Origin: Heliocidaris erythrogramma
Lineage: Eukaryota > Echinodermata > Echinoidea > Camarodonta > Echinometridae
Length of the DNA: 64,000 bases
Direction: 5' to 3'
NCBI GenBank assembly: GCA_025617745.1
Contig: CM046853.1
Location: forward strand, 10,618,974-10,682,973
Shown: positions 1-64,000 of the stretch, in pieces
Layout: every line of letters begins with the position of its first letter
Numbering within the stretch: position 1 is the stretch's first letter
Program-made: the position numbers and the translations under genes
The notes under the pieces: generated by a model
What the model saw: the letters and a program-made list of their open reading frames with translations, nothing else
Told to the model about the DNA's origin: nothing
The model's database searches: none

Positions 1-385
1 ATCGGCCAATACAATTTTTGTCCACGAAGAAACTCGGGATCGCAAGCGCACATCGATCTTTACGATCGCGCACACAGAAAATCGGAACTTTTCCGTGTAC
101 GCCATAGAGACCGAATTTTTGAGGACAAAACTCTTTTGGGGAGATGTCGGCGCCCGCGGCGACCAGGAAATGTACACAATGACTCCGATAGCTCGTTTCG
201 CGAGAATCAACAGTAAATTACGGATTTGATTTTTGAAAATATCTTTTCCAACATTGGTGAGTTGAATTTATTGTATTTCTTGGATATTTTGGGGTCGGTT
301 TTTGAAAATTAAATGCCGATTTTGAGTGAATATTGGTGACTTTTGTGCAGTGGTGTTTTAAAAAGATGAGGTGTATGACTGCCTA

Positions 386-485
386 CATTATACACACGAA
401 GTATAGGAATGTAGCTATGAGTGAATATGACCACTATTCGTGGTGTGCATTATACACACGAAGTATAGGAATGTAGCTATGAGTG
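386..485. repeat. Pair of 38-bp direct repeats
   Basis: The same 38 bases, beginning CATTATACACACGAAG, occur at 386-423 and 448-485 with a 62-bp period. The copies look identical by eye, so the duplication appears recent. No function is evident. Confidence 0.85.
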
Positions 486-763
486 GTCTGGATCACAAAC
501 ACACGTAAAGATGAATAAGTGGGACAAGTGACAAATTTTACATTCGGAAGTTCTACCAATAAATCATGTTATAAATCCAATCTATGATATTTAATCATAT
601 TTGACTCATACATCACAAAGTGTACTTACCTTCCATTATATGCATTATATTTTCTGTCTCTTAATAACTAGACCTTATACAATTCAGATCATCTACGGCT
701 AGTTCCGTCACCATTGTGAAAATAAACAGCGTCCTCTATGCAACTGCGAAATGCAATGTACGT

Positions 764-832
764 ACCACGCCGCGCCGGCGCGGCCACACAGAACTAAGAC
801 GTTTTTAGGAGTTCTGTGGGCGCGGCGCGGCA
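764..832. repeat. GC-rich inverted repeat (hairpin)
   Basis: A GC-rich left arm running into CCACACAGAACT is mirrored by AGTTCTGTGGGCGCGGCGCG on the right around a short A/T loop. The GC content contrasts sharply with the AT-rich surroundings. It may be a small MITE core or hairpin; no target duplication was identified. Confidence 0.6.
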
Positions 833-1004
833 CACTTATACGTAATTCATCTGCTCGCAATGCATTCTTGTGAGTCGGAGCACAGTTAATAGGATAAAAA
901 ATTGATTAAAAAATTCATATAAAGTCGAGTTGTGAACAGATCCTCAACATTAATCAATCATATGCTAACCAATTCTATAAATAAAGGAAAGTCTTTTGGT
1001 ATAA

Positions 1005-2941
1005 TCAATAATGGCCTTAGTGACGATTTTCTGATTTGGAAATCCCATCCCGTAAATAGGCCCCTGCAAATACAAAATAGGCCTATGTAACATTTAGAAA
1101 TTGTAGGAATATTGATATCAATCATTTTAAGTCCGACATTAAAAATCAAAAATCGAATCTGTTGATGAGATAAACGAAGCTGTAAATAAATGGGAAGAAC
1201 TTTTTATTGAATGTTGTAGACATTGGCGGATCCAGGGGGGGCACTTCCGGCCCGTGCCCCCACCCCCCCCCCCCTTTTTTTGGAATGAAGACCATTTTTT
1301 TTTTTTTTTTTTTTTGTCAGGGAATTATGGAGGGAAACTGGGCCCCCATAATAACCCCCCTACTGAGCGGATTTTGAAGGTTTGGCGAAAAAAAAATTGT
1401 CTCCCCCCCCCCCCCCCCCCCCCCCCCCCGCCGAACGACTTTTCGAGAAGCTGGCGAGACCAAAAAAATACGGGTCTACCTTTTGACAAACTTTCATTTT
1501 TGTGCCCCCTCTTTTACTCAATCCTGGATCCGCCCCTGGTTGTAGATAAGCATAATATGCAATTTAAAACAAAACGTATAGAAAGCAAACATTCCCCTTG
1601 TTCATCTTTATATACGTTAATGAAATAGAGAGATATAAGATTAAAGAAATAGCTAAATTTAAGAAAGACGAAAGGTTATGGGTAGTGTATAGACGTCTGA
1701 ACATAAAGGCACTTCCAAAAATAGAAAAGAAAAAAAAAGAAATATTATTATGAAAAATTATGTCAAAACCAAAGTAGAAGTGAATCTTGGAAGGTCTTAA
1801 AATCCACTATTTCAAATGACAATGGTTTATCAACTATCCCGATATCCTCTGGTGACACTTTTACAACAGCGAACGCGTTTTAACTTACATTTTGCTGATG
1901 CTGCGAAATAATGATACATTTAGTCAGATATGTAATATTGACGGTATGTTTATTTGAAGTAAAATGCAAGGGAATGATATTTTGAAGGAAATTAACATGC
2001 TTAAGAACAAAAAGTCTGTTGGTGTTGACGGTATTTCAACATATATTTTAAAAACCTGTGCTAAAGAATTAGTTCCCTCAATAACGTATTTGATAAATAA
2101 ATCTATTGAGGATGGAATACCACACAAATGGAAAGTGCATAAAAAGGGTGATAAATCGAATCCTGACAATTACAGACCCATTTCACTTCTTCCATGTGTA
2201 TCCAAGCTACTTGAAAAAGTCATATAAAAGCAATTGTTATATTTCAATAAAAACCAAGTCTTAATAGCAGAACAATCCGGATTTAGACCAAAACACTCAA
2301 CTACAACAGCTCTGGACAGGGTGACTGGCTTCTTGCCATTAACAATAGAAAATACACTGGTGCAGTTTTTTTAGATTTACAAAAGGCTTTTGACATGGTT
2401 AATCACCAAATACTTTTATCTACGCTCTCACAACTTGGTATTACTGGTAAATCACTTGAATGTTTTTTAAGTTATTTATCTTGTCGGAAAATAAAAACGT
2501 ATTTGAATAATGTCTTTTCTGATGAATGTGCAATTTCAAATGGTGTACCCCAGGGGTCTATTTTGGGCCCGCTTTTATTTGTTATATTTATCAATGACAT
2601 TTATCATTTTCTTCAAAAAAATGTTCATTTCATTTATATACTGATGATACTGTCCTATATTTTTCTGACAAAGATCCAAATGTTGAAAGAATTCTAAAAA
2701 TTAATGATGAATTAAAAGATGGATGAGTATAAATAAATTGAAATTGAGTTGTAATAAAACCGTTGGTATGTTATTTGTTACACGACACATGTTGTCAAGG
2801 TATAATAATCTCGATTAACGAATTGGTGATACAAAAATTCAAAATGTAGATAGTGTTATTTACGGATTTTTATTGATAAGGAACTTAAATGGAATACTCA
2901 TTTTGAGCATATGTATTCAAAATTGGCATCCTGGAGCCGAC
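1005..2941 (+). mobile_element. Degenerate LINE (CR1/L2/Jockey-like), endonuclease end and RT
   Basis: A decayed non-LTR retrotransposon. Upstream of the hAT insertion, conceptual frames give an endonuclease-like terminus (about 1010-1035) and a linker up to about 1212. RT fragments then follow: GVDGISTYIL and NYRPISLLPCVSKLLE (1964-2227), LDLQKAFDMVNH and GVPQGSILGPLLF (2360-2600), a frameshifted YxDD-region equivalent near 2640, and ELKWNTHFEH near 2880-2915. Several frameshifts and stops separate these pieces, so it is not functional. A 318-bp hAT MITE splits the linker, and the 3' side is cut by the inverted-repeat element starting at 2942. The assignment rests on RT motifs only; the exact clade was not resolved. 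Confidence 0.8.
1221..1538. mobile_element. hAT-type MITE with 8-bp target duplication
   Basis: The left end CATTGGCGGATCCAGG and right end CCTGGATCCGCCCCTG are inverted copies of a CAGNGGCGGATCCAGG terminus. They are flanked by the 8-bp direct repeat GTTGTAGA at 1213-1220 and 1539-1546. An 8-bp duplication and CAG-GG ends are the hAT signature. The interior is only homopolymer-rich sequence (long C and T runs), with no transposase. The element lies inside the LINE coding region, so it is the younger insertion. Confidence 0.85.
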
Positions 2942-4233
2942 AATATAGGTTTTTGCGGTCAATTTCGGACTTTTTTCATTCAATTTGATATAAGAATCAT
3001 TCAAATTAGCGAAAAAAATCTGCACCGTAAAATGCATCATTCAACGTGGTATTTCGGTCATTCAAATTCGCACTTAGATCAAACAATTTATTTAACACTT
3101 TTCTCATTCAAAATAAAAAGTCAGTTGGGAGCATTCAAATTCGCCACCATGCCGGAAAGCGTCTCTGCCAGCATTCAAATTTGCACGTGGGCATTCGAAT
3201 TCGTAATAAGCCCATTCAATTTAGCATGTTTAAGGTATTTGGACTTTTGATTAATTTACTTTGAAATAAATTGTTTGTAATGCGTGGTTAGGCTTCCTTT
3301 TCATTACTCAGTTCCATTCCATAGGCCTTATAGCTTTCATAATCATGGACTTAAGCTCAATACCCCAACCCTCCCCAATGAAAAACACAGATACTTTTAT
3401 GAAAGAAATAATTTTCCTAAATAACTTTATTAGTTATTACACCCACTTACATAATTTAACGATATAACATTATGAAATAGATCTTCACTTGAAAATATGA
3501 ACAATAATTATTGTGTAAACTTGTTAGACCATAAATTAGGGAAAAGTAAGTCAATACTTTTTAATTTGTAAACAAATCTTTCGGCATATTACTCCCAGTG
3601 TTAAAGATCGTATGCTCGATCTGTAATGAAAAACACAAGTCAGAAAAAATTGGAACCAGCGGGATTCGAACCTGTCATCTACTGCTTGCCGGGCAGCGAC
3701 TTAACACTGGGAGTAATATGCCGAAAGATTTGTTTACAAATTAAAAATTCCTCCCCAGTCAAGCTTCTTCGTTTACTAAGTCAATACTGTTATTAAAAAA
3801 ATGCTAGAATATATGTAGATGAGATAGACATGAATTCATTAAAAGAAGCTTATATGAATGCAAGAATACATAAAAGCTCATATGCAATTCGAACCAATAT
3901 ATCAAAATTAATAAAGAATAACAACCAAATAAAATGTGTTCGACGTAAATTACGAATTCAAATGCGCAATGTGCGAAAAAGAATGCTCTGAAATAAATTT
4001 GAATGCTGGAATAACGGTATTGCACAATCGCATCACCTCCCGTTCTAAATTGAATGACGAATTCGAATGAAATTAGTCTAAATTGGATTGATTGTAGTAC
4101 CAATATGAATGCATGAAATATTAATTTGAATGCTTAAATGCTTGTACACGGCCAAATTCTTCTAAACTGAATGCACGTAGTATGAATTTGACTGATCGAT
4201 GAACTTACGAAATTGACCGCAAAAACCTATATT
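2942..4233. mobile_element. 1.3-kb inverted-repeat element packed with a short subterminal motif
   Basis: A perfect 26-bp inverted repeat (2942-2967 and 4208-4233; core GGTTTTTGCGGTCAATTTCG) bounds 1292 bp. In the left half the motif CATTCAAATT or a close variant occurs about nine times in forward orientation (roughly 2978-3225). In the right half it occurs about as often in reverse orientation as AATTTGAATG (3830-4190). This looks like a DNA transposon with clustered subterminal transposase-binding motifs. No transposase is recognisable and no target duplication was settled. A separate fold-back insert sits inside at 3559-3776. The superfamily is unknown to me. Confidence 0.7.
3559..3776 (-). 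mobile_element. Fold-back insert with 47-bp perfect arms and a tRNA-like B box
   Basis: The 12-bp direct repeat TAAGTCAATACT flanks the insert at 3547-3558 and 3777-3788. Within and touching it, two 47-base arms (3558-3604 and 3701-3747) are perfect reverse complements. Between the arms, the minus strand carries GGTTCGAATCCC, a near-consensus tRNA/pol III B box, next to an anticodon-arm-like stretch. It is probably a tRNA-derived SINE rearranged into a fold-back. It is not a functional tRNA, because the T and acceptor stems do not pair well. Confidence 0.7.
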
Positions 4234-5455
4234 AGATCTAATCAGTGCCTGGAGTATAGCTAAAGGAGGGGGGGGGAGGGAATCCATGTTTCATGTTTTC
4301 CTTTTTACTTATTTTCCTTTTCTCTTTCTTATCTAACCTAAGTCGTAATTTTACGGCAGAGAGCTAGTCTCCGTCCATGAATGCTCAGACAAACTACAGT
4401 GCGTCCTAGAAAAAAGTTAAGAGTCAGAAAAAGTCTCCCAAAAATATTTGAAGCAAAATTTCATCCCTGTGCATGGATAGCTTAAGATCTCGTCTATTAC
4501 ATGACACCTAAAGTTTGGGAGATAAAGTTTTACCCTCGAGTGAGCAAAGACCACTTTTATTGCAAAATCCAGACTTGACAAGAATTGGTGTTTCTTCTGG
4601 CTGGTATCAGCAAAGTTCAGAGTCACGAAAAGGCAATTATGTAGTCATATTTTGATCAATTATATACCATTTATGAAAAAAGAGGTTCTAATCTCTGTAT
4701 GTCCTTACGTATCTTCTCAATATTTTCATGCTTCATTGAGCAATTAATAGTAACTGCTTTATTGAGTGTTTTGAAATAATTAGTTTTGGCAAGGTTTTAA
4801 TTCAAGCTGGTTTTCTCCGTCAATCATAAAGTATTGATGTGATATGTCAGGACATCCTGAGAACAAAGCCCATTCTTCTGTTGTCATCTGATAGTAGAGA
4901 CCCTTAGCTATCCATAAGTCTATAAAGCTTTCATGAACATATTTTGAAATGTTCCTTTCCCAACTGTCAACTTTTTACGGTTCTCAAATTTTGCCACATA
5001 TTTTGGTGTCATTTGATAGAAGGAAACCCTTTATCTATCCACAGGTATGAACATTTCCTACAAATATTTTTACATTTATTTTGAGAGTAACTTTTTAGAA
5101 GGGACGCACTGTATAGACTTGTTTTGAACAATATAGATTTGTTTTGACTAGAACACCACGCTCTAGTCATATAAACTACGTCATAATACATAAAAGTATG
5201 TCTAGCATAACTCATAATTCTGTTTTCAATATCAGGTGCTTTACCTGTTAGTCATCTTTATTAACCACTGGCACTGAAGAAAGAAATTATGACGTCCATG
5301 TTTTTGTCGAAGAGATGAAAAACAACAGAAACAAAAATATAAAAAAACATGAAGGACTTTACTTAAAAGAGGGAGATCTAGAAGAAAAATAGTAAACCAG
5401 GGAAGTGGATATAATGAAAAAGAAAGGAAATACATGACAGAACAAGAGTCGAAAG
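4234..5455. other. Non-coding stretch, nothing recognised
   Basis: Only short open frames without familiar motifs. There is a G-rich run near 4266-4279. No gene, RNA or element boundary could be supported. Confidence 0.45.
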
Positions 5456-5636
5456 CAGCGGCGTATCCAGGATTCCCAATAGGCGCCAGGAATTATTGAT
5501 CGCCGTCATGTGGGAGAAATTTTTGCTTCTGAAGAAGGGCTGAGATGCAAAATAGTGCTATATAGTGCTATATTTTTTTTACGACGGCCAATAGGGGGGG
5601 GGCGCGCCTGTTGCGCCCCCCCTGGATACGCCACTG
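5456..5636. mobile_element. Short hAT-like MITE
   Basis: Inverted ends CAGCGGCGTATCCAGG and CCTGGATACGCCACTG resemble the ends of the hAT MITE at 1221-1538. The flanks share GAAAG (5451-5455 and 5637-5641), but a full 8-bp duplication is not seen. The assignment is therefore by terminus only. Confidence 0.6.
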
Positions 5637-8600
5637 GAAAGGACGTGGAAATAATCATTATCATAGGCCTTCTACTGAAGGTCAGTATGCTTATAATTAT
5701 TGGGGATCAAGATAATGTCCCTCTTTACTTCTCTTTGATTTATGTTGGTGATGGGGGAATTGGCGAGTATTCATGACAGAGGTTAATTCATTCATGATAC
5801 AGTAACATAATACAGCCAATCATAACTATTTGATCAAACTTCTGCACCTTCAAAAAAGTTAGATACATCTATATATATTTCCTGACAACGCTGATAGTAG
5901 TTACGGACAAAAAGCTTTGTTGGCAGTCAAACTAAAACCGATTTGACCCGTATAGTTGGCGCAACACTTTATGGAAATATCATACATGCACATTTCAGGA
6001 TACATTTAAATGAAGGAATATTTATGTATATATGAGTTTTTGAATTGTATCGGTTTACTGCAATAAAAAGAACATGCAGCTGAAATTGTTAAATTTACTG
6101 AGTCAAACAAAATAAAAATACATAGAAAAGCGATCAACATAAATATGACTATAGAACATTCAACCATTAAACTTAAGTAGTACAAATAAAACTGAGTTAT
6201 ACTTTTTTGTGAACTTAAATGAAAATGTCAAATTAACTAAGATGACATCTTAAACTATTCAGTGCCTATAGGGTCAGATAAAGTTTCCCATTGTTTCAAC
6301 AAAAAGATCGTGTCCAGATAAAAATGATGGTGATGATAGCGATGATGATGATGCTGATAATGACGATAATGACATGGGTGGATACACGATTTTCCGATTA
6401 AGGAGGGGGGCAGTAATACTATCATTTTTAAAGTTTACTGTTGCATTCCTCATAACGGTTGTAAACAATGGTGGGGTGAGGGCGGCAAATTAGGCGGCTA
6501 CAGGGACTTTAGACTGCATAATAATATACACCAGCCTGTGGGAGGGCTACCCCTCCACTGTGAGTAAATTTGGTCTCCCAATGCCCCTTTGATGCTACGC
6601 CACGATCATCACATCAGAAACAATGTATATGAGGAAACTCCAATGTTTAAATACTGTGTATTGGTGCACTAGACAAAACCTTTTCAATAGGCGTCTGCAG
6701 CCAGGGGCGGTGATCCGGTGGGACGGGGGGCATATCCCACCTGAAAATTTTGTGGGGGGATCGTATTCCCCGGATATTTTGAAAACTGGAAAAGAAGTAA
6801 AAGGTGCAACACCCTGTTTAGGTTCCACAGTGCCTTGAAATGCTGACTTTCACTATTCTAAATGGGAAATTTTCTTACTCGGTCGCTATGCTCCCTCACA
6901 TACTTACTGTTTTATTGAACTGTAAATATTGCAGAATATCTCTCAACCGTATTATTTAGGCAGAGATTTCGCCTTTGTGTTTTACATTAGACAATGTAAA
7001 CTCCCTAAAGGACATTGCAGGGTCAGCAATGCAAGGGGAAGGGCGACGCCTCTGCCTTGAATTATTCAAGGGGTCCCCCCCCCCCCCAATTAGAAATACC
7101 CGAATATTTGTGTAAATTAGTGATCTAACGCTTGTAATTTCCTGTGTTAGCCACCAAAATGCAAAATGCAAAATCTTCTCTCTTGGTTTTTTTGGGGGGG
7201 CGTCATCCCCCCCCCCCCCGGTCTCTAGTCGCGTCCCCAGTGACAAGAAATCGCCGCCACTGTCTGCAACCGTGGTTATATAGGCCAAAACTCGGTAAAA
7301 ATAACAGTTAAATACAAACTAAAACTAAAAGGGGAAATTTTGTCCAACAAAACGCAATGAAGCACTTGACAATGCCTATGGGTGTTGCGGTCCGGATGTG
7401 ACAAATCTCTGTACTCAAGTCCATTATTATAAGAGGAACTGAGCCCGGGATGATCGTAGGTTCAATACCGGAAGCAATCTACCTTTGAAATGATTTCAGT
7501 TTAGTTTCCCCCGATACCAAAACATTTATTATCTATCACGAGCAGGTTAATCATATAATAGCCTATTCTGTGACTGACGTAGGGAAAAAAGGACACTCAT
7601 TACACAAATTGTGGAAATGCAACTGATTGGGAAGTCAGAATATTCGGAGAACCCCGTATATCTTGCCAATTGAGGAATTGGAAGAGGATGTTGATTGATT
7701 GTGCTTGGAGACGACTGCTTGGAAACTGCTCGGAAGATCACAATCACGACTACGTCGGCTTAGCAGAAGAGGAAGTCAAAGTCGAGTACTTAACTTAATT
7801 TTTCTGCTCTAATACGTTAATTCATGCTGAGAGAGTAGAGAGAGAGGCAAGATTTGACTTTTGAGCGTCTATGTTGCAATCACGTACAAAGTCTGGAACT
7901 CAGGATTTAAAGAGAAATAGGCACTTGACAGCTCCATTATCTGTACCTGGTGAATTTTAATGAAACATTGGTAAGCATATTATCTATATCAAACTATGAT
8001 TGGGTTTCCTTGTAAGGATGAAAAGAAGGCTATAAATTGTACATATGGTATACATGCAAAGGTAAATGAAAGGGGTTCAGTTACAAACATTGAACGGGTG
8101 TGAATTTAATAATGCAACATGATATCACGTGTTTCTTATTGTGATGATGCTGTGACCTTTTAACTTATAGAAATTGATACAATGAGGTTCCTTGGTCCAG
8201 TGTAGTATTTCCTCACAAAGAAATAGATACCATAGTTACTATCGTTTTAGCGTGTTTATTGTCATGAATCATACAACAATTTCACAAAGCGAATTGAACG
8301 ACATGAAATATTGTAAAAGGAAGTTTGTATTTTAGATTTTTATCACATCTGTGATTAATTGACTCGTGTCGTGACATGCATTAGGCAAAAGTATTGTTTG
8401 TTGTTTGAATTATGCCATACTAGTATAGAAGTTATTGTGTATTACAATTGCTCATATTTTATACAGCTTGGTCAAATATTTGTTATTTGCTCTGACATCC
8501 TCAGGGGCAAAGTGGCTCCGTGGATACTGCAGAAACCATGGAATCCTGATTTTTTTAGGTTCGAAATATCAATCAAAGATCAGTTTTGAAAAATGAGAAC

Positions 8601-8900
8601 ATGGACCAAAAAGAAGCAATTGGTGTCGAACCAATACCCGAGGTATAGGCCTAATACCTATAGGGTTAAGATTAGGGCTGGGCTAGGGATAGTTTTTCTG
8701 CAATAATCAATGATGACCCAAAAATATGATTTCTGCTCCAAAAAAATAGTAGACCTGATATGGATGATTTCTTCCAATAATTAAATTCTGTTTTCAAGAG
8801 GATCACCATCTAACATCAATTTCTTTACCTCATATCAAAATTAAATCTTAATGTTTGAAATTATTATTGAATTTCTTATATCTCCCCTCTTCTCCCCCTC

Positions 8901-8931
<31 letters not shown>

Positions 8932-10446
8932 CCTTCTATTATATTATATTTTATCGTGTTATTATAATTCTCTTTCCAGTCTCTATATTTTCTGTCTATA
9001 TTTCATCTGTCTATTTACATATTTCTTATTTAATGTTCAATGCTCAATCGTACATCGGTTTACCGTGACTGTTCTATATGAGTCAAAACCCATAAGCAAA
9101 ACGTGATTACGAAAAAAGTTCACTCTTTTATTGAGCCTCTCCCAACATAATTTTCTGCAATGCAGCTGATTTATTATTATTTTAGAAGAATTTATATATC
9201 TTGTTGGCTCTTGATCTATAAAATATTTCATTTGTAATGAAAAAACGTGTAAGTAACGAATGTAATAATCGACATTTAATTTGTAAAAAGTCGTACAATA
9301 TTCTAATGATGAAGTTAGTAATTAAAAAAATAATGTTGTTGTCTGCCAAAGCCATCATTACGCCCATACGTCACTGAGTATGAAGGACGAGCGTTTCGGA
9401 CTATAAAGAGATAATATCCTGTCTGGTTATGAGACCTTGTCATTTTGCCTGATCTGTCTAACTGCTAAAAAGGGATGGTTATCTTCATAATGCAAAAACA
9501 GAAGCTTATAAACGGAGGCATATACTGGAATTATGTAGCTTGTCTAATAACTGAAATTGCCCAGCCGCCATGCTTTAGAACCAGAGGCGGCGGAATAAAT
9601 GGTTCGTAGTGAGGATGTAATGATTTAAATGAAATAGAGAGGTATTGGTATTTTCATTGCTTTGGGAAATTCCTCGACGTCTGCATTTTAATCTATTCAT
9701 TGAAGTTCACTCTTCTCTTATGGGAAAGAAGAAAAAACTATGAACAGTTGCTACTACATGCTTACTACTTATTATCTTTTCAGTTCCCTGTAGGGCTGAC
9801 AAAAGACAATAAAATAATTTTGATTATCATCGTCATTGTCATACGTTAAGAAAATATTAGTGATAAATAGAATAAACGCTTTATGACAATAGTAAGCAAG
9901 ACAAATACACAAAATAATGAGAACAACACATGGGCATCCTGTCTCAGTAACACTATCCCTTAGCTTTACCGATTACGCGATTGTTAACTTCTTAATCATT
10001 CCAAATCCCATTCTGATTCCGAATGTCGATTAGAATCATCCATTTTCGGGACAACAGATTGTTGATTAAGTCCAGTAGTAATATGTCAGCACTGTTGACA
10101 TATCCAGTCACCGAGACATCGCAACCACAGGAAAATGATTTGAATGTATTCATAGGAATATTTTTTACGGTTTTCATATTTGAGATATCGTAGCTATATC
10201 GAATATTCTAAATATATTTTTAATTTCCTATTCATAATTTTCTTTTACAAAGTACAGTTTGATAGTTCAAAATGAGATAGTGTTTGCTTATACTTTCCAG
10301 GTCGTTTATACTTGCTTTTTGAAAACTCAGATAAAATAATCAATGAAAGTCTATAAATCAGTCACAATATAACAACAATAATTGTGCAAAAAGAAGCAAT
10401 GCATTGGCATTAGACATTATTAAAGGTATAATACCACGCATCTGTC
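5637..10446. other. Long intergenic stretch with decayed repeat pieces
   Basis: No credible exon was found. Fragments with C/G runs near 6700-6760 and 7070-7262 resemble ends of hAT-like MITEs; for example CGCCGCCACTG ends near 7262. A CT dinucleotide run lies at about 8903-8931. The remainder is AT-rich sequence without recognisable features. Confidence 0.45.
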
Positions 10447-10524
10447 ATGTCCGTTCGTGTTGCTTTTGCTATTGTTAATAAATATATATTTTCCATTCTC
10501 TATACAGCTTTGGCGTTTCACACA

Positions 10525-12323
10525 ATGGAACTGAGGAAATTTTCCTGGCTTTTAGTTGCTATATTTGCCTTCATAGCCATCCTCCGGGTGAGTGCCGATG
10601 ATGACGAGGAGGAAGATGATGATGAGGAAGGTCGACACCATCACGTGGGGCACAGGATAACTCGACCACCGGTATCTTCATCTGGAAGAGAAGATGGAGT
10701 AGGAGGAGCTACTGAAATAGGTCACCATGGTCACGGAGGGAGGAAGCCCGGGAGGAAGCCCGGTAGGGGGAATAACGACGATGGAGATGATGAAGGAGAA
10801 GAGAGCGAGGAAGATGATGAAGATGAGTCTGAAGGGGGCAAAGACCACTCAGGCGAAGGAGGTGGTGGAACAGGGACTGGAGGAGGAACCGGAGGAGGTG
10901 GTGGTGGTGGTGGTGGAGGAGGAGGAGGGGGAGGAAATGGGGGCACCGGAGGAGAAAGCGGTGGTGGTGGTGGTGGTGGTAATGCAGGTGGAGGAGGAAC
11001 AGGAGGTACCGTTGGTGGGGGAGGTGGTGGGGTAGGACCAGATGGAGGAACAGGAGGCAGTGGAAATGGTGGAGGAGGTGGGGGAACTGGCGGATCTGGA
11101 GGAGGAGCAGGAGCCGGAGGAGGCAGTGGCGCGGGAAGTGGAGAAGCAGGTGGAAATGGTGGAGGAACAGGACCAGGGGAAGGGGGTGCAGGAGGGGCAG
11201 GAGGAGAGGGAGGAGGAGGAGGCGGCGGCACAGCTGACAGCGGCACTGGTGGAGGAGTTGGTGGCGAAGGAGGAGGTGGAGGTGGAAGTGGAGGCGGAGG
11301 CACTGGTGGAACTGGAGGTGGGGGAGATGGTGCTGGTGGAAGTAGCGGTGGTGGAGGTGCCGGTGCTGGTGGTGGAAGTGGTGGTGGTACTGGTACAGCA
11401 GGAGGATCAGGAGGGGGACAAGGTGGATCTGATGGTACAGGACCTGGCACATCAGGTAAATTGTGAATCTTTGAAATTCGATCCAAACCATAATTTAAAA
11501 CAAAGAATAGAATAATGCATGAATTGAACCGAGTGCTTGTTTATCTTTATGCACTTTATGCACGTTTTAAATTATGGGTTGAATCGAAATAACGATGAGA
11601 CTGTCATTTTCACACTATTGCTCTAAATCAATTATTTGCGAGCTATGACTCCACATCCGTCGTATCATGTCTTACTTTACACTGACCGACTCCAAGGAGG
11701 GATGTGGGAGGCACAACCGGGTCTTGCAGTCACACAAATATATTTTGTTTTTGCTTGTTAGAATTTTGTTCGTATTGTGTCCCCCTCCCTCCCCCCCCCC
11801 CCCTTTGTTATTAGGAATCTTGTTACTATCACATAATTTTATCCAATTCAAAGCAGATCCAGGAACCACTGCTGGCCAGTCATCCGGAGGCCCATGGATA
11901 ACTACACCACCGATATCACATATCCCGAGGTCGACTACCGTACCGACAATAACGCCTTCGCCTACGGCACCTTTCTGTCCGTCATCATGCCCTGTCGTTC
12001 TCGACTTCGTATGTGGGTCTGATGGCCAGACCTATGCCAACGAGTGCGTGCTTAGTGTTGTCCGATGTACAACGGGCGACACCACACTCGAAGTCATGTA
12101 CAGAGGCGAATGCCAAGTCCAGCCACTGACCTTCTCGAATCCATTTCAGTCCTGGGGGAGCAGGGAGACTGGTCTACCACAGGATGAAATTCCTTTACCA
12201 TTGTCGGCACCGTCAGCGTCGTCTAAAATGAAACCGATCTTGAATATTAAGGATGCATTAAGGTATTGGAGAGACATGAGGAGAACAACTAGGTCGAGCT
12301 TTCAAGAAAATTCAACTCGCTGA
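10525..12323 (+). CDS. Secreted acidic, glycine-rich protein with a C-terminal Kazal domain
   Basis: Two exons, 10525-11455 and 11857-12323, join in phase 1 (donor CAG|GTAAAT, acceptor CAAAGCAG|AT) to give 465 aa. The ATG at 10525 is chosen because it starts a clean signal peptide (KFSWLLVAIFAFIAILRVSA) followed at once by DDDEEEDDDEEG. An in-frame ATG at 10447 would only add a second hydrophobic stretch. In order: the acidic run; RHHHVGHR; a basic RKPGRKPGR; a second Asp/Glu/Ser segment; about 190 residues of mostly Gly with Thr, Ser and Ala; a Thr/Pro linker; then a Kazal domain at about 351-396 with six Cys and the core CGSDGQTYANEC. AATAAA lies just after the stop (about 12328). Kazal domains usually inhibit serine proteases or act as extracellular modules. 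The composition suggests an extracellular-matrix, mineral- or metal-binding protein; that role is inference. No family name is recognised. Confidence 0.8.
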
Positions 12324-15094
12324 TGCTAATAAAAGTTTGACTTTATGACTAAAAGTGATTTTTTGTGGTCATTATTGCATGATGACGTTAAATGAAATTA
12401 AACCAAGTACTATTTCGTATTTGAAAATGTGAAATATTTAGATGTGGCAATTTTCCTATTGTATTTTCTTGGTTCATCGACGCGTCTCGAATAACCTTCG
12501 TTCCATCTTATTTTCTGTCATACACTGTCATGATGTTGATCTGTTGTAGTGGTCATGCAGGATATCTTGACGACTTACGATTGCCTTCATTAACATTAAC
12601 ATTACCGGTTGTCTTTGAAACGATATGACAATATATGGCACTGTGAACTGAAAAAAAATAATGGTTTGTAGATATCTTTCAGGCAGTTGAATTAAAGTCT
12701 GCCCGCATATAATGTACTATCTCCGAGTTGCTTCACATGTTGGATCCCAGACCTTAGTCGAGTGACTTAAAATTTGAAGAAAAATAACCTAATTACACAT
12801 TTAGTATTTCCAAAAAGAATTTTGTTGAGATCAGTATTTACTTTAGTCAATATTTTCCAATTTGTGAGCTCTCTGAAGATCCATGAAATATGATAAATTC
12901 CTACATGAATATAACCAAGAAAATGACATTTCCTGGGTAAAAAAAAAAAGAAGAAGAAAGAAAACCTGCGTGCACATCGGCGTGCACACCGGCGTGCACA
13001 CCTCAATAGATTTCATTTTGCCGCTCGTATTATGTGTACTTGCTGCATCACACAAATGATTGTATATTTGAGTTCGCCATATATTATTTGACTATTTGAT
13101 TATATTTATTGTACATATTATATCTGTAAATACATTATACTGAGACATTTGGGAATATTCTGTGTCATATGAGAAGCCACAATAACATCTTAACTTATAT
13201 TTTTTATATAATAAAAATATGTATTAGAGTATTCTATGAGGAATTTGCTGCGTTTACTTTATAAATTCGCTATTTAAAAAATGTAACTGAAATAAAATAA
13301 GGAGTGTAATAATCATCTGAAAATACGTTTGCTTATGATTAATGAACTTCTTCTTCTTCTTCTTCTTATTGAACTAGGTGGCGCTTGTCATTCAGTTTAC
13401 GCCAACATTAACGTCATATATTACGTTTCATTCGCCTTTCACAAACTCTAAAGGAAAGGCATTATGCAATTTCATTGCGAAGAGGGTACTTTCCCTCATA
13501 TCCGTTTATGAAGACAAATAATACATAGGGAATTGTCTAATTTTCAATTAGTTGCAGATAATATGATTATTGTTTAGAAAAAATCGGACGAAAGAAAATT
13601 GCATGAGATGTTAGTTTTTGATATCGAAAGGATATGATTGTGACGATTTTATTTGCTTTCACCTGCATGGAGTAACATGATCGTTATGTCTTTCTTTTTT
13701 ATATTCATTTACCGTTATCGCTAAATATTTTCACATCAGAAAAATATGGGTATATACTAGTTGTATTTGCTTTGTTGATATATTGCTCGTGATTTTTTTA
13801 AATTTTAATTAAAGGAGATGTCCAGGAATAAAATAACTTTCTTTCAGCAGAAGCAGAAAAATAAGACAAACGGAACAAAAAAGTTTGAGGAAAATCGGAC
13901 AACTAATAAGAAAGTTATGACATTTTAATGACATGAAAAGCTGGTGAAATCAATGAAAATCACTAAACAAACTGGCAACTTGATTATGAGTATGTGACGT
14001 CATGGGTACACTACTAACTATTTATTGTTTATATTAATACTTAAAAAAAAAACAATTTACTAGGCTAATAATATGATTCCTTCATAACTAAAACCAAGTT
14101 ATATCTTTATATTTATATATTTTTGTATGTATACACCTTCACAGAATATTTCATGAACTAAAATTCTGTTGTAAGCAAGTTATTTTTTGTCTACACTTCC
14201 CCTTTCATGTTGGAGAAACGAACTGATCTAATGTAAATGCAATGTGTTTATACACACATATTGATTTGTAAGTATAGCATAATTATTTTCGCATTTTGGG
14301 ATTATGATATATCTTGCTAGCAATTATAACGCCCACATAGTGGACAAGGTGATTATAGCAATGTTTATATCTAAATGATCTGACAATCAGCTAAAAAAAA
14401 AGTGCAGACCTATCCAAAAAAAAAATGTTATTCCCATGCAGGAAATCAACTTTCCGCCGGTTACAAGTTCGAGGCTGCAATTTTGTGATATACACCTCAA
14501 CATTTTGATCAAAATATAAGCCCAGCTATACGCTCCTATAAAGTCGAAGGGGGTTAAAATGTACCTCCCCGAAATAATCAACTCTCAAAACGTGATACTG
14601 GTTATTATTACATTTCTAATCTAGTTACATTCAGTCACCAAAATGCTGAGGCTGAGTATATAGAATAGGCCTTTTCCATTATTAGCCTATAAATGAACAC
14701 AAAGAGGTGGGCATATATATGGTTGTAATTATATTGTAACATTAGAGCGCATATGGATAATTAGTCTATTCTCCTGCTTATAATATCGATTTTTCTTTCA
14801 ACCAGGTTATTTCAGTTATTCATACAACCTTACTCTATAAGATATCCAATGTTCTTTGTTTAAAATTGATTTGTATTTTCAAGAATTTATTCAAATGTGC
14901 AAGCAGATTATCGGGGCTTTTTCTTCAAACTTTTGTTGTAATATATCGGTGAGAGGGGGGAGGGGGAGGGAGGAAAGCAGAAAGTGAGTCAAATGGGATC
15001 GATAGGGGCATATAGTGGAGAAACAGAAAGACGTTGAGAATGAGTGAAAGAGGGAGAGGGGAACATGGGGGAGAGTGGGAGAAAGAAAGGGATA

Positions 15095-15130
<36 letters not shown>

Positions 15131-16827
15131 AAAGAGATGTCTATTTAATAATTAAACAACATGTTAGTGAACATGGTGAAAGAGAGTGACAAATATCTCC
15201 ATCCCACCCTCCAAAATATATATATATTTCTTCTTATTATTATTATGCGCGTCAAAATCTATTCTGTCTGATCCTACTGCCTAGTGATACCTCATAATCT
15301 CGTCATCACCTAATTCTCTCGGGGAAGATTGGGATCATTGCATCCGGCAAGAGCAAATTAGTACACTCGAAAACTTCATGTGGAGTGCCCTTGCATTTCA
15401 GATACTTCATGCAAAAAGAACATTTTGCTCTGCAATCGGAAATTTTTAAATTATAGGCATGTAATTCATCTCTCTTTCATGTTCCCCCTCTCTCCTCCAA
15501 TATTATTGCAGGGGTTTATATTTACCACACTTTCACGTTTTTTTCCAGCAGCCTGTCGTTACTTTTTCGGATTTTTTTGTAATAATCCCCCCCCCCCAAA
15601 AAAAAAATAAATAAATAAAATAAAAAAAAATAAAAAAAAAATCCTGCTCTCTCTCTCTCTCTCTCCCACCTCTTCCTTTCTTACTGCTAGTCTTTTCAAA
15701 GTCTGTCAGTTCTGAGTTTCCTTCAAGCTCTCCCCCTTCCCTCTCTCTTTCACTCACTCATCTGCTTCCTTCTCATAGTTTCTACCTAACTTTCTTTCTC
15801 CTACTTGTACTTCTCATCTCCTTTTCCATCTCGTTCTCATCACAGTCATCTCAGCCTTGAGAAAGACTAGGGATGATACAGCTACTTCTCATGCATTAAT
15901 GTTTCAAAGAATCCAAACACGCATCTGTCATCGGGAATCATACTTCAAAGATATGAAATAGTGATTATTCAACCCAAAATATCTGAACTCACTTCCTTCA
16001 AAAATGTCTTTCATTTTGCTTCACTAGATGCACAATAAAATAGTAGTACCATGCATGTGATGGAAGTGACAAGACAATGATGAATGAAAGGCTTTAGCAG
16101 CAAACTGAAATTAGAAATAAAACATGGGAAATGCACATGTATATAGTTGTTCAAAGTTGGAACACAAAATGGGAAATATAAAATGGACAAGGCCCATCAG
16201 AAACAAGAAATATGCCCTAGCAACAATGAGGGAGCATCACATAAAATATTGGGAGGAAAACTTAGATGGGAAATGAACTGAACAAGAAAAAATTACATTA
16301 CTACAGACCGATATTCAGACAGAAGTTACTTTCATATACTTTCTTTTAATTTCCATCATTACATATGGCACACATATCATTCAGTTTTGAATCATAGAAA
16401 ACTGGATAAATCATGTGTAAATTTACATCTTCATTTCCTTGATGAAATTTGCTTCCCTTATCATGAACTATGAAACACAATAGAGAATAATTCTACCATA
16501 TGTGAAAATATGATTTGCATATATACATTCATAAACTATGACAAGACAAATCAATAACAACAAAAATTGTCCCGGCCTTGAGAATACAGCATGTTGTCAT
16601 CTTGATTAGTAAAAAAAAAAAAAAAAAAAAATTGAATGATGCACATATACATGAAGTGGCACAAATATTTTGCAGTGAGTTTATATTTCTAAGTATTGCA
16701 AACAATGCAACATTATCATGCAAAAATGTACAATGGGAAAGCCTCAGAGCATGATTTCAGTGGATAAGATAGATACCTCATACACATTACTTGACTTACA
16801 TAAACAAATCAAACATTAGCTTTTTAC
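12324..16827. other. Intergenic stretch with simple repeats
   Basis: No exon was recognised. Simple or low-complexity tracts include a short GCGTGCACAC tandem near 12968-13002, CTT repeats near 13349-13367, a GA-rich stretch at about 14950-15127 ending in (GA)n, A/C runs near 15587-15640, and (CT)n at about 15647-15667. A TTAA-flanked MITE end starts at 13813. Confidence 0.5.
13813..14015 (+). mobile_element. Left end of a TTAA-flanked MITE (partial)
   Basis: TTAA (13809-13812) is followed by AGGAGATGTCCAGGAATAA and then an interior that resembles the element at 16832-17356 (a run of AATCGGAC, AAGAAAGTTATGA, a GTGACGTCA-containing stretch). No matching right end was found, so the copy looks truncated and its right limit is approximate. 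Confidence 0.5.
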
Positions 16828-16831
16828 TTAA

Positions 16832-17356
16832 AGGAAAAGTCCACCCTGGTATTAAGTTAATTTGAATAAAAGAAGAAAAATGAGAGAAACAGATTAGTGA
16901 AAGTTTGAGCAAAATCTGATAAGAAATATGAATTTTTGAAGTTGTAATCAATCAAAGACAATTTGGCAACTCTGTGACATATCTTGTGAGCTCCTCTCCG
17001 AAGTGCTCAGTACAGGAAATCTCATGTATTTTCATAGTTTTTGATGAAGGTATATATTTGTTTCACACAGGTTTCATGTAAAAACATATGAGCAATGATT
17101 ATAAGTAAAGGTGGATGTATGATTTAATATTTTCTCTAGAGAAAATGGAATTAATGATTTTTGGAGTACAGGGCAAATGGGAAAGGAGTCTGCAAGATAC
17201 GTCACAGAGTTGCCAATTTGTATTTGATTGATTACAACTTCAAAATTCATAACTTTCTTATTTCTTATCAGATTTCGCTCAAACCTTCAATGACCTGTTT
17301 CTTGAACTTTTTCTGCTTCTTTCAAAACCAACTTTATATCAGGGTGGACTTTCCCT
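16832..17356. mobile_element. TTAA-flanked MITE (Kolobok-like ends)
   Basis: The ends AGGAAAAGTCCACCCTG and CAGGGTGGACTTTCCCT are inverted copies. TTAA lies directly outside both (16828-16831 and 17357-17360). The interior is itself roughly palindromic (AAAATCTGATAAGAAATATG near the left, its near-complement near the right). There is no coding capacity. TTAA duplications occur in piggyBac and Kolobok; the AGGG terminus matches the THAP-carrying element at 36054-37937, so Kolobok is favoured. Confidence 0.75.
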
Positions 17357-17400
17357 TTAAAGAAAAACATATCTTGTTCAGGTGGCAAGAATTATCTACC

Positions 17401-17733
17401 CCTGGGGGTGTTTCATAAAGCTGTTCGTAAAGATACGCACAACTTTACAAATGACTTAAATATGACAAGCCAAATGGGATGCTCAATCTTTTTTAACTGC
17501 ATCAACTAAAGTTGAACTGTTCATATGTAGATTAACATTTTTATTATAACAAACAAACATTTTTAATGCAAAGTGTATTTTTTGCCATAATTCAATTGAG
17601 GTTATTGGAAATACAGTCACACTTTGTTAAAACATCAGGAAAAACTCTGGGCATCCCATCTTGCACTTGACTCAAGTCATTTGTAAAGTCATGCGTAACT
17701 TTACGAACAGCTTTATGAACCCCCCCCCCCCCT
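17401..17733. mobile_element. MITE with TTCATAAAGCTGTTCGTAAA inverted ends
   Basis: The left end (GTTTCATAAAGCTGTTCGTA) is mirrored by TACGAACAGCTTTATGAAC on the right, next to runs of G and C. The inverted homology continues inward (CAAATGACTT on the left, AAGTCATTTG on the right). It is non-coding. Confidence 0.7.
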
Positions 17734-17879
17734 GGTCTACCTATACTAGATGACAATGTTAAAGATCAGTTGCCACATGTAATTAATCAGGTGTGATCGA
17801 CTTATAGATGCACATCTGGAAAAAATCAGTTACACAGACATGGTGATTCAAACAAGGAAAGTGTGGCTCAAATCAGAAT

Positions 17880-18690
17880 AGGAGCAATCTGGATTGAACA
17901 GGTTGATCAATACTACAAAGAAAGAAGATATCTGGATTGAACAGGTTGATCAATACTAGAAAGACAGGAGTAATCTGGATTGAACAGGTTGATCAATTAC
18001 TAGAAAGAGAGAAGTAATCTGGATTGAACTGGTTGATCAATACTAGAAAGACAGGAGTAATATGATTTTTAAAAAGTTGATCAAACCAGGAAAGAAGGCA
18101 ATCTGATTTGAATAAAATGACCAAACTAGAAAGACAGGAGTAATCTGGATTGAACAGGTTGATCAATTACTAGAAAGAGAGAAGTAATCTGGATTGAACT
18201 GGTTGATCAATACTAGAAAGACAGGAGTAATCTGGATTAAATAAGTTGATCAAACCAGGAAAGAAGGCAATCTTATTTGAATAAAATGACCAAACTAGAA
18301 AGACAGGAGTAATCTAGATTGAACAGGTTGATCAATGCCAGAAAGAGAGAAGTAATCTGGACTGAACTGGTTGATCAATACTAGAAAGACAGGAGTAATC
18401 TGGATTAAATAAGTTGATCAAACCAGGAAAGAAGGCAATCTTATTTGAATAAAATGACCAAACTAGAAAGACAGGAGTAATCTAGATTGAACAGGTTGAT
18501 CAATACCAGAAAGAGAGAAGTAATCTGGACTGAACTGGTTGATCAATACTAGAAAGACAGGAGTAATCTGGATTAAATAAGGTGATCAAACCAGAAAAGA
18601 AGGCAATCTGATTTGAATAAAATGACCAAACTAGAAAGACAGGAAGAATATGGATTGAATAGACTGATCAAACCAGACAGACAAAATTAA
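17880..18690. repeat. Higher-order tandem satellite (about 43-bp monomers, about 169-bp units)
   Basis: Monomers of about 40-44 bp built on ATCTGGATTGAACAGGTTGA are tandemly arrayed. From about 17971 they are organised as four-monomer units. The same monomer type recurs at 17971, 18141, 18310, 18478 and, diverged, about 18646, giving periods of 170, 169, 168 and 168 bp. Monomers within a unit differ more than equivalent monomers between units, the mark of higher-order repeat amplification. It is a eukaryotic satellite; there are no unique spacers of CRISPR type. Confidence 0.9.
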
Positions 18691-18924
18691 TTTACATTGA
18701 ACTTCCAAGGGATGTTTTCTTTCCTACAATTCATAAAAACCATACAAGAATTTGCTTAGATAACAAAGAATAAAAAATTGGGATGAACAGATGTATGAAT
18801 CATGCCAGTGAGTATAAGATCTCTTAGATCTATTTTACGAGCGAAGACAATCAACAATAGTACTGGATTTAAGATTAAATATTCCAAATGATGGAAACAA
18901 ATGACTTGATCATCCCAATAACCT

Positions 18925-19071
18925 GGGCCTGTTTCATAAAACTTATTATCAATAACAACTACCACATATCTATGACAAATTTGCTCTCAGCCAATCAGAT
19001 GCAAGTTTTTCAGTAGCTTGTAACTGTTATTGTAACTTGTCATAAATATCAAGTTTTATGAAACAGGGCCC
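18925..19071. mobile_element. MITE with GGGCCTGTTTCATAAAACTT ends
   Basis: The left end GGGCCTGTTTCATAAAACTT (18925) is the reverse complement of the right end near 19051-19071 with one mismatch. A diverged relative is at 49662-49827. Confidence 0.75.
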
Positions 19072-19500
19072 TGATTTGTAAAACGAGAAGTATATTACCC
19101 TAACGTAAATATTTTTTCTTAGTTTTATGAGATGCATATATCTCATGGATACAAAGTATTCAAGTCATATCACCAACATCATATCAGATTCTTTTGGTAC
19201 AAAATGGATTTAGAATAGTACAAAACGCAACAATAAGTTGAAATGAAAGCTTTTAGGAAGACATATATTCAATGTATATCATTATATTATCATTTACACA
19301 TTCCACATAGAATAATCAATACAATGAAGGAGTGAACATGGCATAAAGAGTTACAAGACAATAAACAATAGAAAGAAGAAATTTGTCATAGAAATGACAG
19401 TATCATTTCAATTAATATTCAATTATTTTTAATTTCATTCATATCTTATAAAAATATCTGTTTCAGTCAGAGATAAACCACAATTGTTGGAACATGAAAA

Positions 19501-21548
19501 TCATGGAAAAACAGGGACTGACTCCATGGCCACACTCTCAATTCCACACTCATCAGTACCCCTCAAGATTCTAAAGTACCCTTCTTCACCCCATGATGCA
19601 CCCCAGCTATTCTTCACTGTCCAGAATTTCATTCCAGATGCTTCATCCACCCCATAACCAACCACCAGGACAGCATGGTTGGTCAGCTCAAACGGGTTGA
19701 ACTTCAGCATTGAGTTCTTGACCCCTGTGTGATAATACACGCCCCCTTTGTAGCCAAAAAAGTCATCGTAGACTTCAAAACCAACGGCGATGGGTCCGTT
19801 CTTGACCAGAGCAGAGCGCATGAGTTCTTCGTTGCATGCTCCATAGAAACCCCCAATGTAGTGGTAGTCAGTAGCATAGTAACGGCGGCATCCCTTCTGC
19901 TCCTTACTGCATTTCGAGTCGACTCCTAGATAGGGGTAACAAGACTCCTCCACCAACCCAAAATCCTCAGCATACTTACCAGCCACTAGATAGGCAAACC
20001 CTCCATCACATCCTGTAGAAAAATCACATTCTTGAGACTATAACATTGAAAGAACAGCAAATTCAATTGGCAAAAATGTATATATCAAGACATAATGTAT
20101 TTCTTATACTGGATTTGATAATTGATAATTTAATTTCACATTAATTTTGTTATTTTGACAGTGAAAATCATTCGGCCACAGAGTTTGGACTTCCAAGTCT
20201 CATCTTCAAACAAGATGAATGCGACTGCGTCTCCTATATGCCTCCGCCTAAATTCAGTTGATGGCTCAAATAGTGTGATAACCAGAAGTAAAAAGCCTAC
20301 AATTACATGTTAATTGACCTCCTTGACATTATTTTGACCTCACAACTTATAATCCCAAAGTATGATCACTTTTTCTTGTCCTAGTCATGAATACAACATA
20401 GTTGAGATATGGTGATATCAAAGCTAAAAACACATTAATTTCACTTATAATGACCTCAGTCTGTGACCTGTCACCTTTGACCTACATGAACAAAAATCTC
20501 ATCAGTTTGTTCTCACTATGGTGATGCATACTAGTACCAAGTTTGAAGTAGATGGATATTACCTGCAATTTCAGAATTGACCTCTATGACCTTTGACCTT
20601 TGAACTACATAAGCCCAAAATCTAATTAGATTGTCTTTCTATGGTGATACATATTAGAGCCAAGTTTGAAGTTAATACTTCAAACAAAATTTCAGAAATT
20701 GACCTGTGACCTTAGCCTTACGTACACTTTGATTTGATTAAAATCTAATCAGGTCGTCTTCTTATGGTGATATATACTAGCACTAAGTTTGAAGTTTAAA
20801 CCTCAAATGGTTCTTGAGATATCATGAGAATGAGGCCAACACCTGACATTTCCGAAATTGACCTCTGTGACCTATGACCTTTGACCTACGTACCCCAAAA
20901 TCTAATATGATCATCTTCCTATGGTGATACATACAAGCATCAAGTTTGAAGTTCATACCTCATGCTGTTCTTGAGTTATCGTGAGAACGAGAATGCAGGA
21001 CGGACAACCCGAAAACATAATGCCTGCGGCACCACCTTCGGCAGGCGGAGGCATAAAAAAGAAGACACTCAAGACAATCTGAAATATCTGATTTTGTTTT
21101 CACTAATGAATGAAAAATAATCACTTTATCACATCCTGTATAATCATTTGGCAAACTAGTGAAACTAGATATAGAGGTGTCTATTTAACCAAGCCTCGAA
21201 AGTATGACTCAAGATAACCAAATTTCATATAATTTTCCCTATCTAAAGGTAGATTGGTATCCAGGTAAGAATTTCTTTTGACATAAAAGTAAAAATTTAC
21301 CTTGTGAATATTCACTGCATGCCACCACATCCTGAGGTGCAAAAACTTTCTGGATGGTGTTGTTTGTTGCTATGCGCAGTCTTGCTTCCAGCATCGCCAG
21401 GGAAGCAAAGGAGAAACAGCTTCCACACTGTTCCTGGTTTCTGACAGGTGATACAAAATTCTGGCCATTGACATTCCTCCAGTCAAAAGAATCTGGCAGT
21501 GAGGATGCTGCCTTTGATGTCTCAAACGTGACAGGAGCAGGGTGTGGT
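19501..21548 (-). CDS. Second copy of the two catalytic exons of cathepsin C (alternative 3' cassette or partial duplicate)
   Basis: Two exons on the minus strand: 21548-21301 (248 bp) and 20012-19501 (512 bp, ending in TGA). They encode the mature papain-type peptidase part of dipeptidyl peptidase [13 protein letters not shown], the catalytic-Cys motif [23 protein letters not shown] (catalytic His) and [15 protein letters not shown] (catalytic Asn), ending VPVFP. Lengths and phases equal those of the last two exons of the complete gene at 25208-31034: phase 2 in (A|CCA), phase 1 between, donor CAAG|GTAAAT. No exclusion-domain exons, signal peptide or promoter are visible between 21.6 and 25.2 kb. 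The parsimonious reading is a tandem duplication of the terminal exon pair, usable by alternative splicing from exon 4 of the upstream gene. A separate partial gene or pseudogene is possible, but both frames are intact and catalytic residues conserved. The two cassettes look roughly three-quarters identical in protein. Confidence 0.85.
20205..21056. mobile_element. Inverted-end repeat element with internal tandem units and nuclear-receptor half-sites
   Basis: The ends carry ATGCCTCCGCC (left) and GGCGGAGGCAT (right). The interior has diverged units of about 123-157 bp, each with TATGGTGAT and AAGTTTGAAGT. The direct repeat TGACCTTTGACCT occurs exactly at 20587-20599 and 20875-20887, and with one change at 20471-20483. 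A short relative is at 60671-60885. It lies in the intron between the two exons of the second cathepsin C cassette. Confidence 0.75.
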
Positions 21549-22640
21549 CTATCCAAAAAAAAAGCAACAAGAAACAAACTATAATACATAAAACTTTCAT
21601 TTGTTGGGATGATCATATGTAGTTAAGCTTCTACCAACCTTAAAATTTAGTAGGTAAGCTTTCATGCACTCCTGTGGACTTTCTCTAGCCAAGTGATTTT
21701 TCATGCCAAGTGATTTTTTCAGTTTCATGCTGTCTGGGGCCTTGAGATCACTGGAGCGAAGATAGGTGATACATGGAAGCCTGTGTACTAAATTTTAAGG
21801 TTAGTAGAAGCTGAAACTACAGTACATGTTAGAAACAAGCTAAGATTTTTTCCTCATCACCTATAACCTTAAAGTACATCAGTCAATCAACTTCATACTG
21901 GCATATAAATTATCAAGAACAGAAGCTTGTACAAATAATACACCCATATTCATGAAATATATGTAATAATACTTGTAATGATATTAAATATTTTGTATTA
22001 TTTTGTGATATAATTACATAAAAGAATATTTACTAATTTCAAAACAAATTTCTACATGACAATTCCTTCTCCTTATCAACACTTCTTTAAAAATTGGTTT
22101 CATTAAATGCAATGAATTTTGAATCAAAATGCTACAAACCAGAATTCCATTGAGATATTTAATGCAAAATTTAGATACTGATATTCATGTAAATGTAACA
22201 TCTTAATTATTAAGGTCTGTTTAGCTCATTCTTAAATTGTTATATATGAATTCACATCAACTCTTACTCATCTCATCTTCATTTCTCTCTCTCTCTCTCT
22301 CTTTCTTCTCTACCCCCCTACTCTCTCCAGCCATCTTGTTTCAGTCCAGCAAAGGGCTCATAAATCATTCATGTCAGCCTATTGACAACTTATCAGAAAA
22401 AGAGCAGGATGACATACATGTTTATGTATAATGGGAGTTAGCAAGCCATCACAACTTATAACCGACTTATCCTCTCATCTGTATTTCGCTAAATTTATAC
22501 AAAATCTGCAAAAAAATAGCAAAGAAATACATCACAAAACATGCAATAGGTTCATTCATTAATTTCAATCAAGGTTGATTTATTTCCATATAAAAATATA
22601 CACACATATAAATGTTTAAATCATTTTATAAAAATTGCAC
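21549..22640. other. Non-coding stretch upstream of the second cathepsin C cassette
   Basis: I looked for 5' exons of a second cathepsin C gene here and saw none. The stretch includes a CT run near 22283-22301 and short inverted pieces around 21615-21800 (CTACCAACCTTAAAATTTAG mirrored by CTAAATTTTAAGGTTAGTAG). Confidence 0.5.
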
Positions 22641-22650
22641 GAATAAATCA

Positions 22651-22764
22651 ATTCTTCATTAACTTTCTTATTTCTCATCGGATTTTGCTCAAACGTTCAT
22701 TGATCTGTTTCTTTAATTTTTCTGCTTCTTTTAAAACCAAGTTGATATCAGGATGGACTTCCCT
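22651..22764. mobile_element. Right-end fragment of a TTAA MITE
   Basis: Sequence matching the right part of the element at 16832-17356 (CTTATTTCTCATCGGATTTTGC, then GATATCAGGATGGACTTCCCT) ends at TTAA (22765-22768). The left half is missing. A second TTAA element begins at the same TTAA. Confidence 0.65.
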
Positions 22765-22768
22765 TTAA

Positions 22769-23180
22769 CCCTTTCAAGACAATTGACCACATTTTGTGGT
22801 TTGGCTCAATAACTTTTGATTCAAAGCTCTGAAAAATATACCAGATGCACGAGTAGAAAGAGCAAAAATTTCTGCACACACTATGCCCATTTTTGTTGCA
22901 TGGCCATATTACGTTTGATGCCAGGAATTTAAAAATGTGAATAAGCTTTAAAATCCTTAAATTGGCAACACATTGAGAGGTTCAAAATCCTTGTTTTTTC
23001 AATCAAAATTGGCAATATTTTAACTTTTCGACAAAATTCCTAACCATGTACATGTAATTTCTTTTAAAAAACATTACACGTTATTAGAGCCATGTAGCAC
23101 TAAAAGAAAAATATTATTGACCAATTTGAAAAACAAAATGTTATCAATTTAGCCCTTAAATAATTCCTGTCTTGAAAGGG
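22769..23180. mobile_element. piggyBac-like MITE with perfect ends
   Basis: CCCTTTCAAGACA at the left and TGTCTTGAAAGGG at the right are perfect 13-bp inverted repeats, with TTAA outside both (22765-22768 and 23181-23184). The 412-bp interior is non-coding. CCC ends and TTAA fit piggyBac. Confidence 0.8.
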
Positions 23181-23184
23181 TTAA

Positions 23185-25207
23185 TAAATGTGTATAATAA
23201 CCTAATCCATTATAACCTCCTTTACAGTTGAATAATGACAGCTCCTATAAAAGCAAGAACAAAAAAAGGACTGTGCAGCAACATTCCTACGCCACATACT
23301 TTACCAAGTCTTACATCCTTCAATAGAATTAGATTACGGGTAGATTTACTCACCTGAAAGACAAATTATTCCATGTAACAATATCACCTACTACTTCTAC
23401 TGGAAGTGATCTATTTCAAAAGTATGAAAACCTGTTTGAATTTTATATTGATATTTATATTCCCTCAGGTAGCTGAGTATTACGATGTAAATCATTATTG
23501 ATAATTATTTTAGGAGGCCTTAACCCTTGAGCATCTATATCAACGTGTACCAATAACCTGAAAAAACAATTTGTGTACAGATAGAGTGTATCAAACCAAC
23601 CTCACAGCACTTTACCTGATCTCCTATGGGTTAAAGATTAAGGAGTATGAAGAAAATAAAGGAAAACATAAAACCCCTCACGTGGAATACAACTCCGACT
23701 TCGGTTCCGTACAGGCCCTCATTTGAGAGAGCATGTATGGGGGCATCGACTAGTCTAGTCACAAGTCACAGAATTGTTTAGTCAAGTGTATTCAAATTTG
23801 TAATAACTTTTTATTGAATTAACATTTGAAGCTCATACTTTCAATATAGTATAGCGACATGGAACCCCTAACATACGGTGCAAAATATTTTTGGGCGATT
23901 GGTACCCTTTAAGTGAAATGTTGAAATTCACTTACTGGAAGTTACTCGCCTAATATTTAATAAATCTCAGACTCCTAAGATTCAATCTCAATGTTAACTT
24001 TCATACTACATGTATATCCAGTTTGTAAACAGTTATTTCATTTCATTTCATTTCTTTCACTCTCTTTAAAAAAAACATCAAAATTTATACAATACATATT
24101 TCATAACTTATTGAAGATAAGAAGTGAGGGACTCATAAAAAGCCATGTAGGCTTGTCAAAGATGATTCCCTGAAAATATACATATAGTAATTGAAATTGA
24201 AACATTTTGAACAAGAAACATAGAATGAATATCTTAAACTACGGATAGGACAGATGGATTGAAAAAAGAAAGGGGAGAGGAGAGAAAATGTGATTTCAGA
24301 AGCAAACAATTTTTATACCTTTTACATATTAGCATTTCATATTCTTTGAATTTAATTGACCCTTATATAAACGTTTGAAATGTTGTAATGATTTACATTT
24401 TTTAATGGATTCAGGTAGATCGTTCCATACAAGTGGGCCGTGAAAAAATACAGTGTTTTTAGTAGTACAAGTTCGGTGCAAAGGAAGGTGAAAGTTTTGA
24501 GCAGATCTTGTATCATAATGATGTATTTTACAATTCTGAGTGAAATAATCTTTAAATGCCTTAAATCACTGTAAATCAAAAGTCAAGCCTCGTCCAATTA
24601 GCAAGTCTACTAGGGATAGCTAGTTCATTGAAATGATCTTGCAGCACTGTGAATCATCTTGCAATGAAAAATCCCTGCTGAATTAAAAAACAGTAGTTAA
24701 AAAGGTATTCTAAATACTAGGGATAGCTAGTTCATTGAAATGATCTTGCAGCACTGTGAATCATCTTGCAATGAAAAATCCCTGCTGTATTAAAAAACAG
24801 TAGTTAAAAAGGTATTCTAAATACTAAATCAAACTGGTAAATCCCTAAAGATACCACACACCATATTTAATTGCATAAGATACTCTACTTTTGGTGCCAC
24901 AGCCCATGAAAACTTATAGTGAGTAATGGAAAGAGTGGTTGAGGGAGTTTAGTGAGTAACAGTTTGTGAGATTTTAAACAGAGGTAAATTCAAACACAGT
25001 ACTCTTTCTATTACATTTTGAAGCATATTATGATCAAACATGAAAGTTTTATGGCATTTTTGAATACTTCCTAGTAAGTGAACTGCAATTTGAGAATTGT
25101 GAAAACCTCTAAGGAAAGATTTATATGGCATTTTTTTCATTATTTCATCAACATACATGTATAGCATAAGGCACAAGTCATACACGTACAGTAACTTGTG
25201 TAGTTAT
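23185..25207. other. Intergenic or intronic stretch between the cathepsin C cassettes
   Basis: No exon was seen. If the downstream cassette is spliced from exon 4, this is intronic. It contains the 107-bp tandem duplication at 24609-24822. No canonical AATAAA on the minus strand was noted close to the stop at 25208; variant TATAAA-type signals occur near 25110 and 24316. Confidence 0.4.
24609..24822. repeat. 107-bp tandem duplication
   Basis: The block beginning ACTAGGGATAGCTAGTTCAT is present twice head to tail (24609-24715 and 24716-24822) with only about one difference (CTGAATTAA versus CTGTATTAA). It is a very recent local duplication. Confidence 0.9.
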
Positions 25208-28200
25208 CTATGGATAAATGGGAAAGGCCTCAACTGCAATACTCTCAATACTGCATTCATCTGTTCCCCTTCTGATCCTAAAATAACCCTCTTCACCCCA
25301 ATCTTTACCCCAGCTGTTCTTCACAATCCAAAACTTCTCCCCCGACCCTGCCTCAATACCATAACCCACCACAAGCACAACGTGATTTGTAATCTCAAAT
25401 GGGTTGAACTTCAAGTTCTTATTCTTAATGCCAGTGTGGTGGTAGATACCACCACTATATTGCATGAAGTCACCATACACCATGAAACTAACTGCCAAGG
25501 GGCCATTCTTGACAAGTTGTGCTTGCATGAGTTCCTCATTACAGCCACCATAGAATCCACCGACATAGTTGTAGTTGGTAGCGTAATATCTTCTGCATCC
25601 TGACTTCTCTTTGGAGCATGATAAGTCCATTCCCTTGTATGGATAGCAAGACTCCTCTACAACTCCGAACTCCTCTGCGTACTTGCCAGCAACAAGATAG
25701 GGAAATCCCCCATTGCAACCTGAAAGTATTATCATAAATATAATACAAATATAGTACCTTTCATTTCATTTCAATTTGATTCTGGGATAGGGCATTCATC
25801 GCTATCATATGGCTCTCCTCGTAACTCTTCTACAATTCATTAATTTAATTTATAAATAAAACAATTTTGTAAAGAGAAGTTAATTCCGCCTATCAACAAA
25901 AACGAAGCATACAAGCTATCAGTATTAATCTATAAAAAGTCATCTTGTAAGCACTGAAGAATAACTTTTACAAATATCTAGAAAGTTATAAAAGAAATAG
26001 AATCTCTTAAATAATCAATCTTAACCCAAAATACTATGTTACAATGGATAATAAAATGAACAAAAGATGGATACTGTTAATGTGAAAGGTTTTAAACTTA
26101 AAAACAGTCAAAATAACTATACTGTTACTTATTAAAAATGAAGTACATCGTCTGAACCATGAATCCCATTATAATGGTATGGTCTCATTTCATAACCTTA
26201 AAACCCTTACCTTGAGAGTATTCGCTGCATGATACTACATCCTGGGTGGAGAAGACAAGCTGAATGCTGTTGTTGGTTGCTATGCGTAATCTAGACTCCA
26301 GCATGGCCAGAGAGCCAAATGCATAGCAGCTGCCACAAGAGGCCTGATTGCGGATAGGAGATACAAAGTTTTGTCCGTCCACGTCTCGCCAGTCAAACTC
26401 TAAAGGCAGTGAAGATGCTACCTTCTGGGCCTCATTGGTAGCAATTGCTGGTGTTGGTCTGGTGCAGATATGAATGTTATCTTGTCTTATGGGGTGTTGC
26501 AAGAAAGTTGCAATCAATTGCAAATTGTAAAGCAAATTAGAACAACCATTCTGAATGATTCTGGGTCTGCCCATTCAAGAAGATGCGCTTGCAACAATGA
26601 TTTTGATTGGTCAGTACCGATCAGTCGCAACTTGCAATCAATCAGAACTTTCTTGCAACACCCCATTACTTTCCCATTTTCAATTCATGTTGGTTTCTTT
26701 TCCTACAGCACGCAACTATTTTCCCCAAAACTGCACAACAGTAATTTACAATTTCTTCTTTACATCAGCCTCGTTATGGTTGAAGATTTTTTCTATTTTG
26801 GACAGTGGTCTACATTTGAAAATAAAGTGTTGTTTATCAAGGAAAGAACCATTAATCTCAACATACCTCTCAACAAACTTTAACAGGGAAATTCAACAGC
26901 AATTTGCTCACACACCTTTGTTTTGGATAAGTATGGAGACCCCAAATCTCCCACATAAATCTTGAAACAACACATATTTACAGAGACATCAATACTAACT
27001 AGACCATACAGAATAGAGGGGGGTTCAAGAAAGTAAGCATATAGTTTTACTTGGTGACTAAAAACCCGACATTTGCTGACACAAAATTTTGAATGGGGAG
27101 GGTGTCAACCCCCCCCCCCCCCCCCCACCCCCAGCAACCCCCTGTAGATTCAGCCTGAGATGGATAACTCTTTTGGACATTTACCTTAATGATCCTAAGC
27201 CATTCGTAGCACCTGCTCTCCTTCGCATATCTTCAACAGTGTACATCTCATGGTCAGGATAGACAGCTGCATGCCACGATTTCTGAGCTCTGTTGATCTG
27301 CTCTACCATCTTCTTATCATTCTGGTACATCATTTGGCTGAAGTCTGGATGCCTGTCAATTGAGAGAAAAACCTTGTAAGCAAAAATGGCAAATCATGCT
27401 TAAGTATCAATTTCCTTTGAGTGATCCTTATTCCTTATGCAAGTTAAGCACTTCAAAAACTGATTTTTGTTGTTGTTGTTGCAAATTTGCAGGTAACTCA
27501 ATTAGTATTAGTATTTGAGATTTTTTTAACAACTTTTAGTGTACAGCATTTTAAAGAAAAAAAAGCATTGAAAAACAAGAAATATCAGGCCTAAAAGATA
27601 TATATGCATGATCACAGATATTTCCTGCAATTAAGTCAAAAGAAATATGGTAGGCTTGTAGCTACATTGTACATGTTTGAAAATACAGGTAGTCGATTAC
27701 AATGCCTAAAATCACTTCTGTGATAGGTTCAAAACTTCATGACCTTTTTTCAGTCAAGATGGTAAGTGTGTTTCCTTCTTTACATTAACACTAATAGACC
27801 AGAATTCTAACAATATGATGAACTTATATTCCAGGGAAAGTAAGTATGAACAAGAAATATTTGAGAATCTTAACCCTTTGCCTACTGGAACTGGGAGGTC
27901 CATGTATTAAGCCTATAGGACTGAGAGAATTCAGTATTTAAAAGGATAGTTCACCCTGACAATAAGTTGGTTTTAATAAATGCAGAGAAACAAAAGAAAC
28001 ATATCAGTGAAGGTTTGGCGAAAATCTGTTAAAGAATTATGGAGTTATGGATTTTTAAAGTTTTGATTTTGTGACGTCACATGCGAGCAGCTCCCCCATG
28101 TGTCATGTGATATAAATTCCAGAAAATGACATTTTCTCAGAAAAATGGAAATGGTGTTACTTGTGCATTCAATATAACATCTTAAACATCATTTCATACC

Positions 28201-31034
28201 CACTCCTCTAAGAAAAATATCTTCAGTCATCATGAACCATTGAAAAATGGGAATTTATAGAATTTATATTACATGACGTATGGGGTAGCTGCTCGCATAC
28301 GACGTCACAAATTTAAACCTCAAAACACCCATAACTCTCTTATTCCTTGATGGATTTTTGTCAAACATTCACCAATATTTTTCTCTTATTTTTCTGCTTT
28401 TATTAAAACCAACTTATTGTCAGGGTGAACTATCCCTTTAATGGCTTAAAGACAGATGGAAGAAAACCTTTGCCAAACAATGCTACAAACAAGTCATTTA
28501 TTCCTTTAACCCTTGATGTGTAAATATATTTTTCCCCATAAACATGGATCTTTGAACACAAACACATTTATTTTCACGAAGATTTTGAGATTTTGTTGAC
28601 TATCTTTAATAATCATAAATACAAAGTAGCATGTATGCACAGCACCAGGGCATGCTAAATGACGGTAATAAAACATAGCATCCTTGGTAATATGATGACA
28701 GACTTTGAACCAATTCAGAATACGGAAATGGCACAGTGGAAACTGCAGGTTCATTTTTAGCTATAATATAAGTCACAATCAATCCAAAATATTATTTACA
28801 GCTAAAAGCCCATTTCTTTGTAACACAATATATTGATAATCATTTTGATTGCAACTTTCCTGTTTCTTCAAGCACATGTTAAAACACATCCATGCACAAT
28901 TCAGACACTTTCATTTAACTTGTGTTTAATAGTGTCTTTGAATTTATGCTATATGTTAGTGATGCTACTCATCTTACGTTTTCTCCCCAAGTTCTCCCTA
29001 AAATAACAATAATCTCCTTTGTAAAACTCTATACCTTTCTTTCTTGACAGTGTGCACCTTTGATGGACCCATCTTTCTACCTACATAACATGCCCAATCA
29101 GAACCCATCACGTTGTGTGACCAACCTGGTAAGGTCTGAGAACAATTCATGGTAACCTGGTGGGAAAGGTAATCAAAATGAATTAATACTATGATTGAAT
29201 TCACGAAATGGGATACATTTTCTGAAGAAAAAAATGGAGATGAAACGTGATAAATAAAAAGGGAGGAGAGAATTGAAGGTGCAAAAAGAATGCTGGGATA
29301 CATAAAACATATCAAATGGCTTTTAAAAAATCTATATACATGTATTAAAACTTTTCCTGATTTGTTGAATAATAAAACATTCAACACACTGGTTTAATGA
29401 ACTTTTCTCTTATGTAAGTTTCAAAAAAATTGACAGTTCTGATCATTAATAACTTAAAAGTTAAAATTCTTATCAGGCTGAATTTTAGATAATGTAAAAC
29501 TAAAGTATTTCAAATCTATTTGGTGTAAGTGTTTATAACATGTCCTTTAATACTATATATTGTTAAACGCTTAAAGCAGTGTTAATTTCATCTATTAGAC
29601 ATGGCCAACTCCAACACACCTGGCTTCCTTGTTGTGTATATTCTGAGAAAGCAAAGTACTTCCTATTGTTGAGCACAACCTCAAAACCTTGGTTGTAAAT
29701 CAGAGTCCAAAATCCCTTAGTACCATACTGGACATCTACTGCCACGTCTGGAAAAAGCAACTGCACATGCAACTTGTATGTTACATTACCTGTATAATGA
29801 TAAAGGACGGCATTTTATTAGGATATCTGATATCAAATAAATAGTTTGAACTTTGGAAAGTCTTCATTTGTTCAAAAATCAATCACCAAAGAGTGTTATA
29901 CTTTTGCTACAAATTTACAACTTGAAATTTAAAAAGACAGTTGTACAATAATCAAAGAGCAAATTACCTAAAAAAATCAGTGATACATATTAGCCAACTT
30001 TCTATAAATGGATAATACCCCTTTACAATAAGAATGGCATTCCACTATTTTTAGCAGCTGAATCTACCGTGCTCCTTGAATTTTCTGCTCTAATAGAAAA
30101 AAAGAAAATCATCTTCAAAAAGCTAGGCAAGCTAGTATAGATCTAATAAATAATAAATGTAAAAGATATTGGTTAATAACCACATTGTGTGATTCCATGC
30201 ATGCTGCCATTTGGATAAAAGGAACATAAACATTATCTTCAAGCAATCCCATTGCAAAACTTGCTACACAGTATCTTTTTTCACGAAGAAGAAATGATAA
30301 GCCAAGTCAATTTCTACTAAAGTACAACCAAGAGGACAGCACAAATATAACATGAATACAGAGATCAAAATTACATGGAAAAGTAAAAGTATACATACAT
30401 AAGATAAATTATGTCAAAGAAAAAATGAAAACAAATATAGATTACAGAACATAAATCCGAAATTATGTTTTTGTTTTGCTATCTTCATAAGATGATGATA
30501 CATCAAAATGTCATACATGTAGCTTAGTTTAAGGAAAGTTAGAGTGTAGGACAAATCACAAATAGCCCAATATAAAAAAGTAGCAAAACATAACTTAAGT
30601 ATTTTTAAAGTTATTTCATAACAGTTCTTCATCTATCTCTTTTCATTTCCAACAGCCCATGATATATACTATACTATTTGGCAATTTTCTTTCAATTTAA
30701 AATCTTGTCAGGAGATCTAATAGTATCTCCTTCTATAAAACTCATACTCATAGACAGTCGGACTATTTAATCTAGCTTTCTTTCCTTTTGTTTTACCATT
30801 CATTAACAGCATAATCCTAGATTCAATAATTTTATAAAATCACAATAAAGCTGTGTACGTACCTGGCTTTGTGCAATCAATTTTGTTGTCACCGCCATAA
30901 CCGCTGACCTCAAAAATCCACTCCCCCGCGACGTCTTCGTAAGTGCAGTTTGCCGGTGTATCACCAACCACAAATGCCGGCACGATTGCCAGTGCAAATA
31001 TCACAGCGCAAACCCTCTTGGTTTCCCCTGTCAT
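25208..31034 (-). CDS. CTSC: Cathepsin C (dipeptidyl peptidase I), complete six-exon gene
   Basis: Exons on the minus strand: 31034-30863, 29789-29620, 29156-29035, 27352-27185, 26458-26211, 25719-25208. All have GT-AG borders and matching phases, giving 463 aa, the same length as I recall for human CTSC. Exon 1 encodes a signal peptide ([17 protein letters not shown]) followed by [17 protein letters not shown], the start of the exclusion domain. Exons 2-3 continue that domain ([33 protein letters not shown]). Exon 4 is propeptide ([20 protein letters not shown]). Exon 5 starts the papain-fold domain with [12 protein letters not shown] (catalytic Cys). Exon 6 has [11 protein letters not shown] (His) and VKNSWG (Asn), ending FPIYP. 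Cathepsin C is a lysosomal exopeptidase removing N-terminal dipeptides and activating granule serine proteases. The gene is head-to-head with ARL8. A second copy of exons 5-6 lies downstream. Confidence 0.95.
26490..26665. mobile_element. Harbinger-like MITE beside the exon 5 splice acceptor
   Basis: Inverted ends TGGGGTGTTGCAAGAAAGTT and CTTTCTTGCAACACCCCA enclose 176 bp. The 3-bp repeat TTA flanks both sides (26487-26489 and 26666-26668), the target choice of PIF/Harbinger. On the minus (gene) strand the insertion ends only about 28 bp before the exon 5 acceptor of cathepsin C. Confidence 0.8.
27942..28437. mobile_element. TTAA-flanked MITE inserted in an older TTAA element
   Basis: Ends AAGGATAGTTCACCCTGACA and TGTCAGGGTGAACTATCCCT, each extended inward by AATAAGTTGGTTTTAAT and its complement, with TTAA outside (27938-27941 and 28438-28441). 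Nested inside is a second inverted pair around a GTGACGTCAC-like site. The flanking halves (about 27874-27937 and 28442-28451) together resemble the small element at 47908-47980. This copy therefore jumped into a TTAA of an older element. Confidence 0.8.
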
Positions 31035-31673
31035 CTTTCCTTTCTTGAGAATATCTTGATGTGTTTATTGGGGGGAATTTTGAGAGACTAACACCTTTTC
31101 AGAAAGTGATGGGACTTGTTTCAGCGCATTCAATGAATGAGGCTGTGCCTGAGATTGTGCCAGCTGCCAAATTGATTTATACATGTGCAGTATAGCAGCA
31201 GTACAGTGCAGAGCTGATCAGCCGAAGTCACGAGACACTTTGTCAGGTGATATGATCATATGACACCATCGGGGGAAACACTCCCATGAAATTGTCGGGT
31301 GTTTGAAATATGATATTTTATTGATACAAGTCTTTTTCCCTTGTTAAAATGAATAGTCTTTGTAATAATATAATATCATATAACTTTTTCAAATAATCAT
31401 CTATAATTTATACATTCGATCATTATATTTGAAAATTGTATTTTAAATTTACTGTTAACAATGACCCGTGCGTCAGGTCATGATGAAAGCACATTCATTA
31501 TGAATACAACACACAGTACATGCATTGTGAATGTAAAAATACATTGTCGATGGTCGAAAACGTCAACTGACGTGACTGCGAATATACTACGCGCATATAT
31601 ACACGTTTAACTAGGCCTAGTTGACAATATTATTCTAAATTGATTCATCTCACCTCACATACAAGGACTCAAA
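31035..31673. promoter_or_regulatory. Shared head-to-head promoter region of cathepsin C and ARL8
   Basis: Only 639 bp separate the start codons of the two divergent genes, so promoters and 5' UTRs of both lie here. GTCACGAGAC at 31227-31236 differs by one base from the CLEAR element GTCACGTGAC bound by TFEB-family factors, and GTCAGGTGAT at 31242-31251 by two. TGACGTGAC (31568-31576) is CRE-like, and a TATA-like ATATATAC lies near 31605. Transcription starts were not determined; function of the motifs is inference. Confidence 0.6.
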
Positions 31674-34600
31674 ATGTTAGCATTTATCAACAGATTCCTC
31701 GACTGGCTGAAAAGCCTTTTCTGGAAGGAAGAAATGGAACTCACGTTAGTAGGTCTTCAGTATTCTGGGAAAACTACGTTCGTCAATGTGATTTCGGTAC
31801 GTAAAAATGCAATCCACCCACATTGTCAATGCAAATTTATCTGTGACTGAGTGTGAGTGTGAGTTGAAATGGTTGACTGACTGTGAATGTTACTGACTTC
31901 TGTTAACATGTTACAATAAACTTTTCGACCAAACCTCAGGGAAGCCTTTGTCTGCTAATTTTGAACTTTGTTTTTTTGTATTTGTAACAAATTAACATGG
32001 TCAGCTCTGAATTTAAAAAATAATAAATTCTGTAAAGTCCATGTTAAACAAAAGAATGTTTTAATCAGTTATTAAATGACCAGATGACTGTCAGTCAACA
32101 AAGCAGACATGGCATATTAGCCTTTTCTCGGATATTAACCCCTTCCATGGCCATGCCACTAGATTTTTGAGCAATTGTCAAAAATGAACTTTCAAGAGTT
32201 AAATATTAACTTAGTTTCAATGAGATTTTTTTTGGAGCAAAACTGGGCAAAGATATATTGTCAATTATTGACATAGGAATAAGCATTATATTGAAGGCAC
32301 AGGTTTCTGTATGAGGAAGAAATTTCAAGCCATTCGCAGCCTAAAAAAGATGTTCAACACTCACATTTTTGGGCAGGATTTGCTGCCCATGGCATGGTAG
32401 GGGTTAATAAACAAAGTATTGAGAATGGGAAGATCTGTAGAATATGAAATGCGTATGTAATTTTTGTTGTAAATGTAAGTAGTTAGTGAGTCTCACACAT
32501 ATATATTGAAGGCACAGGTTTCTGTATGAGGAAGAAATTTCAAGCCAATTGCAGCCTAAAAAAGATGTTCAACACTCAAATTTTTGGGCAGGATTTGCTG
32601 GCCATGGCATGGTAGGGGTTAATAAAGTATTGAGACTGGGAAGATCTGTAGAATATGAAATGCGTTTGTTGTAAATGTAAGTAGTCATAGTGAGTCTGAC
32701 ACATATATGCAAGGTTATTGCAGATAACCTCACAACCATGACAACGTCACACTTTGCACCTTCATACCGCGATGAATTGCCTCTAATAGCAAGTGTGTGA
32801 TATTTAGCACATATGTGTGCTGGAAAGGAGGAAGAGCGCCGGCCAAAAACAGCCTGAAAATTTCACTTCATCAAGATGATAAAGATCCTATTGAAGAATC
32901 TGGAATGAAATTTGATATTCTATTATCCTAAAATGTAGAAGGAAGCATTTCTCAAAATTTTGCAGATTATAGTGTTTTTACCTCTTCAACGTAGAGGTCG
33001 TGACCACAGCCAATATTGACACAGCCCCACATAGTGATAGTTCCAGTAGTGAGTCTAGACTTCGATTTCTTCTAGATCTGATGTAGGTTGGCATGCATTC
33101 GCTGCATATTTTGTTGCAACTGATGTCATCTGTGAACTCGTTGAGTTTTGTTGATTGGTGCATTGGTTTTGTGACTTGTAACAACTGTTATTAAAAAGCA
33201 AAGTCCAAAATATGTTTAGATCTGTTGCTCAACATCATAGAGCATTGATTAATATAATAATTTTTATGATTTAATTACATAATCACATGCAATGGTCACA
33301 TGTAGACATGGTAGAAGGCATTTGTTTAAAACTTGGGTATTGTTAGTCAAGGTGACATCCAGAAAGGCAGGTTTGTTTGTTTTTTTTTGTTTTTTTTTGT
33401 TCAGTTTTTGTTATGCATTCTTCTATTGCTGAATGACAATGATTTATTTAAATGCAGAGCTTTTAAAGTTCAGATTTAATTCAATCTGTGCTTTTTAAAT
33501 ACACAAAGTCACAAACATTGCAAAAGTCTACTAGTAACATCATATGATATGTGTGAAGCAAGATTTGAAAGGGGCTTATGAGTTGGACTAGTGGTCACTT
33601 CTGATGGACCCCACTTTGGGAGTGATTCACATCTTTTACTGTGTTAGATGGTGACATTAAAAGTCTGTCCCCAGAGTTGGAGTTTCTGGGCCTCAGACAT
33701 GAATACATTGTAGATCTTACAAAATAAATGTAAAATCGATGAGAGATTGTAAGTTATAGTTGAAAGAACCATGTTTAATGCATTACAGTTGCTTTAATTT
33801 TGATTCAAGCATTCCAAAAAAATGGCAAAGTGTTGTGGAAAAAATTGAGATAACTAATAAATACCCGATGATGATGATGGTGATGGTGATGGTGATGAGG
33901 ATGATGATGCTGATGATGATGATTCTGATGATGCTGATGCTGATGATGATTCTGATGATGATGATGATGATGATAATGATGATGATGATGAAGGTGATGA
34001 TGATGAATGAATGAATTAAACCCACACACCTACTAGTGATCTTGTTTAAGTAGTAATCTCCCACAAATGCATTCATGAACTTGCTTGCTCTTATTGCAAA
34101 CAGTTCTAAGTTTATGGATGTTTATGCACAATTGCATCAACCACTTGCGTACACCACTTGCGTACAAATACTGAGAATAAAAAGAAATAGAAGGGCATGT
34201 TATCATGAAATGTGGGGCCAGAGCTTAAGATCGTCTCTCCCGATGACCTATTTGAAATAGGACTGGACACCATAGACTACCGACGGTTCAAGCTGCATTT
34301 TATGGAATGAAAGCACATTGGCCTTTTTTAAGGCAAGAAGAAATCTTAATAAATATTAATGATTGATACAAAATTGTCTTATGAATTATTACCTAATGAT
34401 ATTGATAATATTCTAAATTTTGATACATCCAATTCTTTTAAATTGACTCATGTAAATATACGCTCCTTGATGAAAAATTTTGAAGCCCTTAAACTGGTGT
34501 ATGAAGATTGTATCCATACTAAATTTGACATTATTGGTTTATCTGAAGTCTGGGATGTAACTAATACATGTACTTCTGTTTTAGGTTTACAAGGCTATAC

Positions 34601-37600
34601 TCTTGAAATAGACTGTCGGAAAAATGATTTGAGAGGAGAGGTGTGAAGCTTATATCAAATCAGACCTAAAGTACACCCGCTTAAATTGCGATATTGCCCA
34701 TGCAGAATCTCTTTGGTTACAAGTTAACATCACTAAAGCACTTACAATAATCGTGGCTGTACTGTATAGAAAACCTAGTACAAATGTTAAAGAGTTCCGA
34801 GACAGTTTGTTAGATATACTGGAACAACTCAAAATTGATAAACATAAATGTATACTCCTAGGTGATTTTAATGTGAATATGTTAAGTGTAGAAGAAATAG
34901 TGGATGATTTCACCTCATCTCTACAATGTGTGGGACTAGGACAATTAAATAAATCGCCGACAAGAGTAACCAAATAATCATCTACATTATTAGAGTAGAC
35001 CACATTTATACAAACATTGATATGGTTGAATGCCATTCAGGGGTCATCCAAACTGACATCTCCGATCATTTTGACGTGTTTGTAATTTTCAAGGACATAC
35101 ATGTAGCCAAGGAATGCTCGATTCCGAAAAATATTACGTATCGGTGCTATAGGAAATACAATATTGAACAATTTACAGAAGACCTTTCTATCTCGAGCTG
35201 GGAGGAGGTATTCAATTGCCACGATGTGAATGTTGCATACTCTACTTTTTGTGCAATTTTCTCAAATATCTGTAATAAACATGCACCACTGATAACTAAA
35301 CGAATTGGGGAAAAGAAAGATATCAAAAGGAAGCCATGGATTACGAAAGGGATAATTAAATCAATAAGAAAGAAACAAAAGTTGTATGATAAAGTCTTAC
35401 GGACAAATCATGATGAAGATGTCGTGAAGAAATTTAAGAAATATAGAAATGTTTTGACTACGGTATTAAAGAATGCAAAGAGAACATATTATAGCAATTT
35501 ATTACATGTAAACCGGTGGAATACTAGTAAGACATGGAGTATCATTAATGAATTATTAGTCGGAAAGAAAAAAATGTCGCAAGTCGCTGAGATAGACAGG
35601 CTTATCAAAAAGGTCAATGGAAGAAATGCACTCATTACATCTATGTATGATATTGTAAATGAATTCAATAATTTCTTTGTCAATATTGGTCCGAACTTAG
35701 CGGATACCTTACCAAATAGAAGTACATGTATGTCACATATACCTTACTTAGGGGTACAAGCTGATAATTCTTTATTTTGGAAGCCTGTTACTGAGGCTGA
35801 GGTTTTTTAAGTATCTCTTAAATCTAGATGTCAAAAAGGCTTTTGGTTATGACAATATACCTGGACGATTGTTAAGAGATGATGCTGCCTACATAGCACG
35901 TGTCCTTACATATATTTTTAATCTATCCTTAGAGTGTGGGAGGATGCCAGATGAAATGAAAATAGCAAAAGTTTCACCTACATTGTATTCACAAAAAGGG
36001 ACCAAAAGAGGAACCTGGAAATTACAGACCAATTTCGGTTTTACCAGTGTTAAAGGGCGAGTCAATTAGAATTACATTTCATGATAATATCAAAGTATTG
36101 TGTCAATATTGCTAGAAATCGCATATACTTTTTATTAAAAAGATCTGTGTACTTCTCTAAGCTTCGTTGAAATTGCCTAAATCGCACGTTTATCAGCTAG
36201 TCTGCCACGCCCCTCGAAAAATAGGGCCCAGTCACGTGCCTTGTCAGGTGACCTGTGACGTACCATCGGGAACGTCTAGCTAGCGGACGACGCTTGTCTG
36301 TGTATATCCAGTGCAGGGAATTTTGGATAGGCATGATAGGAGTGCATATCTCAAGAAAATGCCGCGGAGATGTGTTGTTGCTGGGTGCAGCAAAGGCACC
36401 AGCGATGGTGTCAGTCTGCACACCTTTCCTAAAGGTGATGCAACTCGAAAAATTTGGATTTCAAGGATCAAGCTGACGGGATGGCCCTTCCGCTCACAGT
36501 ACTGTATGCAGTGACCACTTCAGGGAGGAGGACTTCGATAGTCAGGCCCTCAGGCCAGGGGCTGTATGACCAGCTAGGATTTGCGCCCAAGAATAAAATG
36601 CTGCGGCCGACAGCTATCCCTGTCATCAGACTGGGAACTGAGGGCTGTGGAACTGGAAGCCAAACACAGGGAGCTAAAAAAAAACAAGAGTCGGTCTGCA
36701 GTTCTGAAGCTGGAGTCACTGGAGAAAAAGAGGGTAGGTCTACCGTACCGTACCGTAGAGCCCGGGGGGGGGGGGGGGGGGCACTCAACCTGTTTTTGGA
36801 TGTGGGTGTGCCGCTGCCAATCTCAAAACAGGGGGCTAAGGAGCTAAATGGTTAATTGAGGAAGCTCATTTTTGAGGGTCTAAGGAGAGAACGGGCTCAT
36901 GGGCAGAGCTAATTTTAGCTGCTCGCGATCTCACTACTCTGGTACACATACGGTGCATGAACTGAGTCAGCGGTCGCAGCGCTGTTTTTAACGCTGTACA
37001 TGCCGCGCCACTGCACTGGCTCGATGTCGCATGCAGATTGATCTCGCTGAGCCGCCGCTAGCACTAGTAATACCGCGTTCAGTTAGGGGGCACTAGGTCG
37101 CCCAGTTCCCCGCTGCGCTGGCCTGGGAGGCTAGGGAGCGACCGTTGCCGGACAATGGGCTGTGCGCATTGTTTTCTCATATTCCAGGGAGCGAGTCGGA
37201 AGCCAATCGAGGTGCGGTTAGTGAAAATCTGAAAATCGCATATCATGGGAGCGACCCGAGAAGGTTGAAAATGGGGGACGTCACAGCGGCACATACATGT
37301 GTGACATATATATGTGAGTGCCCCCCCCCCCCCCCCCCCCGGGAGGCAGCTAGCTTGCAGCACACGATTTTGCTGTAATTGTTGTAATATATTGAGACTT
37401 TCATCCAGTCTTTCAGTGTATTTGGTTGTTATCATAAGCACGCACACAAAGATTCGCAAGGTACGGTCAGCAGTAAAGCGACTGTCCACACGTCTACTTG
37501 TCTGTAAAATATTACGTTTTTCCAAAACATAAACCTAATCCAAAAGAGGAATTATCATGGGTAAAGTGTTTGAAAAAATGCCAGACTTGTCATTTGACCT

Positions 37601-40600
37601 CTACTAAAATGTCTAAACAACCTATTCAAATCCTTTTGGGGGACTTAAAGATTGTCGAAATTGTATAAATAGTGATATGAAAATGGATAAATTATCATTC
37701 ATTTACATTGCCAACATATTAGTCAACCTTAGTGGCTTCGCGGGGGACTTCCCGATGCTACGTCAAATCGCTCTAGCCAATCAGCTGTCAATTTTGGGGG
37801 GCGTTCCCAAATTAGTGAGTTTTTTGACCAATTTCTTGTTACTGGGCAATTTTTTTTCTGTAAAAATGTCAGAATTGTGTCATTGGACCTATGTACTACA
37901 TTTTTAGCCCCAATGTTGATTCTAATTGACTCGCCCTTTAAGTAAAGTCTTTGAAAAAATAACAAATGGTCGGCTGATACAATTTTTAGAATCAAACAAT
38001 ACCTTTTACCATCAATATGGATTTAGAAAAAAATATAGTACAAAACTATCATTGCTAAACATGTCTAACACTATTTTGAAATCGATGGATGAGGGTAGAG
38101 CTACACTTGGGATTTTTATTGACTTCAAAAAAGCTTTTGATACTATAGATCATAAGGTCTTGATACATAAACTCTCTCATTATGGTATACGGGGTCTTCC
38201 ACTGAAATGGTTTGAAGACTATCTAGAAGGCAGGTATCAATATGTTCAATGTGGAGAAATAATCTCCAGCAAAATGAAAATCAGATGCGGTGTTCCACAG
38301 GGGTCAGTTTTAGGAGTTAGGACCAACACTGTTTTTACTTTATATCAATGACTTACCGTCGGTTTCTAACTTTTTCAATTTCAGACTATTTGCAGACGAT
38401 TCTAACTTGTTTCACACATTTCCAGCAAATCAAAAGGAGATTGATGCCAATGAAATAAATATCAATATAAAGAAAATACACGAATGGTGCATTGCAAATA
38501 AGCTTACTATCAACTCTCTGAAGACAAAATTTATGTTAATTAGCAGCAGGAGGAGAAAAGTCACATTATCAGGTAGACTAGAAATAGGTGGAGAAGTAAA
38601 TTTTGAAGAGACTGATGAAGCAACTTTTGTAGGTATAACGATTGATAAACATTTGACTTGGCACAATCATATCCGAGCTATTAATTCATGTATACGGAAA
38701 AGAGTTGGAATTTTATTCCGCCTTCGACATGTTGTACCCAAATATTCATTGGTCTTATTATATAAGGCTTTTATAGAGCCACATCTAACCTATGGAATCG
38801 AGGTATGGGGGAGTACATACAAGAGTAGCTTAAATTGTATACTTTGCAGTCAAAAAATGGCAGTACGTGCCATCACATTTAGTCACTGGCGAGCTCATAC
38901 TCGCCCATTATTTCGAGAATTAAAGATCCTCAATGTGTTTGATATGCACTATTCATGTGTATGAACCTTCATGTATGACCTGGGTAATAACAACTTACCC
39001 CACTCTTTAATAAACTATTGTGATACAATACAGCACAATTATTTAACGAGACAAAAAACAGGTCGACAGGTACATTTACCAAAATTAAGGACTACCCAAG
39101 GACAATTTTCTCTTTCATTTTTAGGAAGTGATTTATGGAATAGAATACCAACTGATATTAAATTGAAATCATCCAGAAGTAGTTTTAGGAAATCATTAAA
39201 AGAACATCTTTTAAGTACAATGAAGTATAATGTTTTTCTCTCTATATACATGTACATGTACATGTACATGTAACACCATGCTATTTATGTATGTGGTTGT
39301 AATTGTTATCTTTGTAATGGAATTAATATCTTCTAAGTACTATGTAAATTTTGTAGAGGGGCCAGGCTCGACTAGCACTTGTGCTATTTTCTGGTCCCAT
39401 TTACCAGCTATTATCATTTAAGTTTCAATCCTGTAACAATATTTACTGTGTGACAAATCTTGTACACATGATGTTATTGTTGGTGAATAAATCAAATCAA
39501 ATCAAATCAAAAACACAGACTGTCATCCAGATGATCCAGTTCATTCTAACGGACTGAATGCATTCATTTGATTTTCTTTATAAGAATCCATTTTTCTTAT
39601 TACAATGTGAGTATTATTTTGTTATTTACATATAATGGTGTCATAGTCGAGTGGTTTAAACACTTGACTAGAGATGCAAAGGTCGTGGGTTCGAACCTCG
39701 GCACATCACTAATGTTCTTTGGCAAGACATTAATCTACATATGCCACTCTCAACTCAGGTGTTACATGGGTACCGGTAGGAAAGAATTCCTTGAATGCTG
39801 TGAGCACCGAATTCGGTAGCCTAGCTAGAGCCGGGGTAATATTGGAGCGCCTTGAGCACCTTATTCGTGGTGGATATGAGCACTATAAAAATACCCAATA
39901 TTATTATTATTATTATTATTATTATTACTCCCTTTGTACATTTAGTGAAAAGTCTTAGAGAGGAAAAAGAACACCAAAAATCCCGATTTGTTGACAGGAG
40001 TGGAAAGATAAAAATCTGACAAAGAATAGAAAAATATTAAAAAGTCAAGTAACTGATGTAAGTAAAACATGTAAATCAGGGCAGCTATAGGAGAAAATTT
40101 ACTCAGGATCAATGAAAAACCATATTTCACAATTTATTTCATGTACAAAGTACATGTACATGCATATAACAGAGGGTTATCCTTATAAGCACATTCTACA
40201 CATACAATGAGATGTGTGTCTCAATAGTGAATAGTGATCAATTTTCAAAAAATTTCACAAATCTTATTCTGTTCTGAGATGTTTACTGATCTGTTTGTCT
40301 GATTTTCTGCTTCTACTTGAGTGAAAAGTTTTGTTCCACTAAGGTTCACTGTAGAAGGGTTAATCCCCTTAAAAATGAATGTGCTGCCACACTATGCTTC
40401 TTTATATCCAGTCTTGTTTTAATTAGTTGTGTGTGCATGCCATGAGTAAGTGTCCACAACCATTATTATTGTAATGGTAGATGTATGAACCATTAATCAT
40501 AGCATGTAATATAACCATGAACTTCCTGTCTCCAATTTTCTCTACAGTCTGGACAATTTAATGAAGACATGATTCCCACAGTAGGTTTCAACATGAGGAA

Positions 40601-43600
40601 AGTCACAAAAGGAAATGTCACAATAAAGGTAAGTGATAACTATTCCTGACAAACATCTTGAATAAAAGTGGATAAGACTACTATGCTGATAAAATATATT
40701 AGACATAGTTTTATTATTATGATTTTACATGTACCTTGGTTTTATGTTGTAGTTTGAATTTTACCGATTTAATTTTAACATATGGAATAAGATTTCATTT
40801 TCAGTGCTTAATTCTAACTTAGTTAGCTTTCAAACACACATGTTCTTTTAATCAATACACATGTATTTGCCTTTTATGGATTGCATAATAATTGTAAATG
40901 TGGTCCATGATCCAGTGCAAGCTAAAAGAGCATTTAAAGTGATGGAATATTTCCTATCAGAAATGAAATCATAGGCCTACTGTAAACGTGGAATATTTCA
41001 TGGTGTGGAAATTTTTGCGCTGCATGAAATGTGCGCGAAAATAAAAACATGCGCATATTTTTGTTTATGTATTCTTTTGCCCATGAGCCTAGCGTGTTGG
41101 CGAAATTAAAAACACGCAAAATTCACTTTACTCAGCCGACCACGAAAAATTTTTACATTTATTATTCTGTATATAACATCTTAAATTGTGGTTCCTTTTT
41201 GTTTAACACTTTGAAAAAAAAACCCATCCTTTTTGACTTGCTTGTAATTACTAGTAATGATTATCATGTACATGTATAGGCTTTTTTAAAAGCAGATAAC
41301 ATCATTAGAAATTGATTTTCTATCAATGCAAAAAGGAAATATGAAAGAGGCTTTAGTACATGATGTAGGCCTACATTATTGATCATGATAACGTACATGT
41401 ACAGTCTCCAAAGTGTTACCATTAAAATGCATTCGGACATACATGTATTATAAATAATGCATACATACATGTCCATTGCAATATTGTATGATTTATCATC
41501 ATGGAAAATTAATGTGTCTTTAACAAAGTACAACTTGAATTAAACCTGTCTCCCCCTATTTCTTTCATTCTTTTCTGATGTAAATGATTACAATTTGTTG
41601 CTATTTCAAGTGATATTTCCTTTATGAAACAGAAGTGAGAGTTTCAATTAGGCTTAGATCACCCTTGTTCTGAAAAATCTGTCTGTGACATAGTTTCAAT
41701 ACTGATCTCCTTGACTTGCACATGTAGATAAGTGTTCTGTTGCTGACTACTAACATGTTGATATTGTGACTAGATCTGTGAATCTATGATTGTGGGTGAA
41801 TAGTAATATTACACTGCTGTAGATTTCGCTTTCACTTTTTATTGAGACATTTGATACCATAAAGTCATAGTTGTATTTACTGTATCGGTGTGTTTGTTTT
41901 TTCTTGTAGCTTTGGGACATTGGAGGCCAGCCTAGGTTCAGGAGTATGTGGGAAAGATACTGCAGAGGGGTGAATTGTATCGTGTAAGTTCTTCTCTCTT
42001 TCTGCATGTTTTTATTTTCTGCCTTATCTCAAGCCTTGTACAAAATGTTTGCTCTAGCATGAACTATGTTCCTTTCTAAGTAGCAATATGAAAGAGGGCA
42101 GGGTAAACAATTTGATGTTCATAAGTTGAAAGAAAAAATGCAGTCATGTATACAGCCCTGGAAAAGACCAGATCCTTATAAAAGCCTATGGCAAGTGTTG
42201 GCTATATCAGTAATTGAATTTTCAGAATGATTTCTACTGCTACATGTAGCTAACTCATAATGAGTGGATGAATACTACCAAAAACATTTAGCAATAACTA
42301 ATCCCTCAGACAGTTACCCGTAGGACAATTAACCCCGGACAATTTTCGCTACAGGACAATTACTCCCAAGGGGACCCAAACAGATAGATAGTTCAGAACA
42401 ACTAACAGAATGTAAATATCCTAGATGTTCACTGTCATCAGAGATATCCTCCAGGGGTAGAGGTTTTGGGGAAAATGTCCTGACAGAAGTGGTCTGGGGA
42501 TAATTGTCCAGGAGGAATGCCTGAATGTTTCGTAAAGTCATGTCACTCCTCTTGAGGCAGTTTGTTATAGTTCTTGGTGGAAAATTGCTACATTTGATGA
42601 TAGCAGCCATGCGTTGTTGCATGCTGTCAACATGGTGTCACATTTTTTTCTCCTCACAGCAGCTCGTTCATGCTGCAAGAATGTTTTCTTATTTCATAAA
42701 ATTAATTTTTTAATACCTGTAATTTATGTCACATGCAATTGTCTCAAATAATTTCTTGGTACTGCAAAATTTCAATATGGCACGAAAAAGGGACATGATG
42801 ACGAAGATTTTTCGACCTGCACTCATCAGGATATCACGCAGGTATATAACAAATTACTTGAAATCAACTATATTATACTCGGTGAACCCGGATGCCAGAA
42901 GCTCAGCGCATTTACGCTTTCTGGAAGCTGCTTACATTCAATCGCATGAACCTCTTCTGTGCAGACAAAAGGAGTTCGTCCAAGCTTTGCGATTGTTCTG
43001 AAATTACGGCGTCTAGGTTGCGTCCGGGTTCACCGAGTATAATATAGTTGATTTCAAGTAATTTGTTATATACCTGCGTGATAACCTGATGAGTGCAGGT
43101 CGAAAAGCTTCGTTATCATGTCTCTTTTTCGTGCCATATTGCAATTGTCTCAGTAAAATAATGAGCAGGCCATGGTGCTCAGACCAAGAGAAGTAACATG
43201 TGAAATTCATCCTCGTAGACATTATAGTCTATTACATGTAGGTCGTCCAAAACTCTTTCTCATGGGAAAAAGGGGGAGTGGTAATTATCTGGGGAAATTT
43301 GTCCTGGCTGTAATCGTCCTAGTGGTAACTGTCCTGGGGTAAATGTCAAAAGGATAATTGTTTTAATTAGTAGTACATGTAGTCCATTAATCATGAATTA
43401 GCTGTTGATAATCGTTTTCCTACTTCCATACCCCGAAATGGAGCTGGTCTAATACTTTTTACCAGGGCTGGATATCTTAGAATGTAGACCTATAAAGAGT
43501 CAAATGTGCACTTTCATCTAGTAGTTTGTGAAGTGGGGCTTGATCTTATTCCCTTAAAAGAGGGACTCATAGAAAAACGAAATATGTCAGATTTTGTAAC

Positions 43601-46213
43601 AACTAACGAGGCATGTCGTACAATGATGGCAAGTATGATTATAGTATTAGAATTATTAAGTGATCCCGTTTATCTATTTATTTGTTGTGGGGGGGGGGGG
43701 GGTTGTGTGTGTGTTTTTTCTAAATTTTTGGTGCAGTCTCAATGGAAAAAGAAGACATTTGAATTGTGATGTGGTCAGGTGTTAGAAAATAGATATTAAT
43801 TTTATTTATTTATTTTTATTTTTTGTATTTGTGACCAAATATGACCATCTGTCATTAGAAGACTCAATGTACATTGTGTAGATTTTTCATTTGGTTTAAT
43901 AATTGTTATGGTTATGCAGGTATATGGTAGATGCAGCTGACCATGAAAAGTTAGAAGCTTCACGGAATGAACTACACAACTTACTGGACAAACCACAACT
44001 CCAAGGAATTCCAGTAAGTAAAGAAAATCCCAGATTATATTCCAGAAACGAGTGGAATCATTTTTTTTTTTCTTCAGATTAATATAAACATAAACTTCAT
44101 AGATAGTTTATGAATTTAATATTAAAACTTCTCTTTTAGACTGAATGTTACTACCATTTTAAACTCATTTTGTCAGAAATGAAATTCATCACCCAGATAT
44201 TAATGGGGGGGGGGCAGTCCTAGTAGGTCCTTGCTCTTATGAGGCTCCTCTGTTTTGGATCTCTTTCACAGCCTTGAATTGTCTGGTTTTATTTTATTTT
44301 GAAATCAATTCTACTGTTAAGTGGATTGTTCATGTGATTTGACACTTCCTTCCTCTTATTGAATTGTACAATGTAGTCATATCCTCATGCAGGGTAACTT
44401 GAAGGAATAAGAGACTTTAAAAATGCTATGTACTTTCTGTTGTTACAATTGTAACTTAAAATATCAATGGTTGACTTTGCAATTAGCAGTACTAATCAGT
44501 TTCATGTCAACAATGTGGCATTTCAGAACTATATTGATGAAATTTAAAGGAAGTGGGAAATTTTAGCAGAGTAGACATGTACACATATGACTTGGGGCCC
44601 AGTATATGAGTTTTGAAATTGTCATTTTGGTTTTACAGGTATTATATTGTACTTCCATCTACTTTTGCCATAATATCAGAGGAAGATTTTATGAAATTGT
44701 AATAGTGCTGTAGTCAACAGGTCTTTTTTTTCAATATTTCTTGTTGACAGAGTGAAATAAAAGCCATTTTCAGTAACCTATGTTGACATAATTATTTATT
44801 ATTTTTTTTTTTATAATTGATATGCTTACACTTATCCAAACATTGGTAAAATGTGATATTAATCTGAATGAAGATAAACAGTTCTTTCTCATAATGTAGA
44901 AAGACTGTAGTCATATCATCCTCGAGATCCTTTAAACCAAAGTCGATAGCTGGTAAAGGCCATATGATAGAAGCATTACTTCTTTCAATAAAAAACAAAA
45001 GAATCACTAGTTTTTAATTGCTTTCTCCCACTTTAGAAAACTGTACATTTAGCTCTAAGTGCTTGCCATGCTTTTAGTTTTGTTATTAATATAGCACATT
45101 GATTCTCTCAAATTACAAACAATTTTTATATGGTATGATACATTAGTATGTCCACACAGAGAAGTTAACTCTATCATATTTCAATCTCTCCTCAGGTGCT
45201 GGTGTTGGGTAACAAGAGGGACATTCCGGTAGCATATGATGAGAAAGAACTCATAGAGAGGATGAACTTATCAGCGATTCAGGACCGAGAGATCTGCTGT
45301 TATTCCATCTCATGCAAAGAGAAAGAAAATATTGGTAATTATCACACAATTGTCACACATCCCATTTTTATGTACTATGTGTTATTCCAACACATAGTAC
45401 ATAGTACATAGTACATAGTACATAGTACAAGTACTCAGCATACATGTATGTAATTTATCCCAGCTAATCTTTGAATGGTACAATTTCGAATTTTTATAGT
45501 AGTGCTTGCAATAATGATATAGTTTGTGGTGATTATATGTAGTTATAACACATTTGCCACAGTAGCATCAGAGATGTTTGGAAAATTACACATTGCAAAA
45601 TCTCTTTCTATATGATGCTGACATATAAGTGAAATCATAGCAACTCTCATATCTTTGAAATGGAGCTTACAGTGGAGAACTTTTATTCTGAGGTAGTGTA
45701 ATTGGTAACTGACTTAGATGTTTCTAATGCTTTGGATTTGATGCCATCCCATATGCTGTGCCAAAGTGTAGAGGACTGAAGTTTTGAAATTGCTTATTCT
45801 TTGGATTCTAAGATGTGTTTTAGCCAGTTCATGTAAAATATGATGCTTACAAAGTTATATAGTATGCCTGTAGGAAGTTGTGAATTTAAAACGGTGTTAA
45901 TGGAGCATTTCCATGATTTTTATGATCCTTATTCAGCTTTTATAGCTTTACTTTTTTAAATCATAAATCAGTATCATCTGGACGTGTGCTATTAAGAATT
46001 AAGCTCGTTGGTTTTTTGTGGGTTTTTTAATGATCATTTATGCACGAGATTTATATAATATATGTATTTTAGAGTGTGTATACTTTGGTCTTATATCAGG
46101 AAATGAATTATTGTGTTCTTCTCAGTAAATCTATTTTTCTTCTCTTCTCTGTCTTGGCAGATATCACATTGCAGTGGCTGATACAGCATTCAAAGTCAGG
46201 GGGCGGTCGCTAA
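31674..46213 (+). CDS. ARL8: ARL8 lysosomal Arf-like small GTPase, complete six-exon gene
   Basis: Exons 31674-31796, 40548-40628, 41910-41983, 43920-44013, 45196-45334 and 46161-46213 join with canonical GT-AG borders to 187 aa (human ARL8B: 186). The N-terminus [17 protein letters not shown] is the amphipathic helix that anchors ARL8 to lysosomes by N-acetylation. Guanine-nucleotide motifs are complete: GLQYSGKT (P-loop), PTVGF (switch I), WDIGGQ (G3), NKRD (G4) and SISCKEK (G5); the C-terminus is [12 protein letters not shown]. The ARL8 family recruits kinesin via SKIP/PLEKHM2 and HOPS to control lysosome movement and fusion. A versus B cannot be assigned, since invertebrates usually have one gene. 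Intron 1 is 8.75 kb and holds the LINE/Kolobok nest. The 3' UTR probably runs to AATAAA at about 49113. Confidence 0.96.
32139..32403. mobile_element. piggyBac-like MITE with CCCC ends
   Basis: The left end CCCCTTCCATGGCCATGCC and right end GGCATGGTAGGGG are flanked by TTAA at 32135-32138 and 32404-32407. A relative sits in a reelin intron at 57775-57985. The right part and its flank are duplicated downstream (see 32291-32713). Confidence 0.8.
32291..32713. repeat. 215-bp tandem duplication including the right end of a MITE
   Basis: The block starting TTGAAGGCACAGGTTTCTGT at 32291 repeats at 32506 with a few differences. It carries the right end of the MITE at 32139-32403 plus unique flank (AGTATTGAGA, GGGAAGATCTGTAGAATATG). 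The unit therefore arose by local duplication, not by a second transposition. Confidence 0.85.
33868..34008. repeat. GAT trinucleotide microsatellite
   Basis: About 140 bp of GAT/GATG repeats with scattered changes, inside ARL8 intron 1. The Met/His/Ile-rich open frames crossing it are artefacts of the repeat. Confidence 0.9.
36358..36740 (+). pseudogene. Decayed THAP-domain transposase N-terminus
   Basis: [20 protein letters not shown] followed by [14 protein letters not shown] is a THAP (C2CH) domain start. After a frameshift near 36500 the third Cys and the His appear as [13 protein letters not shown], and then a stop. A later frame gives a Lys/Glu-rich, coiled-coil-like segment ([15 protein letters not shown]). 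The gene is broken by shifts and by the inner element. It is part of the Kolobok-like transposon and not a host gene. Confidence 0.75.
36761..37343. mobile_element. Inner element with G-run/C-run inverted ends
   Basis: CCCGGG plus a long G run and GCACTCA (36761-36787) is the reverse complement of TGAGTGC plus a long C run and GGG (37315-37343). A further shared subterminal word, TGTGCCGCTG, occurs near the left end and, inverted (CAGCGGCACA), near the right end. It is non-coding. A 2-bp AG may be the target duplication, but that is weak. The superfamily is unknown. Confidence 0.6.
39636..39927 (+). mobile_element. tRNA-derived SINE
   Basis: The head has a pol III A box TAGTCGAGTGG (39644-39654) and B box GGTTCGAACC (39688-39697). 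A body with TTTGGCAAGACATTAATCTA follows, and the tail is a run of TAT repeats. The body is shared with the SINE at 57009-57356. It is not a tRNA gene: the head does not fold fully and it is fused to a body and tail. Confidence 0.85.
40977..41172. mobile_element. Probable decayed MITE
   Basis: The left side TACTGTAAACGTGGAATATT is imperfectly mirrored by CCACGAAAAATTTTTACATT on the right (about 70% by eye). It lies in an ARL8 intron. No target duplication is defined. Confidence 0.4.
42794..42842 (-). ncRNA. Degenerate hammerhead-ribozyme-like motif
   Basis: On the minus strand this reads CCTGATGAGTGCAGGTCGAA, the CUGAUGAG...CGAAA hammerhead core, but the flanking helix I arms (TGATATC and GTCATCA) have two mismatches. 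It is probably inactive. It belongs to the left inverted unit of the 394-bp Penelope-like copy. Confidence 0.45.
43072..43120 (+). ncRNA. Hammerhead-ribozyme-like motif in a Penelope-like terminal unit
   Basis: CTGATGAG and CGAAA are separated by 7 nt and bounded by CGTGATAAC upstream and GTTATCATG downstream, which pair over nine positions (one G-U) as helix I. The predicted cleavage site is TTC just before GTTATCATG. Helix III would be the short palindrome AAGCTT, and helix II is minimal. Upstream ACCTGC could pair with GCAGGT in the helix II loop. Hammerheads are established in Penelope-like elements; activity here is untested. Confidence 0.6.
45391..45432. repeat. 7-bp tandem repeat (ACATAGT)n
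   Basis: At least five head-to-tail copies of ACATAGT directly after ARL8 exon 5, in the intron. Confidence 0.85.
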
Positions 46214-49118
46214 GCAGCTCTCTCAATCAGCGTCAGTGGCGAGAAGACCAATATAAATATTCATAACATTATAATTATTGTCTATTGTGTATATTATGTT
46301 AGATAAATTGGGAAAAAGATGGCAGAAATTTATAAGGAGAAAACCGGAGCAGATACAGAATAGCCAGGTGTATATGAATGAAATATTGTCTTTGTTTTTT
46401 CTATGTAAGTTTTTTTTTTCTTCTATATTTCAGTTTGTCCAGTGATATACATGTATAATGCCAATTCCTTTTTTGTAAACCTGTTCATCTTCAACCTGAT
46501 TTCTATAAATTTGTATGTTTCCTTGTCAAAATTGGGAGTTACTGTGGATTTTTGGATTTGGTGTGTTTTTTTATCTTTAAAAGATTCTTTTTGCCTGTTG
46601 TTGCCATATATATGTTTAGTTCTAGGTGGTAAATATCTTTGTAGAGGTAATATAATTCATCTTTTATCACATCACATTGCTATAGCAACTCTATTTCTAC
46701 AAACAATCCATATTCAAAAACAAGGGGTTTTTTTCACTTGTTAGTTTACCGTAAAATAAATGATATTCCTTTTCATGGAAATGCTATGAAAATGAGACTA
46801 CCATATAATTTTAGATGTATTATCTACAAATGACATCGTTGGCAATTTAGGTACATGTGTGTATCGTACTAATGGTGTAGTTTTGTATTCTATGCAAAAG
46901 ATGGATAAACATGGGCATCTGAACATGACCTACATGTATCTCTTTCAAGTTGATCTCTCTGTCAGTCAGAAATGGACTCATGAAAGGAAATCCAAACAAA
47001 AAATACTGTTTCCTTATAAATGTACAATCTATCCCACACCTTGCCCATATTGCTATTAAAAAGAAAGTTGCAGATCTGTTTTTCGTAAACGATTGATAGC
47101 TATTCATAAAAAAAACTGGAAATGATCATATGCATGTCTATGACTTTAGTTGCATATGCTGTGTGGAGAACTATTAGATATCTTTATGTGGGGGTGCAAT
47201 GTCTGCCCTGCCATAGCCAAATCAGTTTTTATCACTTTGTCATGTTATATTTCATATTACATACTATGTATTCTAGAAGTGTTTTACAGAAGTTGCTTGC
47301 TATTCATTAAAATTTCAAATGGCAGTGACTTGTATTAAAGTGCAATCTGCATATTGTTAGAATTCTCCCCAAATCCTGTTTTGAACAGCATAGACTGGTA
47401 GGACCTACCTTGGTTTAACAAATTGTCATATTACATACAATGTCATGGATAAAAAGTTGTAGAAGTAATTGAACATTGAAGATGTAAAATGTACTCATAA
47501 ATCAATCTGTGAGAAGCATCTAATCATAAGTGTAGACTATAGTGTTTTGATTTAATATTTCAAATTCTACATGGTATACTCCGGTTGAAGTGGACATATA
47601 TTACATGTATTATATTTGGAATGAAAAGGAAGTTTACATGTATTAGGCCTACTTGAGCACATGAGTCATTGAATTATGAATCCTTTTTGGAAATTGTATA
47701 TGTAATTATGAAGCAGTGTTTTTTTTCTTTTATATTTCATTTGATCTACAGTCTTTCCCTTGATTAATGATCAATCTTATTTCTTCAAGAAGGTTTTGAT
47801 GTTTAGATAAAAGTTTGGCAAATATACAATATATATCGTTTGAGAACAAAGCAAATCATAGACGCAAAAAGCATTATATTCAAGTTAGCTTCAGAAACTT
47901 GTTTTAACCCACTGCGTACTAAAAACAGGTGGTACCTGTATTAAACCCTATGGGACTGCCAGAGTTCAGTAGTCAATGGGTTGAATGTGCATGCCTACGA
48001 AGAGTTGTTTAACTGGTAATTTAATTTAATAGCGTTACACTGGGAAGGCTAACCCTGTGGATCCAGTGAGTGTGCCCAGCATATACTGATGAAAATTAAA
48101 AAGAGTATGTGTAGCTGTTTTTTTTATTAAAACAGATAGGCCTGGTTTAATCAGCAGCTAAAGCACATCAATTCTTGATCATAACTGCCTCAGTGTTACA
48201 TAGGGATTTGTTTATGATGTAGCAGGAAGTTACTTTCTCCATAATAGGTGATCTCAAGTACCATCATGCATTAAGAGAATGTAGTAAAATTGATGCTTAA
48301 AAGCTGTCAATATGTAGCTTGGTTTTTGGTCCATGTGCTTGTGCATATAAAATATGTGCATGTGAATATTTCAGTAATTCTTGTTCATGCTTGTTCATTC
48401 GTAATAGATAAACACTGAATAGATTTACTGTATGTACATATTCCTGGGGGGGAGCTCTTTCTTATCCTACCAAATTAATTAATTGTACCTATTTTATGGT
48501 AAGCATTCACCCTTTGTAGTGTATCAGCCTGTTTATTCAGAAACTTGTAAATGTTGGTAGTTAAATAGATAATTCACCAATAATAACATATATTTGCTGA
48601 CCAGTACATGCATCGATCTAACGACATACCTTAATATAGCATCTCATCAATAAATTTTGTTTGATTTATTTTTTTGTGCATAAGCTATTAGATATTAAGC
48701 ATCAATCATTTTCTTAAATGTTAATATTCTGATTGTTGGCATGAGTATCCCCTTTTATTCAATTCCTTCGTTGAAAGATCAAGAAAATATGAAATATCCT
48801 CTGCTCTCGCTTTGATTATTAATAGCATTTGAAGGATATTTTCAGCTAAGCTTTAAGTCATTTCATGTAAAATTGTACACATCTTAAGCTAATGATATCT
48901 GCAATTCACTATGTAATGACTTTCAGTGATTATGTGTTTGGTGGTATAAAAGTTTTTCAATTTACTTGGATTTTCTTTTTGTACATTATGTTGATGTATA
49001 GTATGTTTAATCTATTGTATTTTGGACTAGACTCTTATGAATTGTAAATGTGTTTTATATGAATTTGATCAATGTTATAAATTAATCTTGTTTGTTTGTA
49101 ATGTGTAAGTTAAATAAA
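46214..49118 (+). other. Probable long 3' UTR of ARL8
   Basis: After the TAA at 46211-46213 no exon is seen for 2.9 kb. AATAAA near 48654 and AATAAA at 49113-49118 are candidate poly(A) signals. A small inverted-end element (47908-47980; CCCACTGCGTACT and AGTAGTCAATGGG, TTAA at the left, TTGA at the right) lies within. The UTR end is inferred. Confidence 0.5.
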
Positions 49119-49661
49119 TCAAACCCAAAGTAGCGCATAGATGAGGAGAAAATCGTTCTTCCTACAGTAGGAACAAAAAATTAACTGCAGAATGTGGAGA
49201 TAGCGTATTATAGATGTGATTAAGTACATTTATAATTAGTTAGAAGTAAGCAAATGACAGAGTAAGCAGCGTAGGTTAGGAATAATTTAACATGTTTTAT
49301 AAAATGAAGTTTTTCTGTGCAGCTAGATACCTTACCTACGCACCTGCCGAAATCTGCACTGAACTTAGTATTTTGCAAAAATTACATACTTGTTTAGCTC
49401 AAAAGGGGATAATGTATGTCAAGTTATGTGTAAGCATAGCAGTGCTTGTACATGTATGTATATTTCAAACCCTACAGCTTTTTTTCTAACAAGCCTATTG
49501 TTTTCATGTTCATATTTTGTTGTTGAAAAGTCATAGAATACATATGATAAGTTCTTTTATCAGATGACTTGATTAATGTGTGAAGATAATTCTCTGGGAG
49601 AAGATTATAATTTATCCCACCTCATATCACAGATAGAGGTCAAATGTCAAGTCCCGAAATA

Positions 49662-49827
49662 CTGTTCCCTATTCCATAAAACTTGTTAAGAATAACAAGT
49701 TACATGTACAATAATTTTGATACATGTATAAGCTACTGAAATCATGGTTTTTGATTGGTTGTCAGCAAATATGTTACAGAAATATGGGAGTTATTATTCA
49801 TAACAATTTTTATGAAACCAGGGCCTG
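49662..49827. mobile_element. MITE related to the one at 18925-19071
   Basis: Left CTATTCCATAAAACTTGTTA and right TTTTTATGAAACCAGGGCC are imperfect inverted ends of the same family (CCATAAAACTTGTTA core, ending GGGCC). It is diverged and non-coding. Confidence 0.6.
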
Positions 49828-50304
49828 GTAAATAAATTTAATGTATTTTTGTTCACTCTCATGGATAGGGTATTACTAGTTTTCAACTCAACTTTATTCA
49901 CTCTAACTTCCTCAAGATAGGCAGTATTAAATGTTGTGCTCCATTATCCAATGGTTAATGTATTAAATGCACCAGAGCTCTATATTTATTGCTTATATCC
50001 TTGAAGAAAGTAGAATATGATTTGCTCAAGCTTGTATTTTTAGAGTATGCATGTACCTTGGCTATGTGTGACATTGTAACATTATTTATACTCTTTAGAA
50101 GTAAAGCACGATCACAGACTTAGGTGGTAACATTCACATCACTCTTGTAAATGATCAGTTGAAATAAATGACTGGTACATGTACTACACTCTGCGAGTCT
50201 TATGCTTTGTTGTGTTCATACCTCTTCTTTTAGTCAAAATCTAGAAGTACCCATGTGAACTAGGCAACACTGAGGTTCACACCCTAGGAATATAGACAAA
50301 GAAA

Positions 50305-50594
50305 TTAGTTATACACAAATGGTACCAGTGTAAATAATTACTGGGTTTTCATCATTTTGTTTCCATAGGCATTATTTTAAATACATGATTATCAGTTTTA
50401 ATTAGGTCATATCTTTTCTTGGACACTTCAGTGAAATTATAAAGTTCAAAATGAAAATCCAGTAATTATTTGTATTGGTACCATTTGTGTTTAGCTAATT
50501 TCCTTGCATACATGTATATTTGTTTCCAAAGGCGTTGTTCCAAAAACATGATTATCAGTTTTAATTAGGTCATATCTTTTCTTGGACACTTCAA
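50305..50594. repeat. Compound inverted and direct repeat
   Basis: The arm TACACAAATGGTACCAGTGT...CAGTAATTA-type sequence at 50306-50352 is mirrored at about 50450-50498. The word CATGATTATCAGTTTTAATT with about 27 following bases is repeated directly at about 50384 and 50549. It is probably a MITE with part of its interior duplicated. Confidence 0.6.
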
Positions 50595-51184
50595 AATTGT
50601 TTTCATATTTTCAACATGGTTGACCATTCTTACTCCTCATAGCAGCAGCAACACAAATTACTTCACGTCACTCTTCAGCTCAGCTACATCATTTTCTTGT
50701 CATGACAACCCAACAACAAACAGGTTTCAGGGTTTATAGATTCTGAAGGATCTGTAAGATTATCCAACAATACCAATAACTACGAGGATACCAATTTTCT
50801 TCAAATTAGTCTGTAATTATCAAAATATTTATTATGACAGATTACCAAACACAGGATGATAATAGCAATGCCAATGAAAATCTTTTTATTAAAAAAAAAA
50901 TCATCCAATACAGATAACATCTACATCAGTAAAAGGCACGAGAGAAGAAGCGCCACTCAACAGGATTACAACAATAGAGCTTATTTTCTATTGATTATAT
51001 TTTTGAAATTAATCAAGATATGACAATCACTGTATGGAAAAAGAGAATGGTTCAAATAAACTCATAGCAAAATGAGTTTGCAGTGGACATGAGAGGTAAT
51101 TAGTTAATAACCCATCCATCATATCAACACTAACAGAGTGATGACAAAGGCACTGGTTGGTTGCAGAAATGCACCATACATATC

Positions 51185-51258
51185 GTCTGTTTGGTGCCAG
51201 AAGGGCGTTAACCCTGTACAAATGATGGGACTTAACGCCCATCTGGCTCCAAACAGAC
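51185..51258. repeat. Long hairpin (27-bp stem, 20-nt loop), pre-miRNA-like
   Basis: The 27-nt arms 51185-51211 and 51232-51258 pair at 25 positions (TGTTTGG, CCAGA, GGGCGTTAA and their complements). Two symmetrical single mismatches and a 20-nt loop complete the fold. The size fits an animal pre-miRNA, but a small MITE can look the same. No known miRNA name is recognised. Confidence 0.5.
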
Positions 51259-52052
51259 AATATACATGTATACTAATTATTAAAACTGGAAGAGTGAACA
51301 TAACAAAAGTTCAAAATGCAAAGTTGTAGGAGTTCACTACTTGTATATCCAAATACACATACTCCATTTCTCTTTCCATTTTAACATTAAATTTTTTTTT
51401 AAACATGGAAATTCAAATGAATTGAAAATCAATACATGTATAAATCACCTCATTTTCTTTGCAATGGTGTCATTTCATCAATTCATCAAAAACACTTTAT
51501 TCATGCTTAAAAAATACAGTTATGATTTGTTTCAGGTACTGACTGCTATCTACAAGTACAAGATCATTTATTATACCTGGATTGAATTTATAAAAAGATT
51601 GTAGAAATTTATTACTAGCAAGGTAAAAATGTAATAAATAATACAAGCTGTCAGTTGTACAGGAGTAAAAATGCACATAAGAATCTTACAAATAAAATAT
51701 CCTGGAAAAAAAATGGATTTTGTAATAAGCACATCACATGCGACCCGATGAAATCAATGCATAGCTGAGCATTCACTTAATGCATGGACGTCCAATAAGT
51801 TACTTGGAATGGTTGTTCAATACACTTTGAAAATGTTAAACTGGCAAATAAACATTTCTTTAACAAATCAGAGAGAGGGTCTAATTTAAAAACTGACATA
51901 TATACAGAGCCCATTCACAGTATTATTATGGTAAAATGGTAAATATTGAAATTATTTTGTATACGAGCACCTTGAAGAAAAACCCGATATCATGTTGCTC
52001 AAGTCAGTTCAGTCATGCAGTGATCTTTGGTAGGGTTTGATGGAAGACATTA

Positions 52053-55000
52053 TTACAGCTTCCAGATTTCATCTCGTGATGAACGCTTTCTTCGGTTAAA
52101 GCTAAACAATAAGAGAGAAAACAAAAATAAATCTGAGTGAAAATAGCATTGACTGCAGGAGGAACATTATACAGAAAAATATAACAGAAGTTAGAAGCAA
52201 GTTAAGAATGAAATTCAAAATTCTGCTCACATATTTTCCACTTTGTTAAAGCTCGTACAAGTGAATAAAACAAAACTAACAAATTACATAACTTTTCAAA
52301 TTAAATGTGGAAGAGATTCAGAAAGATAAATCGGACTTCTGTGATTATCTTGCTAGACAATAGAATTGTTCAGAAATGAGAATGGTTATAAGAGTCTCCA
52401 AAGCACTGCAGCAAAGACAATATGGATGAAAACATATTCACTGAAATTGCTTGCAGAAGATGATGACCAACTCATTTTATGATTTGTGAAATATTCATGA
52501 TATTTTCTTACCACAAGACTGTTCAAAAGAAAATAAATTACTCATGAAGTATCTCAGAACATATATAACACCATTTCTCAAATGACATTTTTCAGGATTA
52601 AAAGATTATAAATTTATTTCTGGTCCAAAAAATAAGAAAATGTTCCAGATTTCTCATCTGTAGGTGATATTACCTCACAAGGTCTACATTATCAAGAGCC
52701 CACTGGTCTTGGTTTACCCCATCATGTCTGGGCTGCCACCACCTGAACCTGACACCAAGCCCCCTAGCCTCTGGGGGTAGATCATAAGACACCCTAGTAG
52801 GTTCACCATAGTCCCTAGGGGCGTGGCTCTGAATCAGATACCAGTGGATACCATTGTCGAGGGTGTACTGGAGGAGGACAGCTTTACTCCTGATGTTGGG
52901 GGAGGCATAGTTGATGTGGCAGGCGGTGTTGTTGGGATCTCGGCTACCAATCTGAAGCACAAAGCCAATCTCTCTGTTGAGAGGAAGAGAAAGACAGATA
53001 AAGGTACAGGACAGGGAAATAAAAACAGAGAATAGATTTCTATACAATACTTTTAAGAACATAATTCAATACTGAGGAACATGATATTATATGAGACAGG
53101 AATGAGATAGACACACGAAGGGCAAAATACAATCAAATATTAGATTTGAAAATATATATACACATATACAACTTTGCACCAGTGAGGATTAATATGTGTG
53201 TTATTACAGGTATAATATGTTTTAATAAACATATTCAATCATGTGGAAACAAGTAAAAGCCTTCTTTGCTATAATGGTCAAAAGAACTCAACCGTGAATT
53301 ATCACCCAGGGTGAAGTTCTTTAGAACCATTATAGCAAAGAATGCTTTTTATGGAAACTGATCGTTTTTTCCTTTCCATCACAGAATCTTGATATTTTTG
53401 GTTACTCATTAACAAAACTAAATTCCTCTTACACAATGAGTCTTGTATCCAGCTCTACTGTCACTGCCTGTCTGAGAGCACACCCACTGAAATACAGAGC
53501 CATGCCATGAGCATGGGGTGTCAGAGGACCACACCCATGACCTTCGCCCCCTCCGTTCACCTTACTCCAGGGGTCCATAGATGGAATGAGACCACGATCA
53601 ACACCATAGCGAAAGTATGTGGGCAGTGGCATGGATGGGGTACATGACTCTCCTGAATAAATTAACAGAAAATTTACAGAAAAAAAAAAAAGCATGTGAA
53701 AACTATATACACTTTTCTTACCATCATTATTCAACGCGAGCCGATAATATTATCTATCCAATACTTTGCAAGTGTGTTTTTATTATGACCTTATCTTCCT
53801 TGTACACCAAGATGATTAATCAAAAGCACCTACTGGGGATTACTCAAAATGGATACTTAAAAATGAACAAATAAATCTTGAGTGATATATCACTGTCAAA
53901 CAAACATATTGCACTAGATGATAGATTCCATATGGGGTAGCTACCACAAATGCATATCTGTTAATGTCAACTACCTGCATATCCTTGATCACAGACACAT
54001 GATGGGCCGTCGACACCCTCTACACATTGCCCATGTCCACTGCACATATCAGGGCATTTCTCTCCTATGTACACATCATCCACTGCCCAGGACGGAGCCA
54101 GACTAGACGCATCTTCTTGGATCCAACGGAACTGTGTGGAACTGAAAGTAAGAGGTCAAAGTAAAATCAATAAAAGTCAAATCAATTAACCAATGACTAA
54201 ATGGCTTAGGAAAAGATCTTTTGGACATGAACTTATAGGCTATATCCTTGGATTGACGAGAGAGAGAGAGAGAGTTCATAGAAATGGACAAAAGTTTGCC
54301 TGTCAAATATCTAGGTCAGTATAAGCTTTAATTAACCACATGTTATCCCTGTGCTGGTTACATACATGTAAATCATCAATATGGCACGAAAAAGAGACAT
54401 GATAACGAAGCTTTTCGACCTGCACTCATCAGGTTATCACGCAGGTATATAACAAATTACTTGAAATCAACTATATTATAATCGGTGAACCCGGACGCAA
54501 CCTAGACGCCGTAATTTCAGAACAATCGCAAAGCTTGGACGAACTCCTTTTGTCTGCACAGAAGAGGTTCATGCGATTGAATGTAAGCAGCTTCCAGAAA
54601 GCGTAAATGCGCTGAGCTTCTGGCCCGGGACATAATTGAGAATTGATCGTCGGCATAGCTTTGTGCGCAAGCTGGATTGTTCAGCAAGTGGAGACCAATC
54701 GCTGAATCGCATTTGGCTATCTTTGGTCTGTTAGCGTGCATTTCAGATTTGCAGGCACGGACGGGCTGCGTGCGCTGATTGGTTGTACGGTTCCGAATAG
54801 TCGAGGGGATGTGTTGTTTAATGCGATCAGCCAACCGCTGAGAAGTACGGCCCACATACCTGGCATCGCACCGGCACTGAAATTGGTAAATAACATTACT
54901 CAAGTGGGGGGTGGGTAGTACATCCTTGCTAGTTGACGGTAGCATCCTGTGTGTAGAAAACACAATGCGTGTCGAAACCGCGTAATAGCAACGTGACACT

Positions 55001-56877
55001 GCGTGTTTGATCTGACTGGCGTATTTGTCAGATACCTTACCCCTCCAGGGTAGTTTGAGGTACACGGGGCATTTGGCAGGTCCAAATCTGGTGTCAGATT
55101 TGGATTGTGCCTCCAGCGTCCGTGTTATGGTGCGAGATATAACATGCTCAGGGTAACCATTGTCAAGGAGAATAGTTTTGATTTTCGCGACTTCGGGAGC
55201 TAATTTGCACGCAGAGCAAATCCTAAGGGCGCAGCACACTAAGTTTCTAATGAGCCCAATCTTGTATGAAGTTGCACTGTACGAGTCCCATCTCGTGTAT
55301 TGCCCGGTGAATGTGGGCTTGCGGTAGACGGAAGTGATGAATTTCCCATCACTTCTCTCCACGAGAACGTCGAGAAATGGGAGCGCATTGGACAGTTCAA
55401 TTTCACATGTGAATTTTAGCGCGGGATGGAGCCGGTTCAGTTGTGTAAGGAAAGCCTCACACGCTGCGCGGTTATCAAAAATTGCAAAAACTGTGCAGAC
55501 AAAAGGAGTTCGTCCAAGCTTTGCGATTGTTCTGAAATTACGGCGTCTAGGTTGGGTCCGGGTTCACCGATTATAATATAGTTGATTTCAAGTAATTTGT
55601 TATATACCTGCGTGATAACCTGATGAGTGCAGGTCGAAAAGCTTCGTTATCATGTCTCTTTTTCGTGCCATATTGAAATTTTGCAGTACCAAGAAATTAT
55701 TTATGTAAATCATCCTTAAAATAATGAAAGTTGTCCAAGAAATATTGCAGGAGTTCTCTGCATTTAAAAGCACTACACTAATCCACTGATCCAGATATCA
55801 TGGGAAATAAAGAGCCTGAGAGTAACAAATATCATTTACCCAGATACTGTATCACTTGGAAGCTCCATCGTAACAGTCTGCCATTGATGATACTCATTCT
55901 CTGAGTACGAGCTGCTGTCATGGTAACCAAACGGATCGCATCTCACATCCTCTTCATCTCCTGGGAGACAGGCTGGTTTGAGGACCGTCCACTGACCTTG
56001 GCTAGGATCAGTGGTGTACTCCAGGATTACAGGATACTCTAGGTTACAAGATGGGGTGCTCTGACATCCAACTACAATCTAGATGGAAGTGGGGAAAGAG
56101 AACATGAAGATTGACTGATAACACAAAGATTGACTGATAACACAAAGAGACCAATCAGTGGAAGAAAAACTTTCAGATATATAAAAAAAAAACCCCAGAC
56201 ATTTCCACTTTATTATAAAAGGGGGTATGCAATGTAATTTAAGAAAGGGGATTTCATGGCAAACATAGGCTAAGATTTAATTGCAAGAAATAATATTTTT
56301 ACTTATATGCTTTTAATGCACAAATTCCTACATAAATCAGTGACATGATGCAGATCTTTTTTTTTCACTTCCTCTATCACAGACAAATATAGTGCAATAT
56401 AATCGGGATCGTAACAAATTTACTGTACTTGCCTTAAACTGTATCATGTAATTCTTGTCCACTATGAGTTGTCTGGTGATGGCTGCACTGTCAAAAGCTG
56501 CATTCCTTTCATTTGCCCAGAAGAGGGCAGTGTTACGCTGACGACAAACTTCTTGCTGTCTCTGTCCATAGGGGTAAAACTCCCACATCACGCTTTGATG
56601 ATGTCCATGTTCAAATGACTCAGACAATGAACTAGGATTGATCTCGGAACCACCTAATTATAATAACATAGAACAGAAGTATGAAAGAGAGGATAGCCAA
56701 TGTTGTTGAGATCACAATACTATACCCCGAGCACTTCACACAAATAGCAATGATTTATGTAAATAATACTTATTGTTGATGGAATTTAGAAGCAGAAAAA
56801 GATGATAATGATGATAACAATGAATCTGATTATGATGATAATGATGATGGGTGTAATGATGATGGGTGTGATGATGA

Positions 56878-56913
<36 letters not shown>

Positions 56914-59900
56914 TTAGTGATTCTGATGGTGAAAATTAATGATGATGATGATGATGATGATGATGATAATCACGATGATGATATTTATAATTTATTTTTT
57001 TTTAATTTGGAGGTGTTGTGGATCAGTGGATAAGTCCCTGGACTGTGAACCACGAGGTCCGGGGTTCGAATCCCACCGCAGCACTAGCGTCCTTTGGCAA
57101 GACGTTAATCTACATTTGCCACTCTCCACCCAGGTGTTAAATGGGTACCTGGTAGGATGCGAAAGTTAATGTCGTTTGCTTAGCATGTGGCGCTTTACAG
57201 CGACTGGCTGGAATACTCCCCAGGGAGCGGATAAAGTGCACACATTGTGTGCGGGCATGTCAGAATCCAATGACCGGGGTAATAATATAATATATCTGTA
57301 AAGCGCTTAGAAACACAACCATGTATTAGGCGCTATATAAAAGCGGAATATTATTATGATGATGCTGATAATGATGATAATGAGAATACTTACCGATGAG
57401 GATATTATCCAGTGCCCACTGAGCCTGCACCCTAGTGATGTCTAGAGGTTGCCACCATCTGAACTGAGTCGCATGTGTCCTGGCCTCAACTGGAAGGAAT
57501 ATGTATTCCTGTTTGGGGATCTGGTACTGCTCATAATACAACTCCTTGAGCAAAGTCCAGCTGATTCCTGTATGTGGAATATGATGGAAATATTAAAGAG
57601 CTTTGTTTATTGCCAGTGTTTTACATCTATACATGAAAAAAAGAATAAAAATGTTGTTTTCAATGTAGATTAGTTTATCAGAGACTGAAAATGTCGTTAT
57701 GGGGATTTGCCTCCCTTCACCAATTAAAAATAAAATCCCCTATCGATACCAGGGATGTACTTAACCCCTACCATGCCGTGGGCGGCAAATTCCGCCCAAG
57801 AATGTGAGTGTTGAACATTTTGTTAAGGCTCACAATGGCTTGAAAATTCTTCCTCATACAGAAACCTGTGCTTCCAATATGTTTATACCTATGCAATAAA
57901 TCTTTGCCCAGTTTGCTCAAGAAAAAAAAAGAACTTGAAAGTTCATTTTTGACAATTGCTCAAAATTCTGGTGGCATGGAAGGGGTTAAATTATGACAGT
58001 TACTTGCACCTCTTTTGTCAGGACGACTTATCTTTGAAGGAAAAATCTATGGTTTTATATGTGATAGTTCTAAGTGGTAAACAGGGCAATCTCTTACTTT
58101 TCGACCTACAAATCACTTGAACAACTTACAATTTTTAATTAGTTTGATATGTTTGTCCCAAAAATATGAATATGCAGACAATTTTTTAGCACAGGCAGAA
58201 CGCAGAATAATTGAATAAATCATTTAGTATCTATCCCTATATACAGCATCAAACTAACTTTAATAGAAGATCAGTACTCACCTCCATTGGTGGAGTATTG
58301 GAGGATGACAGACTCAAGTCTACTTGCAGCTGTCAAACAATTCTCAGCATTATTTGGGCTTCCAATTACAATGTAGAACTGGATGAATCTACAATCAGTG
58401 GAAACGGGAGTTAGAGATAAAAAATTGGCAAGTATATTTCATGTAAATAACTACTTCATATTCTCCAATACAATACATACATAGACATTAAAATATATCA
58501 TACTATATTTGTAGAATTAATAATTTGGACATCCTGTAACCTCTTTATATGTAAAATCTGACATATAATGCATTAATTTAGGAGAAAGTACGGCCACAAG
58601 AGGAGAACATCAAGCCGTAATACATGACCAAACCAAAATATGAGTTGCTGATTTTTTTTTACTTCAATACATGGAATATATTACCTTGCATCTCTGAGAT
58701 CAAGTGATGTAGTCCTAGCTAGCCTCACTCCACTCCCACTGAAGTAGAGTGACCTCGCCTCCCTCAGTACCCCACATGTCCTTTCACTGCTTCCCTTGGT
58801 AATAACCCCACCCTGGATGAGAGGCCAGTTGCTGGGAGACATCTCACTACCAACAACCTCCTCCTTTAGGTATGTCTGAAGGCAAAAGAAGATAAGATTG
58901 AGAACATCTTGAGGGGTTACACACATTTAGAGAAGTACATTACACAAAATCAGGATACCATATCATAGTTTATTGCGATTTCTCATGAAAGCAAAAAAAA
59001 ACCATAACCCAGCAGTGGCCATTGGTGCAGTATAGCCAAGACAAGAAGTGCAAGAAAACGTATGCAGGTATTCTCTGTTGTGGAGCATCACTACAATAAT
59101 TTTATGAGTTGTGCTAATGAACAAAAAGAAATACATATTGTCTGGTAAGAACAAGAAGGACACATATATGTATAACTCAAAGATAAACCAATTAATAACT
59201 AGCACATCAATGATGTGGCGCTCATCCGGCATCCAGCAAAGAAATTCAAGAAATTTGTACTTTTTTGTGATCTTTTTAATAAACTTCGCATAAATTATAA
59301 TTTTCTAGACAAAATTTCAAAATTCCGAGTAGAAGTTCAATGAACCTCATGAAAGTCTTTCAGATGGAAAAAAAAAAATCGAAATCGCTCAATAAATGAG
59401 GAAGAAGCAATTTTTGTGATTTTTGAATAAATATTGCATAAATTAGCATAATTAATTTTGTAGACAAAATTTCAAAATTCTGTGTAGAAGTTCAATGAAC
59501 CTCATGAAAGTCTTTCAGATGGAACAAAAAAAATTGAAATCGGTCAATAAATGAGGAAGGAGAAGCAATTTTTGTGATTTTTGAATAAATATCGCATAAA
59601 TTAGCATAATTAATTTTGTAGACAAAATTTCAAAATTCCGTGTAGAAGTTCAATGAACCTCATGAAAGTCTTTCAGATGGAACAAAAAAATTGAAATCGG
59701 TCAATAAATAAGGAGAAGCAATTTTTGTGATTTTTGAATAAATATCGCATAAATTAGCATAATTAATTTTGTAGACAAAATTTCAAAATTCCGTGTACAA
59801 GTTCAATGAACCTCATGAAAGTCTTTCAGATGGAACAAAAAAAATCGAAATCGGTCAATAAATGAGGAAGGAGAAGCAATTTTAGTGATTTTTGAGAAAT

Positions 59901-62900
59901 GCGCATAAATTAGCATTTTTAATGAGTTTCAAAATTCAATTTTCGAATCCCCCACCTAGTGCTATCATATAAAGCAAACGGAATTAAAATCGGGTATGAA
60001 ATGGAGAAGAAGAAGCATTTTGAAATTGTGGACGGACGACGGACGACGGACGCCTCGCCACGGCATAAGCTCATCGGGCCCATTCGGGCCGGATGAGCTA
60101 AAAATGGAAGATTTATATTAAACGCATTATCATTACCGATAATCCAGAACTGCTCTCACACAAGTCACCATGAAAACCTGGATCACAGATGCAAACTGGA
60201 TAGTCACATGACCCATGACCACTACACATGAAAGGACAGGATGGACCTATCCTGATATCATCTAGAGCCCATTGCTGGTAAGATGGGTGAGGAGTAGGTG
60301 AAGCACCCTGGTACCATCGGAATCGAGTTGGTCTGATGTAAGACAGGGAAATAAATTTTATATCAGAGTTTGGTGAAATGTTAGAGAGTAACAAATCCTT
60401 AAAATCCTCACAGGATGACGAAAAATTAGCATTTGAGAAGTGAAGTTCAAGAATACATATATATGTCACACCAAAACAAAATAGACTTGCAAATATGAAG
60501 GAACAGTATCTATCTTACACCTAAAACACTACACACATGAATACTCACAAAACAAATATCCATATGGATTGACAGATTTTTATTGAACACATTTCTAGCA
60601 ATCATATTCATCACAAAAAGGAAAGAAAATGTTTCACAGAGCTATGGCATATATGAAGTGGTCAGAGTGGTATTCAAACAAGATGAATGCGACTGCGTCT
60701 CCTATATGCCTCTGCCTAAATTTCAGAAATTGACCTTCTGCGACCTTTGACCTCTGACCCAAAAATCTAGTCCGATCGTCTTCTGATGGTTCATAACTCA
60801 AATGGTTCTTGAGTAATCGCGGGACGGACAGACAACCTAAAAACATAATGCCTCTGGCACCATCCTCGGTGGGCGGAGGCATAAAAATTCCCAGTTGACT
60901 ACTTCCACATGTAAACATGTGTATATTTGAAACCTATACCACCTCAAAGTTTTAAAATTTTCTGTTCTTTGATCGCTTCAAATGAGCTAAATAGTTAAAA
61001 ACAAAGATTACAGTGAAAGTTACGTGATATATCTCACCTTCCCGCCATCTTGTCTGTCAGGGGTATAACTAATCTCCTCCATCCACTGAAAGGAAAGAGG
61101 ATACTAGGAAGGGTCACATCATCACCACAGCTAGGGTCAGAGGGTAAGCAGGACTGAGTGACCAATGACCAGGTTAGACCATGGTCAATGGAATAGACCA
61201 GCTGGATGGGCTGGATTGGACTATCCCAAGATGAGTTACAACCAATGCTGATCTGCAGGATAAAATCAAAGAATTCAGGAAGGTTAATGGGACACATTAA
61301 ACATACATCCATCTTGGATTAAGACATTCTACAGTTTGAAAATTATGGTGAAGAAAGTTCCATAACAACAAAATAGTCACCTGTAAAAATAGTGAACAAT
61401 GGAAACTCCACTGAAAAATGATGGAAATGGCTTACAAAGATTCATCTTAAGCGTAATGATAATTTCAAGTACAATTCAAACAAACCAGTCACACTGCTAA
61501 AATACACTCAGACTGGTCATCTGGCAATACTCCAAGGTTTAACAATTATCATAACTTACTAGAAATGCAAGAGGAAAGTTGACTTTGTAATCTAAAAAAA
61601 GTATTCCATGATGCCATCTATTAAGGCGATCTATGATTTAAAAAAACAAAACTACAAAATAGACATAATACCTTGAACTCTAGTACATCCCCCTTCTTCA
61701 ATATCATGTCATGGGTCGTCAAAGATGAACTCTCAGCTGGGTCAATTCCTCCAATCCAGGACACCCCATCCCTCATAGGTTGCATTCCTGTGTCACCAAG
61801 TCCTGCATTGCTGGCACAGAACTCTCCTACAACTGCATTATCGGAGAACAGCCAGTGGGCTTTGATATTTTCTGTTGGGAATGAGTCCCTCAGAAGGTGA
61901 GGCAGGGTGGCTGACCCCCCTATGAAGACATTGTCGATGGCCCAGTCTGCAGTATCAGGGCCTGTGTGAGATGGCTGCCACCATTTCAGACGGGTGCCGT
62001 TGTGGCGTGCCTCAGGAGGGAGAGCTAGTGACACAAATCTGTGTTGAAAAGTATTATCATGAAAAGCTTTAAAATAATTATAATTTCGCGACAAAAATTG
62101 ATTCATCATGAGGAATGAAGAATTTAAAGTTTTCAAGTCCACTGAAAATAACAAATCAAACATTATCTGCAGGTTTGAGAAGAAACATCTACAGTTTACA
62201 TGTAAATACACTACAGATAATTGAAGACTAAACCAAAATTATCTGGTTTCAAAATACTCTCTTATTCTCACTTTACAAACAGCAGAATACAATCTGTTTT
62301 GTTTACAGCTTGTAGCATACTATCCAAAATCAGAATTCCATCTATTTAGTACCAATCACAAATATATTGAAGAGCAAAGACCATGCTATGTCTTGGAAAG
62401 TACTGCCCCATATTAGGAGGTTCTATGAGACAAATTAAAATAGATTGCGTAATGCTTACGTTTCTCTCTGGTACTGGTGATGGTATAATTCCAACAACAG
62501 GGTCCATGTTATACCCCCATCTAAGGAATACTCCAGCAACACTCCTTCATCCCGATGCTGAGGGGGGTTCAAGCAGCCAAAGCGGAAATAGAACTGGACA
62601 TAGTCGGCATGGGTCAGATCAAAGTCTGAGGTTACCAACTGTCTGCTGCAGGACTGGTTTGGGAGTAACAAAGAAAGATGATCAATCATAAATATATTCA
62701 CTAGCTCTTACACTTTGGATAATGAAGGTCATAATATGCATCTCAATCTTTATAATTTGGTCTTAGCACAATTACGAAAAAGGTCTTCGCACACAAAGCA
62801 TGAAGGGAGTTTTAGATAACATACTAGAGCACTTTGAGCACTTCAGCATTTCAGTTACTCAGTAGAATTAGATCAAATGTAGAACTAAATCAAATGTTTC

Positions 62901-63951
62901 AGATAAAATCATTGCAGATTAATTTTTTTCACTCAACTGCAAATATTGCAATGCATCTTATGTAATATTCTATAGGTAAATCCACAAAGCTCTCAGGGCA
63001 AAGCATTTAATGTACAGTCAGGAAGAACTTCCAAATTTCAATAAAAAGCAAACTCAACAAACTCAGCAAACAAAATTGACAGAATAAGTATAATGGGTTA
63101 CAAATCATAAGTATATTTCATCGACAGTAGGGTATTATATTCTCTAGTTTGCTTATCCTACCTTTCTGAAATGAAGATAAGTCCCAGATGCTACTGGTCC
63201 ACAAGATTCTGAGGTCATTGCACCAGTGATCTTTGACCAGTGACCATGTCCACTGACAGGCTGATCTGAGAATGTATCACGTAGGGATTGAGGGAGGCGT
63301 ACAGATGGTCGCTGGCAAGAAGGACCAATCCATCCCTGATCACATCTGTAAGCAAAAAAAATATATAATCAAATCTCTAAATCATATCACTAGATAAACC
63401 TGTAACTCTGATTTCATATTGATAATTCTTTGGAACTTCATATACATCATATTCATGAAAGATCTTATATTATTTGATAATTCTTTTTATTAATTTCCTC
63501 ACCTTTCACATACTTGAATAGGTTCATACATACAAATAGGATTGTATATTTCTCATATACATGCATACCAGAGCACCAACATGGCTTTAAAGCAAAGATC
63601 CATCTTCTGATTTAATCTGTTGCATAAAATTTTATTTTGGTATAACACAAATTTTCAACAGAATGTAACCTGAGTAATCTTGGGCATAATAGTATCCAAC
63701 AGATTAACTACCGGGCTGCATGTAGTTGTCTTTAAAATGGTAGATATTTCAGATGGAATAAAACCTGACAGCCTACATCAAAATTGAAAAGAAATGGCTT
63801 TGTCTCTTACATGCATATTCCAGAACTGCACTGGCCATGACCATTGCACATGTCACTGCATCCTGCTCCTATATACACATTACTTAGAGCCCACTCATGA
63901 CCTGGGTCAAAGCCAGGTGGCTGGCTCCATCGGAAACGGGTACTCTTGGAT
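52053..63951 (-). CDS. RELN: Reelin, last 15 exons (5' part outside window)
   Basis: Minus-strand exons, 5' to 3': 63951-63811, 63345-63162, 62653-62460, 62038-61672, 61252-61038, 60332-60137, 58875-58685, 58388-58282, 57567-57394, 56653-56433, 56078-55840, 54141-53975, 53652-53433, 52973-52674, 52101-52053. All phases join, giving about 987 aa ending in TAA. Three six-Cys EGF modules are present ([11 protein letters not shown]..., [11 protein letters not shown]..., [11 protein letters not shown]...), each between reelin half-repeats with signature strings such as [33 protein letters not shown] and [11 protein letters not shown]. This matches vertebrate reelin repeats 6 (from its EGF) to 8 plus the C-terminal region, which here is a short basic [16 protein letters not shown]. 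Reelin is a secreted extracellular-matrix glycoprotein acting through LDL-receptor-family proteins in vertebrates. The exon ending at 56433 uses a GC donor (AAG|GCAAGT). The gene is incomplete only because the window ends. Confidence 0.95.
53262..53342. repeat. Short hairpin MITE in a reelin intron
   Basis: TTCTTTGCTATAATGGT (53262-53278) and ACCATTATAGCAAAGAA (53326-53342) are perfect 17-bp inverted repeats around 47 bp. Confidence 0.75.
54398..54446 (-). ncRNA. Hammerhead-ribozyme-like motif, 3' terminal unit of the Penelope-like element
   Basis: On the coding (minus) strand: ACCTGCGTGATAAC, CTGATGAG, TGCAGGT, CGAAA, AGCTTC, GTTATCATG. It has the hammerhead core and a nine-position helix I identical to the copy at 43072-43120. 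It is sense-oriented at the 3' end of the element RNA. Confidence 0.6.
55606..55654 (+). ncRNA. Hammerhead-ribozyme-like motif, 5' terminal unit of the Penelope-like element
   Basis: The same core and helix I as at 54398-54446 but on the opposite strand, because the terminal units are inverted. It would therefore be formed only in antisense transcripts of the element. Confidence 0.55.
56790..56970. repeat. GAT/GATGAT microsatellite
   Basis: About 180 bp of mostly GAT repeats with interruptions in a reelin intron, directly before the SINE at 57009. Confidence 0.85.
57009..57356 (+). mobile_element. tRNA-derived SINE in a reelin intron
   Basis: A box TGGATCAGTGG (57019-57029), B box GGTTCGAATCC (57063-57073), a body with TTTGGCAAGACGTTAATCTA and CACCCAGGTGTTAAATGGGT, and a tail region with GGCGCTATATAAAAGCGGAA and TATTAT. 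The body homology with 39636-39927 shows one SINE family with different tRNA-like heads or diverged copies. Confidence 0.85.
57775..57985. mobile_element. piggyBac-like MITE in a reelin intron
   Basis: Ends CCCCTACCATGCC and GGCATGGAAGGGG, with TTAA outside both (57771-57774 and 57986-57989). The interior (reverse orientation) matches the element at 32139-32403, including GAACATTTTGTTAAG and CTTCCTCATACAGAAACCTG-like words. Confidence 0.8.
59214..60105. mobile_element. Inverted-end element with about 155-bp tandem units
   Basis: The ends carry GCTCATCCGGC (59220) and GCCGGATGAGC (60089-60099). Inside, a unit containing GACAAAATTTCAAAATTC and AAGTTCAATGAACCTCATGA is repeated, with starts at about 59308, 59463, 59621 and 59774 (periods 155, 158, 153). 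A short GGACGGACGACGGACGACGG tract lies at about 60031. It is non-coding, in the longest reelin intron of the window. Confidence 0.75.
60671..60885. mobile_element. Short copy of the repeat family at 20205-21056
   Basis: It starts TTCAAACAAGATGAATGCGA and ends GGTGGGCGGAGGCATAAAAA like the larger copy. CGACCTTTGACCT (60741-60753) differs by one base from the direct repeat TGACCTTTGACCT. It has fewer internal units. Confidence 0.75.
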
Positions 63952-64000
63952 CTGAAAACAATAAACAATCAAAACAGAGATTAAGTTAGTAAATATATTA

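What the first reader, a model, noticed from the sequence alone, without database searches (positions are those of the whole stretch)
19501..27352. Cathepsin C with two tandem, phase-matched catalytic exon cassettes
Seen: exons 5 and 6 (26458-26211, 25719-25208) and a downstream pair (21548-21301, 20012-19501) have identical lengths (248 and 512 bp) and identical phases. Both pairs keep the catalytic Cys, His and Asn. No second exclusion-domain exon set is visible. By phase, exon 4 can join either exon 5, and exon 5 can join either exon 6, so up to three enzymes could share one signal peptide and exclusion domain. Sequence near the catalytic Cys differs (SCYAFGS versus SCFSFAS), which could change substrate preference. 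Interpreting this as alternative splicing is inference.
Basis: partly seen in the sequence, partly recalled or inferred. Interest (0 to 1): 0.8.

Follow-up and report, generated by a model that had tools for sequence, protein, structure and literature searches.

The report
Cathepsin C with swappable catalytic cassettes
A sea urchin gene for the protein-trimming enzyme cathepsin C carries two intact, long-diverged versions of its catalytic half behind a single front half, so one gene could build enzymes with different active-site pockets by choosing which version to splice in; no RNA was available to prove it.

Summary
The minus strand holds a cathepsin C (DPPI) gene: exons 1-4 (31034-27185), then two catalytic cassettes, 5a/6a and 5b/6b, of 248 and 512 bp each with identical phases. 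Exons 1-4 joined to either cassette give an open 463-aa DPPI; 5a->6b is also open, 5a->5b is not. The cassettes are 73% identical in protein. Synonymous sites are saturated (pS 0.81, dN 0.21), rates are equal (20 v 19 changes), and there are no inner stops, so both have long been under selection.

In the genome assembly (1.06 Gb; bindin hit, so a sea urchin) the searches found three catalytic cassettes but only two exclusion-domain sets: this one and a separate CTSC gene on contig C4. Cassette b thus has no recognisable 5' set of its own. Best reading: alternative 3'-terminal cassettes chosen by splicing and polyadenylation, giving at least two DPPIs with one exclusion domain and different substrate pockets (5 of 7 chosen wall residues differ). 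Alternative splicing is inferred, not shown. The architecture has precedents (Drosophila CG1637, oyster AOX); the listed results of my literature searches showed no protease catalytic domain swapped this way.

The parts
30863..31034 (-). exon 1 (172 nt): Met, signal peptide, Asp1 and start of exclusion domain
   Evidence: tblastn of DPPI residues 1-34 (3pdf_A), E 3.8e-7; CathepsinC_exc 1.1e-42 for the spliced protein
29620..29789 (-). exon 2 (170 nt): exclusion domain
29035..29156 (-). exon 3 (122 nt): end of exclusion domain, start of propeptide
   Evidence: CathepsinC_exc
27185..27352 (-). exon 4 (168 nt): propeptide; phase-2 donor AAG|GTAAAT that fits both 5a and 5b
26211..26458 (-). exon 5a (248 nt): C-terminal propeptide and heavy chain with catalytic Cys
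25208..25719 (-). exon 6a (512 nt): rest of heavy chain and light chain, His, Asn, stop TAG
21549..25207 (-). 3.66-kb stretch between cassettes: by inference 3' UTR of isoform A, then intron of isoform B; no CTSC-like exon detected; first ATTAAA at 24871
21301..21548 (-). exon 5b (248 nt): second heavy-chain cassette with catalytic Cys
19501..20012 (-). exon 6b (512 nt): second heavy/light-chain cassette, His, Asn, stop TGA; ATTAAA at 19433

Best explanation
One cathepsin C (DPPI) gene with a single 5' half (signal peptide, exclusion domain, most of the propeptide; exons 1-4) and two ancient, tandemly duplicated 3'-terminal catalytic cassettes. The exon 4 donor is spliced either to 5a (then 6a, stop and poly(A)) or past that cassette to 5b (then 6b, stop and poly(A)). 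This yields two full-length zymogens with the same exclusion domain and different catalytic domains; 5a->6b could give a chimera. Both would be chloride-dependent dipeptidyl peptidases, but B has a wider substrate pocket. Shown: exon anatomy, frames, intact catalytic residues, purifying selection on both cassettes, no other 5' set for b detected. Inferred: the splicing, the poly(A) choice, the change in specificity.
For: Open 463-aa products with either cassette and matched splice phases. Only one set of exons 1-4 found in the window. In the whole genome, exclusion-domain and exon 1-4 hits only here and in the C4 gene, against three catalytic cassettes. pS 0.81 v pN 0.18; relative-rate test 20 v 19 (3pdf_A as outgroup) and 17 v 18 (1jqp_A); a 252-codon frame left neutral stays open in 0.24% of 5000 simulations at d 0.2 and in 0 at d 0.5. 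A and B are sisters, 87 of 100 bootstraps, apart from C4. B keeps Phe278, Tyr323, Cys331 and the RPxPAP propeptide end. At the published dimer-contact positions (PMC6801622, Table 1), A and B agree in 9 of 9 in the mature catalytic domain (P 0.059) and in 3 of 5 in the propeptide. The WebScipio criteria (length, splice pattern and frame, similarity) are met.
Against: No RNA evidence. [quoted passage not shown] Poly(A) motifs after 6a are not better than chance (8 AATAAA/ATTAAA in 3.66 kb). A possible in-frame internal start lies just before 5b. No clear intron similarity or regulatory element is shared by the cassettes. The pocket enrichment fades when the invariant contacts are counted too (5 of 9, P 0.058; 5 of 13, P 0.24). 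9 of 11 exclusion-domain positions of the human dimer contacts differ in the urchin, so contact arguments are weak.
Confidence: 0.75

Rival explanations
1. Cassette b is a separate transcript from a promoter in the 25.2-21.5 kb stretch, starting just before exon 5b and lacking the exclusion domain: a secreted or lysosomal papain-like endopeptidase.
For: Without splicing, the frame upstream of 5b is open and holds Met codons followed by a hydrophobic run of signal-peptide type. The literature reports that DPPI without its exclusion domain is a monomeric endopeptidase (PMC8836896, introduction).
Against: The hydrophobic run is largely the polypyrimidine tract of a good acceptor; 60 of 2151 acceptor-like AG x phase cases in the window give such a pattern. 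The bases before both Met codons lack a purine at -3 (read; Kozak rule recalled). It would lack most of the propeptide. Cassette b keeps Phe278, Tyr323 and Cys331. A homology-free scan for a spliced first exon found none (0 candidates, shuffles 0.0 on average; the true exon 1 region gave 1).
Confidence: 0.1
2. Two tandem genes: cassette b has its own 5' exons that are too diverged, too short or missing from the assembly to be recognised.
For: Clusters of several duplicated exons are often tandem gene duplicates (PMC3228551), and first exons can diverge far (CG14502 example).
Against: The two mammalian DPPI sequences detect exons 1-4 here at E about 1e-5 or better, so a paralogous set of cassette-like divergence should be plain; none was found in the window (no N) or in the genome except C4 (only best candidates are scored there).
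Confidence: 0.08
3. The b cassette is joined to exons 1-4 by trans-splicing between separate pre-mRNAs, as reported for homologous 3' exon groups in Drosophila CG1637.
For: Same architecture: common 5' exon, homologous sets of 3' exons (PMC3228551).
Against: Needs a promoter for b and trans-splicing, which I do not recall being reported for sea urchins (no search made). Cis skipping over a total intron of 5.6 kb is simpler.
Confidence: 0.03
4. Cassette b is a non-functional relic of a partial duplication.
For: It lacks its own 5' half.
Against: Saturated synonymous sites with dN 0.21, no stop or frameshift in 252 codons, intact splice sites, rate equal to cassette a.
Confidence: 0.02

Closest known systems
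Cathepsin C / dipeptidyl peptidase I (MEROPS C01.070), mammalian
   Same: Domain order, Asp1, Gln228, Cys234, Phe278, Tyr323, Cys331, His381, Asn403, Trp405
   Different: Two catalytic cassettes behind one exclusion domain. PMC8836896 (parts 1-2 of 5 and passages read) reports a single DPPI in vertebrates and paralogs in some invertebrates, two in Strongylocentrotus purpuratus; the word isoform does not occur in it.
[quoted passage not shown]
   Same: Shared 5' part and homologous multi-exon 3' groups
   Different: That gene is described as trans-spliced; here two exons per group and four shared exons, and no RNA evidence
Oyster Crassostrea virginica AOX, duplicated terminal exon 10 (PMC5589949, abstract and discussion)
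   Same: Tandem duplicated terminal coding exon of the same coding length, alternative 3' splicing, old divergence, novel residues around functional sites in one copy
   Different: Single exon, not a two-exon whole catalytic domain; two mRNAs are known there
Human tandem duplicated exon substitutions (PMC9741552, passages)
   Same: 77 of 236 human events swap a C-terminal region; most are ancient
   Different: Those regions hold 14% of residues but 10.7% of predicted functional residues, and one event only (DUSP13) covers a whole protein; here the entire catalytic domain is swapped
C4 CTSC gene of the same genome (about G000:C4:20571355-20596587)
   Same: DPPI-like stretches in order from residue 1 to the end, with its own exclusion domain; the first stretches are weak (E 1.8e-4 and 0.017), and exon borders were not worked out in full
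   Different: 58-59% identical to A and B in the catalytic domain, different intron positions, one cassette found

Membership tests
Cathepsin C / DPPI | Exclusion domain with N-terminal Asp1 | tested here: met
   CathepsinC_exc E 1.1e-42; Asp1 aligned. For B only if spliced to exons 1-4
Cathepsin C / DPPI | Catalytic Cys234-His381 with Gln228, Asn403, Trp405 | tested here: met
   both cassettes
Cathepsin C / DPPI | Chloride-site residues Phe278 and Tyr323 | tested here: met
   both cassettes; definition from PMC8836896
Cathepsin C / DPPI | Free Cys331 of the tetramer interface | tested here: met
   residue present in both cassettes
Cathepsin C / DPPI | Dipeptidyl peptidase activity, tetramer | not testable with these tools
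   needs protein
Alternative homologous 3'-terminal exon group | Equal length, same splice pattern and frame, sequence similarity | tested here: met
   248/248, 512/512, GT-AG, phases equal, 73% protein identity
Alternative homologous 3'-terminal exon group | No 5' exon set of its own for the second group | tested here: met
   none found by homology in the window or genome; an unspliced internal start is not excluded
Alternative homologous 3'-terminal exon group | Own poly(A) site for each group | tested here: inconclusive
   ATTAAA 67 nt after 6b and 336 nt after 6a, but such motifs are frequent here
Alternative homologous 3'-terminal exon group | Transcripts joining exon 4 to each group | not testable with these tools
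   no RNA data
Mutually exclusive exons, strict sense | Cluster flanked by further exons on both sides | tested here: not met
   both cassettes end in stop codons; definition in PMC3228551. It may work like them but is a terminal group

The most novel reading that the evidence does not exclude
One gene makes a combinatorial set of dipeptidyl peptidases. A, B and chimeric (5a-6b) subunits share one exclusion domain and agree at 9 of 9 dimer-contact positions of the mature catalytic domain, so they co-assemble into mixed tetramers whose active sites have different pockets, and splicing tunes the specificity of a single enzyme particle.
Probability: 0.2. Interest if true: 0.7.

Novelty: new variant of a known kind. 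Interest (0 to 1): 0.5.

Why it matters
Cathepsin C activates immune serine proteases in mammals, and its specificity is set by a pocket capped by the exclusion domain (PMC6801622, PMC8836896). A gene that keeps the cap fixed and swaps the whole catalytic domain is a natural experiment on how that pocket is tuned, and an unusual case of splicing that would replace the catalytic residues themselves. It also gives a clean prediction: A-B divergence is about 0.7 of the divergence from the mammalian enzyme (ML distance 0.41 v 0.54-0.58), so the pair should be shared by all sea urchins and perhaps other echinoderms.

Tried and rejected
Haplotype or assembly duplication: rejected, the cassettes are only 68% identical in DNA and synonymous sites are saturated. 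Recent gene conversion: no support, exons 5 and 6 are equally diverged. Hidden exclusion-domain exons in the 25.2-21.5 kb stretch: none by tblastn with two mammalian DPPIs and the window's own protein, nor by a scan for signal-peptide first exons. Intronic elements shared by the cassettes: only short matches (best 19 nt, E 0.006). Relatives in viral contigs: none. Pocket test: PMC8908036 (one passage, a docking study) names ten hydrophobic contacts; I left out Tyr64 (in the shared part), Cys234 and Trp405 (invariant) to get seven walls, 5 of 7 different, P 0.015; with the two invariant ones 5 of 9, P 0.058, with all 13 cassette-coded contacts 5 of 13, P 0.24. The choice is post hoc. Literature: searches show only their top rows (15 of 29, 10 of 11, 15 of 124, 2 of 2, 5 of 5, 12 of 56, 12 of 82, 0 of 0).
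Full report
Anatomy. On the minus strand I rebuilt a cathepsin C gene: exons 1 (31034-30863, 172 nt), 2 (29789-29620, 170), 3 (29156-29035, 122), 4 (27352-27185, 168), 5a (26458-26211, 248), 6a (25719-25208, 512), and the second pair 5b (21548-21301, 248) and 6b (20012-19501, 512). The introns have GT and AG at their ends. Exons 1-4 with 5a/6a or with 5b/6b give 463-aa proteins without inner stops; so do 5a-6b and 5b-6a, the last being out of genomic order; 5a-5b shifts the frame. Both products match CathepsinC_exc (shared part, E 1.1e-42) and Peptidase_C1 (8.3e-62 and 1.4e-59). The best solved relatives are dipeptidyl peptidase 1 entries 3pdf_A and 1jqp_A (E 1.7e-161 and 3.4e-156 for A; 1.2e-116 and 9.1e-116 for cassette b alone); I call them human and rat from memory.

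One 5' half. With those two sequences as queries, tblastn finds each of exons 1-4 once (best E per exon from 7e-10 to 9e-7), the two cassettes, and nothing else better than E 0.049 in the 64 kb. In the whole genome assembly (1,064,227,859 bases, 26 contigs) the exclusion-domain family is found only here and on contig C4 (4 matches), the protein of exons 1-4 only here and on C4 (5 matches), and the catalytic domain strongly only as a, b and C4 (6 of 11 matches at E <= 1e-5; the other 5 are at 3.7e-7 to 4.2e-6 with 37-54% identity). The genome search scores only its best candidates. The C4 locus looks like a complete second CTSC gene with its own exclusion domain and other intron positions; its first stretches are weak (E 1.8e-4 and 0.017 with A), its exon borders were not all worked out, and the family match there runs over one in-frame TAA, which the protein match does not include. 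A bindin match (E 2.1e-68) marks the genome as an echinoid; that bindin is typical of sea urchins is recalled.

Age and selection. The cassettes are 68% identical in DNA in both exons and 173 of 236 in protein. Over 252 codons pS is 0.812 (beyond correction) and pN 0.182. With 3pdf_A as outgroup 20 changes are private to A and 19 to B, with 1jqp_A 17 and 18. In 5000 neutral simulations a frame of this length stays open in 0.24% at 0.2 substitutions per site and never at 0.5. In an LG+G4 tree of the five catalytic domains A and B are sisters (87 of 100 bootstraps), apart from C4. ML distances are 0.41 for A-B and 0.54-0.58 to human, so under a rough clock the duplication is about 0.7 as old as the echinoid-mammal split.

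Pocket. Catalytic and DPPI residues (Gln228, Cys234, Phe278, Tyr323, Cys331, His381, Asn403, Trp405) are kept in A, B and C4. A docking study (PMC8908036, one passage read) lists ten hydrophobic contacts. Leaving out Tyr64 (shared part), Cys234 and Trp405 (invariant), five of the seven others differ between A and B: 235 Y/F, 279 P/A, 349 S/G, 382 V/A, 429 I/V, against 61 of 230 positions in the domain (hypergeometric P 0.015; 5 of 9 and P 0.058, or 5 of 13 and P 0.24, if the invariant contacts are counted). Four of the B residues (F235, A279, G349, V429) occur in none of human, rat, A or C4. Summed side-chain volumes of the seven are 980 (human), 1032 (A), 1032 (C4) and 897 (B) cubic angstroms (volumes recalled). 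I infer a wider S2 region in B; that 279, 382 and 429 line S2 is recalled from the papain family.

Interfaces. Table 1 of PMC6801622 gives dimer contacts of human proCatC. A and B agree in 9 of 9 of those positions in the mature catalytic domain (P 0.059) and in 3 of 5 in the propeptide; but 9 of 11 positions on the exclusion-domain side differ from human in this gene, so this is weak support for a common partner.

Mechanism. The simplest account is competition at the exon 4 donor. Splicing to 5a leads to 6a, stop and poly(A); skipping that cassette leads to 5b and 6b. Candidate ATTAAA signals lie 67 nt after the 6b stop and 336 nt after the 6a stop, but such motifs are frequent in this AT-rich DNA. 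A simple acceptor score places the 5b acceptor within the best 2.8% of AG sites and the 5a acceptor within the best 10.5% (recalled scoring rule). This step is inferred.

Rivals. An internal start just before 5b would give an exclusion-free enzyme: the unspliced frame there is open and runs Met...hydrophobic, a pattern seen in 60 of 2151 acceptor-like cases of the window. Removal of the exclusion domain is reported to give a monomeric endopeptidase (PMC8836896), so this is not absurd, but cassette b keeps Cys331 and the chloride residues, which such an enzyme would not obviously need. Separate tandem genes, trans-splicing and a relic are less likely (see rivals).

Known kinds. WebScipio's criteria for homologous alternative exons are met, but that paper counts terminal groups apart from true mutually exclusive exons and warns of tandem genes and trans-splicing (PMC3228551: abstract, passages and section 11). 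Its CG1637 example is the closest architecture I saw. The oyster AOX gene has a duplicated terminal exon with two known mRNAs (PMC5589949, abstract and discussion). In human, 77 of 236 tandem exon substitutions are C-terminal, and the swapped regions hold fewer predicted functional residues than their share (10.7% v 14%; PMC9741552, passages). For cathepsin C, the rows listed by full-text searches (tops of longer lists, titles and abstract starts only; one found no paper) showed no such case. The evolutionary survey of DPPI reports two paralogs in Strongylocentrotus purpuratus (PMC8836896, parts 1-2 of 5 and passages), which could correspond to the C1 and C4 genes or to the two isoforms. Public eukaryote gene annotation was not available here, so isoforms may already be annotated.

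Verdict. A real, ancient and selected two-cassette cathepsin C gene; alternative splicing of the cassettes is likely (0.75) but unproven.

Noticed in passing
21623-21815 and 26489-26666: A foldback sequence (arms of 44 and 39 nt, 84-85% complementary, about 100-nt loop) lies just upstream of the acceptor of each exon 5 copy; the two are unrelated in sequence. Could be chance insertions of foldback elements or could affect acceptor choice.
   Followed up: partly
about G000:C4:20571355-20596587 (L016-L018, L007, L009): A second, apparently complete CTSC gene with its own exclusion domain, different intron positions and a single catalytic cassette.
   Followed up: partly
G000:C10, 14230468 / 14279888 and 14902331 / 14952198 (L011, L013, L014, L015): Two pairs of weak papain-family hits in the same relative order and nearly the same spacing, about 670 kb apart: perhaps a segmental duplication or a retained haplotype.
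   Followed up: no
17900-18680: A long array of imperfect repeats (units around AGAAAGACAGGAGTAATCTGGATTGAACAGGTTGATCAA) downstream of the second cassette, seen by eye.
   Followed up: no
31674 onwards, + strand: A divergent gene seems to begin 640 bp from the CTSC start codon; its first exon resembles the small GTPase ARL8 (recalled resemblance, by eye).
   Followed up: no
52673-62238, - strand: Reelin subrepeat-B domains and EGF-like motifs in separate frames, suggesting a reelin-like gene.
   Followed up: no
2287-2694 and 37926-38961, + strand: Reverse transcriptase fragments of retroelements.
   Followed up: no
11649-12320 (+) and 54520-55563 (-): A Kazal-type inhibitor domain and a weak GIY-YIG domain.
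   Followed up: no
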